A DNA stretch of 64,000 bases from Sitta carolinensis (lineage: Eukaryota > Chordata > Aves > Passeriformes > Sittidae): NCBI GenBank assembly GCA_032173965.1, contig CM063311.1:980262-1044261 (forward strand). The letters run 5' to 3'. How positions within the stretch are numbered: the stretch's first letter is position 1; each line of letters begins with the position of its first letter. The position numbers and the translations under genes were made by a program. This document shows, piece by piece, positions 1-64,000 of this stretch. The notes beneath the pieces were generated by a model. That model had not been told where the DNA came from, did no database searches, and was given only the letters and a program-made list of their open reading frames with translations.

Positions 1-183
1 CCCTCTCTCCCCCCATTATCCCCCATTATCCCCCCATTCTCCCCCATTATTCCCCCATTATTCCCCCATTATCCATTATTCCCATTATTCCCCCATTATC
101 CCCCATTTTCCCCATTATCCCCCCATTATCCCCCCATTATCCCCCCCATTATCCCCCCCATTTTTCCCCCCCACTCAAATCAC
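1..183. repeat. CCCCCATTATC minisatellite in LRFN3 intron
   Basis: Tandem 10-12 bp units of the form CCCCCATTATC run up to the donor of the LRFN3 coding exon. The same motif forms a 2.5 kb array at 49-51.6 kb inside ZC3H4. No coding signal is seen here. Confidence 0.9.
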
Positions 184-1604
184 CGATAAACCAAGATCTC
201 ATCTCCCGAGCTGTTGTACTGCAGCTGGTACATCCTCAACCCCTCCAGCTCCTCCTCCTGCGGCGGCCACCTCACCAACGCCGACGTCGCCGTCACCTCG
301 GCCACCACCACCCCGCCACCACCCCTCCCTCCCTTCTCCAGCCTCGAATCGTTGCCAAAACTCTTGGCCGAAATCAAAATATCCGACGGCTCCGGCCGCG
401 CCGTCGCCGATTTCTTCCTCTCCTCCTCCTCCTCGCACTCGGTGCCGTTTCCCTCCACCCTCAACTCCACCGGCGCCGTCGACTCGCCGGCGGCGTTGGA
501 GGCGATGCACGTGAACGTCCCTTGGTCGCCAGCGGCCACCTCCAAAATATCCAAAGTGCCGTTCCGGTAAGAAACCGTCCTCGACGTGTTGGCCACCAAC
601 TTGCCGTCGGGGGCGATCCACCGGACGTAAGGTTCGGGATCGCCCACGGCTTTGCATTTCAACGAGGCGCTCTGTCCCGCCGGCGCCGCCAAGTTGGGAG
701 TCCGGTGGGTGATCATGGGCGGCTCGCAGACGAATTCCTCCTCGCGGATGCTCCAGAAATATTTGCCCATCAGCTCCGGCGGCGAGGCGCAGGTTTCCAG
801 GTCGTCCTCCCCGGGTTAAACGTCGGAGCCAAACCAACTCGCAGTTGCAGTGGAGAGGGTTCCCCCCGAAACTCAACACCAAAGAGGTCAGCGGGGAACC
901 TTTGGATTTGGCGTAAACGGGGATGCGGGAGAAGAGCGGATCCGGCGGGATCTTCTTGAGCTTGTTGGACGTCATGTCCAACCTGGCCAGCTTGTGCAAG
1001 TTGGAAAAAATCCCCTCGGGCACAAACTCGATGAGGTTGTGATCCAAACTCACCGTGTTGACGTTGCTCAGCTTCCCCACGGTCGCCCAGGGAACATCCA
1101 CCAGATTATTATAAGACAAATCCAAATCCTCGATGGTCTCCAAGAAATCATCCAGGGAGTCGGGCGAGATGAAGCTGAGCTGGTTGTTGCTGAGGATTAA
1201 GTGGCGCAAATTAACCAAACCCTTGAAGTGCTCGGCGGTGATGGCCGTGAGGCGGTTGCTGTCCAGGTGGAGGGCGTGGAGACCCTTGAGGTCGGAGAAG
1301 GCGTAAGGCATGATCTGGCTGATGGTGTTGCGGGAGAGCGTGAGGTGGATGAGCTGGGTCATGTTGGCGAAGTCGCGCTTGCGCAGCACGGTGATGAAGT
1401 TGTCCATGAGGCGCAGCTCGGCCGTGCGCCGGTCGATGCCGGCCGGCACGAAGAGGAGCCCGTCTTGGTGCACAGGATGGTGAAGGAGGGAGACAGGTTC
1501 TGGCACGAGCAGCGCTTGGGCAGGGCGGCGACGTCGAGGTGGGCGCGGTGAAGAAGAGGAGCAGAGGCAGCAGGAGCTTGGCCATCGTCGGGGGGAACGG
1601 GGAG
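184..1604 (-). CDS. LRFN3: LRFN3 main coding exon (synaptic adhesion-like molecule)
   Basis: Seen: reading 1585 down to 184, the exon gives a start Met and hydrophobic signal peptide ([12 protein letters not shown]), a Cys-rich LRR N-cap, about six leucine-rich repeats (about 1440-960), an LRR C-cap with [15 protein letters not shown], an Ig C2-type domain (about 755-480, with CKAVGDPEP and [11 protein letters not shown]), an acidic linker and the start of a fibronectin III domain ending in [12 protein letters not shown]. It stops at a donor (CG, then GTGATT, intron from 183), the usual boundary of LRFN genes. The acceptor CCCTCCCAG precedes 1604. Known: LRFN/SALM proteins are type I postsynaptic membrane adhesion proteins. 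The choice of LRFN3 over LRFN1, 2, 4 and 5 rests on residues such as [12 protein letters not shown] and [11 protein letters not shown]. Odd: three single-base indels break the frame. There is one extra C in the run 809-812, one base missing near 1462, and one G missing near 1518-1520. The nearby partial copy at 2083-2250 lacks the last two. Confidence 0.88.
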
Positions 1605-3730
1605 CTGGGAGGGGAAATGGAAAAATTAGCAAAAAAAATGGTGGAGTTTGGAAGAAAATGGTGGAATTTGGGTGGATCGGTTGAGTTTTGGGGTTCAAAC
1701 CATGTTGAGGGTCAAGATCCCAGCCCAAGATATGGAGGAGATTCAGTTGAGTGGGAAATCCCAAACCTGAGAAGGAAACATGGGAATCTGGGAGGGGAAA
1801 ATGGCAAAATTAGGAAGAAAATGGTGGAATTAGGAAGAAAATGATGGAAGTTGCAAGAAAATGGTGGAATTTGGGTGCATTGGTTGAGTTTTGGGGTTCA
1901 AAGTTGAGGGTCAAGATCCCAGCCCAAGAATTCGGTTGCGTGAGAAATCCCAAACCTAAGAAAGAAAAATTGGTGAAAATGCGGCGGCAATCGGGAGAAA
2001 ACCGGGAGAAATCCTTGGAATGGGGGTGGGATTGAGAGGCAAACGGGAGCAATCCCTGGGAATGGGGGTGGATGCCCAGGGACACGAAGAGGAGCCCGGT
2101 CTTGGTGCACAGGATGGTGAAGGAGGGAGACAGGTTCTGGCACGAGCAGCGCTTGGGGCAGGGCGGCGACGTCGAGGTGGGCGCGGTGAAGAAGAGGAGC
2201 AGAGGCAGCAGGAGCTTGGCCATCGTCGGGGGAACGGGGAGCTGGGAAAGGGAACGGTAAAATTAGCGAGGGAATGGAAAAATCGGCAAGGGAGTGGCAA
2301 AATCGGCAAGGGAATGGCAAAATTGGCAAAAAAAAACGGAGGAATTTGGGTGGATCGGTTGAGTTTTGGGGTTCAAAACCCAGTGAGGGTCAAGATTCAA
2401 CCCAAGATATGGAGGAGATTGAGTTGAGTGGGAAATCCCAAACCTGAGAAGGAAAATGGGAATCTGGAGGGAAAAATGGTAGAATTGGAAAAAAAAAGTG
2501 GAATTGGAAGAAAATGGTGGAATTTGGGTGGATCGGTTGAGTTTTGGGGTTCAAACCAGGGTTCAAGCCCAGACCAAGAATTCGGTTAAGTGGGAAACTC
2601 CCAAACCTGGAAGGAAAAATGGGAATCTAGGAGGAAAAATGGTAATTGAAAAAAAAAGGTGGAATTAGGAAGAAAATGGTGGAATTTGGGTGGATCGGTT
2701 GAGTTTTGGGGTTCAAACCCAGTGAGGGTCAAGATTCAACCCAAGATATGGAGGAGATTGAGTTGAGTGGGAAATCCCAAACCTGAGAAGGAAACATGGG
2801 AATCTGGGAGGGAAAAATGGTAAAATTAGGAAGAAAAACAGTGGAATTTGGAAGAAAATGGTGGAATTTGGGTGGATCGGTTGAGTTTTGGGGTTCAAAC
2901 CACGTTGAGGGTCAAGATCCCAGCCCAAGAATTCGGTTGAGTGGGAAACTCCAAACCTGTGAAGGAAAAATGGGAATCTAGGAGGAAAAAATGGTGGAAT
3001 TGGCAAAAAAAAAGGTGGAATTAGGAAGAAAATGGTGGAATTTGGGTGGATCTGTTGAGTTTTGGGGTTCAAACCGAGTTGAGGGTCAAGATTCCAACCC
3101 CAGAATTCGGTTGAGTGGGAAATTCCAAACCTGAGAAGGAAAAATGGGAATCTAGGAGGGAAAAATGGCAAAATTAGGAAGAAAATGGTGGAATTGGCAA
3201 AAAAACATGGAGGAATTAGGAAGAAAATGGTGGAATTTGGGTGGATCGGTTGAGTTTCAGGGTTCAAACCGAGTTTTAATTCCGAGAGGTTGAGGAGATT
3301 GAGCTGAGAGGGAAATCCCAAACCTGAGAAGGAAAAACGGGAAAAATTGGTGAAAATTGGGAAAAAAAAATGGGATAAATCCCTGGAAAATCGGTGAAAA
3401 TGTGATGGAAATTGGGAGAAAAATGGGAGAAATCCTTGGGAATGGGGGTGGAATTGAGAGGAAAACAGGAGAATTGGCAAAAAACCTGGTGGAATTAGGA
3501 AGAAAATTGTGAAATTAGGAAGAAAATGGTGGAATTGGCAAAAAAACATGGAGGAATTTGGAAGAAAATGATGGAATTTGGGTGGATCGGTTGAGTTTTG
3601 GGGTTCAAACCCAGTTGAGGGTCAAGATCCCAGCCCAAGAATTCGGTTGAGTGAGAAATTCCAAGCCTGAGAAGGAAAAATGGGAAAAATCGGTGAAAAT
3701 TTGGATAAAATTGGGAATAAAATGGGATAA
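1605..3730. repeat. About 180-bp tandem repeat in LRFN3 5' intron
   Basis: Roughly nine to ten units share GGTTGAGTTTTGGGGTTCAA, followed by a segment ending AAACCTGAGAAGG. Landmark copies begin near 1671, 1871, 2351, 2531, 2691, 2871, 3051, 3241 and 3581. Long ORFs on either strand here are by-products of the repetition. Confidence 0.85.
2083..2250 (-). pseudogene. Partial duplicate of the LRFN3 coding-exon 5' end
   Basis: This stretch repeats 1453-1610 almost base for base: acceptor CTTTCCCAG, 5' leader, start codon at 2223-2221, signal peptide and Cys-rich N-cap. It then diverges into intronic repeat after TKTGLLFV. Reading is open throughout the shared part, without the two small deletions present in the main exon. 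It may be a real tandem duplication inside the intron, part of the local habit of duplicating exon edges, or an assembly overlap. With only an N-terminal fragment it cannot encode a receptor. Confidence 0.75.
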
Positions 3731-4440
3731 ATCCTTGGAAATGTGGATTAATTTGGGGAAAAATTGGGGAAAATTAAGGGAAAATGTGGATTAAATAAAG
3801 AAGTATGGGGAGAAATCTTTGAGAATGTGGATAAATTTGGGAAAAATGGGGAGAAATCCTTGGAAATGTGGATTAATTTGGGAAAAATGGGAGAAATTTG
3901 GGGAAAATATGGATTAAATAAAGAAATATGGGAAAAGTTCAGGAAAATGTGGATTAATTAGGGAAGAAATGGGAGAAATCCTTGGAAATGTGGATTAATT
4001 TGGGGAAAATTGTGGAAAAATATGGATTAAATAAAGAAATATGGGAAAAGTCCAGGAAAATGTGGATTAATTTGGGAAGAAATGGGAGAAATCCTTGGAA
4101 ATGTGGATTAATTTGGGAAAATGGGGAGAAATCCTTGGAAATGTGGATTAATTTGGGAAGAAATGGGAGAAATCCTTGGAAATGTGGATTAATTTGGGGA
4201 AAATTGTGGAAAAATATGGATTAAATAAAGAAATATGGGGAAAAGTCCAGGAAAATGTGGATTAATTAGGGAAGAAATGGGAGAAATCCTTGGAAATGTG
4301 GATTAATTTGGGAAAAAATGGGAGAATTCCAAGAAAAAATGTGAATTAATTTGGGGAAAACACGGATTAAATAGGGAAATATGGGGAGCAATCCTTGGAA
4401 ATGTGTGTTAATTAAGGAAAAAATGGGAGAATTCCACGTA
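3731..4440. repeat. About 40-bp A-rich tandem repeat
   Basis: Units contain TCCTTGGAAATGTGGATTAA followed by TTTGGGAAAAAT, with higher-order copies that include TATGGATTAAATAAAG. This lies in the inferred LRFN3 5' intron and has no gene. Confidence 0.85.
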
Positions 4441-5520
4441 AAATTCCTCAAATCCTCAGTAATTCCCATTATTTCCCCTCCATTACCCCTGGAATTTTTC
4501 CAAGCTGGTTCCCATCATCCTGAATTTTCCTCAAAATCTGGGCCACGGCCAAGAAACCTCCAAAAAAAAAAAGGGAAAAAAGCAGAAAAACCCCTCGGAA
4601 TTTTTCCAAATCTGAATTATTTTTGAAATTCCAGCCAGGAAGGGGAAATCCCCTCGAATTCCAGAGAAATTCAAGATAAAAAAGGAAATTTATAAATCAA
4701 AATATTCCATGTTAATGACAGGGAATATAATGAGTTTTAAATTTAAAAAGAATGGAATTCAAAGAGTTAATTAAAAAAAATTAATTAAAAATTAATGGCA
4801 ACTTAAAATTCAAAAGAAATCAAAAATAATAATGGAAAAATAATGGAATTAAAATAATAGCGATGGGAATTAAGGAATTAAAATAAAGTTTTGGGAATTA
4901 AAGTATTTTAAAAAAATCAGAAAAAAAAATAATAGGAATAAAATGTTCAAAATATTTATTAATTAAAAAAATATTTTAAAAATATTAAAAATATTAAAAA
5001 ATATTAAAAAGTAAAAATAATTAAAAGAAAATATTGAAACCGAAATATCACAACTTAATAAAAGAAAAATCATTAGGATTGAAATAATAAAAGTTAAAAT
5101 ATTGAAAATTAAAATATTGAAAATTAAAATAACAAATAATAGAAATAAAAGAATGGATTTAAAGTTGGCATGGATTGAGTCAGAGAAGAATGGATTAAAA
5201 TAATAATTAAAAACTGAATTGATAAGAAATTAATCAGAATAAATGAAGAATTATAATTGATTTTAAAATAATTGTAAAGATAAATAACAATAAATTGATT
5301 GATAGATTTATTATTTTAATTAATAACAATAATAAAGAGAACAACAAACCGGATAATAATTCAAAATAATAAAAGATTAAAATAAGAGGAATTAAAATGA
5401 TTTATGATTAAAACAAATTAAACCGATTATTTGATAAATCCTATTAATTCAGATACATAAAATATTAATTAATAAAAACTAATTAAACTTAATCCTATTA
5501 ACGAATTAAAAAAAAAATTA
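4441..5520. other. AT-rich intronic stretch without a gene
   Basis: Strongly A/T-rich with many ATTAAAA runs, in contrast to the GC-rich surroundings. I see no exon, splice-site pair or RNA gene. It belongs to the inferred LRFN3 5' intron. Confidence 0.7.
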
Positions 5521-5559
5521 AATTAATCCCAAATTCCCCCGGACTCAATTCCGGGGAAT

Positions 5560-6250
5560 AAAATTGGGAATATTTGGGAATATTTCCAAAAAAAATCCGC
5601 CAGCTTTGAGGGAAATTGGGATTTTCCTGATTTTTCCAAGAGAATTCCAAGGAAAAAAGTTGGGATTTGGGAAAAAAAAGCATCAAAATTCCAAGATTTT
5701 TGTGGAAAAAAAAGAGGATTTGGGGTGGGCTGAGCTCAAAATTCCAAGATTTCTGAGGGAAAAGTTTGGAAAAGGGAAATGCCAACCCCAAAATTCCAAG
5801 GTTTATGTGGGAAAAAAAGTGGGATTTGGGAAGTAAAGACACAAAATTCCAAGATTTTTTGGGAATAAAGGAGGATTTGGGGTAGGATGAGCTCAGAATT
5901 CCAAGATTTCTGAGGGAAAAGTTTGGAAAAGGGAAATGCAAACCCAAAATTCCAAGGTTTTTGGAGGGAAAAAAGTGGGATTTGGGAAAAAAAAGCATCA
6001 AAATTCCAAGATTTTTGTGGGAATAAAGGAGGATTTGGGGTAGGTCGAGCTCAAAATTCCAAGATTTCTGAGGGAAAAGTTTGGAAAAGGGAAATGCCAA
6101 CCCCAAAATTCCAATTTTTAGAAAGAAAAAGGAGAATTCGGAATAAACCAGGCCCAAAATTCCAAGATTTTTGTGGAAAAAATAAGGAAGTGCCAACCCC
6201 CAAATCCCCAAAATTCCCATTAAAATCATTAATTCCAAGAAAAACCTTGG
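5560..6250. repeat. Tandem repeat with AAAATTCCAAGATTTNTG core
   Basis: Several units of about 110-125 bp carry CAAAATTCCAAGATTT, GGAGGATTTGGGGT and GGGAAAAGTTTGGAAAAGGG. The open reading on both strands comes from the repeat and not from a gene. Confidence 0.8.
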
Positions 6251-6469
6251 GAATGTGGAATTTTCCCAGTTCCAAACCAATACAATTCTTTTCCCTTCCC
6301 CAAAAAAATCCCAATTTTTCCTCCCCCAGGGAATGGATTCCCCCCTTCCAAGTCCTTTTTCCCACCCAAAATTCCCAAAATTCCATACATTCCCTAAATC
6401 CAATAAATTCCAGGCCTAAATCCAAACCACCAGGGATTTTAGGATCATTCCCACCTGGGGAAAAAAAAA

Positions 6470-6640
6470 AAAAAGGATTTTTCCCAATTTTTTCCCCATT
6501 TTTTCCCATTTTCCATTTTTCCCCCATTTTTTCCCCAAATTTTTCCCATTTTCCCCCCCCATTTTTTCCCCATTTTCCCCCATTTTTCCCCCCCATTTTT
6601 CCCCCATTTTTCCCAATTTTTTCCCACTTTTCCAATCCTC
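6470..6640. repeat. Polypyrimidine CCCCATTTTTT repeat
   Basis: Alternating C and T runs with rare purines. From 6640 to 7860 the sequence is A/T-rich with poly-A and poly-T runs. I see no supported exon there. Confidence 0.75.
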
Positions 6641-7860
6641 AATGCACATTCCCAAATCCAGGTGTGGCCCAAGGCCTGAGGAGAAAAAAAAAATAAAAAT
6701 AAAATCCCTTTGGAATTAGAAAAATCCAGGTTTTTTTTATTTAAAAAAATTGGATTTTTTCCCACTTGGAAAAATCATTCCCAGGGTTAAAAAAATGTGG
6801 AATTCCGGCCTAAATTATATAAAATTAAAAATAAAGGGGGGTGAGGGGGGGAAATCTCAACCAAGTGCCGGAAATTCCCGATTTTCCAGGAAAAAAAAAA
6901 TGGAGAATTCCTGGAATTCTTTATTTTAAAGAAAAACCCCTCCAAAAATCCCTTTTTATTCCTTAAAAAACCAGGATTTTCCTCGGGAAAAAATAATAAA
7001 AAAAGGGATTTATTTTTCCCCCCCAGGCTCCGGGGATTTTCCCCCTCGGGATTGCAGAATTCCCAGGAAAAAAAAAAATAAAAATGGAATTTTGGAGTGA
7101 AAAATCTTTATTTTTTAATTATTTTTAGGGGGGGGGGAAAATGCATTTTCATCCCGGTTTTCCTGGGGAAGAAATTCCCGGTGGGAATTGTAAACTGAGG
7201 GTGGGAAATGCTGGGAAAAAATGGGATTTTTGGGGGTTTTTAAAGGATTTTAAATGGAATTTTAATGGGTTTTTAATGAGAATTCCGACGCCGCCGCAAC
7301 GCGGGAAGGACGCGCCCTGCTCGGAGCTCGGGGAAAAAAAAAATCAGGAATTGCAGGTAAAAAAAACCGGGAAAAACCGAGAAAAAACCGGGAAACACCC
7401 AAAAAAAAAAAAAAATCCCCTAATGGCGATTTTAATTTTATTTATTTTTTAATTTTTTTAAATGATAAAAATATATTTTTTTTAAAGGGATAAAAAATGC
7501 AGGGAGATGAGAACACACCTGGTAAAAAAAATAAATAAAAAATTCCACACCTGGAAAAAGCCACACCTGGATGACACGGCGGATTTATGGGATGGTGGGA
7601 GAGGCTCCAAAAAAATCCCAAAAAATTCCCCCAAAAAAATCCCAAAAAAAATCCCAATCGCCGCTTTTCCCACTGAAGAGTTAAAAAAAAAAAAAAAATC
7701 TGGGAAAAAAAAAAAAAAAATCAGGGAGGGGTCGCGGTTGGAAAAATTGAGGTGGGGGGTGCGGTTTATCCCGATTTTTAATGGGGTTTTTTTGGGGATT
7801 TTTTTTGGGAATTTTGGGGGTTTTTTTGGGGGATTTTTCCCGATTTTGCCCCAAACTCAC

Positions 7861-8060
7861 CTTTCCCGCCGCGGTTTCAGGGGGGCGGCGACCCCCGCCC
7901 CCCCCGGGGGTCCCGAGCCTTCCATGGCCCGGAGCGATCCCGGGAAGGAGGAGGAAAGAAGGGAAAAAAAAAAAAAATGGGGAAAAAAAAAAAAAAAAAA
8001 AGGATAAATAAAAACAAAAAGGAATAAAGAAATTAAATAAAATTATATATATAAAAAAAA
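7861..8060 (-). other. LRFN3: Probable LRFN3 non-coding first exon
   Basis: On the minus strand a GC-rich segment ends in GGCGGGAAAG followed by the strong donor GTGAGT (donor G at 7860). It lies just downstream of a CpG-rich, G-run promoter-like block. I infer that it is the 5' exon of LRFN3, spliced to the acceptor at 1604, because LRFN genes usually keep their start codon in exon 2. It contains an ATG at 7925-7923 opening MEGSGPPGG. Its upstream limit is unknown. It could instead start an unrelated short gene. Confidence 0.5.
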
Positions 8061-8069
8061 AAAAAAAAG

Positions 8070-8280
8070 CAGGAAAAGCAGGAAAAGGAGGAGGAGGAGG
8101 AGGAAGAGGAGGAAGAGGAGGAGGAGGAGGAGCCCCCGCCCCTCCCCCCCCTTCTGCGGCCGCGGGGGAGGGGCGGGGAAAGGGGGAGGGGCGAGGGGGG
8201 AGGGCGAGGGGGGAGGGGCGAGGGGGGAGGGGGGAGGGGAGGGGGAGGGGGGGGGGAGGGGCTCCGATTCTTTTTTTCTT
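8070..8280. promoter_or_regulatory. CpG/G-run promoter-like block
   Basis: GAGGA repeats are followed by a NotI-like GCGGCCGC and many GGGGAGGG / GGGGCGAGG units that could form G-quadruplexes and bind Sp/KLF factors. It sits upstream, on the minus strand, of the probable LRFN3 first exon. Confidence 0.45.
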
Positions 8281-8339
8281 TTTTTTTTTTTTATTTTTTT
8301 TGGCGGGAATTGAGGATTTTTTGGGGGGGGGGGGGATTT

Positions 8340-9110
8340 TTGGAGTTTGGGATCGCTTGGGGGTTTCTAAAAATTCGGGAAAACTCTGAGTTGCCGAATT
8401 CCCGGATTTTTGCCCCCATTCCCTGAGTTTCGGAGTTCCCAAATTCCCGGGGTTTTTTTTTTTGTTTTTTTTTTCCCATTCCCTGAGTTCCTTGAGTTCC
8501 CGAATTCCTGGATTTTTGTCCCCATTCCCTGAATTCCTGGATGTTTGAGCTCCCAAAATCCCGGATTTTTGTCCCATTCCCTGAGTTTCGGAGTTCCTTA
8601 AATTCGGGGTTTTTTCCCATTCCCTGAGTTCCCTGAGTTCCCAAATTCCCAGTTTGTTTTCCTCATTCCCTGAGTTCCTGAGTTCCCAAATTCCCGGATT
8701 TTTGCCCCCATTCCCTGAGTTTCGGAGTTCCTTAAATTCGGGTTTTTTTCCCATTCCCTGCGTTCCCTGAGTTCCCAAATTCCCGGATTTTTGCCCCATT
8801 CCCTGAATTCCAGCCCCTAAATCCCGGAATTTCATCCCCCCCTCCCTGCCCCCCAATCCCAGCCCTCCCTGAATCCCTGAATTTCTGGATCCCCAAATCC
8901 CTGAACCCCCAAATCCCTGAATTTCCAAATCCCTGAACCCCAAATATCCCAAAATGTCCCCAAAATATCCCAAAATATCCCAAAATATCCCAAAATATCC
9001 CAAAATATCCCCAAAATGTCCCCAAAATATCCCAAAATGTCCCAAAATGTCCCCAAAATGTCCCCAAAGGATCCCAAAATGTCCCCAAAATGTCCTCAAG
9101 GATCCTCAAG
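8340..9110. repeat. CCATTCCCTGAGTTCC and CCCAAAATRTCC tandem arrays
   Basis: 8340-8830 holds 35-50 bp units with CCATTCCCTGAGTTC and CCCGGATTTTTG. 8880-9110 holds 10-11 bp units CCCAAAATATC / CCCAAAATGTC. No gene. Confidence 0.8.
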
Positions 9111-9795
9111 TGTCTGAAGATGAAGATGATGAGGATGAGGATGAAGATGATGATGATGAAGATGATGATGAAGATGAAGATGAAGATGATGAAGATGAAG
9201 ATGAAGATGATGATGATGAAGATGAAGATGAAGATGATGAAGATGAAGATGAAGATGATGAAGATGATGAAGATGATGACCACGATGATGAAGATGAAGA
9301 TGAAGATGAAGATGAAGATGATGATGATGATGAAGATGATTACCAAGATGATGAAGATGATGACGATGACCACGATGATGAAGACGATGGCGATGACAAC
9401 GACGACGATGAAGATGACGATGACAACGAAGACAACAACGCCGTGATGATGAAGACGATGATGAAGATGACGGAGATGATTACAAAGATGGTGATGATGA
9501 TGAAGATGATGAAGATGACCACGAAGACGCCGCTGACCATGAAGACCACAATGCCCTGATGATGATGACGATGATGATGAAGATGACGATGACCACGATG
9601 ACAAAGATGATTACAAAGATGATGAAGACGATGACGATGTCATGATGATGACGATGACCATGATGATGATGATGATGACAATGATGAAGATGACCACGAA
9701 GACCACAACGCCATGATGATGATGATAACCACGATGATTACAAAGATGATGAAGATGATGACGATGACGATGACAATGATGATGACGATGACAAT
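9111..9795. repeat. GATGAA/GATGAC trinucleotide microsatellite
   Basis: About 685 bp of GAT/GAA/GAC triplets run straight into the assembly gap. In one frame it reads as an Asp/Glu tract, but there is no start context, splice site or conserved flank, so it is not called as coding. Confidence 0.95.
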
Positions 9796-9895
9796 NNNNN
9801 NNNNNNNNNNNNNNNNNNNNNNNNNNNNNNNNNNNNNNNNNNNNNNNNNNNNNNNNNNNNNNNNNNNNNNNNNNNNNNNNNNNNNNNNNNNNNNN
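9796..9895. other. Assembly gap of 100 N
   Basis: Exactly 100 undetermined bases, the conventional size for a gap of unknown length. CCDC9 exons beyond exon 4 should lie on this side of 10807 and are absent, so the true gap is probably several kb or a scaffold join. Confidence 0.99.
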
Positions 9896-10800
9896 CCCAA
9901 AATCACCCAGAAATCACCCAGAAATCACCCAAATGAGCCCAAAATATCACCCAGAATCACCCAAAATGAGCCCAAAATATCACCCAGAAATCACCCAAAA
10001 TATCACCCAGGAATCACCCAAAATGAACCCAAAATGGACCCAAAAACAGCCCAGAAATCACCCAAATAAACCAAAACCAGACCAGAAATCACCCAAAAAT
10101 CACCCAAAATGAACCCAAAAATCACCCAAAATATCACCCAGGAATCACCCAAATCAGCCCCAGAAACACCAAAAAATCACCCAAAATCAGCCCCAAAATT
10201 CCCCCCCAAAATATCCCAAAATCCCCCAAAACATCCCAAATTCCCCCCCAAACCCCAAATTCTCCCCAAAAATCCCAAAATTTTCCCCAAAAAAATCCCA
10301 AAATTTCCACAAATTTTCCCCAAAATCCCAAATTTTCCCAAAATTCCCAAATTCCCCCCAAAAAATCCCAAAAAATCCCAATTTCCCCCAAAATCCCCAA
10401 ATTTTCCCTTCAAAATCCCCAAATTTCCCCAAATTCCCCCCAAAAATCCCCAAAATTCCCAATTCCCCCCAAAATCCCCAAAATTCCCAATTTCCCCCAA
10501 AAAATCACAAATTCCCCCAAAATTCCCAAATTCCCCAAATTTCCCCCAAAATTCCCTATTTTTTCCCAAATTCCCCCAAAAAATCCCAAATTTCCCCCAA
10601 AAAATCCCAAATTTTCCCCAAAAATCCTCAAATCCCCCAAAATTCCCAATTTCCCCCCCAAAAAATCCCAAATTTTCCCCAAATTTTCCCCAAAAATCCC
10701 ACATTTCCCCAAAAATCCCCTCCAAAAAAATCCCAAATTTTCCCCAAATTTTCCCAAAAAATTCCCAAAATTCCCCAAATCTCCCATCCCCTCCCCCCGT
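9896..10800. repeat. CACCCAAAAT and CCCCAAAATTCCC arrays
   Basis: 9896-10190 consists of CACCCAGAAATCACCCAAAAT units. 10190-10790 consists of degenerate CCCCAAATTTCCC units. This is the start of CCDC9 intron 4 on the minus strand. No exon is visible. Confidence 0.8.
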
Positions 10801-10806
10801 GCTCAC

Positions 10807-10938
10807 CTGGGATTTGCGGTCCGCCCCTCCCCCCCCGGGCCCCGCCCCCCTCGGGCCCCTCCCCCCCGGGCCCCTCCCCCCCCGGGCTCGGGTGGGGGAG
10901 GGGCCGGGCGGCTTCGGCTCCTTGGGGCTGCGCTTGAC
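10807..10938 (-). CDS. CCDC9: CCDC9 exon 4
   Basis: 132 nt, 44 codons, phase 0 at both ends. The acceptor is CCCCCCCCAG and the donor CAG/GTGAGC at 10806. It encodes VKRSPKEPKPPGPSPTRARG, a Gly/Pro/Arg-rich run, then ADRKSQ, which matches the RRSP...SDRKSK section of mammalian CCDC9. It is fully open. Confidence 0.85.
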
Positions 10939-13900
10939 CTGGGGGGGGAGGGGCAAAATGGGGGGAGGGGCAGAGGGGGAGGGGGGGGAGGGGTCTCACT
11001 TTGACCCCTCCCCCCAAAATTAAAAAAAAAAAAAAAAAAAAAATCCCGATTTTTTTCCGCTTTAAAAAAACCCAAATTTTGCCCGAAAAATGAAAAATTC
11101 CACGAAAAAAATTTGAATTTTTTTAACCAGAATTAATCGAAATTTTCACCAAAAAAAATTCACAAAAAAATCCCAAAATCTTCCCAACCTCTCCCTCCAA
11201 AATCCCCAAATTTTCCCCCAAATTTTTCCCCAAGACCCTCAAAATTTCTCCCCAAAATCCCATTTTTTTCCCCGGTTTTTCCCCCAAATTTCCCCCAATT
11301 TTCCCCAATTTTTTCCCCCCAAAACCCCAAATTTTTCCCCCAAAAAATTCCCAATTTTCCCCCCCAAAATCCCAATTTTCCCCCCAATTCTCCCCCCAAT
11401 TTTCCCCCCCAAAATCCCAATTTTTCCCTCAATTTTCTCCAAATTCCCCCAATTTTTCCCATTTTCCCCTCAATTTCCCCCCAAAATTCCCAATTTTTCC
11501 CCAATTTCCCCTCAATTTTCCCCCAAAAATCCAATTTCTTCCCCAATTTTCCCCCGAATTTCCCCCCATTTTTTCCCAAAATATCCCATTTTTTTCCCCA
11601 TTTTTCCCCCAAATTTTCCCCCAATAAATCCCAAATTTTCCCTCCAATTTTCCCCCCAATTCTCCCCCAAATTTTCCCAATTTTCCCCCCAAATTTCCCC
11701 CCAATTTCCCCCCAATTCTCCCCCAAAATTCCCCAAAAAAATCCCCAATTTTTCCCCAAATCCCCCCAATTTTCCCCCAATTTTTTCCAATTTTTCCCCC
11801 AATTTTTCCCATTTTTTCCCCCCAATTTTTCCCCCAATTTTTTCCCAAAAAAACCCCAATTTTTCTCCAATTTTTTTTCCATTTTTCCCCCAAATTCCCC
11901 CCAATTTTTCCCCCCAATTCCCCCATATTTTCCCCCCAAAATCCCAATTTTTCTCAGTTTTTCCCCCAATTTTTCCCTAATTTTCCCCCAATTTTTCCCC
12001 CAAATTTTCCCCCAAAATTCCCAATTTTTCCCAAAAAAATCCCAATTTCCCCCCCCTAAAAATCTCAATTTTTCCCTCAATTTTCCCCATTTTTTCCCCC
12101 ATTTTCCCCCCAAATTTTCCCAAAAAAATTCCCAATTTTTCCCCCCAAAACATCCCAAATTTTCCCCAATTTTCCCCCGATTTTTCCCATTTTTCTCCCC
12201 AAAATCCCAAATTTTCCCCCATTTTCCCCCATTTTCCCCCCGATTTTTCCCATTTTTTCCCCAATTTTCCCCAATTTTCCCCCATTTTCCCCCCGATTTT
12301 TCCCATTTTTTCCCCAATTTTCCCCAATTTTCCCCCATTTTCCCCCCGATTTTTCCCATTTTTTCCCCAATTTTCCCCAATTTTCCCCATTTTCCCTCCG
12401 ATTTTTCCCATTTTTTCCCCAATTTTCCCCCAATTTTCCCCCATTTTCCCCCGATTTTTCCCATTTTTTTCCCCATTTTTTCCCCAATTTTCCCCAATTT
12501 TCCCCCATTTCCCCCCGATTTTTCCCATTTTTTCCCCAATTTTCCCCCAACTTTCCCCCATTTTCCCCCGATTTTTCCCATTTTTTCCCCAATTTTCCCC
12601 AATTTTCCCCCATTTTCCCCGATTTTTTCCCATTTTTTCCCCAATTTTCCCCAATTTTCCCCCATTTCCCCCCCATTTTCCCCCCGATTTTTCCCCAATT
12701 TTCCCCCCATTTTCCCCCAATTTTCCCCCATTTTCCCCTGATTTTTCCCATTTTTTCCCCAATTTTCCCCCAATTTTCCCCCGATTTTTCCCATTTTTTC
12801 CCAATTTTCCCCCATTTTCCCCCATTTTCCCCCCGATTTTTCCCATTTTTTCCCCAATTTCCCCCAATTTTCCCCCAATTTCCCCCCCATTTCCCCCCGA
12901 TTTTTCCCATTTTTTTTCCCCAATTTTTTCCCCAATTTCCCCTCCCCCCTCCCCTCCCCCGGTCTCCCCTCCCCCACTCACGGCTCCGCCCGGGGGGGGG
13001 TCCCGGGCCCGCCCCTCCCCCCTCCGGGGGGGTCTCGCTGTCACCGCCCCCCCCGCGCGCTCCGCCCGCCGCCGATCCTCCTCGATCTCCTGCCAGGGAC
13101 GGGAAATTCGGGAATTCCGGGAATTCCGGGAAAATTCGGGAAAATTCGGGGAAAATTTGGGGAAAATTTGGGGAAAAATTGAGGAAAACTGGGGGAATTT
13201 TGGGGGGTTTAGGGGGAAATTTGGAGATTTTTGGGGGAATTTTGGGGATAATTTAGGATTTTGGGGAAATTTGGGAAAATTTGGGGGTTTTGGGGAAAAA
13301 TTTGGGGAAAATTTGGGGAAAAATTGAGGAAAATTGGGGGAATTTTGGGGGTGTTAGGGGGAAATTAGGGGGGAAATTGGGGATTTTTGGGGATAATTTG
13401 GGATTTTTGGGGGATTTTGGTGTGAAATTTGGGGGTTTTTTGGGGAAAATTTGGGATTTTTAGGAGGAAATTTGGAGGTTTTGGGGAAAAATTTGGGGGA
13501 AAATTGAGGAAAACTGGGGGAATTTTGGGGGGTGTAGGGGGGAATTTGGAGATTTTTGGGGGAAAATTGGGGATTTTTTGGGGAAAAAATTTGAGAATTT
13601 TGGGAAAAAATTTGGGGGTTTTAGGGAAAAATTTGGGGGAAAATTGAGGAAAATTGGGGGAATTTTTTACCAATTTTTAACCAATTTTTTTAACCTATTT
13701 TTAACCAATTTTTTACCAATCTTTACAATTTTTTACCAATTTTAACCAATTTTTTACCAATTTTTAGCCAGTTTTTAGCCAATTTTTGCCAATTTTTTTT
13801 TGCCAATTTTTTGCCAATTTTTACCAATTTTTTACCAATTTTTAAACCAATTTTTATAACCAATTTTTATAACCAATTTTTATAACCAATTTTTAACCAA

Positions 13901-16900
13901 TTTTTTACCAATTTTTTAACCAATTTTAACCAATTTTTTTACCAATTTTTAACCAATTTTTTACCAATTTTTCGCCGATTTTTTTTGCGATTTTTCGCCA
14001 ATTTTTTTGTGGATTTTTTCGCCGATTTTTTTGCGATTTTTTTGCGATTTTTTTGCCGATTTTTTCGCCGATTTTTTCGCCGATTTTTTGCGATTTTTTG
14101 CGATTTTTTGCGATTTTTTGCGATTTTTTTGCCGATTTTTTGCCGCATTTTTTGCGATTTTTTTGCGATTTTTTTGCGATTTTTTGCGATTTTTTTGCGA
14201 TTTTTCGCTGTTTTTCGCCGATTTTTTTACGATTTTTTTGCGATTTTTTTACGATTTTTTGCGATTTTTCGCCGATTTTTTTACGATTTTTTTGCGATTT
14301 TTTTCGATTTTTTTAGCGATTTTTCGCCGATTTTTTTACGATTTTTTTGCGATTTTTTTACGATTTTTTTGCGATTTTTCGCCGATTTTTTTGCTGATTT
14401 TTCCCGGATTTTTCTTTACGATTTTTTTGCGATTTTCGCCGATTTTTTTGCTGATTTTTCCCGGATTTTTTTACGATTTTTTGGCGCTTTTCTGGCATTT
14501 TTTGGTGTTTTTTGCCCCTGGTAGCGCCGCACGAGCGCCTCGTTCTTCCTGCGCAGCGCGGCGATGCGGCCGGTCCAGCTCCGCGTCCTTGGCCAGCGCC
14601 GCCGCCTCCCCTCGCCCGGGGGGCTCCTGCCACGGGAGACCCCACCATAGCCAGAGACCCCCAAAAAAGCCGAAAAATCCCCGCGAAAATCCCCCGGAAA
14701 AGCCCAGAAAATACCAAAAAAATCCCCGCGAAAATCCCCCAAAAAATCTCAGAAAATACCAAAAAAATCGTTGCGAAAATTCCCCAAAAAAATCCCAGAA
14801 AATCCCCCGAAAAAATCCCAGAAAATACAAAAAAAAATCCCCCCCCAAAATCCCAGAAAATACCAAAAAAATCCCCGCGAAAATTCCCAAAAAAATCCCC
14901 GCGAAAATCCCCCCAAAAATCCCAGAAAATACAAAAAAAATCCCCCCCCAAAATCCCAGAAAATACCAAAAAAATCCCCGCGAAAATCCCCAAAAAAATC
15001 GTCGCGAAAATTCCCCAAAAAAATCCCAGAAAATCCCCCGAAAAAATCCCAGAAAATACAAAAAAAATCCCCCCCCAAAATCCCAGAAAATACCAAAAAA
15101 ATCCCGCGAAAATCCCCAAAAAAATCCCAGAAAATACCAAAAAAATCGTCGCAAAAATTCCCCAAAAAAATCCCCGCGAAAATCCCCCGCAAAAATCCCA
15201 GAAAATACAAAAAAAATCCCCCCCCAAAATCCCAGAAAATACCAAAAAAATCCCGCGAAAATTCCAAAAAAATCCCCGCGAAATCCCCCCAAAAATCCCA
15301 GAAAATACAAAAAAAATCCCCCCCAAAATCCCAGAAAATACCAAAAAAATCCCGCGAAAATTCCCAAAAAAATCCCCGCGAAAATCCCCCCAAAAATCCC
15401 AGAAATACAAAAAAATCCCCCCCAAAATCCCAGAAAATACCAAAAAAATCGTCTCGAAAATCCCTCGAAAATCCCAAAAAATCCCTTAAAAACCCAAAAA
15501 TCCCCTCGAAAATCCCCCCAAAAATCTCAGAAAATCCCAAAAAAATCGTCTCGAAAATCCAAAAAAAAATCCCAAAAAATCCCCTCGAAAATCCCCCCAA
15601 AAATCCCAGAAAATAAAAAAAAATCGTCTCAAAAATTTCCCAAAAAAATAAAAAAAATCCCAAAAAATACCCTCAAAAATCCCCAAAAATCCCTCGAAAA
15701 TCCCCCACAAAAATCCCAAAAATCCCAAAAAATCGTCTTGAAAATTCCCAAAAATCCCCTCGAAAATCCCTCAAAAATCCCAAAAAAATCCCCTTGAAAA
15801 TCCCCAAAAATCCCTCGAAAATCCCGCTCAAAAAAACCCCCAGAAAAATCAAAGTATCCCAAATAAATCCCCCAAAAACCTCCAAAAATCCCCAAAAATC
15901 CTCAATAAATCCCCCAAAAACCTAAAAAAATCCCCAAAAATCCCCCCAAAAATCCTCCTAAAACCCCCAAAAACCCCTCAAAAAAACCCTAAAAAATCCC
16001 AAAAATCACCCCAAAAAACCCTAAAAAATCCCAAAAATCACCCCAAAAAAACCCTAAAAAATCCCAAAAATCACCCCAAAAAAACCCTAAAAATCCCCCA
16101 AAAATCCTCCTAAAAAAACCCAAAAATTCCCCCGAAAAACCCCAAAAATCCCTCGGGACCCCTCCCCAAAATAACCCCAAAAAATTCATCAGGACCCCTC
16201 CCAAAAAACCCCCCAGACCCTTCTGGGACCCCCCAGGGACCCCAGATCCCCCCAGGACCCCAGACCCCCCAGACCCTCCCGGGACCCCCAAACCCCTCAG
16301 GACCCCCCAAATCCCCCCAGGACCCCCAAACCCCCCCAGGACCCCCCAAATCCCCTCAGGACCCCCAAATCCCCCCCAGGACCCCAAACCCCCTCAGGAC
16401 CCCCAAATCCCCCCCAGGACCCCCAAACCCCCTCAGGACCCCCCCAAACCCCTCAGGACCCCCCAAATCCCCCCCAGGACCCCCAAACCCCCTCAGGACC
16501 CCCCAAATCCCCCCCAGGACCCCCCCAAACCCCTCAGGACCCCCCAAATCCCCCCAGGACCCCCAAATCCCCTCAGGACCACCCAAACCCCCTCAGGACC
16601 CCCCAAATCCCACCCAAACCCCCCCAAAGCCCCTCAGGACCCCCCCAAATCCCACCCAGCCCCCCCCCAAACCCTTCCAAGACTCCCCAGGACCCCCACA
16701 ATCCCCCTGAGGACCCACTCAGGACCCCCCCGAATCCCCCTAAACCCCCTCAGGACCCCCCAAGCCCCCCCAAATCCCCCCAGGACTCCCCAGGACCCCC
16801 CCCTAAGCCCCCCAAACCCTTCCAGGATCCCCTCGAACCCCCCAAATCCCTCTCCGAACCCCCCCAAGCCCCCTCAGGACCCCCCCAAACCCTCCCAGGA

Positions 16901-17454
16901 CCACCCAAATCCCCCCAAATCCCCCCTAAGCCCCCCAAACCGTTCCAAGACCCTCAGGACCACCCAGGACCCCCCAAATCCCCACAAATCCCCCCAGGAC
17001 CCCCCCAAATCCCCCCAGGACCCCCCAAACCCTTCCAAGACCCCCCAAATCCCCCCCAGGACCCCCCCAAACCCTTCCAGGACCCCCTCAGGACCCTCCA
17101 AACCCCCTCAGAACCCCCAAATTCTTCCTCCGGACCCCCTCAGAACCCCCTCAGGACACCCCCAAACCCTTCCAAGACCCCCCAGGACCCCCCAAGCCCC
17201 CCAGGCTCGCCTCAGGACCCCCCCAAACCCCCCAAGGCCCCCCAGGACCCCCCTAAACCCCCTCAAGACCCCCCAAGCCCCTCAGGACCACCCAGGACCC
17301 CCCCAAATCCCCCCTAAGCCCCCCCCAACCCTTCCAAGACCCCCCAGGACCCCCCCAAACCCTTCCAAGACCCCCAAATCCCCCTCAGGACCCCCCCAAA
17401 TCCCCTCAGGACCCCCCCAAATCCCCCCGCCCCCCCCGCCCCCAGACCCACCAT
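10807..17454 (-). CDS. CCDC9: CCDC9, exons 1-4 (5' half only)
   Basis: Four coding exons on the minus strand match the N-terminal half of CCDC9: exon 1 (ATG only, 17454-17452), exon 2 (14626-14518), exon 3 (13089-12982) and exon 4 (10938-10807). All join in phase 0. Diagnostic stretches are KDAELDR, RRKNEALVRRYQ, EIEEDRRRAE and, at the end of exon 4, ADRKSQ. Known: CCDC9 is an RNA-associated protein reported as an exon-junction-complex partner, with an N-terminal coiled coil and a Gly/Arg-rich section. The exons after DRKSQ (the Glu-rich coiled coil and the acidic tail) are not in the window. They should lie below 10807 and are probably lost in the gap at 9796. Adjacent BBC3 and SAE1 support the assignment by synteny. 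Confidence 0.85.
10990..12960. repeat. CCCAATTTTTCCCC pyrimidine-rich array (CCDC9 intron 3)
   Basis: About 2 kb of 12-40 bp units with TTTTTCCCCAATTTTCCCCC and CCCGATTTTTCCC. The long Gly/Lys/Trp ORFs on the minus strand are repeat artefacts. Confidence 0.9.
12982..13089 (-). CDS. CCDC9: CCDC9 exon 3
   Basis: 108 nt, phase 0 to 0. It begins right after CTGGCAG and ends at GGAGCC/GTGAGT (donor G at 12981). It reads EIEEDRRRAERAGGAVTA followed by an Arg/Pro/Gly stretch. The first six residues are identical to mammalian CCDC9, and AVTA is shared. Confidence 0.88.
13110..14480. repeat. Three successive arrays in CCDC9 intron 2
   Basis: 13110-13670: GGGAAAATTTGGGG and GGGGGAATTTTGG units. 13675-13975: AACCAATTTTT units. 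13975-14480: GATTTTTTCGCC / TTTTTTGCGA units. No exon. Confidence 0.85.
14518..14626 (-). CDS. CCDC9: CCDC9 exon 2 (one-base insertion)
   Basis: The acceptor CGTGGCAG precedes GAG at 14626. It reads EPPGRGEAAALAKDAELDR, then after one extra base RIAALRRKNEALVRRYQ, a heptad-like coiled coil nearly identical to mammalian CCDC9. The exon is 109 nt, while the phase 0 borders of exons 1 and 3 require 108. That proves a one-base insertion, near 14567-14571 (GGCCGCATC where GGCGCATC is expected). Odd: the bases after CAG are GGGCAA, not a GT donor. This may be another base error. Confidence 0.85.
14650..15900. repeat. Array with CCCAGAAAATACCAAAAAAA units
   Basis: Units of about 38-80 bp combine CCCGCGAAAATCCCC, CCCAGAAAATAC and AAATCGTCGCG, decaying towards 15900. 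Located in CCDC9 intron 1. Confidence 0.9.
15900..17430. repeat. CCCCTCAGGACCCCCCAAAT minisatellite
   Basis: About 1.5 kb of 20-27 bp units of CAGGACCCCCCAAATCCCC with CCCTTCCAAGA variants. Also CCDC9 intron 1. No exon. Confidence 0.9.
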
Positions 17455-17580
17455 GGCGGCCCCGGCGCCGGCTCTTTTTGGCCCCGCCCACGCGTGCGGC
17501 GTCACTTCCGCTTCCGGCGCGGCCGAGGCGGCGCTTAAAGGGGCGATGGATTGGGGGTGGGGTCCGCAGCGGGGGGGATT
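17452..17580 (-). promoter_or_regulatory. CCDC9: CCDC9 first exon and core promoter
   Basis: On the minus strand a CpG-dense segment contains GCCGGAAGCGGAAGTGACG (two ETS-like GGAA cores and a CRE half site) and a GC box GGGCGGGGCC, then GCCGCCATG, a strong Kozak start, at 17454. The ATG is followed directly by the donor GTGGGT, so exon 1 would encode only Met, continuing in phase 0 at 14626. An ATG on the other strand at 17453 also has a good Kozak context but runs straight into a minisatellite. Confidence 0.7.
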
Positions 17581-17582
17581 AA

Positions 17583-18490
17583 AAGGGCAACGGCGAGAGA
17601 GGGGGTGGCACCTGTGGCACCTGCAGGGCACCTGTGGCACCTCACCTGGGGATGGTGGCACCTGCGGGGCACCTCACCTGGGGCTGGTGGCACCTGCAGG
17701 GCACCTGTGGCACCTCACCTGGGGATGGTGGCACCTGCAGGGCACCTCACCTGGGGCTGGTGGCACCTGCAGGGCACCTGTGGCACCTCACCTGGGGATG
17801 GTGGCACCTGCGGGGCACCTCACCTGGGGCTGGTGGCACCTGCAGGGCACCTGTGGCACCTCACCTGGGGATGGTGGCACCTGCAGGGCACCTGTGGCAC
17901 CTCACCTGGGGATGGTGGCACCTGCAGGGCACCTGTGGCACCTCACCTGGGGATGGTGGCACCTGCAGGGCACCTGTGGCACCTCACCTGGGGATGGTGG
18001 CACCTGCAGGGCACCTGTGGCACCTCACCTGGGGATGGTGGCACCTGCAGGGCACCTGTGGCACCTCACCTGGGGATGGTGGCACCTGCGGGGCACCTCA
18101 CCTGGGGCTGGTGGCACCTCCAGGGCACCTGTGGCACCTCACCTGGGGATGGTGGCACCTGCAGGGCACCTGTGGCACCTCACCTGGGGCTGGTGGCACC
18201 TGGGACACCTCCAGGGCACCCCCTGGTCACACCTGGCGGTGTCACCTGGGGCTGATGGCACCTCCTGGGCACCTCACCCGGGGCTGGTGGCACCTGCGGG
18301 GCACCTGTGGCACCTCACCTGGGGATGGTGGCACCTGCGGGGCACCTCACCTGGGATGGTGGCACCTGTGGCACCCCCTGGACACCTCCTGGGCATCTCA
18401 CCCGTGCCACCTCACCTCGGCACACCTGGCGGTGTCACCTGGGGCTGATGGCACCTGTGCCACCTCACCTGGGCACACCTGGCCGTGTCA
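17583..18490. repeat. CACCTGTGGCACCTCACCTG minisatellite
   Basis: About 20 units of roughly 42 bp: GGCACCTCACCTGGGGATGG followed by TGGCACCTGCAGGGCACCTG. The three open frames of 200-750 residues come from the repeat length. Confidence 0.92.
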
Positions 18491-18499
18491 CCCGGTGGC

Positions 18500-19455
18500 C
18501 CCGCTGTCCCCGTGTCCCCCCCGCTCCCTCGGGGTCCCCTCCACGTCCCGCTGTCCGTGCCGGGTCCCTCTGTCCCCCAATGTCTCTTGTCCCCCTGTCC
18601 CTCCTCTGTCCCTCTGTCCCCCCAATGTCTCTCTGTCCCCCTGTCCCCTGTCCTCTGTCCCTCTGTCCCCTCCTCTGTCCCCCTGTCCCCCTGTCCCTCT
18701 GTCCCTCTGTCCCCCCAATGTCCCCCTGTCCCTCTGTCCCTCTGTCCCCTCCTCTGTCCCCCTGTCCCTCTGTCCCTCTGTCCCCCCAATGTCCCCTGTC
18801 CCTCTGTCCCTCTGTCCCCCCAATGTCCCTCTGTCCCTCTGTCCCTCTGTCCCCCCAATGTCCCCCTGTCCCCTGTCCCTCTGTCCCCCCAATGTCCCCC
18901 TGTCCCTCTGTCCCTCTGTCCCCTCCTCTGTCCCTCTGTCCCTCTGTCCCCCAATTCCCCCCTGTCCCTCTGTCCCTCTGTCCCCTCCTCTGTCCCCCTG
19001 TCCCTCTGTCCCCTTGTCCCTCTGTCCCCCAATTCCCCCTGTCCCCTCCTCTGTCCCCCTGTCCCTCTGTCCCCCCAATTCCCCCCCTGTCCCTCTGTCC
19101 CTCTGTCCCCTCCTCTGTCCCCCTGTCCCTCTGTCCCCCCAATTCCCCCCTGTCCCCTCCTCTGTCCCCCTGTCCCTCTGTCCCCCCAATTCCCCCCTGT
19201 CCCTCTGTCCCCCCAATTCCCCCTGTCCCTCTGTCCCCCAATTCCCCCCTGTCCCTCTGTCCCCCAATTCCCCCCTGTCCCTCTGTCCCCCAATTCCCCC
19301 CCTGTCCCTCTGTCCCCCTGTCCCTCTGTCCCCCCAATTCCCCCCTGTCCCCTCCTCTGTCCCCCTGTCCCTCTGTCCCCCCAATTCCCCCCTGTCCCCT
19401 CCTCTGTCCCCCCAATTCCCCCCTGTCCCCTCCTCTGTCCCCCCGTCCCCCCCTC
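18500..19455. repeat. CCCTCTGTCCCC minisatellite
   Basis: About 950 bp of TGTCCCTCTGTCC units with CCCCCAATGTCC or CCCAATTCCCCC spacers. No gene. Confidence 0.92.
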
Positions 19456-19660
19456 CCCACGGTGGGCGTGGCTATCTATATCCCCGCCCCTTATGGGCGT
19501 GTTCCCGGCCAGGCCATGGGCGTGTCCCACGCTGGCCCCGCCCCCCGGCTGTCTCCATGGCAGCTGCGGCTCTGACCGCGGCCGCGGCCGCTGATTGGCT
19601 GAGCCGGGGCGCGCGCGGCGCAGGGGGCGGGGCCAGGCGGGGCTGGGGGGGGCGGGGGGG
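19455..19660. promoter_or_regulatory. Orphan CpG island 1
   Basis: Unique CpG-rich sequence between two minisatellites, with GGGCGTGGC boxes, CTATCTATAT, several CCGCCCC boxes, GCGGCCGCGGCCGC and an inverted CCAAT box (GATTGGCTGAG). It has a promoter-like composition, but no gene can be attached to it. Confidence 0.5.
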
Positions 19661-20225
19661 GGAATGGGGGGGAAACTGGGGGGGAACTGGGGGAAACTGG
19701 GGGGAAACTGGGGGGATCTATAGGGGATCTATAGGGGAAACTGGGGGATCTATAGGGGAAACTGGGGGGAAAAACTGGGGGAAATGGGGATCTATAGGGG
19801 ATATGGGGGAACTGGGGGAATGGGGATCTATAGGGGGGAAACTGGGAATGGGGGAAATGGGGGAAACTGGGGGATCTATAGGGGATCTATAGGGGGAAAC
19901 TGGGGGGAAACTGGGGGGATCTATAGGGGATCTATAGGGGATCTATAGGGGGAACTGGGGGGAAACTGGGGGGATCTATAGGGGATCTATAGGGGGAACT
20001 GGGGGGAAACTGGGGGGATCTATAGGGGAAACTGGGGGGGAAACTGAGGGGAAACTGGGGGGATCTATAGGGGATCTATAGGGGGAACTGGGGGGAAACT
20101 GGGGGGATCTATAGGGGATCTATAGGGGGAACTGGGGGAAACTGGGGGGAAACTGGGGGGAAACTGGGGGGATCTATAGGGGATCTATAGGGGAAACTGG
20201 GGGGGGACTGGGGGGAACTGGGGCT
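19660..20225. repeat. GGGGGGATCTATAGGGGA minisatellite
   Basis: Units of AACTGGGGGG and ATCTATAGGGG repeat about 25 times. No gene. Confidence 0.92.
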
Positions 20226-20284
20226 ACCTGTCCAGGTACCTATGGCCACAGTCACACCTGTCCAGGTCCCTCGAGTGGCACCTA

Positions 20285-20800
20285 TGGCTGGGACCTATGG
20301 GTGCACCTGTACCTGTCCTGACACCTGGACTGACACCTGTACCTGTCCTGACACCTGGACTGACACCTGTACCTGGACTGACACCTGGACTGACACCTGT
20401 ACCTGTCCTGACACCTGGACTGACACCTGGACTGACACCTGGACTGACACCTGTACCTGGACTGACACCTGGACTGACACCTGGACTGACACCTGTACCT
20501 GGACTGACACCTGGACTGACACCTGTATTGACACCTGGACTGACACCTGGACTGACACCTGTACCTGTGTCTGTACCTGTACTGACACCTGTACCTGTAT
20601 TTCTATTGACACCTGTACTGACACCTGTACCTGGACTGACACCTGTACCTGTATTTTTATTGACACCTGTACCTGTATTTTATTGATGCCTGTACCTGCA
20701 CTGACACCTGTCCTGAGACCTGCACCTGTATTTTATTGACACCTGTACCTGTGTTTTTATTGACACCTGTACCTGTACTGACACCTGTAGTTGGCACCTG
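20285..20800. repeat. ACCTGGACTGACACCTGTAC minisatellite
   Basis: 12- and 24-bp units of TGACACCTGGAC / TGACACCTGTACC. No gene. Confidence 0.92.
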
Positions 20801-20929
20801 TGCGTGCTGCCCACACCTGGGACCGGCAGCTGTACCTGTGGCCCTACCTGAGCCCGGGCCACACCTGTACCTGTCCCTATAGCTGGTACCTGTGCCCACC
20901 TGTCCCTAGAAGTTGTACCTGTCCCAGAG

Positions 20930-22100
20930 CTCTCCCTGTCCCAGCAGATGTTTCTGCCGCCTCACCTGTCCTCTCTCACCTGTCCCTGCTCTCACCTGTC
21001 CCCTATCCCCTCACCTGTCCTCTCTCACCTGTCCTTGCCCTCACCTGTCCCTGCTCTCACCTGTCCCTGCTCTCACCTGTCCCCTCACCTGTCTCCCCCA
21101 TCTCACCTGTCTCACCTGTCCCCCCCTCTCTCACCTGTCCCCCCCATATCTCTCCCCTGTCCCCAATCTCTCCCCTGTCCCCATATCTGACCTGTCCCAT
21201 CTCACCTGTCCCCCCTCTCCCTTCACCTGTCCCATATCTCACCTGTCCCCCTCTCACTTGTCCCCCCCCATATCTCACCTGTCCCCCTCTCTCCCCTCAC
21301 CTGTCCCATCTCACCTGTCCCCTGTCTCTCACCTGTCCCCCCGTCTCTCACCTATCCCCCTCTCTCCCCTCACCTGTCCCCTCTCTCACCTGTCCCCCCC
21401 CTCCCCTCACCTGTCCCCTCTCTCTCACCTGTCCCATCTCACCTGTCCCCTCTCTCACCTGTCCCCCCAATCTCTCACCTGTCCCCCTCTCCCCTCACCT
21501 GCCCCCCGTCTCTCACCTGTCCCCTCTCTCACCTGTCCCCCCTCTCCCTCACCTGTCCCCTCTCTCTCACCTGTCCCCTCTCTCACCTGTCCCCCCCATA
21601 TCTCACCTGTCCCCCCTCTCCCCTCACCTGCCCCCGTCTCTCACCTGTCCCTGTCTCACCTGTCCCCCCTCTCCCCTCACCTGTCCCCTCTCTCACCTGC
21701 GCCCCCGTCTCTCACCTGTCCCCTCTCTCTCACCTGTCCCCCGTCTCTCACCTGTCCCCTCTCTCTCCACTGTCCCCCCCTCTCCCCTCACCTGTCCCCT
21801 CTCTCTCACCTGTCCCCCCCATATCTCACCTGTCCCCCCCCTCTCCCCTCACCTGCCCCCCGTCTCTCACCTGTCCCCTGTCTCACCTGTCCCCCCTCTC
21901 CCCTCACCTGTCCCCTCTCTCACCTGCGCCCCCGTCTCTCACCTGTCCCCTCTCTCTCACCTGTCCCCTCTCCCCTCACCTGTCCCCTCTCTCTCACCTG
22001 TCCCCCCTCTCCCCTCACCTGCCCCCCCGTCTCTCACCTGTCCCCCCCTCTCCCCTCACCTGTCCCCTCTCTCTCACCTGTCCCCCCCTCTCCCCTCACC
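20930..22100. repeat. CTCTCACCTGTCCCC minisatellite
   Basis: About 1.2 kb of TCTCACCTGTCCCC units with CCTCTCCCC and CCATA variants. No gene. Confidence 0.92.
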
Positions 22101-22109
22101 TGCCCCCCC

Positions 22110-22500
22110 CCCTTTTTCCCGCGCTCTCTTCCCGCGCTCCGCTGGAGACAGCCGCCGCCGCGCTCTCCCATTGGCTGCCGCCCCTCCCGCCCCAGCCAAT
22201 CACCGCTCGGCGCGGCGGCGCGCGGGCCCGAGGGGGCGGAGCCAACTCTGGGGGTTGGGAGCGGGGGGGGGGGGGCGAGGTCAAAGGTCACGGGGCGCCC
22301 CCCGACCCATTTGATTTCGTTTAATTTAACTTTATTTTTTTTTTTTAATATAAATGTTTACGTTCGATTTGGTGAGGGGCAGGGGCGGGGGGGAGTCCCG
22401 GGGGTCGCGGGCGGGGTCTCGGAGCCGCCGCCGCTTCCTGGTTGGCCCCGGCCGCTGTTACCGGGGCGGCTTCGCCTGGCAACGGGGGCGGGGGGGGCGC
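22110..22500. promoter_or_regulatory. Orphan CpG island 2 with paired CCAAT boxes
   Basis: Unique CpG-rich block with CCCATTGGCTG and CCAGCCAATCACC (CCAAT boxes in opposite orientations), GC boxes and a nuclear-receptor-like AGGTCAAAGGTCA (about 22277-22289). An A/T-rich tail follows at 22325-22365 with ATATAAATGTTTACG on the plus strand, which is also AATAAA on the minus strand (22336-22331). It could be a distal BBC3 promoter, a separate non-coding transcript start or the end of a minus-strand transcript. I cannot decide. Confidence 0.45.
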
Positions 22501-22599
22501 TGAGTGGCTGAGACCACCCCGGGACCCCCCCCCAGCAACAGCGGCCACCGGCCCAACCCCCCCAGCCCCCCCAACCCCCCCCGGCCACAACAACGGCGA

Positions 22600-23450
22600 G
22601 ACCAGCCCCCTCCCCAAATCCGGGACCCCCCCCCCCAAAACACGGGACACCCCGATCCGGGACCCCTAAACATGGGACACCCCGAATCGGGACCCCCCCA
22701 AAACAGGACCCCCAATTGGACCCCCCCTAAACATGGGACACCCCCCGAATCCGGGACCCCCCCCTAAAACAGGGGACACCCCCAGAAATTGGGACCCCCC
22801 CCCTACTAAAACAGGGGACACCCCCCGAAATCCGGGACCCCCCCCTAAAACATGGGACACCCCCAGAAATTCGGGACCCCCCCCCCACTAAAACAGGGGA
22901 CACCCCCCGAAATCCGGGACCCCCCCCTAAAACACGGGACACCCCCGAATCCGGGACCCCCCCCCTAAAACACGGGAACCCCCCAAATCCAGGGACCCCC
23001 CATCCGACCCCCCCGAAAAAACGGGACCCCCCCCTAAAACGCGGGACCCCCCCGAAATCCAGGACCCCCCCCTAAACTCTGGGACCCCCCCTAAATCCGG
23101 GACCCCCCCTCCGAAATCCAGGACCCCCCCCAAAACACGGGATCCCCCCAAACTCTGGGACCCCCCCCAAATCCGGGACCACCCCAAACTCCAGGACCCC
23201 CCCAAATTCGGTACCCCCCCCCAAAACTCTGGGACCCCCCCAAATCCAGGATCCCCCTTCCCAAATTCAGGACCCCCCAAACTCCAGGACCCCCCCCAAA
23301 ACTCCGGACCCCCCAAACCATCCCAACCCCCTCCTAACTTCAGGACCCCCCCCCAACAATCCCAGCCGCCCCCCGAACTCCAGGACCCGCCCCTAAATCC
23401 GGGACCCCCCCAAATCCAGGACCCCCCCAAATCCAGGACCCCCCCAAAGT
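22600..23450. repeat. GGGACCCCCCCNAAA minisatellite
   Basis: Units of 20-35 bp with ACACGGGACACCCC, AAATCCGGGACC and CTAAAAC variants. Confidence 0.9.
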
Positions 23451-23995
23451 GAGGGGGGGGGGAGAAAGTGGAAACCCGCGTGGGGGGAGGGAAAGGGGGG
23501 GGGGACCCACGTGGAGCCCCCTGGAATTGGGGAGGGGGCGGGAGGAGAAGTTTTAAGGGGGGGGGGGGCGAAGTTTGGGGAGGGGGATTTCGGGGTGGGG
23601 GTCGCACTTTTGGGGGGGGGGTTTAAAGCGCCGAGAATTTGAGGGGGGGGGGGTTGGGGGGGGGGTCTCACTATTTTTTTTTTTTTTTTTTTAAACCAAT
23701 TTTCGGAGTTTTTTTTAAATTTGGGGGGGTCTCTTCATTCTTAAATTCCTAAATTCAGGAATTTTGGGTTTTTTTTTCGGGGGGGGGGGTCACGTAAAAA
23801 AAAAAAAAATTAATTTTTTTATATATTAATTTTTTCATATATTAATTTTTTAATTTATTAATTTTCTCATTTATTAATTATTTCAAATTCGCATTTCAGA
23901 TTGAAATTGAGGAGGGGGGATTAGAAGGGGGGGGGTGGTGGGATTTTTTTTAAACCCCCCCCCCCCCCCCAAAAAAAAAAAATCGAACAAGCCCG
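23450..23995. other. G-run block and A/T homopolymers upstream of BBC3
   Basis: Long G runs of up to 10 or more bases, then poly-T, TTTATTAATTTT repeats and poly-A. No exon. Likely hard to sequence. Confidence 0.7.
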
Positions 23996-23999
23996 AACT

Positions 24000-24060
24000 T
24001 GTCCGGGGCGGGGGCGTGGCCGGTGACGTCACGCGGGGCGGTGACGTCACGGGTGGGCGT
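24000..24060 (+). promoter_or_regulatory. BBC3: BBC3 promoter with two CREs
   Basis: Two perfect CRE palindromes TGACGTCA at 24024-24031 and 24042-24049 lie 18 bp apart and are flanked by GGGGCGTGGC boxes. They sit immediately upstream of a short CpG-rich exon with a GTGAGT donor. Assignment to BBC3 is by position. Confidence 0.6.
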
Positions 24061-24111
24061 GGCCCAGCCCCGAGCCGGTGCCGCCGGTGCCGAACGCGCT
24101 CGGTTCATGCC
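24060..24111 (+). other. BBC3: Probable BBC3 non-coding exon 1
   Basis: CpG-rich unique sequence ends in TTCATGCC followed by a consensus donor GTGAGT at 24112. Spliced to the acceptor before 25157 it would form the 5' UTR, as in mammalian BBC3, whose first exon is non-coding. It includes an ATG at 24107 whose frame overlaps the BBC3 start out of frame. The 5' limit is unknown. Confidence 0.6.
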
Positions 24112-25156
24112 GTGAGTGGGGAGGGGGCGCCGGGGGGGGGGGGGGCTTGGGGGGTTTGGGGAGGGGGGTTGGGGTTGGGGGATGGGGGGGGGAAGGGAAG
24201 GAGGGGGGGGTTAACCCCCCCCGCGCCCCTCCCCCCCCCCTTTTTTGGATTGAGGGGGGGGGAAAAGGGGTTGGGGAATTTGGGGAGGGGGCTTGGGGGG
24301 GGTTAAGGGGGGGTGGGGGGAGAAGGGGGGGGTTGGACCCCCCACGCTGTAGTGGGGGAGGGGGGGGGGGTTTGGGGGATTTGGGGAGGGGGCGCGCACG
24401 GGGCTGGGGTGGGGGGGGTTGGGGGCAGAGAGAAAAGGGGGGGGGGTCCCCCAAAATTTGGGGTGGGGGGGCGAAGTGAGAGGAGCGGAGTTTTGGGGAG
24501 GGGGGGGTTGGGGAGTGAGGGGAGGGGGGGGTGAGACCCCCCCCCCAAAACGGGGTGAGGAGGGGGGGGAAACAGGTATGAGGGGGGGTGGGCACAGATA
24601 CGCGTCGAAATTTTGGGGAGGGGGCTTCGGACAGATTTTTTGAGGGGGGGGTTACAAATATTTGAGGAGGGGGGCGCGCGGGACCTCAAATCGGAGATGG
24701 AAATTATTTTTTTTGGGAGGGAGGAGGGGGCGATTTTAAATTTTTAATCCCGTTAATTTTTAATTTGGGGAGGGGGTCGCACCTGAACCTTCCCCCCCCC
24801 CCTCCCCACGCCCCCCCCCCCCCACCCACTCGGGATAATAAAGTCGGGGTGATGAGGATGATGAGGAGGAGGAGTTAGGAGGGAGAGGGGGGGTTTGGAT
24901 GAGTTGGGGGTGTGAGACCCTCCCCCCCCCCCATTTGAATCGTGGAATTTGGGGCGGGGGTCCCCGCGCGTGGCCGGGGGTCGCAGCCCGGTTTGTTTAC
25001 AAACAGCGCCCGCCCGCCCAGCGCCCCCTGGCGGGATTTGATTTTGGGGAGGGGGCGGCAACGAAGCGCAGACCACCCCCCCCCCCTTCCTCTCCTCCTC
25101 TCCCCCCTCCCCAAATTTCTACCGGACGGGTTTGAAGCCCCCTCCTCACATTTCAG
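24112..25156 (+). promoter_or_regulatory. BBC3: BBC3 intron 1 with FOXO-like and CTCF-like sites
   Basis: The intron is dominated by G runs. Near its 3' end lie a forkhead/FOXO core TTGTTTAC at 24993-25000 (within GTTTGTTTACAAAC) and, 21 bp further on, GCGCCCCCTGGCGG at 25021-25034, one base from the CTCF core. It ends in the polypyrimidine acceptor CCTCCTCACATTTCAG. FOXO3 activation and CTCF occupancy are known for mammalian PUMA. Function here is inferred. Confidence 0.5.
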
Positions 25157-25367
25157 AGCCCCCCGGCATCGATGGCCAGACCGCTGCGGGAAGGGACCCT
25201 CGGGGAGCCCCCAGCCCCCCTCCCCTCCCCCCCTGCCTGCGGGGGGGGCGGGGGGGGGACGACCCCCCCCCAAGTAGGGAGGGGGAGGGGGGAGCCCCTC
25301 CCCCCACCCCCGCGGTTCAGCTGCCGGGACCCCCCCGGGACCCCTCCCCCCGATTTGGGGGTTTATG
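25157..25367 (+). CDS. BBC3: BBC3 exon 2 (start codon)
   Basis: The acceptor is CACATTTCAG. It has a 15-nt leader, then ATG at 25172 (context ATCGATGG) and 65 codons plus one base, ending TATG/GTGAGT. It encodes MARPLREG followed by a Pro/Gly-rich segment. The phase 1 end fits the two-base start of exon 3. Confidence 0.85.
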
Positions 25368-27717
25368 GTGAGTGAGGGGGGGAGGGGGGGTTCGGTTTAT
25401 GGGGGGGGGGGCTAGGTTGGGGGGGGGGGTCCTCAATTTATGGGGGGGGGGCCCTGAATTTATGGGGGGATCCCCAATTCCTGGGGGGTCCCCAATTTAT
25501 GGGGAGGGGTCTCAAATTATGGGGAGGGTCCTCAATTTATGGGGGGGTGTCCCCAATTTATGGGAGGGGTCTCCAATCCCGTCAGGGGTCTCAAGTTTAT
25601 GGGGAGGGGTCCCAATTCCTGGGGGGGGTCCCCAATTTATGGGAGGGGTCTCAAATTATGGGTAGGGGTCCCAATTCCTGGGGGGTCCCCAATTCCTGGG
25701 GGGGTCCCCAATTTATGGGAGGGGTCCCCAATTTATGTGAGGGGTCCCAAATTATGGGTAGGGGTCCCAATTCCTGGGGGGGTCCCCAATTTATGGGAGG
25801 GGTCTCCAATCCCGTCAGGGGTCTCAAGTTTTTGGGGAGGGGTCCCAATTCCTGGGGGGGTCCCCAATTTATGGGAGGGGTCTCAAGTTTATGGGGAGGG
25901 TCCTCAAATTATGGGGAGGGGTCTCAGTTGATGGGGGGGTCCCCAATTTATGGGAGGGGTCTCCAATCCCATCAGGGGTCTCAAGTTTATGGGGAGGGGT
26001 CCCAATCTTGGGGGGGTCCCCAATTTATAGGGGGGTTCCCTAATTCTTGGGGGGGGTCCCCAATTTATGGGGAGGGGTCCCAATTCCTGGGGAGGGGTCC
26101 CAATTCCTCGGGGGGTCCCCAATTTATGGGGAGGGGTCCCCAACCCCTTCAATATCCCAAATCCTTTCTTTTTTTTTTTTTGGGGGGGGGGGTCCCAATC
26201 CCATTTGGGGGGTTCCCCACCCCCCATTCCTGGAGAAGCCCCCTCCCCACATTTCCACTCCCCTCGACCCCACCCCCTTTTGGGGGGGGGCGTGGCCTGA
26301 CCGGACCCCCCCCCCCTTTTTTTTTTTGCCCCCCCCTCCCCCCCAGGTGATTTCCCCCCCACGGAACCCCAAGGCAGGACCCCCCAAATTGAGGGGGGGG
26401 CTTTGGCCAACGGGCACCTGGCGGGACCCCCGCCCCCCCCGGGCCCCCCCGGGCCCGAGCAGATTTTGGGGGCGCGGCTGAGGGTCCTGGGGGACGCCTT
26501 CCAGCAGAGCTACGAGCGCCAGGTGAGGGGGGACCCCCCAATTTGGGGAGGGGGCGAGCCCCGAAATGGGGTGGGGGGGCGCGAAAATTGGGGTGGGAAT
26601 GGGGGAAATTGGGGTGGGGGGCTAGGAAATTGGGGTGGGGGCGCGAAAATTGGGGTGGGAACCCCGAAAATTGGGGTGGGGGGCGAGGAAATTGGGGTGG
26701 GGGTCGCGAAATTTGGGTGGGAACCCGAAAATTGGGGTGGGGGGCGAGGAAATTGGGGTGGGGGTCGCGAAAATTGGGGTGGGGGGCGAGGAAATTGGGG
26801 TGGGGGCGCGAAAATTGGGGTGGGGGCGCGAAAATTGGGGCGAAATGGAGAAATTTGGGGAGGGGGCGCCCCAAAATTTTCTCCCTCCGCTTCATTTTTT
26901 TGGGGTTTTCGGGCCCTTGTTGGGGCGACCACCCCCGAATTTGAGGAGGGGGCGACCCCAAAATTGGGGTCTAAACCGGGAGGGGCAGCCGGGAATTTGG
27001 GGTGGGGGTCGCAAAATTGACAGAACCCCCAAAATTTGGCGGGAAACGCCCGAAATTTGGCGGGAACGCCCCCCAAATAACTTTTTTTTTTGGGATATTT
27101 TTCCCAAATTTCCTTTTTTTTTCCCCCATCCCAGCAACTCCCGCTGCCAGGGATGGAATTTTGGGGAGTGGGCGAGGCTGGAATTGGAGGAAAAACCCCC
27201 AAAATTTTTGGGAGCCCCCAAAAATTTAGAAGAGACCCCCAAAATTCCTCATTTTTCCCCCCCAACTCCTCCTCCCCGAGCTGGATTTTGGGGTGGTGGG
27301 ACAGGCTGGAATTAACGAGAAACCCTCAAAATTCAACGGGAACCCCCCCAAAACTTATCGACCCCCCAAAAAAAAATAATTTATGAACCCCAAAACTGAA
27401 AACCCCCCCAAAAATTTAAAGACCCCTCCCCAAATTTCACCGAGAACCCCCAAAAATGCGGCTTTTTTTTAAGGCGGAATTCCCCCAAATTCTCCATTTT
27501 TTCACCTCGCGCTGGCGGGGTTGGGTTTGGGCGGGGTGGGAGGGGTGGAGAGGCGGGGCTTGCGTTAATGAGAGGCGTTAATTAGCGGCGGTAATTAATG
27601 GGGAATTAATTAATCCCGCAGCGCCGAGGGCTCTTCTGGGCGCCGCTCTTCCGCTGGGTGGCGCCCTGGCTGGGGGCGGCGCCCGCAGCGCCCTTGGCGG
27701 CCAGAGGGGGGAACTGA
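25172..27717 (+). CDS. BBC3: BBC3 / PUMA, BH3-only pro-apoptotic protein
   Basis: Three coding exons (25157-25367 with ATG at 25172, 26347-26522, 27622-27717) join in phases 1 and 0 to give an open frame of 155 residues (human PUMA is 193). Seen: the N-terminus MARPLREGTLGEP is close to the mammalian MARARQEG start. A Pro/Gly-rich middle follows. The BH3 helix ILGARLRVLGDAFQQSYER has the LxxxGD core at residues 110-115, and YER is followed directly by a splice site. The last exon gives a hydrophobic tail, GLFWAPLFRWVAPWLG (residues 127-142), suited to mitochondrial membrane targeting. Known: PUMA binds and neutralises BCL2 family survival proteins and is induced by p53 and FOXO3. Context: it lies between CCDC9 and SAE1 in the orientation expected from human 19q13.32. 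No frame break is present. The alternative of another BH3-only gene (BMF, HRK) is less likely given the N-terminus and synteny. Confidence 0.85.
25372..26160. repeat. GGGGTCCCCAATTTATGGG array in BBC3 intron 2
   Basis: 20-22 bp units, GGGGGGTCCCCAATTTATGG or GTCCCAATTCCTGG, interspersed with TCTCCAATCCCGTCAGGGG. This is about 0.8 kb of the 979-bp intron. Confidence 0.9.
26347..26522 (+). CDS. BBC3: BBC3 exon 3 (BH3 domain)
   Basis: 176 nt. The acceptor is a T/C-rich tract ending CCCCCCCAG and the donor is CGCCAG/GTGAGG. Two bases complete the split Gly codon, followed by 58 codons. The last 20 residues form the BH3 helix, with Gly-Asp where human PUMA has Ala-Asp. It ends in phase 0 exactly after YERQ, close to the end of the corresponding mammalian BH3 exon. 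Confidence 0.87.
26560..26860. repeat. GAAATTGGGGTGGGGGNCGC array in BBC3 intron 3
   Basis: About 14 units of roughly 20 bp. The rest of the intron to 27600 has short duplicated segments (TGGAATTTTGGGGAGTGGG, near 27150 and 27290) and no further exon. Confidence 0.88.
27622..27717 (+). CDS. BBC3: BBC3 exon 4 (hydrophobic C-terminal tail, stop)
   Basis: After AATTAATCCCGCAG the frame reads RRGLFWAPLFRWVAPWLG, then an Ala/Pro-rich end, 31 codons and a TGA stop at 27715-27717. The phase 0 entry matches exon 3. The Trp/Leu-rich tail takes the place of the mammalian WRVLYNLIMGLL segment. The polypyrimidine tract is weak, so the exact acceptor is the least certain border of the gene. Confidence 0.75.
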   Translation, partial: RRGLFWAPLFRWVAPWLGAAPAAPLAARGGN

Positions 27718-28069
27718 GGAACCGACCCCGTCCACACCTGGGAAAAACACCTGGAAAAACACTGGAGAACACCTGGGAAACACCTGGGAACATCTGGGGA
27801 CAGCTGGGAACAGCTGGGAGCGCTCACAGGGACAGCAGGGATGGGGGAGAACCCCACAAAGCACAAGCTTCCCCCCCATTTCGGGTTGGTTGCGCCCGAT
27901 TTTTTTAAAATTATTTATTTGGGTTTATTTATTTATTTGGGGGGGGTTAAAAAAATTTGGGGGGGGGGGTGTAAAGTTGGGGGGGGTGTAGGAGTTGAGG
28001 GGGGGGTCTGGAATTGGGGTGGGGTCTCCCAAAAAAAATTTGGGAGGGATTCCCCCCCCCAAAGGAAGG

Positions 28070-29270
28070 GGGTGTGAATGTTGTAAATTTGGGGAGGGGG
28101 TCAAAATTTGGGGTGCTTTTGGGGGGCAAAATAAAGGGGGACCCCCCAAAATGGTGCTGGGAGAGTCAGGACACACCCCCAAATTACCCTGGACTGGGGA
28201 TCCCCAAAATCCCTCCCAAGGGGATGTAGGGACCCCCAAAACCCCCACCCCACCCCAAAAAAACCGGGGCTGTAAATGCTGTAAATTTGGGGAGGGGTTC
28301 AAAATTTGGGGTGCTTTTGGGGGGCAAAATAAAGGGGGACACCCCCAAAATGGTGCTGGGGAGGTTCAGGACCACCCCCAAATTACCCCGGGGGTTAACA
28401 CCCAAAATCTCCCCCTAAGGGGATTTAGGGACCCCAAAACCCCACCCCACCCAAAAAAATCCTGTAAATGCTGTAAATTTGGGGAGGGGGTGAAAGTTTG
28501 GGGGTTTTTTGGGGGACAAAATAAAGGGGGACCCCCCAAAATGGTGCTGGGGGGAGTCAGGACCACCCCCCAAATTACCCCCTGGGGGTAACACCCCAAA
28601 ATCTCCCCCCTAAGGGGATTTAGGGACCCCAAAACACCCACCCCACCCCAAAAAAAATCCTGTAAATGCTGTAAATTTGGGGAGGGGGTCAAAATTTGGG
28701 GTGCTTTTGGGGGGAATAAATGGGGGACCCCCAAAATGGTGCTGGAGGGGTCACGACCACCCCCCAAATTACCCCCGGGGGGTAACACCCCAAAATCCCT
28801 CCCCAGGGGGATTTAGGGACCCCCAAAACCCCCACCCACCCCAAAAAAATCCTGTAAATGCTGTAAATTTGGGGAGGGGGTGAAAGTTTGTGGGGTTTTT
28901 TGGGGGGCAAAATAAAGGGGGACCCCCCCAAAATGGTGCTGGGGGGAGTCAGGACCACCCCCAAATTACCCCCTGGGGGTAACACCCCAAAATTCTCCCC
29001 CTAAGGGGATTTAGGGACCCCCAAAACACCCACCCCACCCCAAAAAAAAATCCTGTAAATGCTGTAAATTTGGGGAGGGGGTCAAAATTTGGGGTGCTTT
29101 TGGGGGGGAATAAATGGGGGACCCCCCCAAAATGGTGCTGGAGGGGGTCACGACCACCCCCCAAATTACCCCCGGGGGGTAACACCCCAAAATCCCCTCC
29201 CCAGGGGGATTTAGGGACCCCAAAACCCCCACCCCAAAAACAATCCTTGTAAATGCTGTACATGGGCTGT
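28070..29270 (+). repeat. Six-unit 195-bp tandem repeat in BBC3 3' UTR
   Basis: Units of 191-198 bp begin with TGTAAATGCTGTAAATTTGG and carry AATAAAGGGGG and CCAAAATGGTGCTGG. AATAAA hexamers occur at 28130, 28328, 28519, 28715, 28911 and 29109. Confidence 0.9.
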
Positions 29271-29389
29271 AAATTTTGGGGGTTTTTATTTTGGGGAGGG
29301 GGATTTTTTGGGGACCCCCACCCCAAAACGGTGCTGGGGGGTGGGGGGAAGAGAAAGACCCCCAAAAAACCCCAAATCCCCCCTGCCCA

Positions 29390-29765
29390 GGGCTGTACAT
29401 GCTGTATATGGGCTGTACATTGTACATAGGGTGTTTATAGGGTCAATGTATATTTTGGGGAGGGGGCTGTACATTTTTTTGGGGGGGCTGTACAGGAATT
29501 TGGGGAGGGGGCTGTAAAATTTTTGGGGTCTGTACATTTAATTTTTTGGGGTCTGTACATTTAATTTTTTTGGGGGCTGTACAGGAATTTGGGGAGGGGG
29601 CTGTACATTTAATTTTTTGGGGGTCTGTACATTTAATTTTTTTGGGGTCTGTACAGGAATTTGGGGAGGGGGCTGTAAAATTTTTTTGGGGGGCTGTACA
29701 GGAATTTGGGGAGGGGGCTGTAAAATTTTTTTGGGGGGTCTGTACATTTTTTTTTTTTTTTTTGG
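29390..29765 (+). repeat. GGGGGCTGTACATTTAATTT array
   Basis: 25-50 bp units alternate CTGTACATTTAATTTTTT and CTGTACAGGAATTTGGGG. It lies just before the BBC3 polyadenylation signal. Confidence 0.88.
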
Positions 29766-29803
29766 GGGAGGGGGTCCCACGCGTTTTTTGTACTTTTGTT
29801 TGC

Positions 29804-29809
29804 AATAAA
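29804..29809 (+). terminator. BBC3: BBC3 polyadenylation signal
   Basis: AATAAA in TTTGCAATAAAATCG, the best-formed plus-strand signal after the BBC3 stop. Cleavage is expected near 29825. Confidence 0.65.
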
Positions 29810-29824
29810 ATCGATTTATCAGAG

Positions 29825-30380
29825 GATTTGGGGGATTTATGGGATTTCTGGGATTTGGGGAGGGGTCTCTGGGATTGATGGGATTTGGGATTTCTGGGAT
29901 TTGGGGAGGGGTCTCTGGGATTTATAGGATTGATGGGATTTGGGGAGGGGTCTCTGGGATTGATGGGATTTGGGATTTATGGGATTTGGGGAGGGGTCTC
30001 TGGGATTTATAGGATTTATGGGATTTGGGGAGGGGTCTCTGGGATTGATGGGATTTGGGACTTATGGGATTTGGGGAGGGGTCTTTGGGATTTATGGGAC
30101 TTGGGGAAGGGTCTCTGGGATTGATGGGATTTAGGATTTATGGGATTTGGGGAGGGGTCTCTGGGATTTATAGAATTTGGGGAGGGGTCTCTGGGATTTC
30201 TGGGATTTGGGATTTCTGGGATTTGGGGAGGGGTCTCTGGGATTTATGGGATTTGGGGAGGGGTCCCTGGGATTTATGGGATTTGGGGAGGGGTCTCTGG
30301 GATTTCTGGGATTTGGGGAGGGGTCTCTGGGATTTCTGGGATTTGGGATTTCTGGGATTTGGGGAGGGGTCTCCATCATT
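29825..30380. repeat. GGGATTTGGGGAGGGGTCTC minisatellite
   Basis: Units of 28-45 bp combine TTTATGGGATTTGGGGAGGG and TCTCTGGGATTGATGGG. They fill the gap between the convergent 3' ends of BBC3 and SAE1. Confidence 0.9.
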
Positions 30381-30437
30381 TCCCCCCCTCCCATTCCCCA
30401 AAATCAACCACGGGATTTTTTTTTTTTTAGGAAAATC

Positions 30438-30443
30438 TTTATT
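30438..30443 (-). terminator. SAE1: SAE1 polyadenylation signal
   Basis: Minus-strand AATAAA (TTTATT on the plus strand), with cleavage expected near 30420. It lies about 630 bp from the BBC3 signal, so the two genes converge. Confidence 0.65.
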
Positions 30444-30449
30444 AACCCC

Positions 30450-31060
30450 AAACCCCCTCCCCAAATTGGGGGTCACGACCCCCAAATCCCCTCCCCAAAA
30501 GGGTCGGGCACCCCCAAACCCCCTCCCCAAAAGGTTCCATGCACCCCAAGCCCCCTCCCAATTGGGGGTCTCTCAGAGGAGGTCCCAGGCACCCCAAGCC
30601 CCCTCCCCAATTGGGGGGTCTCTCAGAGGGGTGGTCCCAGGCACCCAAGCCCCCTCCCCAATTGGGGGTCTCTCAGAGGGGGGTCAGGACCCCCCAAGCC
30701 CCCTCCCCAAATTGGGGGTCCCTCAGAGGGGGGGGTCAGGACCCCAAGCCCCCTCTCTGAGGGTTCAGACCCCCAAGCCCCCCCAATTGGGGGTCCCTCA
30801 GAGGGGGGGTCCCAGGCACCCCAAGCCCCCTCCCCAATTGGGGGGTCTCCTCAAGTAGGGGGGTCCTCAGGTCAGGACCCCCACCCTCCCAAATCGGGTC
30901 CCTCAGAGGGGGGGGTCAGACCCCAAGCCCTCTTGAGGGGTCAGGACCCCAAGCCCCTCCATGGGGTCCTCAGAGGGGGGGTCCCAGGCACCCCAAGCCC
31001 CCTCCCCAATTGGGGGTCTCTCAGAGGGGGGGTCCAACAGGGGGTTCTAGGGGGGGGTCC
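30450..31060 (-). repeat. CCCCAATTGGGG repeat in SAE1 3' UTR
   Basis: About ten units of 50-60 bp carry CCCCAAGCCCCCTCCCCAATTGGGGG and TCTCAGAGGGG. Units between about 30750 and 31000 are ragged, with many missing bases. Confidence 0.85.
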
Positions 31061-31189
31061 AGCACCAAGCCCCTCCCCAAGGGCTCTGAGGGGGACGGAC
31101 CCCAAGAATGGGGGTCCTCAGAGGGGGGGGTCCCTAGGGAGACCCAAGCCCTCCCATGGGCCCGAGGGGGGGCCAGCCCCTGGGGTTTA

Positions 31190-31274
31190 GAGGGGTCCCC
31201 CCCAAGATTGGCCCCCGGAACTCCCCGCCGTCGAAGAGAAGAAATTGTTGTGGGGGGTCCCGCTGGGAGAGCGC
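31190..31274 (-). CDS. SAE1: SAE1 exon 9 (C-terminus, damaged)
   Basis: It reads ALSQRDP, then by shifting frame HNNFF and FDG, as in the mammalian ALSQRDPPHNNFFFFDG terminus. Two compensating one-base differences would restore this. The base pair before GCG at 31274 is TG instead of the AG needed for an acceptor. An internal CAG would start the exon 12 nt later. The stop codon cannot be placed with confidence. Confidence 0.6.
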
Positions 31275-34200
31275 CATGGGGGAGGGGGGGACCACGCGGG
31301 GGGTCCAGGGGGGCGGGGACCCCCAAATCCCCCTGAATCCCCCGAATCCACCCCCAATATCCCCCGAATCCACCCCCAAATCCCCCCGAATCCCCCGAAT
31401 CCACCCCCAAATCCCCTGAATCCCCCCGAATCCACCCCCAATCCCCATCCCCGAATCCCCCCCAATCCCTGAATCCCCCCGAATCCCAACCCCCAAATCC
31501 CAATCCCCCCAAATCCCCCCCGAATCCACCCCAAATCCCCCTGAATCCCCCGAATCCACCCCCAAATCCCCCTGAATCCCCCCGAATCCACCCAAATCCC
31601 CCTGAATCCCCCCGAATCCACCCCAAATCCCCGAATCCCCCCGAATCCACCCCAAATCCCCCGAATCCCCCGAATCCACCCCCAATCCCTGAATCCCCAA
31701 TCCCCAATCCCCAATCCCCCAATCCCCCAAATCCCCGAATCCCCCAATCCCAATCCCCCCAATCCTGATCCCCCAATTCCCCAATCCCCTCCAATCCCCT
31801 GAATCCCCCCAATCCCAATGCCCCAATCCCCCCCTGTTCCCCAATCCCCCAAATCCCCCCAATCCCAATGCCCCCAATCCCCCCAATCCCAATGCCCCCA
31901 ATCCCCCCAATCTCCCTAATCCCAATCCCCCCAATCCCAATCCCAAATCCCAATCCCCCCAATCCCAATCCCCCCCATTCCCCCCATCCCAATCCCAATC
32001 CCAATCCACACCTTCACCACCTCCTGGCCCAGCACCCCCCGACCACGGCGCACACCGGGATCATCTCGGACACGCAGGAGCTGGGGACGGGAAAATGGGA
32101 ATTAAAAATGGGAATTAATAATGGGAAAGGGGATTAAAAATGGGGATTAATAATGGGGAAAATGGGAATTAAAAATGGGAACACCTGTCCCAGGTGTGCC
32201 CTCACCTGTGGAAGGTGTCCCCCCATCCCAGGTGTCCCCTCACCTGTCCCAGGTGTGCGCTCACCTGTGGAAGGTGTCCGGCAGGAGCTGTGGCCCCGCC
32301 CCTATCCCAGGTGTACCTGTACCTGTCCCAGGTGTTCCCCTATCCCAGGTGTACCTGTACCTGCCCAGGTGTGTGCTCACCTGTGGAAGGTGTCCGGCAG
32401 GAGCTGTGGCCCCGCCCCTATCCCAGGTGTACCTGTACCTGTCCCAGGTGTTCCCCATCCCAGGTGTACCTGTACCTGTCCCAGGTGTGCGCTCACCTGT
32501 GGAAGGTGTCCGGCAGGAGCTGTGGCCCCGCCCCTATCCCAGGTGTACCCGTACCTGTCCCAGTGTTCCCCATCCCAGGTGTACCTGTACTGCCCAGGTG
32601 TGTGCTCACCTGTGGAAGGTCCGGCAGAGCTGTGGCCCGCCCTATCCAGGTGTACCTGTACCTGTCCAGGTGTCGCTACTGTGGAAGGTGTCCGGCAGGA
32701 GCTGTGGACCCGCCCTATCCCAGGTGTACCTGTACCTGTCCAGGTGTTCCCATCCAGGTGTACCTGTACCTGTCCAGGTGTGTGCTCACTGTGGAAGGTG
32801 TCCGGCAGGAGCTGTGGCCCCGCCCCAGCCCCTCCAGCACCTCCCGGCGCAGCCGCAGGAGCGCTGGGAATCCTCGGGGCCGGCGGGATCGCGGGCCGAG
32901 TCGGAGCGGAACTGCAGCAGCACTGTCGGGACAGAGAGGGGCTGTCACGATAGGGGGACACTGTCACTGTGTCACTGTCGGGACAGAGAGGGGCTGTCAC
33001 GATAGGGGGACACTGTCACTGTGTCACTGTCGGGACAGAGAGGGGCTGTCACGATAGGGGGACACTGTCACTGTGTCACTGTCGGGACAGAGAGGGGCTG
33101 TCACGATAGGGGGACACTGTCACTGTCACTGTGTCACTGTCGGGACAGAGAGGGGCTGTCACGATAGGGGGACACTGTCACTGTCACTGTGTCACTGTCG
33201 GGACAGAGAGGGGCTGTCACGATAGGGGGACACTGTCACTGTCACTGTGTCACTGTCGGGACAGAGAGGGGCTGTCACGATAGGGGGACACTGTCACTGT
33301 CACTGTGTCACTGTCGGGACAGAGAGGGGCTGTCACGATAGGGGGACACTGTCACTGTCACTGTGTCACTGTCGGGACAGAGAGGGGCTGTCACGATAGG
33401 GGGCACTGTCACTGTCACTGTGTCACTGTCGGGACAGAGAGGGGCTGTCACGATGGGGGGCACTGTCACGATATGGGGGGCACTGTCACTGTTGGGACAG
33501 AGAGGGGCTGTCACGATAGGGGGGCACTGTCACGATATGGGGACACTGTCACTGTGTCACTGTCACGATATAAGGTCACTGTCACTGTCACGATATAGGA
33601 GCACTGTCACTGTCACTGTCACTGTGTCACTGTCGGGACAGAGAGGGGCTGTCACGATATGGGGCACTGTCACTGTCACTGTGTCACTGCGTCACTGTCG
33701 GGATAGAGAGGGGCTGTCACGATAGGGGGCACTGGCACGATATGGGGACACTGTCACTGTGTCACTGTCACGATATAAGGTCACTGTCACTGTCACGATA
33801 TAGGAGCACTGTCACTGTCACTGTCACTGTGTCACTGTCACTGTCACGACATGGGGACTCTGTCACTGTCACTGTCTCGGTGCTGCTGTTGTTTTTTTTC
33901 CCCAGAAATCTCCTTTTTTTTTCCCCCCGATTTTTTTTTTCCCCTCCAAATTTGAATTTTTCCCCACTTTTCACTCCCCCACTCTGAATTCCCCCCCTTT
34001 TCCATTCTCCCCGTGTAATTCCTGCCCGATTCCCGCTCTCCCTCACCGTGCAGCAGGAAGTAGTCGGGGCCGGCGCGGCGCAGCAGCGCAGAGTCCGGAG
34101 CCAGCGCCTCGCGCAGGGCGCAGAACTGCACGCGCTGCGGCCGAACGGGAAAATGGGGAAAAAATGGAATTTTGGGGTCTATCCCGAAGTTTTGGGGTCT

Positions 34201-37200
34201 CTCCAGGAGTTTTTAGGGTTTTTAACCCCCAAAATTTCACAATTGCCCTTTCTGACCAGGGTGGTCTCCAGCCGGACCCCTTTGGGATTTTTAGGATCTG
34301 CCCCAAATTTTTAGGATCTATCCCAAACTTTTGGGGTCTATCCCAAAGTTGGGGAAAATATGGGGTCTATCCCAGATTTTTGGGGTCTCTCCAGGGTTTT
34401 TTAGGGTTTTTTACCCCCCAAAATTTCACAACTGCCCTTTCTGACCAGGGTGGTCTCCAGCCGACCCCTTTGGGATTTTTAGGATCTGCCCCAAATTTTT
34501 GGGGTCTATCCCAAATTTATGGGGTCTATCCCAAATTTATGGGGTCTATCCCAAAGTTTTGGGGTCTCTCCAGAGGTTTTTAGGGTCGTTTCCCCCCAAA
34601 TCCCCCAAACTTTCCCCATTGCCCTTTCTGACCAGGGTGGTCTCCAGCCGGACCCCTTTGGGATTTTTAGGATCTGCCCCAAATTTTTAGGATCTATCCC
34701 AAATTTTGGGGTCTTATCCCAAATTTATGGGGTCTATCCCAGATTTTTGGGGTCTTCTCCAGGTTTTTTAGGGTCTTTCCTCCCCCAAACTTTCCCATTG
34801 CCCTTTCTGACCAGGGTGGTCTCCAGCCGGACCCCTTTGGGATTTTTAGGATCTGCCCCAAATTTTTAGGATCTATCCCAAACTTTTGGGGTCTATCCCA
34901 AATTTATGGGGTCTATCCCAGATTTTGGGGTTCTCCAGGTTTTTTAGGGTTTTTTACCCCCCAAATTTCACAACTGCCCTTTCTGACCAGGGTGGTCTCC
35001 AGCCAGACCCTTTGGATTTTTAGGTTGCCAATTTTTGGGTCTATCCCAAATTAGGTCTATCCCAAAGTTTGGGTCTATCCAGAGTTTTTAGGGTCGTTTC
35101 CCCCAATCCCAAATTCCCATTGCCTTTTGACCAGGTGGTTCAGCAACCCTTGGTTTAGATCTGCCCAAATTTTGAGGTCTATCCCAAATTTTGGGGTCTA
35201 TCCCAAAGTTTTGGGGTCTATCCAATTTGGGGTTCTCCAGGGTTTTTTACCATCCTAAACCCCCCAACCCCCCCCATTGCCCTTTTTGACCAGGGTGGTC
35301 TCGGGGGGCTCCAGCCGAGCCCGTTTGGGATTTTTTCAGGATCTACCCCAATTTTTAGGATCTATCCCAAATTTTCGGGGTCCATCCCAAACTTTCAGTG
35401 TTTTCCACCCCCCCAAACCCCCCCTCACTGACCTTTTTGACCATGGTGGTCTCGGGGGGCTCCAGCCGAGCCCGTTTGGCCTCGGGTCCATCCTCCACCC
35501 CCCCCGTGCTCACTTTGGCCACTTTGGGTTTTTCCCTACAAAAAATCCCAAAAAATCCCAAGAAATTAAACTCAGAAAACCCCAAAACCCCTGAAATTTT
35601 TGGGGTTCTACCTCAAAACTCACTCCACGAACTCGTGGTCGCCCAGGTCAGCAAACATGTAGCCGTGGTAGCCAAAGACGTCGCCGGTGAAGAATTTAAT
35701 TCCGTTTTTGTGGCAGATTTGGTTGATCCTCAGCATGGATTCCCTGGAGCAGCAGGTGAGGCACACCTGGGAAAGGGAAATTTGGGGGTTAGAGTGAGGG
35801 GGGGGTGGAGGAAAAAAGGGATTTTGGGGTTGGAAATGGGGGGTTGTGTTAAAAAATGGGGGTTTTGTGTTAAAAATGGGGGTTTTGTGTTAAAAAATGG
35901 GGGGGTTGTCTTTAAAAAATGGGGATTCTGTCTTTAAAAAACGGGGGATTTTGTTCTAAAAATGGGGATTCTGTCTAAAAATGGGGATTCTATCCCAAAA
36001 TGGGGCTTTTAGGCCAACAAATGAGGGATTCTATCTCAAAAATGGGGATTCTGCCCCAAACTGGGACAATCCCCCCCAAACCCCAAAATATCCCATCCCA
36101 GACCCCAAGCCCCCTGCCCACCCCCCCAAACCCAGGAATATCCCATCCCAGCCCCCCAAACCCCCCCAGACCCCTGCCAATCCCATCACAAACCCCCCAA
36201 AACCCTGAAAATCCATCCCAAACCCAGGAATATCCCATCCCAGCCCCCCAAACCCCTGCCAATCCCCCCCAAACCCAGGAATATCCCATCCCAATCCCCT
36301 ACCAATCCCACCCCAGCTCCCCCAACCCAGGAATATCCCACCCCAATCCCCCCGAATCCCCCCCAACCCCAGGAATATCCCACCCAATCCCCCCCAAACC
36401 CAGGAATATCCCATCTCAAACCCAGCAATATCCCATCCCAGACCCCCCAATCCCCCCCAAACCCAGGAATATCCCACCCCAATCCCCCGAATCCCCCCGA
36501 ATCCCCCCAACCCCAGGAATATCCCACCCCAATCCCCCCAAACCCCTGCCAATCCCATCCCAGCCCCCCCAACCCCAGGAATATCCCATCCCAGCCCCCC
36601 CAAACCAGGAATATCCCATCCCAGACCCCCAAACCCAGGAATATCCCATCCCAGACCCCCAAACCCAGGAATATCCCACCCCAATCCCCCCAAACCCCTG
36701 CCAATCCCATCCCAGCCCCCCAACCCCAGCAATATCCCACCCAATCCCCCCAAGCCCAGGAATATCCCACCCCAATCCCCCCAACCCCAGGAATATCCCA
36801 CCCCAATCCCCCCCAACCCCAGGAATATCCCACCCCAATCCCCCCCAAGCCCAGGAATATCCCACCCCAATCCCCCTGAATCCCCCCCAATCCCCCCCAA
36901 CTCCAGGAATATCCACCCCAATCCCCCCCAAACCCCTGCCAATCCCATCCCAGCCCCCCCAACCCCAGGAATATCCCACCCCAATCCCCCCCAACCCCAG
37001 GAATATCCCACCCCAATCCCCCCAACCCCAGGAATATCCCACCCCAATCCCCCCCAACCCAGGAATATCCCATCCCAGACCCCCAAACCCAGGAATATCC
37101 CATCCCAGACCCCCAAACCCAGGAATATCCCATCCAGCCCCCCCAACCCCAGGAATATCCCATCCCAGCCCCCCAAACCAGGAATATCCCATCCCAGACC

Positions 37201-40200
37201 CCAAACCAGGAATATCCCATCCCAGACCCCCAAACCCAGGAATATCCCACCCCAATCCCCCCCAAACCCCTGCCAATCCCATCCCAGCCCCCCAACCCCA
37301 GCAATATCCCACCCCAATCCCCCCCAAGCCCAGGAATATCCCACCCCAATCCCCCCAACCCCAGGAATATCCCACCCCAATCCCCCCAAGCCCAGGAATA
37401 TCCCACCCCAATCCCCCCAAGCCCAGGAATATCCCACCCAATCCCCCCAAGCCCAGGAATATCCCACCCAATCCCCCCCAAGCCCAGGAATATCCCACCC
37501 CAATCCCCCCCAAGCCCAGGAATATCCCACCCCAATCCCCCCAATCCCCTGCCAATCCATCCCAGCCCCCAAGCCCAGGAATATCCCATCCCAGACCCCC
37601 AAACCCAGGAATATCCCATCCCAGACCCCAACCCCAGCAATATCCCACCCCAATCCCCCCAACCGCAGGAATATCCCCCCCAATCCCCCCCAATCCCCCC
37701 CGCCCCGTGCCCACCGCGTCGAACTGCGTGAAGAACTCGGGCCCCTTGGCGTCGACGCTCTCGGGGTCTGCCCGCACCTCCACCATGGCGTTGAGGCTCC
37801 GCGCCCGCGCCAGCGACGCCTCGGCACGGCTCCGGCCCTGGCAACCCGCCGGGATCAGGAACTGCGCGCGGCCCTCCTGCGGGCACACCTGCGACAGGTG
37901 AGGGGACAGGTGAGGATAAACCCGCTGGGATCAGGAACTGGCACTGGCTGGCCTGCGGGCACACCTGCGACAGGTGAGGGGACAGGTGAGGAGAGAGCTG
38001 GGATCAGGAACTGGCACTGGCTGGCCTGCGGGCACACCTGCGACAGGTGAGGGGGGGACAGGTGAGGAGAGAGACAGGTGAGGAGAGAGACAGGTGAGGA
38101 GAGACCCGCCGGGATCAGGAACTGGCACTGGCTGGCCTGCGGGCACACCTGCGACAGGTGAGGGGACAGGTGAGGATAAACCGCCGGGATCAGGAACTGG
38201 GCACTGGCTGTCCTGGGGGCACACCTGGACAGGTGAGGAGGGGAGGGACAGGTGAGGATAGACCCGCCGGAATCAGGAACTGGCACTGGCTGTCCTGGGG
38301 GCACACCTGGGACAGGTGAGGAGGGGAGGGACAGGTGAGGATAAACCTGCCGGGATCAGGAACTGGGCACTGGCTGTCCTGGGGGCACATCTGGACAGGT
38401 GAGGATAAACCCGCCAGGATCAGGAACTGGGCACTGGCTGTCCTGGGGGCACACCTGGACAGGTGAGGATAAACCCGCCAGGATCAGGAACTGGGCACTG
38501 GCTGTCCTGGGGGCACACCTGGACAGGTGAGGATAAACCCGCCAGGATCAGGAACTGGGCACTGGCTGTCCTGGGGGCACACCTGGACAGGTGAGGATAA
38601 ACCCGCCAGGATCAGGAACTGGCACTGGGTGTCCTGGGGGCACACCTGGACAGGTGAGGAGGGGAGAGACAGGTGAGGAGAGAGACAGGTGAGGAGAGAG
38701 ACAGGTGAGGAGTGACCCCTGGGATCAGGAACTGGCCTGCCTGTCCTCAGGACACACCTGGGCAGGGGGACAGGTGAGGAGGGAGCCAGGTTTGGAGGGG
38801 GGTCCTGAGGGGAACACCTGGTAAAACCAGGACAAGGTGTTCCCCAGGTGTGTCCAGGTGTGGGTGTGTCCCCTCCCCCCAGGTGTGTCCCCAGGTGTGT
38901 GCCCCCTCACCTGGTGGTGGTCCAGCAGGGTGAGCCCCTTCACCCGGCCAGGATGAGGCTGTGGCCAGGTGTGGGTGTGTGCCCAGGTGTGTCCCCTCCC
39001 CCAGGTGTGTCCCCGGGTGAGTCCCAGGTGTGTCCCCTCCCCTCAGGTGTGTCCCCAGGTGTGTCCCCCTCACCTGGTGGTGGTCCAGCAGGGTGAGCCC
39101 CTTCACCCCGGCCAGGATGAGGTTTTTGGCCACCTCGGCCCCCAGCCCCGCAGCCCCACCAGCAGCACCCTGGAGGCCCTCAACCTGCGGGGGGGGGGGG
39201 CAATGAGACCCCAGACCCGAGAGAGACCCAGACCCAGAGAGACCCCAGACCGAGAGAGACCCCGGATCCCTACAGAGACCCCCAGACCGAGAGAGACCCC
39301 CGGATCCCTACAGAGACCCCCAGACCCGAGAGAGACCCCAGACCCAGAGAGACCCCAGACCCGAGAGAGACCCCCGGATCCCTACAGAGACCCCAGACCC
39401 GAGAGAGACCCCAGACCCCAGAGAGACCCGGATCCCTACAGAGACCCCAGACCCGAGAGAGACCCCGGATCCCTACAGAGACCCCAGACCCGAGAGAGAC
39501 CCCCGGATGCCTACAGAGACCCCAGACCCGAGAGAGACCCCGGATCCAAGAGAGACCCCAGACCGAGAGAGACCCCGGATCCAAGAGAGACCCCAGAGAG
39601 ACCCAGACCGAGAGAGACCCCCGGATCCCTACAGAGCCCCCCAGACCCGAGAGAGACCCCCGGATCCAAGAGAGACCCCAGACCCCAGAGAGACCCCCGG
39701 ATCCCTACAGAGCCCCCCAGACCCGAGAGAGACCCCGGATCCCTACAGAGACCCCCGGAACCGAGAGAGACCCCAGACCCGAGAGAGACCCCCAGAGAGA
39801 CCCCAGACCCCAGAGAGACCCCCGGATCCGAGAGAGACCCAGACCCGAGAGAGACCCCCAACCCTATGGGGACCCTGGCAATGAGACCCCAGACCCTGTG
39901 GGGACCCCCAGACCCGAGAGAGACCCCCGGATCCCTACGGGGACCCCCAGACCCGAGAGAGACCCCCGGATCCGAGAGAGACCCCCAACCCCTATGGGGA
40001 CCCCGGCAATGAGACCCCAGACCCCTGTGGGAACCCCCGGACCCCCATAGAGACCCCAGACCCGAGAGAGACCCCCAGACCTTACAGAGACACCCTCAAC
40101 CCCTATAGGGACCCCCCCAACCCCTATAGAGACCCCCGAACCCCCCTATAGAGACCCCCAGACCCCTATGGGGACCCCCAGACCCTACAGGGACCCCAGA

Positions 40201-40629
40201 CCCCTATGGGGACCCCAGACCTTATAGAGACCCCCCAGACTCTACAGGGACCCCCAGACCCCTCTAGAGCCACCCTGAATCCCCTATAAGGACCCCCAAC
40301 CCCCTACTGACCCCTATAAAGACCTCCAAGCTCCTATGGGGACCTCCCAGACTCCTCTGGGAACCCCCAGAGCCCCCTAAGTCTCCTACAGGGGTTCCTC
40401 TAATTCCTACAGGGCTCTTATATCCCCTATAGACCCCGCCCAAAACCCACAGAGAGACACCCCGAGAACTCCCAAGCCCTATAGGACCCCCCCAAGCCCC
40501 TATAGGTCCCCGTATAGAAGACCCCCAACCTTTTCTGGGCCTCGAGCCCCACAGCCGGATCTGCCGGTCGTACTGCGCCGCCTCCTCCTCGCTGATGCCG
40601 CCGGCGCTCGACTCGTCCTTCTCCACCAT
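31190..40629 (-). CDS. SAE1: SAE1, SUMO-activating enzyme subunit 1 (nine exons)
   Basis: Nine minus-strand exons cover the whole protein: 40629-40530, 39184-39074, 37888-37715, 35766-35624, 35535-35433, 34134-34047, 32922-32790, 32080-32012 and about 31274-31190. Exon count matches mammals. Known: SAE1 pairs with UBA2 to form the nuclear SUMO E1. SAE1 supplies the conserved Arg and half of the adenylation fold, and the catalytic Cys is on UBA2. Seen: ISEEEAAQYDRQIRLWG, AKNLILAGVKGLTLLDH, TCCSRESM, HKNGIKFFTGDVFGYHGY, KVAKVS...VEDGP, ETTMVKK, DYFLL, SEMIPVCAVVGG. Exons 1, 2, 7 and 8 contain single-base indels, and exon 9 probably does, that splice-phase arithmetic marks as missing or extra bases. 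Exons 3-6 are intact. Introns are minisatellites, many of which include exon edges. Confidence 0.9.
31330..32005. repeat. CCCCCGAATCCACCCCCAAAT minisatellite (SAE1 intron 8)
   Basis: 17-22 bp units grade into CCCCAATCCCAAT. The array starts directly at the donor of exon 8, and its unit resembles the donor sequence (GTGTGGATTGGG on the gene strand). Confidence 0.88.
32012..32080 (-). CDS. SAE1: SAE1 exon 8 (one base missing)
   Basis: Acceptor GTCCCCAG, donor AAG/GTGTGG. It reads CVSEMIPVCAVVGG and then, after restoring one G, LGQEVVK. The exon is 69 nt, while its phases (2 in, 0 out) need 70. The loss lies in the C run 32035-32040. Confidence 0.85.
32180..32785 (-). repeat. Minisatellite carrying the 3' end and donor of SAE1 exon 7
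   Basis: Units of about 110 bp contain, on the gene strand, GGGGCCACAGCTCCTGCCGG, ACACCTTCCACAG and the donor GTGAGC, identical to the end of exon 7, followed by ACCTGGGACAGGTACAGGT spacers. There are five to six copies. Those between 32575 and 32780 are missing many bases. Confidence 0.88.
32790..32922 (-). CDS. SAE1: SAE1 exon 7 (two frame breaks)
   Basis: After CTGTCCCGACAG it reads LLQFRSDSARDPAGPEDS, then in a second frame ALLRLRREVLEGLG, then in a third GPQLLPDTFH. These follow the mammalian LLKFRTDKGRDP...LLLQIRNDVLDSLG...LLPEDF order. The donor is CACA/GTGAGC here but CACAG/GTGAGC in the repeat copies, so a G is probably missing as well. Confidence 0.8.
32927..33870 (-). repeat. Minisatellite carrying the acceptor of SAE1 exon 7
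   Basis: About 13 units of 50-60 bp contain CACTGTCGGGACAGAGAGGG and GCTGTCACGATAGGGG. On the gene strand each includes CCCCTCTCTGTCCCGACAGT, identical to the exon 7 acceptor. Confidence 0.9.
34047..34134 (-). CDS. SAE1: SAE1 exon 6
   Basis: 88 nt, phase 0 to 1. It reads RVQFCALREALAPD, then a short Ala/Leu run and AGPDYFLLH, matching KVVFCPVKEALEVDW...TSDYFLLQ in mammals. Acceptor CGGCCGCAG, donor CACG/GTGAGG. Intact. Confidence 0.9.
34150..35425 (-). repeat. Minisatellite carrying the 3' end of SAE1 exon 5
   Basis: About seven units of roughly 180 bp, each with GCCCTTTCTGACCAGGGTGG and TCTCCAGCCGGACCCCTTTG, the diverged complement of the end of exon 5 (encoding RLE..ETTMVKK). The copy at 35277-35330 is nearly identical to the exon. 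Spacers are TCTATCCCAAATTTTTGGGG. The unit at 34975-35240 has lost many bases. Confidence 0.88.
35433..35535 (-). CDS. SAE1: SAE1 exon 5
   Basis: 103 nt, phase 2 to 0. It reads EKPKVAKVSTGGVEDGPEAK, then RARLEPPETTMVKK, close to the mammalian linker, and includes basic stretches. Donor GTCAGT, acceptor TTTTGTAG. Intact. Confidence 0.9.
35624..35766 (-). CDS. SAE1: SAE1 exon 4
   Basis: 143 nt, phase 0 to 2. It reads VCLTCCSRESMLRINQICHK, then NGIKFFTGDVFGYHGY and ADLGDHEFVE. Acceptor TTTCCCAG, donor GTGAGT. Intact and the most conserved exon of the gene here. Confidence 0.93.
35800..37690. repeat. CCCAGGAATATCCCATCCCA minisatellite (SAE1 intron 3)
   Basis: A short AAAATGGGGGTTTTGTGTT array (35840-36050), then about 1.6 kb of 30-37 bp units AACCCAGGAATATCCC and CCCAATCCCCCC. 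The long Gly/Trp ORFs on the minus strand are artefacts. Confidence 0.92.
37715..37888 (-). CDS. SAE1: SAE1 exon 3
   Basis: 174 nt, 58 codons, phase 0 to 0. It reads VCPQEGRAQFLIPAG, then RSRAEASLARARSLNAMVEV and ends EFFTQFDA, as in mammals (GAQFLIRTG..NRAEASLERAQNLNPMVDV..FFTQFDA). Acceptor CACCTGTCGCAG, donor GTGGGC. Intact. Confidence 0.92.
37889..38765 (-). repeat. Minisatellite carrying the acceptor and 5' end of SAE1 exon 3
   Basis: About 11 units of 52-80 bp. On the gene strand each holds CACCTGTCGCAG (or CACCTGTCCAG), then GTGTGCCCGCAGG and CAGTTCCTGATCCCGGCGGG, the first 15 or so codons of exon 3. The acceptor is retained in most units. Confidence 0.92.
38840..39066 (-). repeat. 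Second copy of SAE1 exon 2 3' end plus CAGGTGTGTCCCC units
   Basis: 38901-38970 repeats the last about 65 bp of exon 2 (encoding LILAGVKGLTLLDHHQ) with its GTGAGG donor. It is surrounded by GTGTGTCCCCAGG units that link the two copies. Confidence 0.85.
39074..39184 (-). CDS. SAE1: SAE1 exon 2 (one base missing)
   Basis: Reads LRASRVLLVGLRG, then after restoring one G LGAEVAKNLILAGVKGLTLL and DHHQ, the nucleotide-binding Rossmann part of the adenylation domain. Observed length is 111 nt, while phase 2 in and 0 out need 112. The missing base is in the C run 39146-39149. Confidence 0.9.
39200..40250. repeat. GAGAGACCCCCGGATCCCTAC minisatellite (SAE1 intron 1)
   Basis: Units of about 20-40 bp carry CAGACCCGAGAGAGACCCC and GGATCCCTACAGAGACC, decaying into CCCCTATAGAGACCCCC towards 40500. 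Confidence 0.92.
40530..40629 (-). CDS. SAE1: SAE1 exon 1 (start; one base missing)
   Basis: ATG at 40629, reads MVEKDESSAGGISEEEAAQY, then DRQIRLWG and, after restoring one base, LEAQKR. Observed 100 nt; the phase 2 donor (AAAAG/GTTGGG) needs 101. The loss is in the C run 40547-40550. Confidence 0.92.
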
Positions 40630-40634
40630 CGTGA

Positions 40635-41490
40635 CCCCTCACAGCCTGTCGCGACCCCTCACAGCCTGTCGCGATCCCCCAGAGCCCTCAGAGCCTGTCG
40701 CGATCCCCAGAGCCCTCAGAGCCTGTCGCGACCCCTCAGAGCCTGTCGCGACCCCCCAGAGCCCTCAGAGCCTGTCGCGACCCCTCAGAGCCTGTCGCGA
40801 CCCCCCGGATCCCTCAGAGCCTGTCGCGACCCCTCGGACCCCTCAGAGCCTGTCGCGATCCCCCAGAGCCTGTCGCGGCCCTCGGAGCCTGTCGCGATCC
40901 CCCAGAGCCCTCAGAGCCTGTCGCGACCCCCCGGACCCCTCAGAGCCTATCACGTCCCTCCAGACCCCTCAAAGCCCCTCACGACCACTCAAAGCTCCTC
41001 TGAACCTTTCAAAGCCGCTCACGACCCCCCCCCCAGACCCCTCACGACCCCTCAAAGCCCCTCAGGAGCCCTCGGAGCCCCTCACGACCATTCAAACCCC
41101 TCACGACCCCTCAAAGCCCCTCACGACCCTCTCGATACCTCACAGCTCCTCAGGGGCCACCAAAGGCCCTCCAGACGCCCCCAGACCCCTCCGGACGCCC
41201 CCAGACCCCTCACGGCACTCGCAGCGCCCCTCACGACCCCTCAAAGCCCCTCACGACCCCTCTCGATACCTCACAGCTCCTCAGCGGTCACCAAAAGCCC
41301 TCTGGACGCCCCCAGACCCCTCCAGACGCCCCCAGACCCCTCACGGACCCCCAGACCCCTCACGACCCCTCAAGCCCCTCACGACCCTCTCGATACCTCA
41401 GAGCTCCTCAGCGGTCACCAAAGTCCCTCCGGACGCCCCCAGACCCCTCTGGACGCCCCCAGACCCTCGGACGCCCCCAGACCCCTCACG
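40635..41490. repeat. CCTCAGAGCCTGTCGCGACCC minisatellite
   Basis: 21-42 bp units with TCGCGA, then degenerate CCCCTCACGACCCCTCAAAG units. It begins a few bases upstream of the SAE1 start codon. Confidence 0.9.
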
Positions 41491-42825
41491 GCACTCGCAG
41501 CGCCCCCCGGCGGCCCGCGCTGCGCCCCCGCGCCGCTCCACAGCCCGCCGGGCAGGGAATGGCGGCGCGGCGGGGGGGAACGCACCGAATGCGCTCCCGG
41601 TTCCCGCGGCCCCTCAGGAGAAAAGAACGTCCAGGAGGATTCTTGAGGCGGCGTTTCATCCCGGTGTAACGGCGTGAGGCCGCGGGCATTTTTTGAGGGC
41701 CCGTCCGTGCGCCGTGCGGGATAATCCGTGTTGCTTCCCCCCCTCTTTTGGCGCTCAGATGGACTCGTCCGCCTCTCATCGCGGGCGTTCCCGCCTTTCC
41801 TCATAGGCTTCGTTAATCTCCGTCAGGGCTCGTTCGGGGACTTCCGGTAACGTTCCGAGCGCGCCTTCGGCAAGCTTCGGGAGTGTTCGGTACGCGTCGG
41901 AGAACTTCGGCAACGCTCGGAGAGCTGTGGGGAACTTGGCGATTTCCCCGGCCCGAAGAAACGAAGCGGCCAAAGCGGCGTAAAAAATCCCGACAATAAT
42001 TAGAAAAATCGAGGGGTTTTAGAGTCGTTTTCTCGCCGTTTTATAAAATCTATGCTGCTTTTTCCAAGTCACAGGAAGATCCCTAACTCTCTTCCCGTTC
42101 CTCCCGCTTGCCACAGATTTTCCCCTATACATTCAGGGAATTTGGGGGGGGGGTTTGTTTTGTCTTTTTCTTTTGGCTGAGCGAGGTTTGGATGTGGAGA
42201 AACATCCCGTGACCCGTGGAAAATTCCCTCGTGGAAAATTCCCTGTCCCGAGCTGAACTCCAGGCGGGAAGGGGATTTTAGGGGAACATCGAGTCCAATC
42301 GGCACCCTGGGTTTGGGAGAGGTTTTGGGTGGGGAAAGAGGAACCCGTGAGGGGGGAAAAAGACTCCAAATCTCCTCATAAAATTGTCCTCACGTAAAAC
42401 TAAAACTCTCCTCTAAAACTCTTCTTATGCAAATCCCAAAACGCCAACATTCGGAGAACTCCGTCAACATTCGGAGACGCTCGGAAACCGCTTCGGCTCC
42501 CAACCGGAAACACACGAAGAGCTCTTCGTGCCTCTCCGCCGCCTTCCGAAGCGGCGTCTCTCGGCTGTTTCCGGCGGCGCTCGTCCATTTCCGGCGGCTC
42601 TCGGCCGTTTCCGGCAGCGTTCGGCCGTTTCCGGCGACTCTCGGCCGTTTCCGGCGTCCGCCGGGGCGCTGCCTCAGGGCGGGCGCCATTTTGTGTGTCC
42701 GCCCGCGGATCGCGGAGCGCGGGGCGCGGGCGGAGGAGCCGCCGTGGCCGAGCCCCCCGTGCCCGTTCAGTGACTGTGCCCCCCACTCCCCCTTCGTTCT
42801 CCACCCCTTCTTGCCCGTTGACCCC
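41490..42825. promoter_or_regulatory. Bidirectional SAE1/ZC3H4 promoter region
   Basis: Mostly unique, CpG-rich sequence between divergent genes. It contains a perfect ETS/GABPA site ACTTCCGGT at 41840-41848 and many TTCGG/CGGAA repeats (41820-41940, 42440-42560). Five GTTTCCGGC-like ETS cores lie at 20-bp intervals (42568, 42588, 42608, 42628, 42648), and the YY1 motif CGCCATTTTG is at 42684-42693, about 135 bp before the ZC3H4 start. Head-to-head arrangement of these genes is also known in mammals. 41950-42430 is AT-richer with no feature I recognise. Confidence 0.65.
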
Positions 42826-42977
42826 ATGGCCGTGGAGAGCCCGAGTGTCCCCCCCGCCGCCGCCGCTTCCCCCCCTAGCCCGCACTGCACTCCCCCTTCT
42901 CCGTCCTGCCATGGCAGCTGCAGCCTCCCCCGGCCGCCGCCGCCGCTCCAAGGCCACCATCACGGCCCGGACGAAAG
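42826..42977 (+). CDS. ZC3H4: ZC3H4 exon 1
   Basis: ATG at 42826 (CCCCATGG), 50 codons plus AG, ending at GTCCAG. It reads [20 protein letters not shown], with later HHHGPDE, and the split Arg codon is completed by exon 2 to give [12 protein letters not shown]. The donor is weaker than consensus. Confidence 0.8.
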
Positions 42978-45900
42978 GTCCAGTACCCGCCTCTCCCGAG
43001 CGCCTTCTCTGTGTGCCTGGGGGTCGGTCCGGCGCGCCGGACCAGGTTTGGGGAGGGGGCGGCGGGAGGGGGAGGAAGGGGAGAGGGGAGGGGTGGGGGG
43101 GGTGTTGTGGGGAGGGGGCTCGGGGGGCTCTGAGGAGGAGGAGGAGGAGGAGGAGGAAGGGGCTGAGGGGGATTGGGGAGGGGGCGGGAGGCGGTGAGGA
43201 AGGAGCTGAGCGGGGTGGGGAGGGGGCGAGGAGGAGGAGGAGGAGGAAGGGGCTGAGGGGGATTTGAGGAGGAAGAGGAAGGAACTGAGGGGGATTTGAG
43301 GAGGAGGAGGAAGAGGAAGGTGAGGAAGGGGCTGAGGGGGATTTGAGGAGGAAGAGGAAGGGTTTAGGGGGGATTTGAGGAGGAAGGTGAGGAAGGGACT
43401 GAGAGGGATTTGAGGAGGGTGAGGAAGGGGCCAAGAGGGATTTGAGGAAGGGCCTGAGGAGGAGGAGGAAGGTGAGGAAGGGGCTGAGGGGGATTTGGGG
43501 GAAGGAGGAAAGGGCTGAGGGGAATTTGAGGAAGAGAAGGGTGAGGAAGGATCTGAGGGGGATTTGAGGAGAAGGAACACGGGGCTGAGGGGGATTTGAG
43601 GAAGAGGAAGGTGAGGAAGGGGTTGAGGGGGATTTGAGGAGGAGGAGGAGGGTGAGGAAGGGGCTGAGAGGGATTTGAGGCAGAAGAGGAAGGAACTGAG
43701 GGGGATTTGAGGAGGGTGAGGAAGGATTTAGGGGGATTTGAGGACAGGCCTGAGGAGGAGGAGGAAGGTGAGGAAGGGGCGAGAGGGATTTGAGGAGGGT
43801 GAGGAAGGATCTGAGGGGGATTTGAGGAGGAGGAAGGTGAGGAAGGGGCTGAGAGGGATTTGAGGAGGGTGAGGAAGGATCTGAGGGGGATTTGAGGAGG
43901 AGGAAGGTGAGGAAGGGGCTGAGAGGGATTTGAGGAGGGTGAGGAAGGATCTGAGGGGGATTTGAGGAGGAGGAAGGTGAGGAAGGGGCTGAGAGGGAAT
44001 TGAGGAGGAAGGGGAAGGATTTAGGGGGGATTTGAGGAGGAGGAGGAGGAGGAAGGAACTGAGGGGGATTTGAGGAAGAGGAGGGTGAGGAAGGGGCTGA
44101 GGGGGATTTGAGGAGGAAGGGGAAGGATTTCGGGGGGATTTGAGGAGGAGAAGGTGAGGAAGGGGCTGAGAGGGATTTGAGGAGGAAGGGGAAGGATTTA
44201 GGGGGGATTTGAGGAGGAGGAGGAGGAAGGGGCCGAGAGGGATTTGAGGAAGAGGATCGATTCCAGAGGGATTTGAGGAGGAAGAGGAAGGAACTGAGGG
44301 GGATTTGAGGCAGAAGAGGAAGGATCTGAGGGGGATTTGAGGAAGAGGAGGGTGAGGAAGGGGCTGAGGAAGGTGAGGAAGGAACTGAGGGGGATTTGAG
44401 GAGGAAGGGAGGGAGATTTAATTGGTGTGGGGGGGTCTTGAGGAGGAGGAAGATGAGGAAGGAACTGAGGGGGATTTGGGAGGGTCCTGAGAAAGAGGAA
44501 GAGGAGGATTTAAAGAGGGTGAGGAAGGATTTGGGGGGGGGTCCTGAGGAGGAAGAAGGTGAAGAAGGGGCTGAGGGGGATTTGAGGAAGAGCAGGAAGG
44601 ATCTGAGGAGGAGGAGGATGAGGAAGGGGCTGAGGAGGAAGAGGAGGGTGAGGAAGAGGAGGAGGAAGAACCTGAGGAAGAATTTGAGGGGGGGTCCTGA
44701 AGAAGAGGAGGAAGAAGAACCTGAGGGAAATTTGAGGAGGGGTCCTGAGAAGGAGGAAGGTGAGGAAGAATTTGGGGAGGGGTCCTGAGGAAGAAGAGGA
44801 GGAAGAGGAGGAGGAAGAACCTGAGGGAAATTTGAGGGGGGATCCTGAGGAAGAGGATGAAGAAGAATTTGAGGAGGGGTCCTGAGGAGGAGGAAGAGGA
44901 TGAAGAATTTGAGGAGGGGTCTTGAGGAAGATTTGAGGAAGAGGAAGGTGAGGAAGGCTCAGAAATTTTGAGGGGGGGTCCTGAGGAAGAAGAGGATGAA
45001 GAATTTGGGGAGGGGTCCTGAGGAGGAAGAAGAGGAAGAATTTGAGGAGGGGTCCTGAGGAGGAAGAAGAGGAGGATGAAGAATTTGGGGAGGGGTCCTG
45101 AGGAAGAATTTGGGGAGATTTTGGGGGGTTTAGGTAATTTTGGGGGGAGGTTTAACCCCAAATTTGGGGGAGGGGATTGAATTTGGTGGGGAATTAAAAT
45201 TTAATTTTTAGGGGTTTTTTTTTAGGAAAAGTTAAAATTAAATTTTTTGGGGGATTTAAATTAAATTTTTTGGGATTTAAATTAATTTTGGGGGGGATTT
45301 AAAATAATTTTTTGGGGATTTAAATTAATTTTGGGGGGGATTTAAATTAATTTTTAGGGATTAATTAATTTTTAGGCAAGGTTAAAATTAATTTTTTGGG
45401 GATTTAAATTAATTTTGGAGTTTAAATTAATTTTTAGGATTTAATTCATTTTTAGGCAAGGTTCAAATTAAATTTTTTGGGGATTTAAATTAATTTTTGG
45501 GGAGTTTAAATCAATTTTTAGGGTTTAATTCTTTTTTAGAAAAGGTTACAATTATTTTTTTTTGAAGATTTAAATTAATTTTTAGAGAATTTATTTTGGG
45601 GCTTTAATTAATTTTTATTTTTTTAAATTTTTTAATTAAATTTTTTAATTAATGAATTAACTAAATTAATTAATTAAACCCCATTTTTTAAGGAGTAATT
45701 TTGAATTTTTTTCCTTATCCCTTAATTAAAATTTCATTTATTTCTTTAAAATCTCCCCAAATTTGAGCCAGGAAATTTTATTTTTTTGCCCCAAAATTTC
45801 ATTTTTTTTTGCTTTTCGTGATTTTGTTTTTTGTTTTCTTTTTTTTTTTTGGTAGTTCAGGGTAAAAAATGGGAGGAAAAAATAAAATTGAGGAATTTTT

Positions 45901-48900
45901 AGGGAAAAAAGCAAATTAAGGGATTTAAAAAATTATTTTTAGGGGGAAAAAATCAAATTATGGGAATTTTTTGGGGTAAATTTAGGGGAAAAAAGGTGAA
46001 AAAAAGGGATTTTTAGGGGAAAAAAATTAAATTAAGGGAATTTTTTTTGGAAAAATAAAATTAAGGGATTTTTTGGGGTAATTTTAGGGGAAAAAGGTAA
46101 AAAAAGGGAATTTTTAGGGGGAAAAATCAAATTAAGGGAATTTTTTGGGGGAATTTTTAGGGAAAAAGGTAAAAAAAGGGAATTTTTAGGGGGAAAAAAT
46201 CAAATTAAGGGAATTTTTGGGGTAATTTTAGGGGGAAAAAAATCAAATAATGGGAATTTTGGGAATATTTCTTTAAAAAAAAGGAATTTTGGGGTTTTGG
46301 TGGCCAAAAAAACCCCAAATCCCGGGAATTTTAAGGTGGGAAATGAGTGAAAAATGTGAATTTTGTCAATTTTTGGTTCCTTTTTGCCCCCAATTTCCCA
46401 GTGTAAAATCGCCCTGTGTGTCCCAAAGCAGAATTCCCAGAAAAAGAAAGTTACAGAAGCACACAATTCCCAAAAAAAACAAAAAAAAAAACCAAAAAAA
46501 AAAAAAAAAAGCAAAATGTAGTTCAAAAATAGTGAAAAATAACAAAAAAATGTGGGGAAAATCCGGAAAAAATAGTAAAAAAAATACGGAAAAAATCCAC
46601 AAAAAATGTCCTAAAAATTCCAAAAAAATCCACAAAAATGCCCTAAAACCCACTAAAAAATTCCCCAAAACTTCCACCAAAAATGCCCTAAAAATCCCAA
46701 AAAATACCCAAAAAATTCCACAAAAAAATCCACAAAAAATGCCCAAAAATACCCAAAAAATTCCCCAAAAATTCCACAAAAAATGCCCTAAAAACCACTA
46801 AAAATTCCAAAAAAATCCACAAAAATGCCCTAAGAAATCCAAAAATACTCCAAAAAGTCCCCAAAAAATCTCAAAAAATGCCCTAAAAATACCAAAAAAT
46901 ACTCAGAAAATTCCCCAGAAATTTCACAAAAAGATCCCAAAAAAATCCCCCCCAAAAAACGCACAAAAAATGCCCTAAAAATTCCAAAAAAATACCCAAA
47001 AAATTCCCCAAAAAATGCCCTAAAAATCCCAGAAAAGCCCCCAAAAAAATCCCAAAAAATCCCAAAATGCTCCAAAAATTCCCCAAAAAATCCACAAAAA
47101 ATGCCCCAAAAAATCCCTAAAAATACTCAAAAAATCAAAAAAAAATCCACAAAAACCCCACAAAAAATCCACAAAAAAATCCCAAAAAATCCACAAAAAG
47201 TCCACAGAAATCCCCAAAAAACCCAGAAAAAAATCCCAAAGAAATAAAAAAATCCCTCTAAAACCGAACAGAAAACCCCCAAAAAATCTACAAAAAATCC
47301 ACAAAAAAAAAAATCCACAAAAAAATCCCAAAAAATCCACAAAAATCCCCCCTAAAAACAGAAAAAAATCCCAAATAAATTAAAAACATCGCCAAAAAGC
47401 CAAACAAGAAAGCCCCCAAAACCCCCCAAAAATCCCCAAGAAACCCCAAAAAATCCACAAAAAATCCCCCAAAAACCCAGAAAAAAAATCCCCAAAACCC
47501 CCAGAACAAAACCCAAATAAATCCCAAATACATCCCTAAAAATCAAACAAAAAAACCCCCCAAAATCCACAAAAACCCCCCAAAAAATCCACAAAAAACC
47601 CCAAAAAATCCACAAAAAGATTCCAAAAAATCACCCCAAAAAATCCCAAAAACCCAGAAAAAAAATCCCAAATAAATCCCCAAAAACCAAACAAAAAAAC
47701 TCCAAAAAATCCACTAAAATCCAAAAAAACCCAACAAAAATCCCCCCAAAAATCCAAAAAAACCCCAGAAAAAAATCTCTAAAAACCAAACAATAAAACC
47801 CAAAAAAATCCACAAAAATCCCCCAAAACCAAACAAACCCCCCAAAAATCCCCCCAAAAAATAATAATAAAAAAAAAATCCACAAAAAAACCCCACAAAA
47901 ATCCACAAAAAATCCACAAGAAAAATTCAAAAAACCCAGAAACAAATCCCAGAAAAATCACAAAAAATCCACAAAAAAATCCCCAAAAAATTCCACAAAA
48001 AACCCCCAATAAATCCCCAAAAAATTCACAAAAATCCCCCCAAATCAAACAAATCTCCCCCAAAAAAATCCCCCCAAAAATTAAAAAAAATCCACAAAAA
48101 AAACCCAAAAATCCACAAAAAATCCCCCAAAAAATCCACGAAAAAATTCCAAAAAACGCCCCCCTCCCCCCAAAAAAAATCCACAAAAAAATCCCCAAAA
48201 TCCACAAAAACCCAAACAAAAATAATCCCCCAAAATCCTCAAATCCCAATCCCCATTTCCAGGTGAAACCCCCCCCGAATTTCCCCCAAAAAGTGCAAAA
48301 GTCGGTGAAAAATCACCAAAAAAAAAGTGTGAAAATCACGAAAAAAAGTAAAAAAAAGAGTCAAAAAAAAAAAAAAGAAAAAAGTGGTGAAAAAAACCCG
48401 CGATGACGTCACACGGCCCCTCCCCCCCCTACCAAATCCCGGGAATTTCGCCCAAAATTCACCAAAAATTTGGGAATTTTGGGGTCATTTTTGCCCCTTC
48501 CCCCCCCCCCTAAAAAAATTCCCATTTTTGCCCCCCAAAAAATCCAGAAAACTCCCGTTTTTTCTCCCCAAAAAAATTCCGGTTTTTTTACCCCAAAAAT
48601 TCTCATTTTCCCCCAAAGAGACACCAGAAAATTCCCATTTTTTTCCCCCAGAAAATTCCCATTTTTTACTCCAAAATTTCCCATTTTTCCCCCCCAAAAA
48701 ACACCCAGAAAATTCCTAGTTTTTACTGCCAAAAATTCCCACTTCTCCCAAAAAATTCCCATTTTTTACCCCAAAAATTCCCATTTTCCCACAAAAAAAA
48801 AAAATTCCCATTTTTCCACCTAAAACCCCCCGAAAATTCACATTTTCGCCAAAAAATTCTCATTTTTCCCAAAAATTCCAAAAAAAGTCCCATTTTCCCC

Positions 48901-51900
48901 TCCAAAACCCCCATTTCCTCCAAAATGCCACAAAATTTCACCCCAAATTCCCATTTTTTCCCCTGAAACCCCCAAAATTCCTCAAAAAATCCATTTTCCC
49001 CCCAAAAAATTCACATTTTTCCTCATTCCCCTCATTTTCCCCCCATAATTCCCATTTCCCCCTCATGTTCCCCCCATATCCCCCATTTTCCCCCCATTAT
49101 TCCAATTTATTCCCATTTATTCCCCCCATTATTCCCATTTATTCCCTCCATTTCCCCATTTCCCCCCATTCCCCTCATTTATCCCCATTATTCCCCCCAT
49201 TATTTCCCCCATTTCCCCCATTTTCCCCCCATTACCCCCCTATTTCCCCCATTTTTTCCCAATTTATCCCCATTTCTCCCAATTATCCCCCATTTATCCC
49301 CATTTTTCCCCCCATTACCCCCCATTATCCCCCCATTTTTCCCCATTTTCCCCCATTTATCCCCATCATCCCCATAATCCCCATTTCCCCCATTTATCCC
49401 CATTATCCCCCCATTATTCCCCCATTATTCCCCCATTATTCCCCCATTATTCCCCTTTTTTTTCCCCATTTTTCCCCATTTTTCCCCATTATCCCCCATT
49501 ATCCCCCCATTTCCCCCCCATTTTTCCCCATTTTCCCCCCATTTTCCCCCCATTATCCCTCCATTATCCCCCCATTATTCCCCCATTATCCCCCCATTCT
49601 CCCCCCATTATCCCCCCATATCCTCCCATTTCCCCCCATTTCTCCCCATTATTCCCATTTCCCCCTCATTTCCCTCATTTCCCCCTATTCCCCCAATTTT
49701 TTTCCCCATTTTCCCTCTATTCCCCCCATTTCCTCCCATTTTCCCCCCCATTTTTTCCCTATTATCCCCCCCATTATTTCCCCATTTTCCCCCCATTATT
49801 CCCCCATTATCCCCCATTATTCCCCCATTATCCCCCATTATCCCCCATTATCCCCCCATTATCCCCCCATTATCCCCCATTCTCCCCCCATTATCCCCCC
49901 ATTCTCCCCCCATTCTCCCCCCTTTATCCCCCCATTATCCCCCCATTATCCCCCCATTCTCCCCCCATTATCCCCCATTATTCCCCCCATTATCCCCCAT
50001 TATCCCCCATTATCCCCCCATTCTCCCCCCATTCTCCCCCCATTATCCCCCATTATCCCCCATTATTCCCCCCATTATCCCCATTATCCCCCATTATCCC
50101 CCCATTATTCCCCCCATTCTCCCCCCATTATCCCCCCATTATCCCCCATTCTCCCCCCATTATCCCCCCATTCTCCCCCCATTCTCCCCCCATTCTCCCC
50201 CCATTATCCCCCATTATTCCCCCCATTATCCCCCCATTCTCCCCCCATTATCCCCCCATTCTCCCCCCATTCTCCCCCCTTTATCCCCCCATTATCCCCC
50301 CATTATCCCCCCATTCTCCCCCCATTATCCCCCATTATTCCCCCATTATCCCCCATTATCCCCCATTATCCCCCCATTCTCCCCCCATTATTCCCCCCAT
50401 TCTCCCCCCATTATCCCCCATTATCCCCCCATTCTCCCCCCATTATCCCCCCATTATCCCCCATTATCCCCCATTATCCCCATTATTCCCCCATTCTCCC
50501 CCCATTATCCCCCCATTATCCCCCCATTATCCCATTATTCCCCCATTCTCCCCCCATTATCCCCCATTATCCCCCATTATCCCCCATTATCCCCCCATTA
50601 TTCCCCCCATTCTCCCCCCATTATCCCCCATTATCCCCCATTCTCCCCCCATTATCCCCCCATTATCCCCCATTATCCCCCATTCTCCCCCCATTCTCCC
50701 CCATTATCCCCCCATTATCCCCCATTCTCCCCCCATTCTCCCCCCATTCTCCCCCCATTATCCCCCATTATCCCCCATTATCCCCCATTCTCCCCCATTA
50801 TCCCCCATTCTCCCCCCATTATCCCATTATTCCCCCATTCTCCCCCCATTATCCCCCATTCTCCCCCCATTATCCCATTATTCCCCCATTCTCCCCCCAT
50901 TATCCCCCATTATCCCCCATTATCCCCCATTATCCCCCATTATCCCCCATTATTCCCCCATTCTCCCCCCATTATCCCCCATTCTCCCCCCATTATCCCC
51001 CATTATCCCCCATTATCCCCCATTCTCCCCCCATTATCCCCCCATTATCCCCCATTATCCCCCATTATCCCCCATTATCCCCCCATTATCCCATTATCCC
51101 CCCATTCTCCCCCCATTCTCCCCCCATTCTCCCCCCATTCTCCCCCCATTATCCCCCCATTTCTCCCCATTCTCCCCCCATTCTCCCCCCATTCTCCCCC
51201 CATTATTCCCCCATTCCCCCCCATTCTCCCCCATTCTCCCCCCATTCTCCCCCATTATCCCCCATTATTCCCCCATTATCCCCCATTCTCCCCCCATTAT
51301 CCCCCATTATCCCCCATTATCCCCATCTCCCCCCATTATCCCCCATTCTCCCCCCATTATCCCCATTATCCCCCATTATCCCCCATTATCCCCATTATCC
51401 CCCATTATCCCCCATTATCCCCCTTATCCCCATTATCCCCCATTATCCCCCATTATTCCCCCATTATCCCCCATTATCCCCCATTATCCCCATTACCCCC
51501 ATTATTCCCCATTATCCCCCCATTATCCCCCATTCTCCCCCATTATCCCCCATTATCCCCCATTATCCCCCATTTTTCCCCCCATTATCCCCCCATTCTC
51601 CCCCCATTTCTCCCCCATCACCGCTCTCTTCCCCCTGCAGAGAGGACGGCGAGCTGGAGGAGGGCGAGCTGGAGGACGACGGAGCCGAGGACCCCCCCCC
51701 CCATTCCCACTCCCACTCCCACCCCCATTCCCACTCCCGTTCCCATTCCCATTCCCACTCCCGCTCGCACTCGCACCGCGAGCGGCACCGGAGCGCCTCT
51801 GCCGAGCCGCGGGCGCCGCGCCGCCTGAAGCGCAAACGCCGCAAGGACAAGGACAGGAGGCGGCCCAAGAAGAAGAGGAAAACCAAGCACAAGGTGGGCA

Positions 51901-54900
51901 CACCTTAACTTAGGGATGAGGGCAGAAATCCCAGCTTTTTCCCATTTTTTTCCCATTTTTTTCCGGGGTTTTTGGGGTTTTTTTCGGATTTCTTTAGGGT
52001 TTTTTTCCATTTTTTTCTGGGTTTTTTTCCGGGTTTTTTTTTCCATTTTTTCCTGGGTTTTTCCATCTTTTTCAAGGTTTTTTCCTGGTTTTTTCGGGAT
52101 TTTTTCAGATTTTTTGGGATTTTTTCTGGGTTTTTTTTTCCATTTTTTTCTGGTTTTTTGCCATTTTTATTTCCATTTTTTTATGGGTTTTTTGTGGGGT
52201 TTTTTCCATATTTTTTCTGTTTTTTTCTGATTTTTTTTTTCCATTTTTTTCTGGGTTTTTTTCCATTTTTTCCTGGTTTTTTCCGGGTTTTTTTACATTT
52301 TTTTCCTAATTTTCTTCTGGGATTTTTTCCAATTTTTTCTGGGTTTTTTTCCGGTTTTTTTTCCATTTTTTCCTGGTTTTTTTCCATCTTTTTCAAGGTT
52401 TTTTCCTGGTTTTTTCGGGATTTTTCCAGATTTTTTGGGATTTTTTTTCCGGTTTTTTTCCATTTTTTCTGGTTTTTTTCCATTTTTCTTTCCATTTTTT
52501 TCTGGTTTTTTTTTTTCTTTTTTTTTTTTTTTCTGGTTTTTTTTCCATTTTTTTCTGTTTTTTTCTGGGTTTTTTCCATTTTTTTCGGGGTTTTTTCCTG
52601 GTTTTTTCAGGATTTTTTCGGATTTTTTGGGGGTTTTTTTCCATTTTTTTTCTGGGTTTTTTTCCTGGGTTTTTTTCCTCTTTTTTTCTGGGTTTTTTTC
52701 TGGATTTTTTTCCCCATTTTTTTCTGGGTTTTCCCTTTTTTTTTTTTTTCCGTTTTTTTTTTTTTTTTTCCCAGATATTTTTTCTGTTCTTTTCTGGGTG
52801 TTTTCCAGAGGTCAGGTTGGAATTCCAGCTGTCAGGCTGGAATTCCAGCTGTTGGGTCAGGAAGTCCAGCTGTCAGGTTGGAATTCCAGAGGTCAGGTTG
52901 GAATTCCAGAGGTCAGGACAGGAATTCCAGCTGTCAGGATGGGAATTCCAGCTGTCAGGATGGGAATTCCAGCTGTCAGGATGAAATTCCAGCTGTCAGG
53001 TTCGAATTCCAGCTGTTGTGATGGGAATTCCAGCTGTCAGGACAGGAATTCCACCTGTCAGGATGGAATTCCAGAGGTTGAGTTGGGGATTCCAGCTGTG
53101 AGGGTGGAATTCCAGCTGTTGGGAAAAGCCCTGCCCTGATCTGTGCCCTTCTCCCAGCGCCACGCCTCGTCCAGCGAGGAATTCTCGGATTTCAGCGACG
53201 ACTCCGAGTTCAGCGCCGGGGAGAAGGGAGCCAGGAAATCCCGGGAATACAGCCCTGGATACAGTGTGAGTGACACTGGGAATATTGGGAATGGAGCCAG
53301 GAAATCCCGGGAATACAGCCCTGGATACAGTGTGAGTGACACTGGGAATATTGGGAATACAGCCCAGGATACAGTTGTGAGTGACACTGGGAATATTGGG
53401 AATGGAGCCAGGAAATCCCGGGAATACAGCCCTGGATACAGTGTGAGTGACACTGGGAATATTGGGAATGGAGCCAGGAAATCCCGGGAATACAGCCCTG
53501 GATACAGTGTGAGTGACACTGGGAATATTGGGAATACAGCCCAGGATACAGTGTGAGTGACACTGGGAATATTGGGAATGGAGCCAGGAAATCCCGGGAA
53601 TACAGCCCTGGATACAGTGTGAGTTACACTGGGAATACTGGGAATAACTGGGAATGGAGCCAGGAAATCCCAGGAATACAGCCCAGAATACAGTGTAAGT
53701 TATACTGGGAATATTGAGAATCAGCCCAGGATACAGTGTGAGTTACACTGGGAATACTGGGAATAACTGGGAATGGAGCCAGGAAATCCTGGGAATATAG
53801 CCCAGGATACAGTGTGAGTTATACTGGGAATATTGGGAATAATTGGGAATACAGCCCTGGATACAGTGTGAGATATACTGGGAATACTGGGAATGGAAAC
53901 TGGGAAATCCCAGGAATACAGCCCCGTGCTCCCAGTCCCCCCCAGTTCCGCATTCCCAGTATTCCCAGCATTCCCAACATTCCCACCATTCCCAGTATTC
54001 CCAGTTCCCCATTCCCAGCATTCCCAACATTCCCAGCATTCCCAGCATTCCCAGTATCCCTCTCTCCATTCCCAGTCCCCCCAGTCCCCCCCATTCCCCC
54101 GGAAACCCCCCGGGGGGTCCCAGTTCCCCATTCCCAGTATTCCCAGTTCCCCATTCCCAGCATTCCGAGCATTCCCAGCATTCCCAGCATTCCCAGCATT
54201 CCCAGTATCCCTCTCTCCATTCCCAGTCTCCCCAATCCCCCCGTTCCCCCGGAAACCCCCCGGTCCCTTCGAGGCCTTCGGCGCCTTCGACAGCGAGGAG
54301 GAGGAGGAGGCGCCCAAGGACCCCTACGACGACTTCTGCAAGGAATTCCGGCGGCCCAAGGAGGGGCCCCAGCGAGCCAGAGGTACTGGGAATGCTGGGA
54401 ATGCTGGGAATGCTGGGAGGAGCAAAAAAAACCGGGAAAAAATACGAGAAATGGGAAAAAAATACAAAAAAATGGGGAAAAATTCCTTAAAATCGCAAAA
54501 AATCGCCTGGGGTCGAGGCAGTGTTGGTGCTCCAAGGATGGAGCCCGGTGGGTCAGAGGTACTGGGAATACTGGGAATCCTGGGAATTCTGGGAATACTG
54601 GAGGAGCAAAAAAAACCCGAAAAAATGCGAAAAAATTATGAGAAAAAGGCGAAAAAATGGAAAAAAAAAAACAAAAAAAAAAGGGAAAAAATTCCCCATT
54701 TCTCTCGGATTTTTTCCCCTGTTTTTCCCCCATTTCTCCCCGTTATTTCCCTGTTATTTTCCCCGGGTTTTTCCCCATTTTTCCAGGATTTTTTTCCCCA
54801 TTTCTTCGTGATTTTTTCCCTGTTATTTTCCCCCATTTCTCTGGTATTTTTTCCCGGGTTTTTTCCCCCATTTCTCCGGATTTTCCCGCATTCCTCCCGC

Positions 54901-57900
54901 ATTTCCTCCCGTTTTCCCCCATTTCTCCGGGATTTTTTCCCCCATTTCTCCGGGATTTTTTCCCCCATTCCTCCGGGATTTTTTCCCCCATTCCTCCCGG
55001 ATTTTTTCCCGGGTTTTCCCCCATTCCTTCGGGATTTTTTCCCCCATTTCTCCGGGATTTTCCCCCCATTCCTCCGGGATTTCCTCCCGTTTTTCCCCCA
55101 TTTCTCCGGGATTTTTCCCCCATTCCTCCCGGATTTCCTCCCGTTTTTTCCCCCATTCCTCCCGGATTTTTTCCCGGATTTTTTCCCCCATTTCTCCGGA
55201 TTTTTCCTCCCATTCCTCCGGGATTTCCTCCCGTTCTTCCCCCATTTCTCCGGTATTTTTTCCCCCATTCCTCACGGATTTTTTCCCGGATTTTTTCCCC
55301 CATTTCTCCCGGATTTCCTCCCGTTTTTTCCCCCATTCCTCCGGGATTTCCTCCCGTTCTTCCCCCATTTCTCCGGTATTTTTTCCCCCATTCCTCACGG
55401 ATTTTTCCCCCCATTTCTCCCGGATTTTTTCCCGGATTTTTTCCCCCATTCCTCCCGTTTTTCCCCCCATTCCTCCGGGCTTTCCTCCGGTTTTTCCCCC
55501 CTTTCTCCCGCGTGGCTCTCTCCGCAGGCCGGGGCCGGGCCCGCGGGTTCCGGGCTCGGGGCCGGGGTCCCGCTCGGGCTCGGGGGCTGGGCCGGGCCCG
55601 GGGCCGCCCCCGCAGCGACCCCGAGGACGAGGAGCCCTTCGAGGAGGAGCCCGAGGTGAGCGCGGCACCGGGGCTGGCCCGGGGCTGACCCGGTGAGAGG
55701 GGGTTCTGACCCGGGGCTGATCCGGTTCTGATCCTGTCCCGGGGGTCTGACCCGGTGAGAGGGGGTTCTGACCCGGGGCTGATCCGGTTCTGATCCTGTC
55801 CCGGGGTTCTGACCCGGTGAGAGGGGGTTCTGACCCGGTGAGAGGGGGTTCTGACCCGGTGAGAGGGGGTTCTGACCCGGTGAGAGGGGTTCTGACCCGG
55901 TTAGAGGGGGTTCTGACCCGGTGAGAGGGGATTCTGACCCGGGGCTGATCCTGTCCCGGGGTTCTGACCCGGTGAGAGAGGGTTCTGACCCGGTGAGAGG
56001 GGGTTCTGACCCGGTGAGAGGGGGTTCTGACCCGGTGAGAGGGGGTTCTGACCCGGTGAGAGGGGGTTCTGACCCGGTGAGAGGGGGTTCTGACCCGGTT
56101 AGAGGGGGTTCTGACCCGGTTAGAGGGGGTTCTGACCCGGTGAGAGGGGGTTCTGACCCGGGGCTGATCCTGTCCCGGGGTTCTGACCCGGGTCTGATCC
56201 TGTCCCGGGGGTCTGCCCCGGGGCTGACCCGGTTCAGGGGGGGTTGGATCCTGTCCCGGGGTTCTGACCCGGGTCTGACCCGGTTCTGATCCGGTTCTGA
56301 CCCGGTTAGAGGGGGTTCTGATCCTATCCCGGGGTTCTGACCCGGGTCTGACCCGGTTCTGACCCGGTTCTGATCCAGTTCTGGGGTTCTGACCCAATCC
56401 CGGGATTCGGGATGGGATCCCCCCATTCCAGGTTCCAACTGGACCCAATTCCCTTGGGATTCCCCCTGGAATTCCATGGGATTCCCCTGGAATTCCCCCC
56501 TGGGATTTTCCCTGGGATTCCCCTCTGGGGTTCCCCTGGAATTCCCTGGGATTCCCCTGTGGGATTCCCCTGTGGGATTCCCCTGTGGGATTTCCCCTGG
56601 GATTCCCCTGTGGGATTTCCCCTGGGATTTCCCCTGGAATTCCCCTGGAATTCCCGGTTTTTCCCCAGTTCTGTGACCCGGAGGAGCCGCTGGGCGACGA
56701 CGACTTCGACGATTACGCCAAGGAGCTCTCGCAGTACCGGCGCAGCAAGGAGCGCGGCCGCGGTGAGCCCGCCGGAAACCGGGAGAAACCCGGGAGAAAC
56801 CTGGGATTAACCCGGGATAAACCGGGGATAAACCCGCCCTAAACCGGGGATAAACCCGCCCTAAACCCGGCCCCAAATCCCATCCTAAATCCCGCCCCAA
56901 ATCCCCAGAGCGCGGCCGCGGTGAGCCCACCGGAAACCGGGAGAAACCCGGGAGAAACTCGGGATAAACCCGGGATAAACCGGGATAAACCCGCCCTAAA
57001 CCCGGCCCCAAATCCCGCCCTAAACCGGGGATAAACCCGCCCTAAACCCGGCCCCAAATCCCATCCTAAATCCCGCCCCAAATCCCCGGAGCGCGGCCGC
57101 GGTGAGCCCGCCGGAAACCGGGAGAAACCCGGGAGAAACTCGGGATAAACCCGCCCTAAACTGGGGATAAACCCGCCCTAAACCCGGGGATAAACCCGCC
57201 CTAAACCCGGGATAAACCTGCCCTAAACCCGCCCTAAACGGGGATAAACCCGGGATAAACCCGGGATAAACCCGGCCCCAAATCCCACCCCAAATCCCAT
57301 CCTAAATCCCACCCTAAACCCGGCCCAAATCCCATCCTAAATCCTGCCCCAAATCCTGCCCTAAACCGGGCCCCAAATCCCACCCCAATTCCTAATCAAT
57401 AATCAGTAATCAATAAGCAATAAGCGATTGATCAATCCCATTCCAGGGCCAAGGTCCTAAGGGGCAGGGGACTGAAGGGGCCGGGGATTCCCCGTTCCTA
57501 ATTCCCCAATTCCCAATTCCCAATCAATATCCAATAACCAATCGATAATCAATAATCGATAATCGATAATGGCATTGCAGGGCCGTGCCGGGGCCGGGGC
57601 CCAAGGGGCCGGGGGCCCAAGGGGCCGGGCCGGGGGGCGGGGGGGGGGATTCCCAATTCCCAATTAATAACCAATCGATAATCGATAATGGCGTTGCAGG
57701 GCCGTGCCGGGGCCAGGGCCGGGGATTCCCAATTCCCAATCAATAACCAATCAATAATCGATAATCGATAATCGATAATGGCGTTGCAGGGCCGTGCCGG
57801 GGCTGGGGCCCGCGGGGCCGGGGGCCCAAGGGGCGGGCCGGGGGCGGGGATTCCCAATTCCCAATCAATAACCGATAACCGATCGATAATCAATAATCGA

Positions 57901-60900
57901 TAATCGATAATGGCGTTGCAGGGCCGTGCCGGGGCCGGGGCCGGGGCCCGAGGGGCCGGGGGCCCAAGGGGCCGGGCCGGGGGCGGGGATTCCCAATTCC
58001 CAATCAATAACCGATAACCGATCGATAATCAATAATCGATAATGGCGTTGCAGGGCCGTGCCGGGGCCGGGGCCGGGGCCCGAGGGGCCGGGGGCCCAAG
58101 GGGCCGGGCCGGGGGCGGGGATTCCCAATTCCCAATCAATAACCGATAACCGATCGATAATCAATAATCGATAATCGATAATGGCGTTGCAGGGCCGGGC
58201 CGGGGCCGGGGCCGGGGCCCGAGGGCCGGGGGCCCAAGGGGCCGGGCCGGGGGCGGGGATTCCCAATTCCCAATCAATAACATCGATACAATCGATCGAT
58301 AATCAATAATCGATAATCGATAATGGCGTTGCAGGGCCGTGCCGGGGCGGGGCCGGGGCCGAGGGGCCGGGGGCCCAAGGGGCCGGGCCGGGGGCGGGGA
58401 TTCCCAATTCCATCAATAACGATAACCGTCGATAATCAATAATCGATAACAATAATCGAAATCGATATGGCGTTGCAGGGCCGTGCCGGGGCCGGGCGCC
58501 GAGGGCCGGGGCCCAAGGGCCGGCCGGGCGGGCCGGCCGCAGCGCGCTGGCAGGCGCAAAACGACGACGAACGATTTCTACGACGACGAAATGGGGTGAG
58601 AGAGGCCCGGCAAGAGCCCCAAAATCACCCCAAAATCACCCAAATCACCCCAAAAATATCCAGAAATGGGCCCCAAATCACCCCAAAATCACCTCAAAAT
58701 CACCTCAAATCACCCCAGAAATATCCTGAAAAGGACCCCAAAAGTGACCCCAAATCACCCCAAAATCACCTCAAATCACCCCAGAAATATCCTGAAAAGG
58801 ACCCCAAAAGTGACCCAAATCACCCCAAAATCACCCCAAAATCACCTCAAATCACCCCAGAATATCCTGAAAGGGACCCCAAAGTGACCCCAAATCACCC
58901 AAAATGACCCCAAAGATACCCCAGAAATACCCCAAATCACCCCAAAATCACCCCAAATCACCCCAAAAATATCCCAGAAATGACCCCAAAAATAGCCTGA
59001 AAAGGTCCACAAAAATGACCCCAAATCACCCCAAAACCCCAAAAATGACCCCAAAAATATCCCAGAAATGACCCCAAAAATAGCCTGAAAAGGATCCCAA
59101 AAATGACCCCAAAAAACCCCAAAAATGACCCCAAAAATAGCCTGAAAAGGACCCCAAAAAACCCCCAAAATGACCCCAAAATATCCCAGAAATGACCCCA
59201 AAAATATCCTGAAAATGACCCCAAAATCACCCCAGAAATCCTGAAAATGACCCCAAAAAACCCCAAAAACCCCAAAAATGACCCCAAAAGTATCCTGAAA
59301 ATGACCCCAAAAATGACCCCAAATCACCCCAAAAATATCCTAAAAAAGACCCCAAAATGACCCAAAAATATCCCAAAAAACCCCAAAAATATCCCAGAAA
59401 ATTCTCCAGAAATTTCCCAGATTTTGAGGATTTTTCCCGGGAATTTTTGGGGATTTTTTCTGATATTTTTTCCAGGATTTTTCGGGGATTTTTCCCCCGG
59501 ATATTTTTTACATTTTTAGGGGATATTTTAGAATTCTTTCCAGAGATTTTTGGGGATATTTTAGAATTTTTTCCAGGATTTTTTGGGGATTTTTCCCAGG
59601 ATTTTTTTTACATTTTTAGGGAATATTTTAGAATTCTTTCCAGGATTTTTTGGGGATTTCCCCAGGATTTTTTTACATTTTTAGGGGATATTTTAGATTT
59701 TTTTCCGGGATTTTTTTGGGAAATTTCTTCTGAGATTTTCCCAGGATTTTTGGGGGATTTTCCCCACGATTTTTTTACATTTTTAGGGAATATTTAGAAT
59801 TTTTTCCCGGGATTTTTTGGGGATTTTTTCTGAGATTTTTTCCATGATTTTTCAGGCATTTTTTCTGGGAATTTTTTAACATTTTTAGGAAATATTTTAG
59901 ATTTTTTTCCAGGATTTTTGGTTCAGTGGGGATTTTTCCCAGGATTTTTGGGGGGATTTTCCCCTGGATTTTTTGGGGATTTTCCCCGGGACTTTTTTGG
60001 GGATTTTTTTACATTTTTAGGAGATATTTTAGAATTTTTCCCAGAATTTTTGGGGGGATTTTTTTGGGGATTTTTAGGGGATATTTTAGAAATTTTTTCC
60101 CAGGATTTCCCCCCCTTTCCCCGTGTGATTTTTCCCGGTTTCCCCCCCAAATTTTGGGATTTTTTTGGGCTCCCCAGGACGGGGGGCGGGTACCGGCGGG
60201 CGGAGCACGACAAGGCTCACCTGCCCGCTGACAAGAAGGGCAAAGTCATCTGCAAGTACTTCGTGGAGGGCAGGTGCACCTGGGTAAGGGCTGCACACCT
60301 GGGGGGCACACCTGGGCACACCTGGGTAAACCTGGGTAAACCTGGGGGGCACCTGGGTAAACCTGGGGGGCACCTGGGTAAGGGCTGCACACCTGGGGGG
60401 CACCTGGGTAAACCTGGGGGGCACCTGGGCACACCTGGGGGGCATCTGGACACACCTGGGGGGCACCTGGGGGCACCCAGCGGGCACCTGGGGACATTTG
60501 GGGGCATTTGGGGGGCACCTGGGGGGCACCTGGGTAAGGGCTGCACACCTGGGGGGCACACCTGCGCACACCTGGGGGAACCTGGGCACACCTGGGGGCA
60601 TTTGGGGGGCACCTGGGGGCATTTGGGGGGACCTTAGGGGCACCTGGGCACACCTGGGGGCATTTGGGGGGCACCTGGGCACACCTGGGTAAACCTGGGG
60701 GGCACCCAGGGGGCACCTGGGCACACCTGGGGGGCACCTGGGGGCATTTGGGGGGTACCTGGGCACACCTGGGGGGCACCTGGATAAACCTGGGGGGCAC
60801 CTGGGCACACCTGGGGGGCACCTGGGCACACCTGGGGGGCACCTGGGGGTATTTGGAGGGCACCTGGGCACACTTGGGGGGCATCTAGGGGGCACCTGGG

Positions 60901-63900
60901 TAAACCTGGGTAAGGGCTGCACACCTGGGGGGCACACCTGGGCACACCTGGGGGGCACCTGGGCACACCTGGGGGCACCTGAGCACACCTGGGGCATTTG
61001 GGGGGCACCTGGGTAAGGGCTGCCCACCTGGCACACTGGGGGCACCCAGGGGGCATTTGGGGCATTTTGGGGGTACCTGGGCACTCCTGGGGGACACCTG
61101 GGCACACCTGGGGGCATTTGGGGGGCACCTGGGCACACCTGGGGGCACCTGGGTAAACCTGGGGGCATTTGGGGGCACCCAGGGGGCACCTGGGCACACC
61201 TGGGGGGCACCCAGGGGGCACCTGGGCATACCTGGGGTGTCACCTGGGCACACCTGGGGCACCTGTCTCACCCAAATCCCACCCAAAACCCACCTGAGTC
61301 CCACCTGTCCCATCTCCCCTGTCTCTCTCCCCTATCTCTCACCTGTCTCTCACCTGTATCTCCCCTGTCTTTCTCACCTGTCTCTCTCACCTGTATTTCT
61401 CACCTGTTTCGCTCCCCTCTCTCACCTGTATCTCTCCCCTGTCTCACCTGTCTCTCACCTGTATCTCCCCTGTCTCTCCCCTGTCTCACCTGTCCCATCT
61501 CACCTGTCCCATCTCACCTGTCTCTCACCTGTATCTCCCCTGTCTTTCTCACCTGTATCTCCCCTGTCTTTCTCACCTGTCTCTTTCACCTGTCTCTCTC
61601 ACCTGTCTCTCTCACCTGTATCTCACCTGTCTCTCCCCTGTCTCTCTCACTTGCCTCTCTCCCCTGTCTCTCTCACTTGTCTCACCTGTCTCTCACCTGT
61701 CCCATTTCACCTGTCTGTCTCACCTGTCTCTCTCCCCTGTCTCACCTCCTCACCTGTCTCTCACCTGTCTCTCTCCTGTCTCTCTCCTGTCTCACCTGTT
61801 TCTCACCTGTCTCTCACCTGTCTCTCCCCTGTCTCTCTCTCCTGTCTCACCTGTTTCTCACCTGTCTCTCACCTGTCTCTCACCTGTCTCTCCCCTGTCT
61901 CTCTCCCCTGTCTCACCTGTTTCTCACCTGTCTCTCACCTGTCTCTCCCCTGTCTCTCTCCCCTGTCTCACCTGTTTCTCACCTGTCTCTCACCTGTCTC
62001 TCCCCTGTCTCTCTCCCCTGTCTCACCTGTTTCTCACCTGTCTCTCACCTGTCTCTCCCCTGTCTCTCTCTCGTCTCACCTGTTTCTCACCTGTCTCTCA
62101 CCTGTCTCTCCTCTGTTCTCCCCTGTCTCACCTGTTTCTCACTGTCTCTCACCTGTCTCTCCTCTGTCTCTCTCCCTGTCCACCTGTTTCTCACCTGTCT
62201 CTCACCTGTCCCTCCCCGTCTCTCCCGTGCCCAGGGCGATCACTGTAACTTCAGTCACGACATCGAGCTGCCCAAGAAGCGCGAGCTCTGCAAGTTCTAC
62301 ATCACGGGCTACTGCGCGCGCGCCGACAGCTGCCCCTACATGCACGATATCCGCCAAAAAACGGGTGAAAATAAACGGGGTTAAACCGGTTAAAAACGGG
62401 TTAGAAACGGGTGAAAAACGGGTTAAACCGCGCCGACAGCTGCCCCTACATGCACGATATCCCCGGTTAAAAACGGGTGAAAAACGGGTGAAAAACGGGT
62501 TAAACTGGGTTAAACAGGTTAGACTGGGTTAAACTGGGTGAGACCAGGCCGACAGCTGCCCCTACATGCACGATATCCCCGGTTAAAAACGGGTGAAAAA
62601 CGGTTAAACCGGGTTAAAAACGGGTGAAAAACGGTGAAAACGGTTAAACTGGGTCAGACTGGGTTAAACCGGGTTAAACGGGGTTAGACCGGTTCAAACT
62701 GGGGTAAACTGGTTCAGACTGGGCTGAACCTGGGCTGGCTGGGTTAGTCCTGGGTTAGTCCTGGTTAGTCCTGGGTTAGTGCTACATTAGTCCTGGGTTA
62801 GCCTCACGTTAGTCCTGGTTTAGTCCCGGTTTAGTCCCTGGTTATTCCCTGGTTTAGTCCCTGGTTGTTCCCTGGTTTAGTCCTCGTTTAGTCCCAGTTT
62901 ATTCCTGGTTAATCCCTGGTTTAGTCCCGGTTAATCCCTGGTTTATTCCTGGTTTATTCCCTGGTTATTCTTAGGTTATTCCCAGTTTAGTCCCAGTTTA
63001 TACCTGTTTTAGTTCGGTTATTCCCAGGTTTATTCCCGGTTTTTCCCACATTTCCTTGACGTTCCCACGGGATTTCCCGTGCCAGCTCTTCCAGTTAGTG
63101 CTGGGTTAATCCCTGGTTTAATCCCAGGTTAATTCCAGGTTAATCCCTCGTTAATCCCTGGTTAATCCCAGATTATTCCCAGTTTATTCCCAGTTTATTC
63201 CCATGGTTTTTCCCACATTTCCTTGACATTCCCACGGGATTTCCCGTGCAAGCTCTTCCACACCACGGGGCTCTGCATCAACGGCGACGATTGCATGTTC
63301 TCGCACGCGCCGCTCACCGACGACAGCCAGCAGCTGCTCGACAAGGTACCTGGCACACCTGGGGGCACCTGGGGTACACCTGGGGCACCTGAGAGTACCT
63401 ACAGCACACCTGGGAGCACCTGGACACACCTGGAATACACCTGGGCACACCTGAGAGTACCCACGGCACACCTGGGGACAACTGGGGTACACCTGGGATA
63501 CACCTGGGGGCACCTGGGGTACACCTGGGAGCACCTACAGCACACCTGGGCACACCTGGGGGCACCTGGAATACACCTGGGGGCACCTGGGCACACCTGA
63601 GAGTACCCATGGCACACCTGGGGGCATCTGGGGGCACCTACAGCACACCTGGGCACACCTGGGGGCACCTGGGATACACCTGGGGGCACCTGGGCACACC
63701 TGAGAGTACCCACGGCACACCTGGGATACACCTGGGCACACCTGGGATACACCTGGGGGCACCTGTGCACACCTGGATACACCTGGGGGCACCTGTGCAC
63801 ACCTGGATACACCTGGGCACACCTGAGAGTACCCACGGCACACCTGGGATACACCTGAGTACACCTGGGGCACACCTGGGCTCCCCCCATCCCCTCTCTC

Positions 63901-64000
63901 CCAGTGTCCCCCATTAACCCTTTGTGTCCCACAGATGGCCAGGACGCCGAGGCGGAGCCCAGCCCCATTCCCATTATTCCCACTCCCATTATTCCCTGTT
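42826..64000 (+). CDS. ZC3H4: ZC3H4, CCCH zinc-finger protein, exons 1-11 (partial)
   Basis: Eleven plus-strand exons match the N-terminal half of ZC3H4: 42826-42977, 51641-51893, 53158-53265, about 54229-54382, 55528-55655, 56669-56762, 58479-58595, 60178-60283, 62235-62346, 63236-63345 and 63935 to the edge. Known: ZC3H4 (with WDR82) is a nuclear RNA-binding factor that restricts non-coding transcription. Domain order seen: Pro-rich start, [18 protein letters not shown], a His/Ser tract, a basic KKKRKTKHK cluster, [24 protein letters not shown] and [14 protein letters not shown] repeats, Gly/Arg-rich segments, and three CCCH fingers (CX7CX5CX3H, CX7CX5CX3H, CX8CX5CX3H). All phases agree except at the unresolved start of exon 4. 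Exons 7 and 11 carry single-base frame errors. Confidence 0.92.
43050..45110 (+). repeat. 2-kb polypurine GAGGAAGG minisatellite (ZC3H4 intron 1)
   Basis: GGGGATTTGAGGAGGAGGAA and GGTGAGGAAGGGGCTGAG units with very few pyrimidines on the plus strand. No exon. The Glu/Gly ORF here is a repeat artefact. Confidence 0.92.
45110..46480. other. A/T-rich part of ZC3H4 intron 1
   Basis: TTTAAATTAATTTTTGGGG units (45200-45600) and AAAATTAAGGGAATTTTTGG units (45880-46260). No gene. Confidence 0.75.
46540..48240. repeat. CCACAAAAAATCCCC array (ZC3H4 intron 1)
   Basis: Degenerate 11-25 bp units AAAAAATCCACAAAAAATGC. A consensus CRE TGACGTCA follows at 48403-48410, and 48440-49000 holds AAAATTCCCATTTTT units. 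Confidence 0.88.
49010..51615. repeat. CCCCCATTATCC / CCCCCATTCTCC minisatellite
   Basis: About 2.6 kb of 10-12 bp units ending 25 bp before exon 2. Open in one frame for more than 850 codons only because the units contain no stops. Not coding. Confidence 0.95.
51641..51893 (+). CDS. ZC3H4: ZC3H4 exon 2 with His-Ser tract
   Basis: Acceptor CTCTTCCCCCTGCAG, donor CACAAG/GTGGGC. 253 nt, phase 2 to 0. It reads [20 protein letters not shown], then about 13 His-Ser/Pro/Arg pairs, then [20 protein letters not shown] and KTKHK (nuclear localisation). The His-Ser tract is longer than I recall from mammals and resembles the adjacent intronic repeat in DNA. Confidence 0.93.
51960..52790. repeat. TTTTTTCCATTTTTTTCTGG array
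   Basis: Pyrimidine-rich 15-40 bp units with CCTGGTTTTTTCGGGATTTT. No exon. Confidence 0.9.
52800..53130. repeat. GGAATTCCAGCTGTCAGGAT repeat
   Basis: Sixteen or so units of 20-22 bp with CAGCTG and GAATTC. No exon. Confidence 0.9.
53158..53265 (+). CDS. ZC3H4: ZC3H4 exon 3
   Basis: 108 nt, phase 0 to 0. It reads [19 protein letters not shown], then [17 protein letters not shown], matching [31 protein letters not shown]. Acceptor CTTCTCCCAG, donor GTGAGT. Intact. Confidence 0.93.
53266..53920 (+). repeat. Minisatellite carrying the 3' end and donor of ZC3H4 exon 3
   Basis: About nine units of 50-66 bp repeat GGAGCCAGGAAATCCCGGGA, ATACAGCCCTGGATACAGT and the donor GTGAGTGACACTGGGAATA. The first four or so are almost identical to the exon edge and keep its frame open. 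Confidence 0.93.
53935..54228. repeat. CATTCCCAGTATTCCCAG repeat and copy of exon 4 5' region
   Basis: 10-bp ATTCCCAGC units. 54055-54115 repeats the acceptor-side sequence of exon 4 (CTCTCTCCATTCCCAGT and CCCCCGGAAACCCCCCGG). Confidence 0.85.
54229..54382 (+). CDS. ZC3H4: ZC3H4 exon 4
   Basis: Clear coding from about 54266: [19 protein letters not shown], then [20 protein letters not shown] and RG at a phase 1 donor (AGAG/GTACTG), matching EDYDDFTKELNQYRRAKEG. The 5' border is uncertain. The nearest AG, before 54229, gives the wrong phase, so either another acceptor is used or a base is missing in the C-rich start. Confidence 0.8.
54383..55500. repeat. TTTTCCCCCATTTCTCCGGGA array (ZC3H4 intron 4)
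   Basis: First GGGAATGCTGGGAATGC units with a second donor-like copy (CAGAGGTACTGGGAAT near 54557), A-rich sequence, then about 750 bp of TTTTTTCCCCCATTCCTCC units. Confidence 0.9.
55528..55655 (+). CDS. ZC3H4: ZC3H4 exon 5 (Gly/Arg-rich)
   Basis: 128 nt, phase 1 to 0. It reads [20 protein letters not shown], then [20 protein letters not shown] and PE, an RGG-like RNA-binding stretch followed by the acidic [11 protein letters not shown] motif. Acceptor CTCTCCGCAG, donor GTGAGC. Intact. Confidence 0.9.
55690..56400 (+). repeat. GTGAGAGGGGGTTCTGACCCG minisatellite
   Basis: About 25 units of 21-22 bp, each with a donor-like GTGAGAG. It follows directly on exon 5. 56440-56660 holds CCCCTGGAATTCC / CCCCTGTGGGATT units. 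Confidence 0.92.
56669..56762 (+). CDS. ZC3H4: ZC3H4 exon 6
   Basis: 94 nt, phase 0 to 1. It reads [20 protein letters not shown], then [11 protein letters not shown], matching EEPMGDDDYDEYSKELNQYRRSKDSRGR. Acceptor TTTTTCCCCAG, donor GCCGCG/GTGAGC. Intact. Confidence 0.93.
56763..57400 (+). repeat. Minisatellite carrying the 3' end of ZC3H4 exon 6
   Basis: GAGCGCGGCCGCG with donor GTGAGCCC recurs at 56908-56928 and 57088-57109, about 160-180 bp apart, each followed by GCCGGAAACCGGGAGAAACC. In between are CGGGATAAACCCG units. Confidence 0.9.
57440..58478 (+). repeat. Minisatellite carrying the acceptor and 5' end of ZC3H4 exon 7
   Basis: Seven intronic units of 95-140 bp, each with CGATAATGGCGTTGCAG, then GGCCGTGCCGGGGCCGGGGC and a GATTCCCAATTCCCAATCAAT / ATCGATAATCAATA spacer. 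Acceptor-like GCAGs lie near 57580, 57700, 57789, 57920, 58050, 58191 and 58334. In phase 1 the GC part reads [18 protein letters not shown]. Confidence 0.92.
58479..58595 (+). CDS. ZC3H4: ZC3H4 exon 7 (frame damaged)
   Basis: The last of the repeated acceptors leads into a Gly/Arg-rich stretch and then NDDE, with DFYDDEMG recovered by removing one base near 58570 (GAACGATTTC where GAAGATTTC is expected). This matches MNDDEDFYDEDMG. The donor GG/GTGAGA fits phase 2. The GC-rich first half lacks bases compared with the neighbouring repeat units. Confidence 0.82.
58610..59400. repeat. CACCCCAAAATCACCTCAAAT array
   Basis: Units combine AATCACCCCAAAATCACC, AGAAATATCCTGAAAAGGAC and CCCCAAAAATGACC. 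No exon. Similar in style to 9896-10190. Confidence 0.9.
59400..60165. repeat. GGGGATATTTTAGAATTTTTT array
   Basis: Units with CCCAGGATTTTTTGGGGATT and TTTTTACATTTTTAGG. No exon. Confidence 0.88.
60178..60283 (+). CDS. ZC3H4: ZC3H4 exon 8 (first CCCH finger, N-terminal half)
   Basis: 106 nt, phase 2 to 0. It reads [20 protein letters not shown], then [15 protein letters not shown], matching [18 protein letters not shown]. The first finger continues in exon 9. Acceptor GGCTCCCCAG, donor TGG/GTAAGG. Intact. Confidence 0.94.
60284..61275 (+). repeat. CACCTGGGGGGCACCTGGGCA minisatellite with exon 8 donor copies
   Basis: About 1 kb of CACACCTGGGGGGCACCTGG units. GCACCTGGGTAAGGGCTGC, the junction of exon 8 and its donor, recurs near 60371, 60525 and, in part, 60895 and 61005. 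Confidence 0.9.
61300..62230. repeat. CTCACCTGTCTCTCCCCTGT minisatellite
   Basis: About 0.9 kb of CTCTCACCTGTCTCT units. From about 62050 units lose bases. It ends at the exon 9 acceptor. Confidence 0.9.
62235..62346 (+). CDS. ZC3H4: ZC3H4 exon 9 (end of finger 1, finger 2)
   Basis: 112 nt, phase 0 to 1. It reads [20 protein letters not shown], then [17 protein letters not shown], nearly identical to mammals. It ends TGCACG and the next bases are ATATCC, not GT. Confidence 0.93.
62425..62582 (+). repeat. Two extra copies of exon 9 3' end with ATATCC donor
   Basis: The GCCGACAGCTGCCCCTACAT / GCACGATATCC block of exon 9 recurs at about 62430-62462 and 62549-62578, with spacers of GGTTAAAAACGGGTGAAAAA. 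All three copies keep ATATCC. Confidence 0.92.
63045..63090 (+). repeat. Extra copy of U12 branch point, AC acceptor and exon 10 start
   Basis: TTCCTTGAC (63052-63060), GTTCCCAC and GGGATTTCCCGTGC with AGCTCTTCCA repeat the true 3' splice region about 167 bp upstream of it. Confidence 0.9.
63236..63345 (+). CDS. ZC3H4: ZC3H4 exon 10 (third CCCH finger)
   Basis: 110 nt, phase 1 to 0. It reads [20 protein letters not shown], then [16 protein letters not shown], matching [36 protein letters not shown]. Donor AAG/GTACCT. Intact. Confidence 0.94.
63346..63890. repeat. CACACCTGGGGGCACCTGGGA minisatellite (ZC3H4 intron 10)
   Basis: About 540 bp of ACACCTGGGATACACCTGG units with CTGAGAGTACCCACGGCACA. 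The unit begins with the donor-side sequence of exon 10 (GTACCTGGCACACCTGG). Confidence 0.9.
63935..64000 (+). CDS. ZC3H4: ZC3H4 exon 11 (truncated by window edge)
   Basis: After GTGTCCCACAG it starts ATGGCC and, after one missing base, reads [10 protein letters not shown], matching MLADDAEAGAED. The gene continues beyond the window. Confidence 0.75.
   Translation, partial: MARTPRRSPAPFPLFPLPLFPV

Follow-up and report, generated by a model that had tools for sequence, protein, structure and literature searches.

A very probable single-copy BBC3 (PUMA) orthologue with a predicted p53 element on a repeat-dense contig of the passerine Sitta carolinensis

The stretch of DNA analysed here (64 kb in full length, hereafter the window) covers positions 980262-1044261 of a 1.59 Mb contig (C37) of the Sitta carolinensis assembly. 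Based on its sequence, it very probably carries the passerine orthologue of BBC3, the gene encoding PUMA, as a single-copy gene with open reading frames on a repeat-dense contig resembling the dot chromosomes of chicken. In mammals, PUMA is a main executioner of p53 after DNA damage. While the orthologue itself is already named in several bird records, the clean passerine gene model, its p53 element and its passerine-specific tail are added here. All claims on this locus rest on sequence, and both expression and function are predicted.

The gene and its probable 3' untranslated region (UTR) were delineated as follows:

25157..25367, + strand, BBC3 exon with the start codon (ATG at 25172; acceptor AG at 25155-25156)
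26347..26522, + strand, BBC3 coding exon 2 (open frame, splice signals)
26466..26501, + strand, BH3 core LGARLRVLGDAF (match to the BH3 pattern; conserved in relatives)
27622..27717, + strand, BBC3 coding exon 3 (passerine-type tail and stop codon at 27715-27717)
27718..29809, + strand, probable BBC3 3' UTR (198-bp tandem repeat; AATAAA signals)

The coding part of exon 1 (25172-25367) comprises 196 nt and exits in phase 1, exon 2 (26347-26522) comprises 176 nt and exits in phase 0, and exon 3 ends the frame with a TGA at 27715-27717. Spliced in silico, the three exons encode 155 residues with no internal stop. At the two donors, exonic ATG and CAG are followed by GTGAGTGAG and GTGAGGGGG, respectively, and the sequences preceding the two acceptor borders end in CCCCCCCAG and TCCCGCAG. 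Re-translation of the window reproduced exactly the exon borders, the phases (1, then 0) and the 155-residue length proposed by an earlier sequence-only reading of this DNA, which had also reported no frame break; all three exons are indeed open. The splicing pattern is thus predicted from splice signals and open frames, and the spliced protein aligned along its full length with five passerine protein records, which argues against a choice of exons by chance. Other passerines carry about four additional residues (Trp-Gly-Ala-His or similar) at the junction of exons 1 and 2 that the window is without (25360-25370 and 26347); this difference is either a small deletion or a shifted donor. Homopolymers of 7-9 bases occur five times in exon 1 and four times in exon 2. 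A 35-base match of exon 2 to 23426-23460 (86%) was C-rich and was taken as chance. Downstream of the stop codon, a 198-bp tandem repeat (28073-29260, ca. 6 copies) holds six AATAAA motifs, with a further AATAAA at 29804; the six within the repeat could provide a ladder of transcript ends.

In human PUMA, which likewise has three coding exons, the BH3 is encoded by the middle exon. In the six frames of the 64 kb, a loose BH3 pattern occurred only once, at 26466 on the + strand; this single motif contains the invariant Leu and Asp. The Gly-Asp of its core was found in all 22 sauropsid rows of the alignment, so that the human core, Met-Ala-Asp-Asp-Leu, is the odd one in that alignment. The Gly-Asp core noted by the sequence-only reading is therefore present and unlike the human form, but it is shared by the sauropsids examined and not special to birds.

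Searches of the surrounding sequence identified two flanking genes:

31212..40629, - strand, SAE1 (tblastn with human SAE1; start codon read)
13027..14600, - strand, first part of CCDC9 (tblastn query: the CCDC9-like start of P0019, a pigeon model; sequence read)

The order in the window is thus CCDC9 (-), BBC3 (+) and SAE1 (-), with BBC3 on the strand opposite to both neighbours. This is the mirror image of the mammalian order around BBC3, and the reversed synteny, with BBC3 on the expected strand, had been correctly described from the sequence. The pigeon model P0019, which is independent of the window, joins a CCDC9 start to a BBC3 end. Tandem repeats make up 74% of the window; their share is 0%, 1% and 0% in BBC3 exons 1, 2 and 3, 78% in intron 1 and 48% in intron 2. 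In SAE1, the first 44-49 nt of exon 3 recur as 10 copies, 84-88% identical, in the preceding intron, and the edges of exons 2 and 5 each have one extra copy (93% and 98%); these exon-edge copies lie at 37919-38648, 38912-38967 and 35282-35328. Such copies are exon stuttering, here in a songbird, a phenomenon described for chicken dot chromosomes in PMC12954441, so that this passerine contig behaves as dot chromosomes do. A related paper, PMC11745021, lists BAX among formerly missing bird genes.

Database searches revealed how relatives of this protein are distributed and named. With residues 66-155 as the query, 8 of 258 candidates matched, all from birds: the malkoha Phaenicophaeus, named bcl-2-binding component 3, and seven songbirds (passerines), uncharacterized or misnamed. 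A second profile, built from the window, the malkoha and five songbirds (seven sequences in all), matched 26 of 7990 scored candidates, including five bird records named BBC3 (malkoha, potoo, emu as '-like', gull and duck), two turtles and one lizard with that name, and misnamed hawk, owl and chicken proteins. A third profile matched 34 of 7993; where the species was given, these matches came from birds and from turtles, lizards and snakes, with no mammalian protein among them. The suggestion that the gene is absent or unannotated in birds is therefore not simply correct: five bird records carry its name, although many others are misnamed. Avian BBC3 has been filed as collagen-like, formin-like, proline-rich, SFPQ-like, CPSF6-like, LGE1-like or uncharacterized (P0001-P0006, P0008-P0011, P0014, P0017 and P0026), some in wrong frames. 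Models P0008 and P0017 translate the BH3 exon in a different frame, and P0004, P0008, P0014 and P0016 begin in a different frame; these off-frame songbird and raptor models were taken as annotation faults. No description of avian BBC3 was found in the open-licence papers searched, and BBC3, PUMA, SAE1 and CCDC9 did not occur in the main texts of the avian missing-gene papers searched. The five passerine relatives used for comparison were filed as follows:

Chamaea, 'basic salivary proline-rich protein 2-like'
Taeniopygia, 'basic proline-rich protein-like'
Camarhynchus, 'formin-A-like'
Poecile, 'collagen alpha-1(I) chain-like'
Haemorhous, uncharacterized

The BBC3 proteins of other passerines are 76-82% identical overall to the window product and share its start, BH3 and tail; the middle varies in length, and some have two-residue insertions before the tail. 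Non-passerine sauropsid proteins (Dromaius P0015, Larus P0018, Anas P0022, Phaenicophaeus P0007 and Emydura P0020) resemble it in a MARPLR-type start in most of them, a Pro/Gly-rich middle, an LGARLR-x-x-GDAF BH3 in birds, and a hydrophobic tail in which a Trp and a Leu-Gly are conserved. A hydrophobic tail is also found in human PUMA. Calculated over window residues, the mean identity to the five passerines and to eight other birds was, respectively, 95% and 69% for the N-terminus, 58% and 35% for the Pro/Gly-rich middle, 87% and 80% for the BH3, and 92% and 41% for the tail (33-58% in the individual non-passerine birds).

The assignment to BBC3, already made by the sequence-only reading, is supported by the agreement of profile score, phylogeny, synteny and copy number. 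A profile (HMM) built from 16 non-passerine sauropsid BBC3 proteins gave the window protein 99 bits. Applied to human BH3-only proteins, the same profile gave 37 bits for PUMA, 13 for BMF, 12 for NOXA, 8 for BIM and 7 for HRK, with no score reported for BIK; it ranks human PUMA above BMF, NOXA, BIM and HRK. In a maximum-likelihood tree of 21 proteins, the window grouped with the five passerines with a support of 100/100. This tree included 20 of the 38 collected proteins in addition to the window protein, and omitted the frame-faulty models P0004, P0008, P0014, P0016 and P0017 as well as 13 others (near-duplicates, fused or partial models, unsourced records and further reptiles). Only one copy of BBC3 was detected at E<=0.001 in the 1.03 Gb, 252-contig assembly; a separate BBC3 elsewhere, named beforehand as evidence against this identity, was not found at this threshold.

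That the locus might instead be another BH3-only gene (HRK, BMF or BIM), with a Gly-Asp core closer to theirs, appears exceedingly improbable. The pairwise score against human HRK (51) was reached by none of 300 shuffles, when the scores against PUMA (88) and BIM (64) were reached by 6 and 11 of 300, respectively, and some single relatives gave weak Pfam matches to Bclx_interact or BMF. Pairwise scores with human BH3-only proteins are dominated by composition, and were dropped as a decider between families; emu BBC3 even scored higher against human BMF (z 12.3) than against PUMA (z 10.9). Against this alternative stand the preference of the sauropsid profile for PUMA, the flanking genes, which are those of BBC3, and the locations of BMF and HRK: the BMF model gave 176 bits on contig C11, with two further exons there and no match in the window, and the sole assembly match of the HRK model at E<=0.1 was on contig C21, marginally above its cut-off (28.2 versus 27.9 bits). 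The Pfam PUMA model (PF15826) did not match the window protein, nor anything in the whole assembly, where controls were equally silent and the search therefore says nothing. Among 10 relatives, two exceeded its cut-off, both of them reptilian (P0020 from Emydura, and P0021), which also argues against another family; three matched below it, and five gave no match. Three of these five records carry the BBC3 name, which makes PF15826 a poor test for birds; at E<=1, it matched 9 of 24 aligned members. A PDB search of the window protein returned one row, PpsR (E 1.9), attributed to chance.

If the locus is BBC3, it might still have lost its function and be decaying along with a region that is shedding genes, which we consider very unlikely. 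In favour of this reading, bird dot chromosomes lost 29% of ohnologs according to PMC12954441. One-base frame slips are also apparent nearby on the minus strand, in SAE1 exons 1 (40527-40629) and 2 (39075-39185) and in the adjacent CCDC9 exon (14485-14600). However, none of the BBC3 exons is interrupted, and their BH3 and tail are 87% and 92% identical to those of five passerines when the middle is only 58% identical, which speaks against decay. A genome search with human SAE1 yielded seven matches, five of them in the window and two weaker and less similar ones on C25 and C36, which were taken as related E1 enzymes. Because strong SAE1 matches are confined to the window, the slips look like assembly base errors; this is their likely origin in SAE1 and CCDC9, early decay being the alternative. 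An intact BBC3 orthologue thus remains the preferred reading.

Upstream of the coding exons, several putative regulatory features were identified:

23985..24004, + strand, perfect p53 response element of two decamers with no spacer (consensus match)
24005..24111, + strand, promoter-proximal stretch and putative 5' exon (donor GT at 24112; splice signals)
24024..24049, no strand, two exact CRE palindromes TGACGTCA at 24024 and 24042 (motif only)
24107-24111 plus 25157-25277, + strand, putative upstream reading frame of 41 codons (translation; stop at 25277)

Scored against the standard p53 consensus, the element at 23985-24004 fits at all 20 positions and is the sole exact match in 64 kb, where 0.01 would be expected and 1 of 100 shuffles had one. 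It was still the sole match when two mismatches were allowed, with 1.1 expected, a count that is uninformative by itself. Binding by the p53 family is therefore predicted at this site. The element starts 15 bases ahead of position 24000, at which the sequence-only reading had begun the gene, and was absent from that description, as was the probable upstream exon. By manual count, 14 of its 20 bases agree with those of the human PUMA element as printed in PMC6982142. A role for the two CRE palindromes may be proposed from the motif; a third palindrome lies far off, at 48404. Splice signals and the gene models of other birds both point to a probable first exon upstream of the coding exons: an ATG at 24107 stands right before a GTGAGT donor that is able to join the acceptor at 25155-25156. 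The resulting 41-codon frame overlaps the BBC3 start out of frame, and models from Agelaius, Passerculus, Tyto and Aquila (P0004, P0008, P0014 and P0016) begin with a similar peptide, raising the possibility that PUMA translation is held back by a conserved upstream frame. G-quadruplex motifs on the + strand occupy 43% of the 200 bases following the p53 element, versus 6% of the window, and folding of the leader RNA gave a z of -3.3. In yeast, such motifs near the human PUMA element modify p53 activity, as reported in PMC6982142.

Neither the P53 family model (E<=0.001) nor a chicken p53 domain (E<=10) located TP53 in the 1.03 Gb assembly. These searches revealed only two p53-family loci, on contig C15 at ca. 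10.80 Mb and on contig C26 at ca. 4.47 Mb, which peptide comparison identifies as TP63 and TP73, respectively. An assembly gap may hide TP53, the search may have missed it, or the gene may be truly missing. The element may therefore be read by p63 or p73, and would have to be if TP53 is indeed missing.

The C-terminal tail, described from the sequence as different from that of human PUMA, does differ, but this feature is special to passerines and not to birds, given the 41% identity to other birds. The passerine stem branch of the tree is long (0.46 changes per column), and the Gly+Ala+Arg+Pro fraction of the tail is 0.64 in the window and 0.61-0.66 in the five passerines, versus 0.32-0.41 in nine other sauropsids. 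An origin by frame shift was set aside, as the tail aligns, judged by eye, to the ancestral tail without a break. The tail of human PUMA binds membranes and BCL-XL, with I175 and P180 needed, according to excerpts of PMC10185343. Aligned by eye, I175 corresponds to Val, Ile or Leu in sauropsid tails and P180 to Gly, with a gap in Poecile, and passerine tails add prolines at other positions. AlphaFold models of two relatives, both too disordered for fold comparison, were inspected: emu BBC3 (mean pLDDT 61.8) has one helix from 130 to 183 that runs through the BH3 and the tail, with block means of 87-97 over 131-180, and Chamaea BBC3 (mean pLDDT 57.8) has one helix from 108 to 145, shorter and weaker than that of emu.

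How the passerine tail came about can be read in two ways. The somewhat favoured account is passive GC-biased gene conversion on a GC-rich dot chromosome, with no new function. The shift in residue composition fits this account, as do the 78% GC of exon 3, the GC3 of 0.85 over the CDS and the accelerated protein evolution reported for such regions in the excerpts of PMC8449477. GC-driven drift accounts for the direction of the change; yet the later conservation suggests constraint, the tail having remained 92% identical among passerines, ahead of the BH3 (87%) and well ahead of the middle (58%). A more ambitious reading, which we regard as unlikely in its joint form, is that the ancestral tail, which bound membranes and BCL-XL, was replaced on the passerine stem by a Trp/Pro-rich one and kept since, changing the location of PUMA and its hold on BCL-XL, and that p63 or p73 act at the perfect p53 element in this lineage with TP53 undetected.

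Based on these features, a p53-family factor would bind at 23985-24004, and transcription would start just 3' of the element, with a short 5' exon spliced to the three coding exons. The product is predicted to be a small, mostly disordered protein. Its BH3 helix would dock in the groove of BCL-2-type survival proteins, freeing or activating BAX and BAK, a step established for PUMA. By analogy with human PUMA, the C-terminal sequence would also bind membranes and hold BCL-XL at a second point; in passerines, this tail has been rewritten, which may or may not bear on either role.

Avian BBC3 sits in DNA that is badly handled by assemblies and annotators. Studies of cancer, ageing and the response to DNA damage in birds can start from the clean passerine model and its p53 site, and the passerine tail provides a natural experiment on the poorly understood tail of PUMA. 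Should this lineage truly lack TP53, what drives a perfect p53 site at BBC3 would become a directly testable question.
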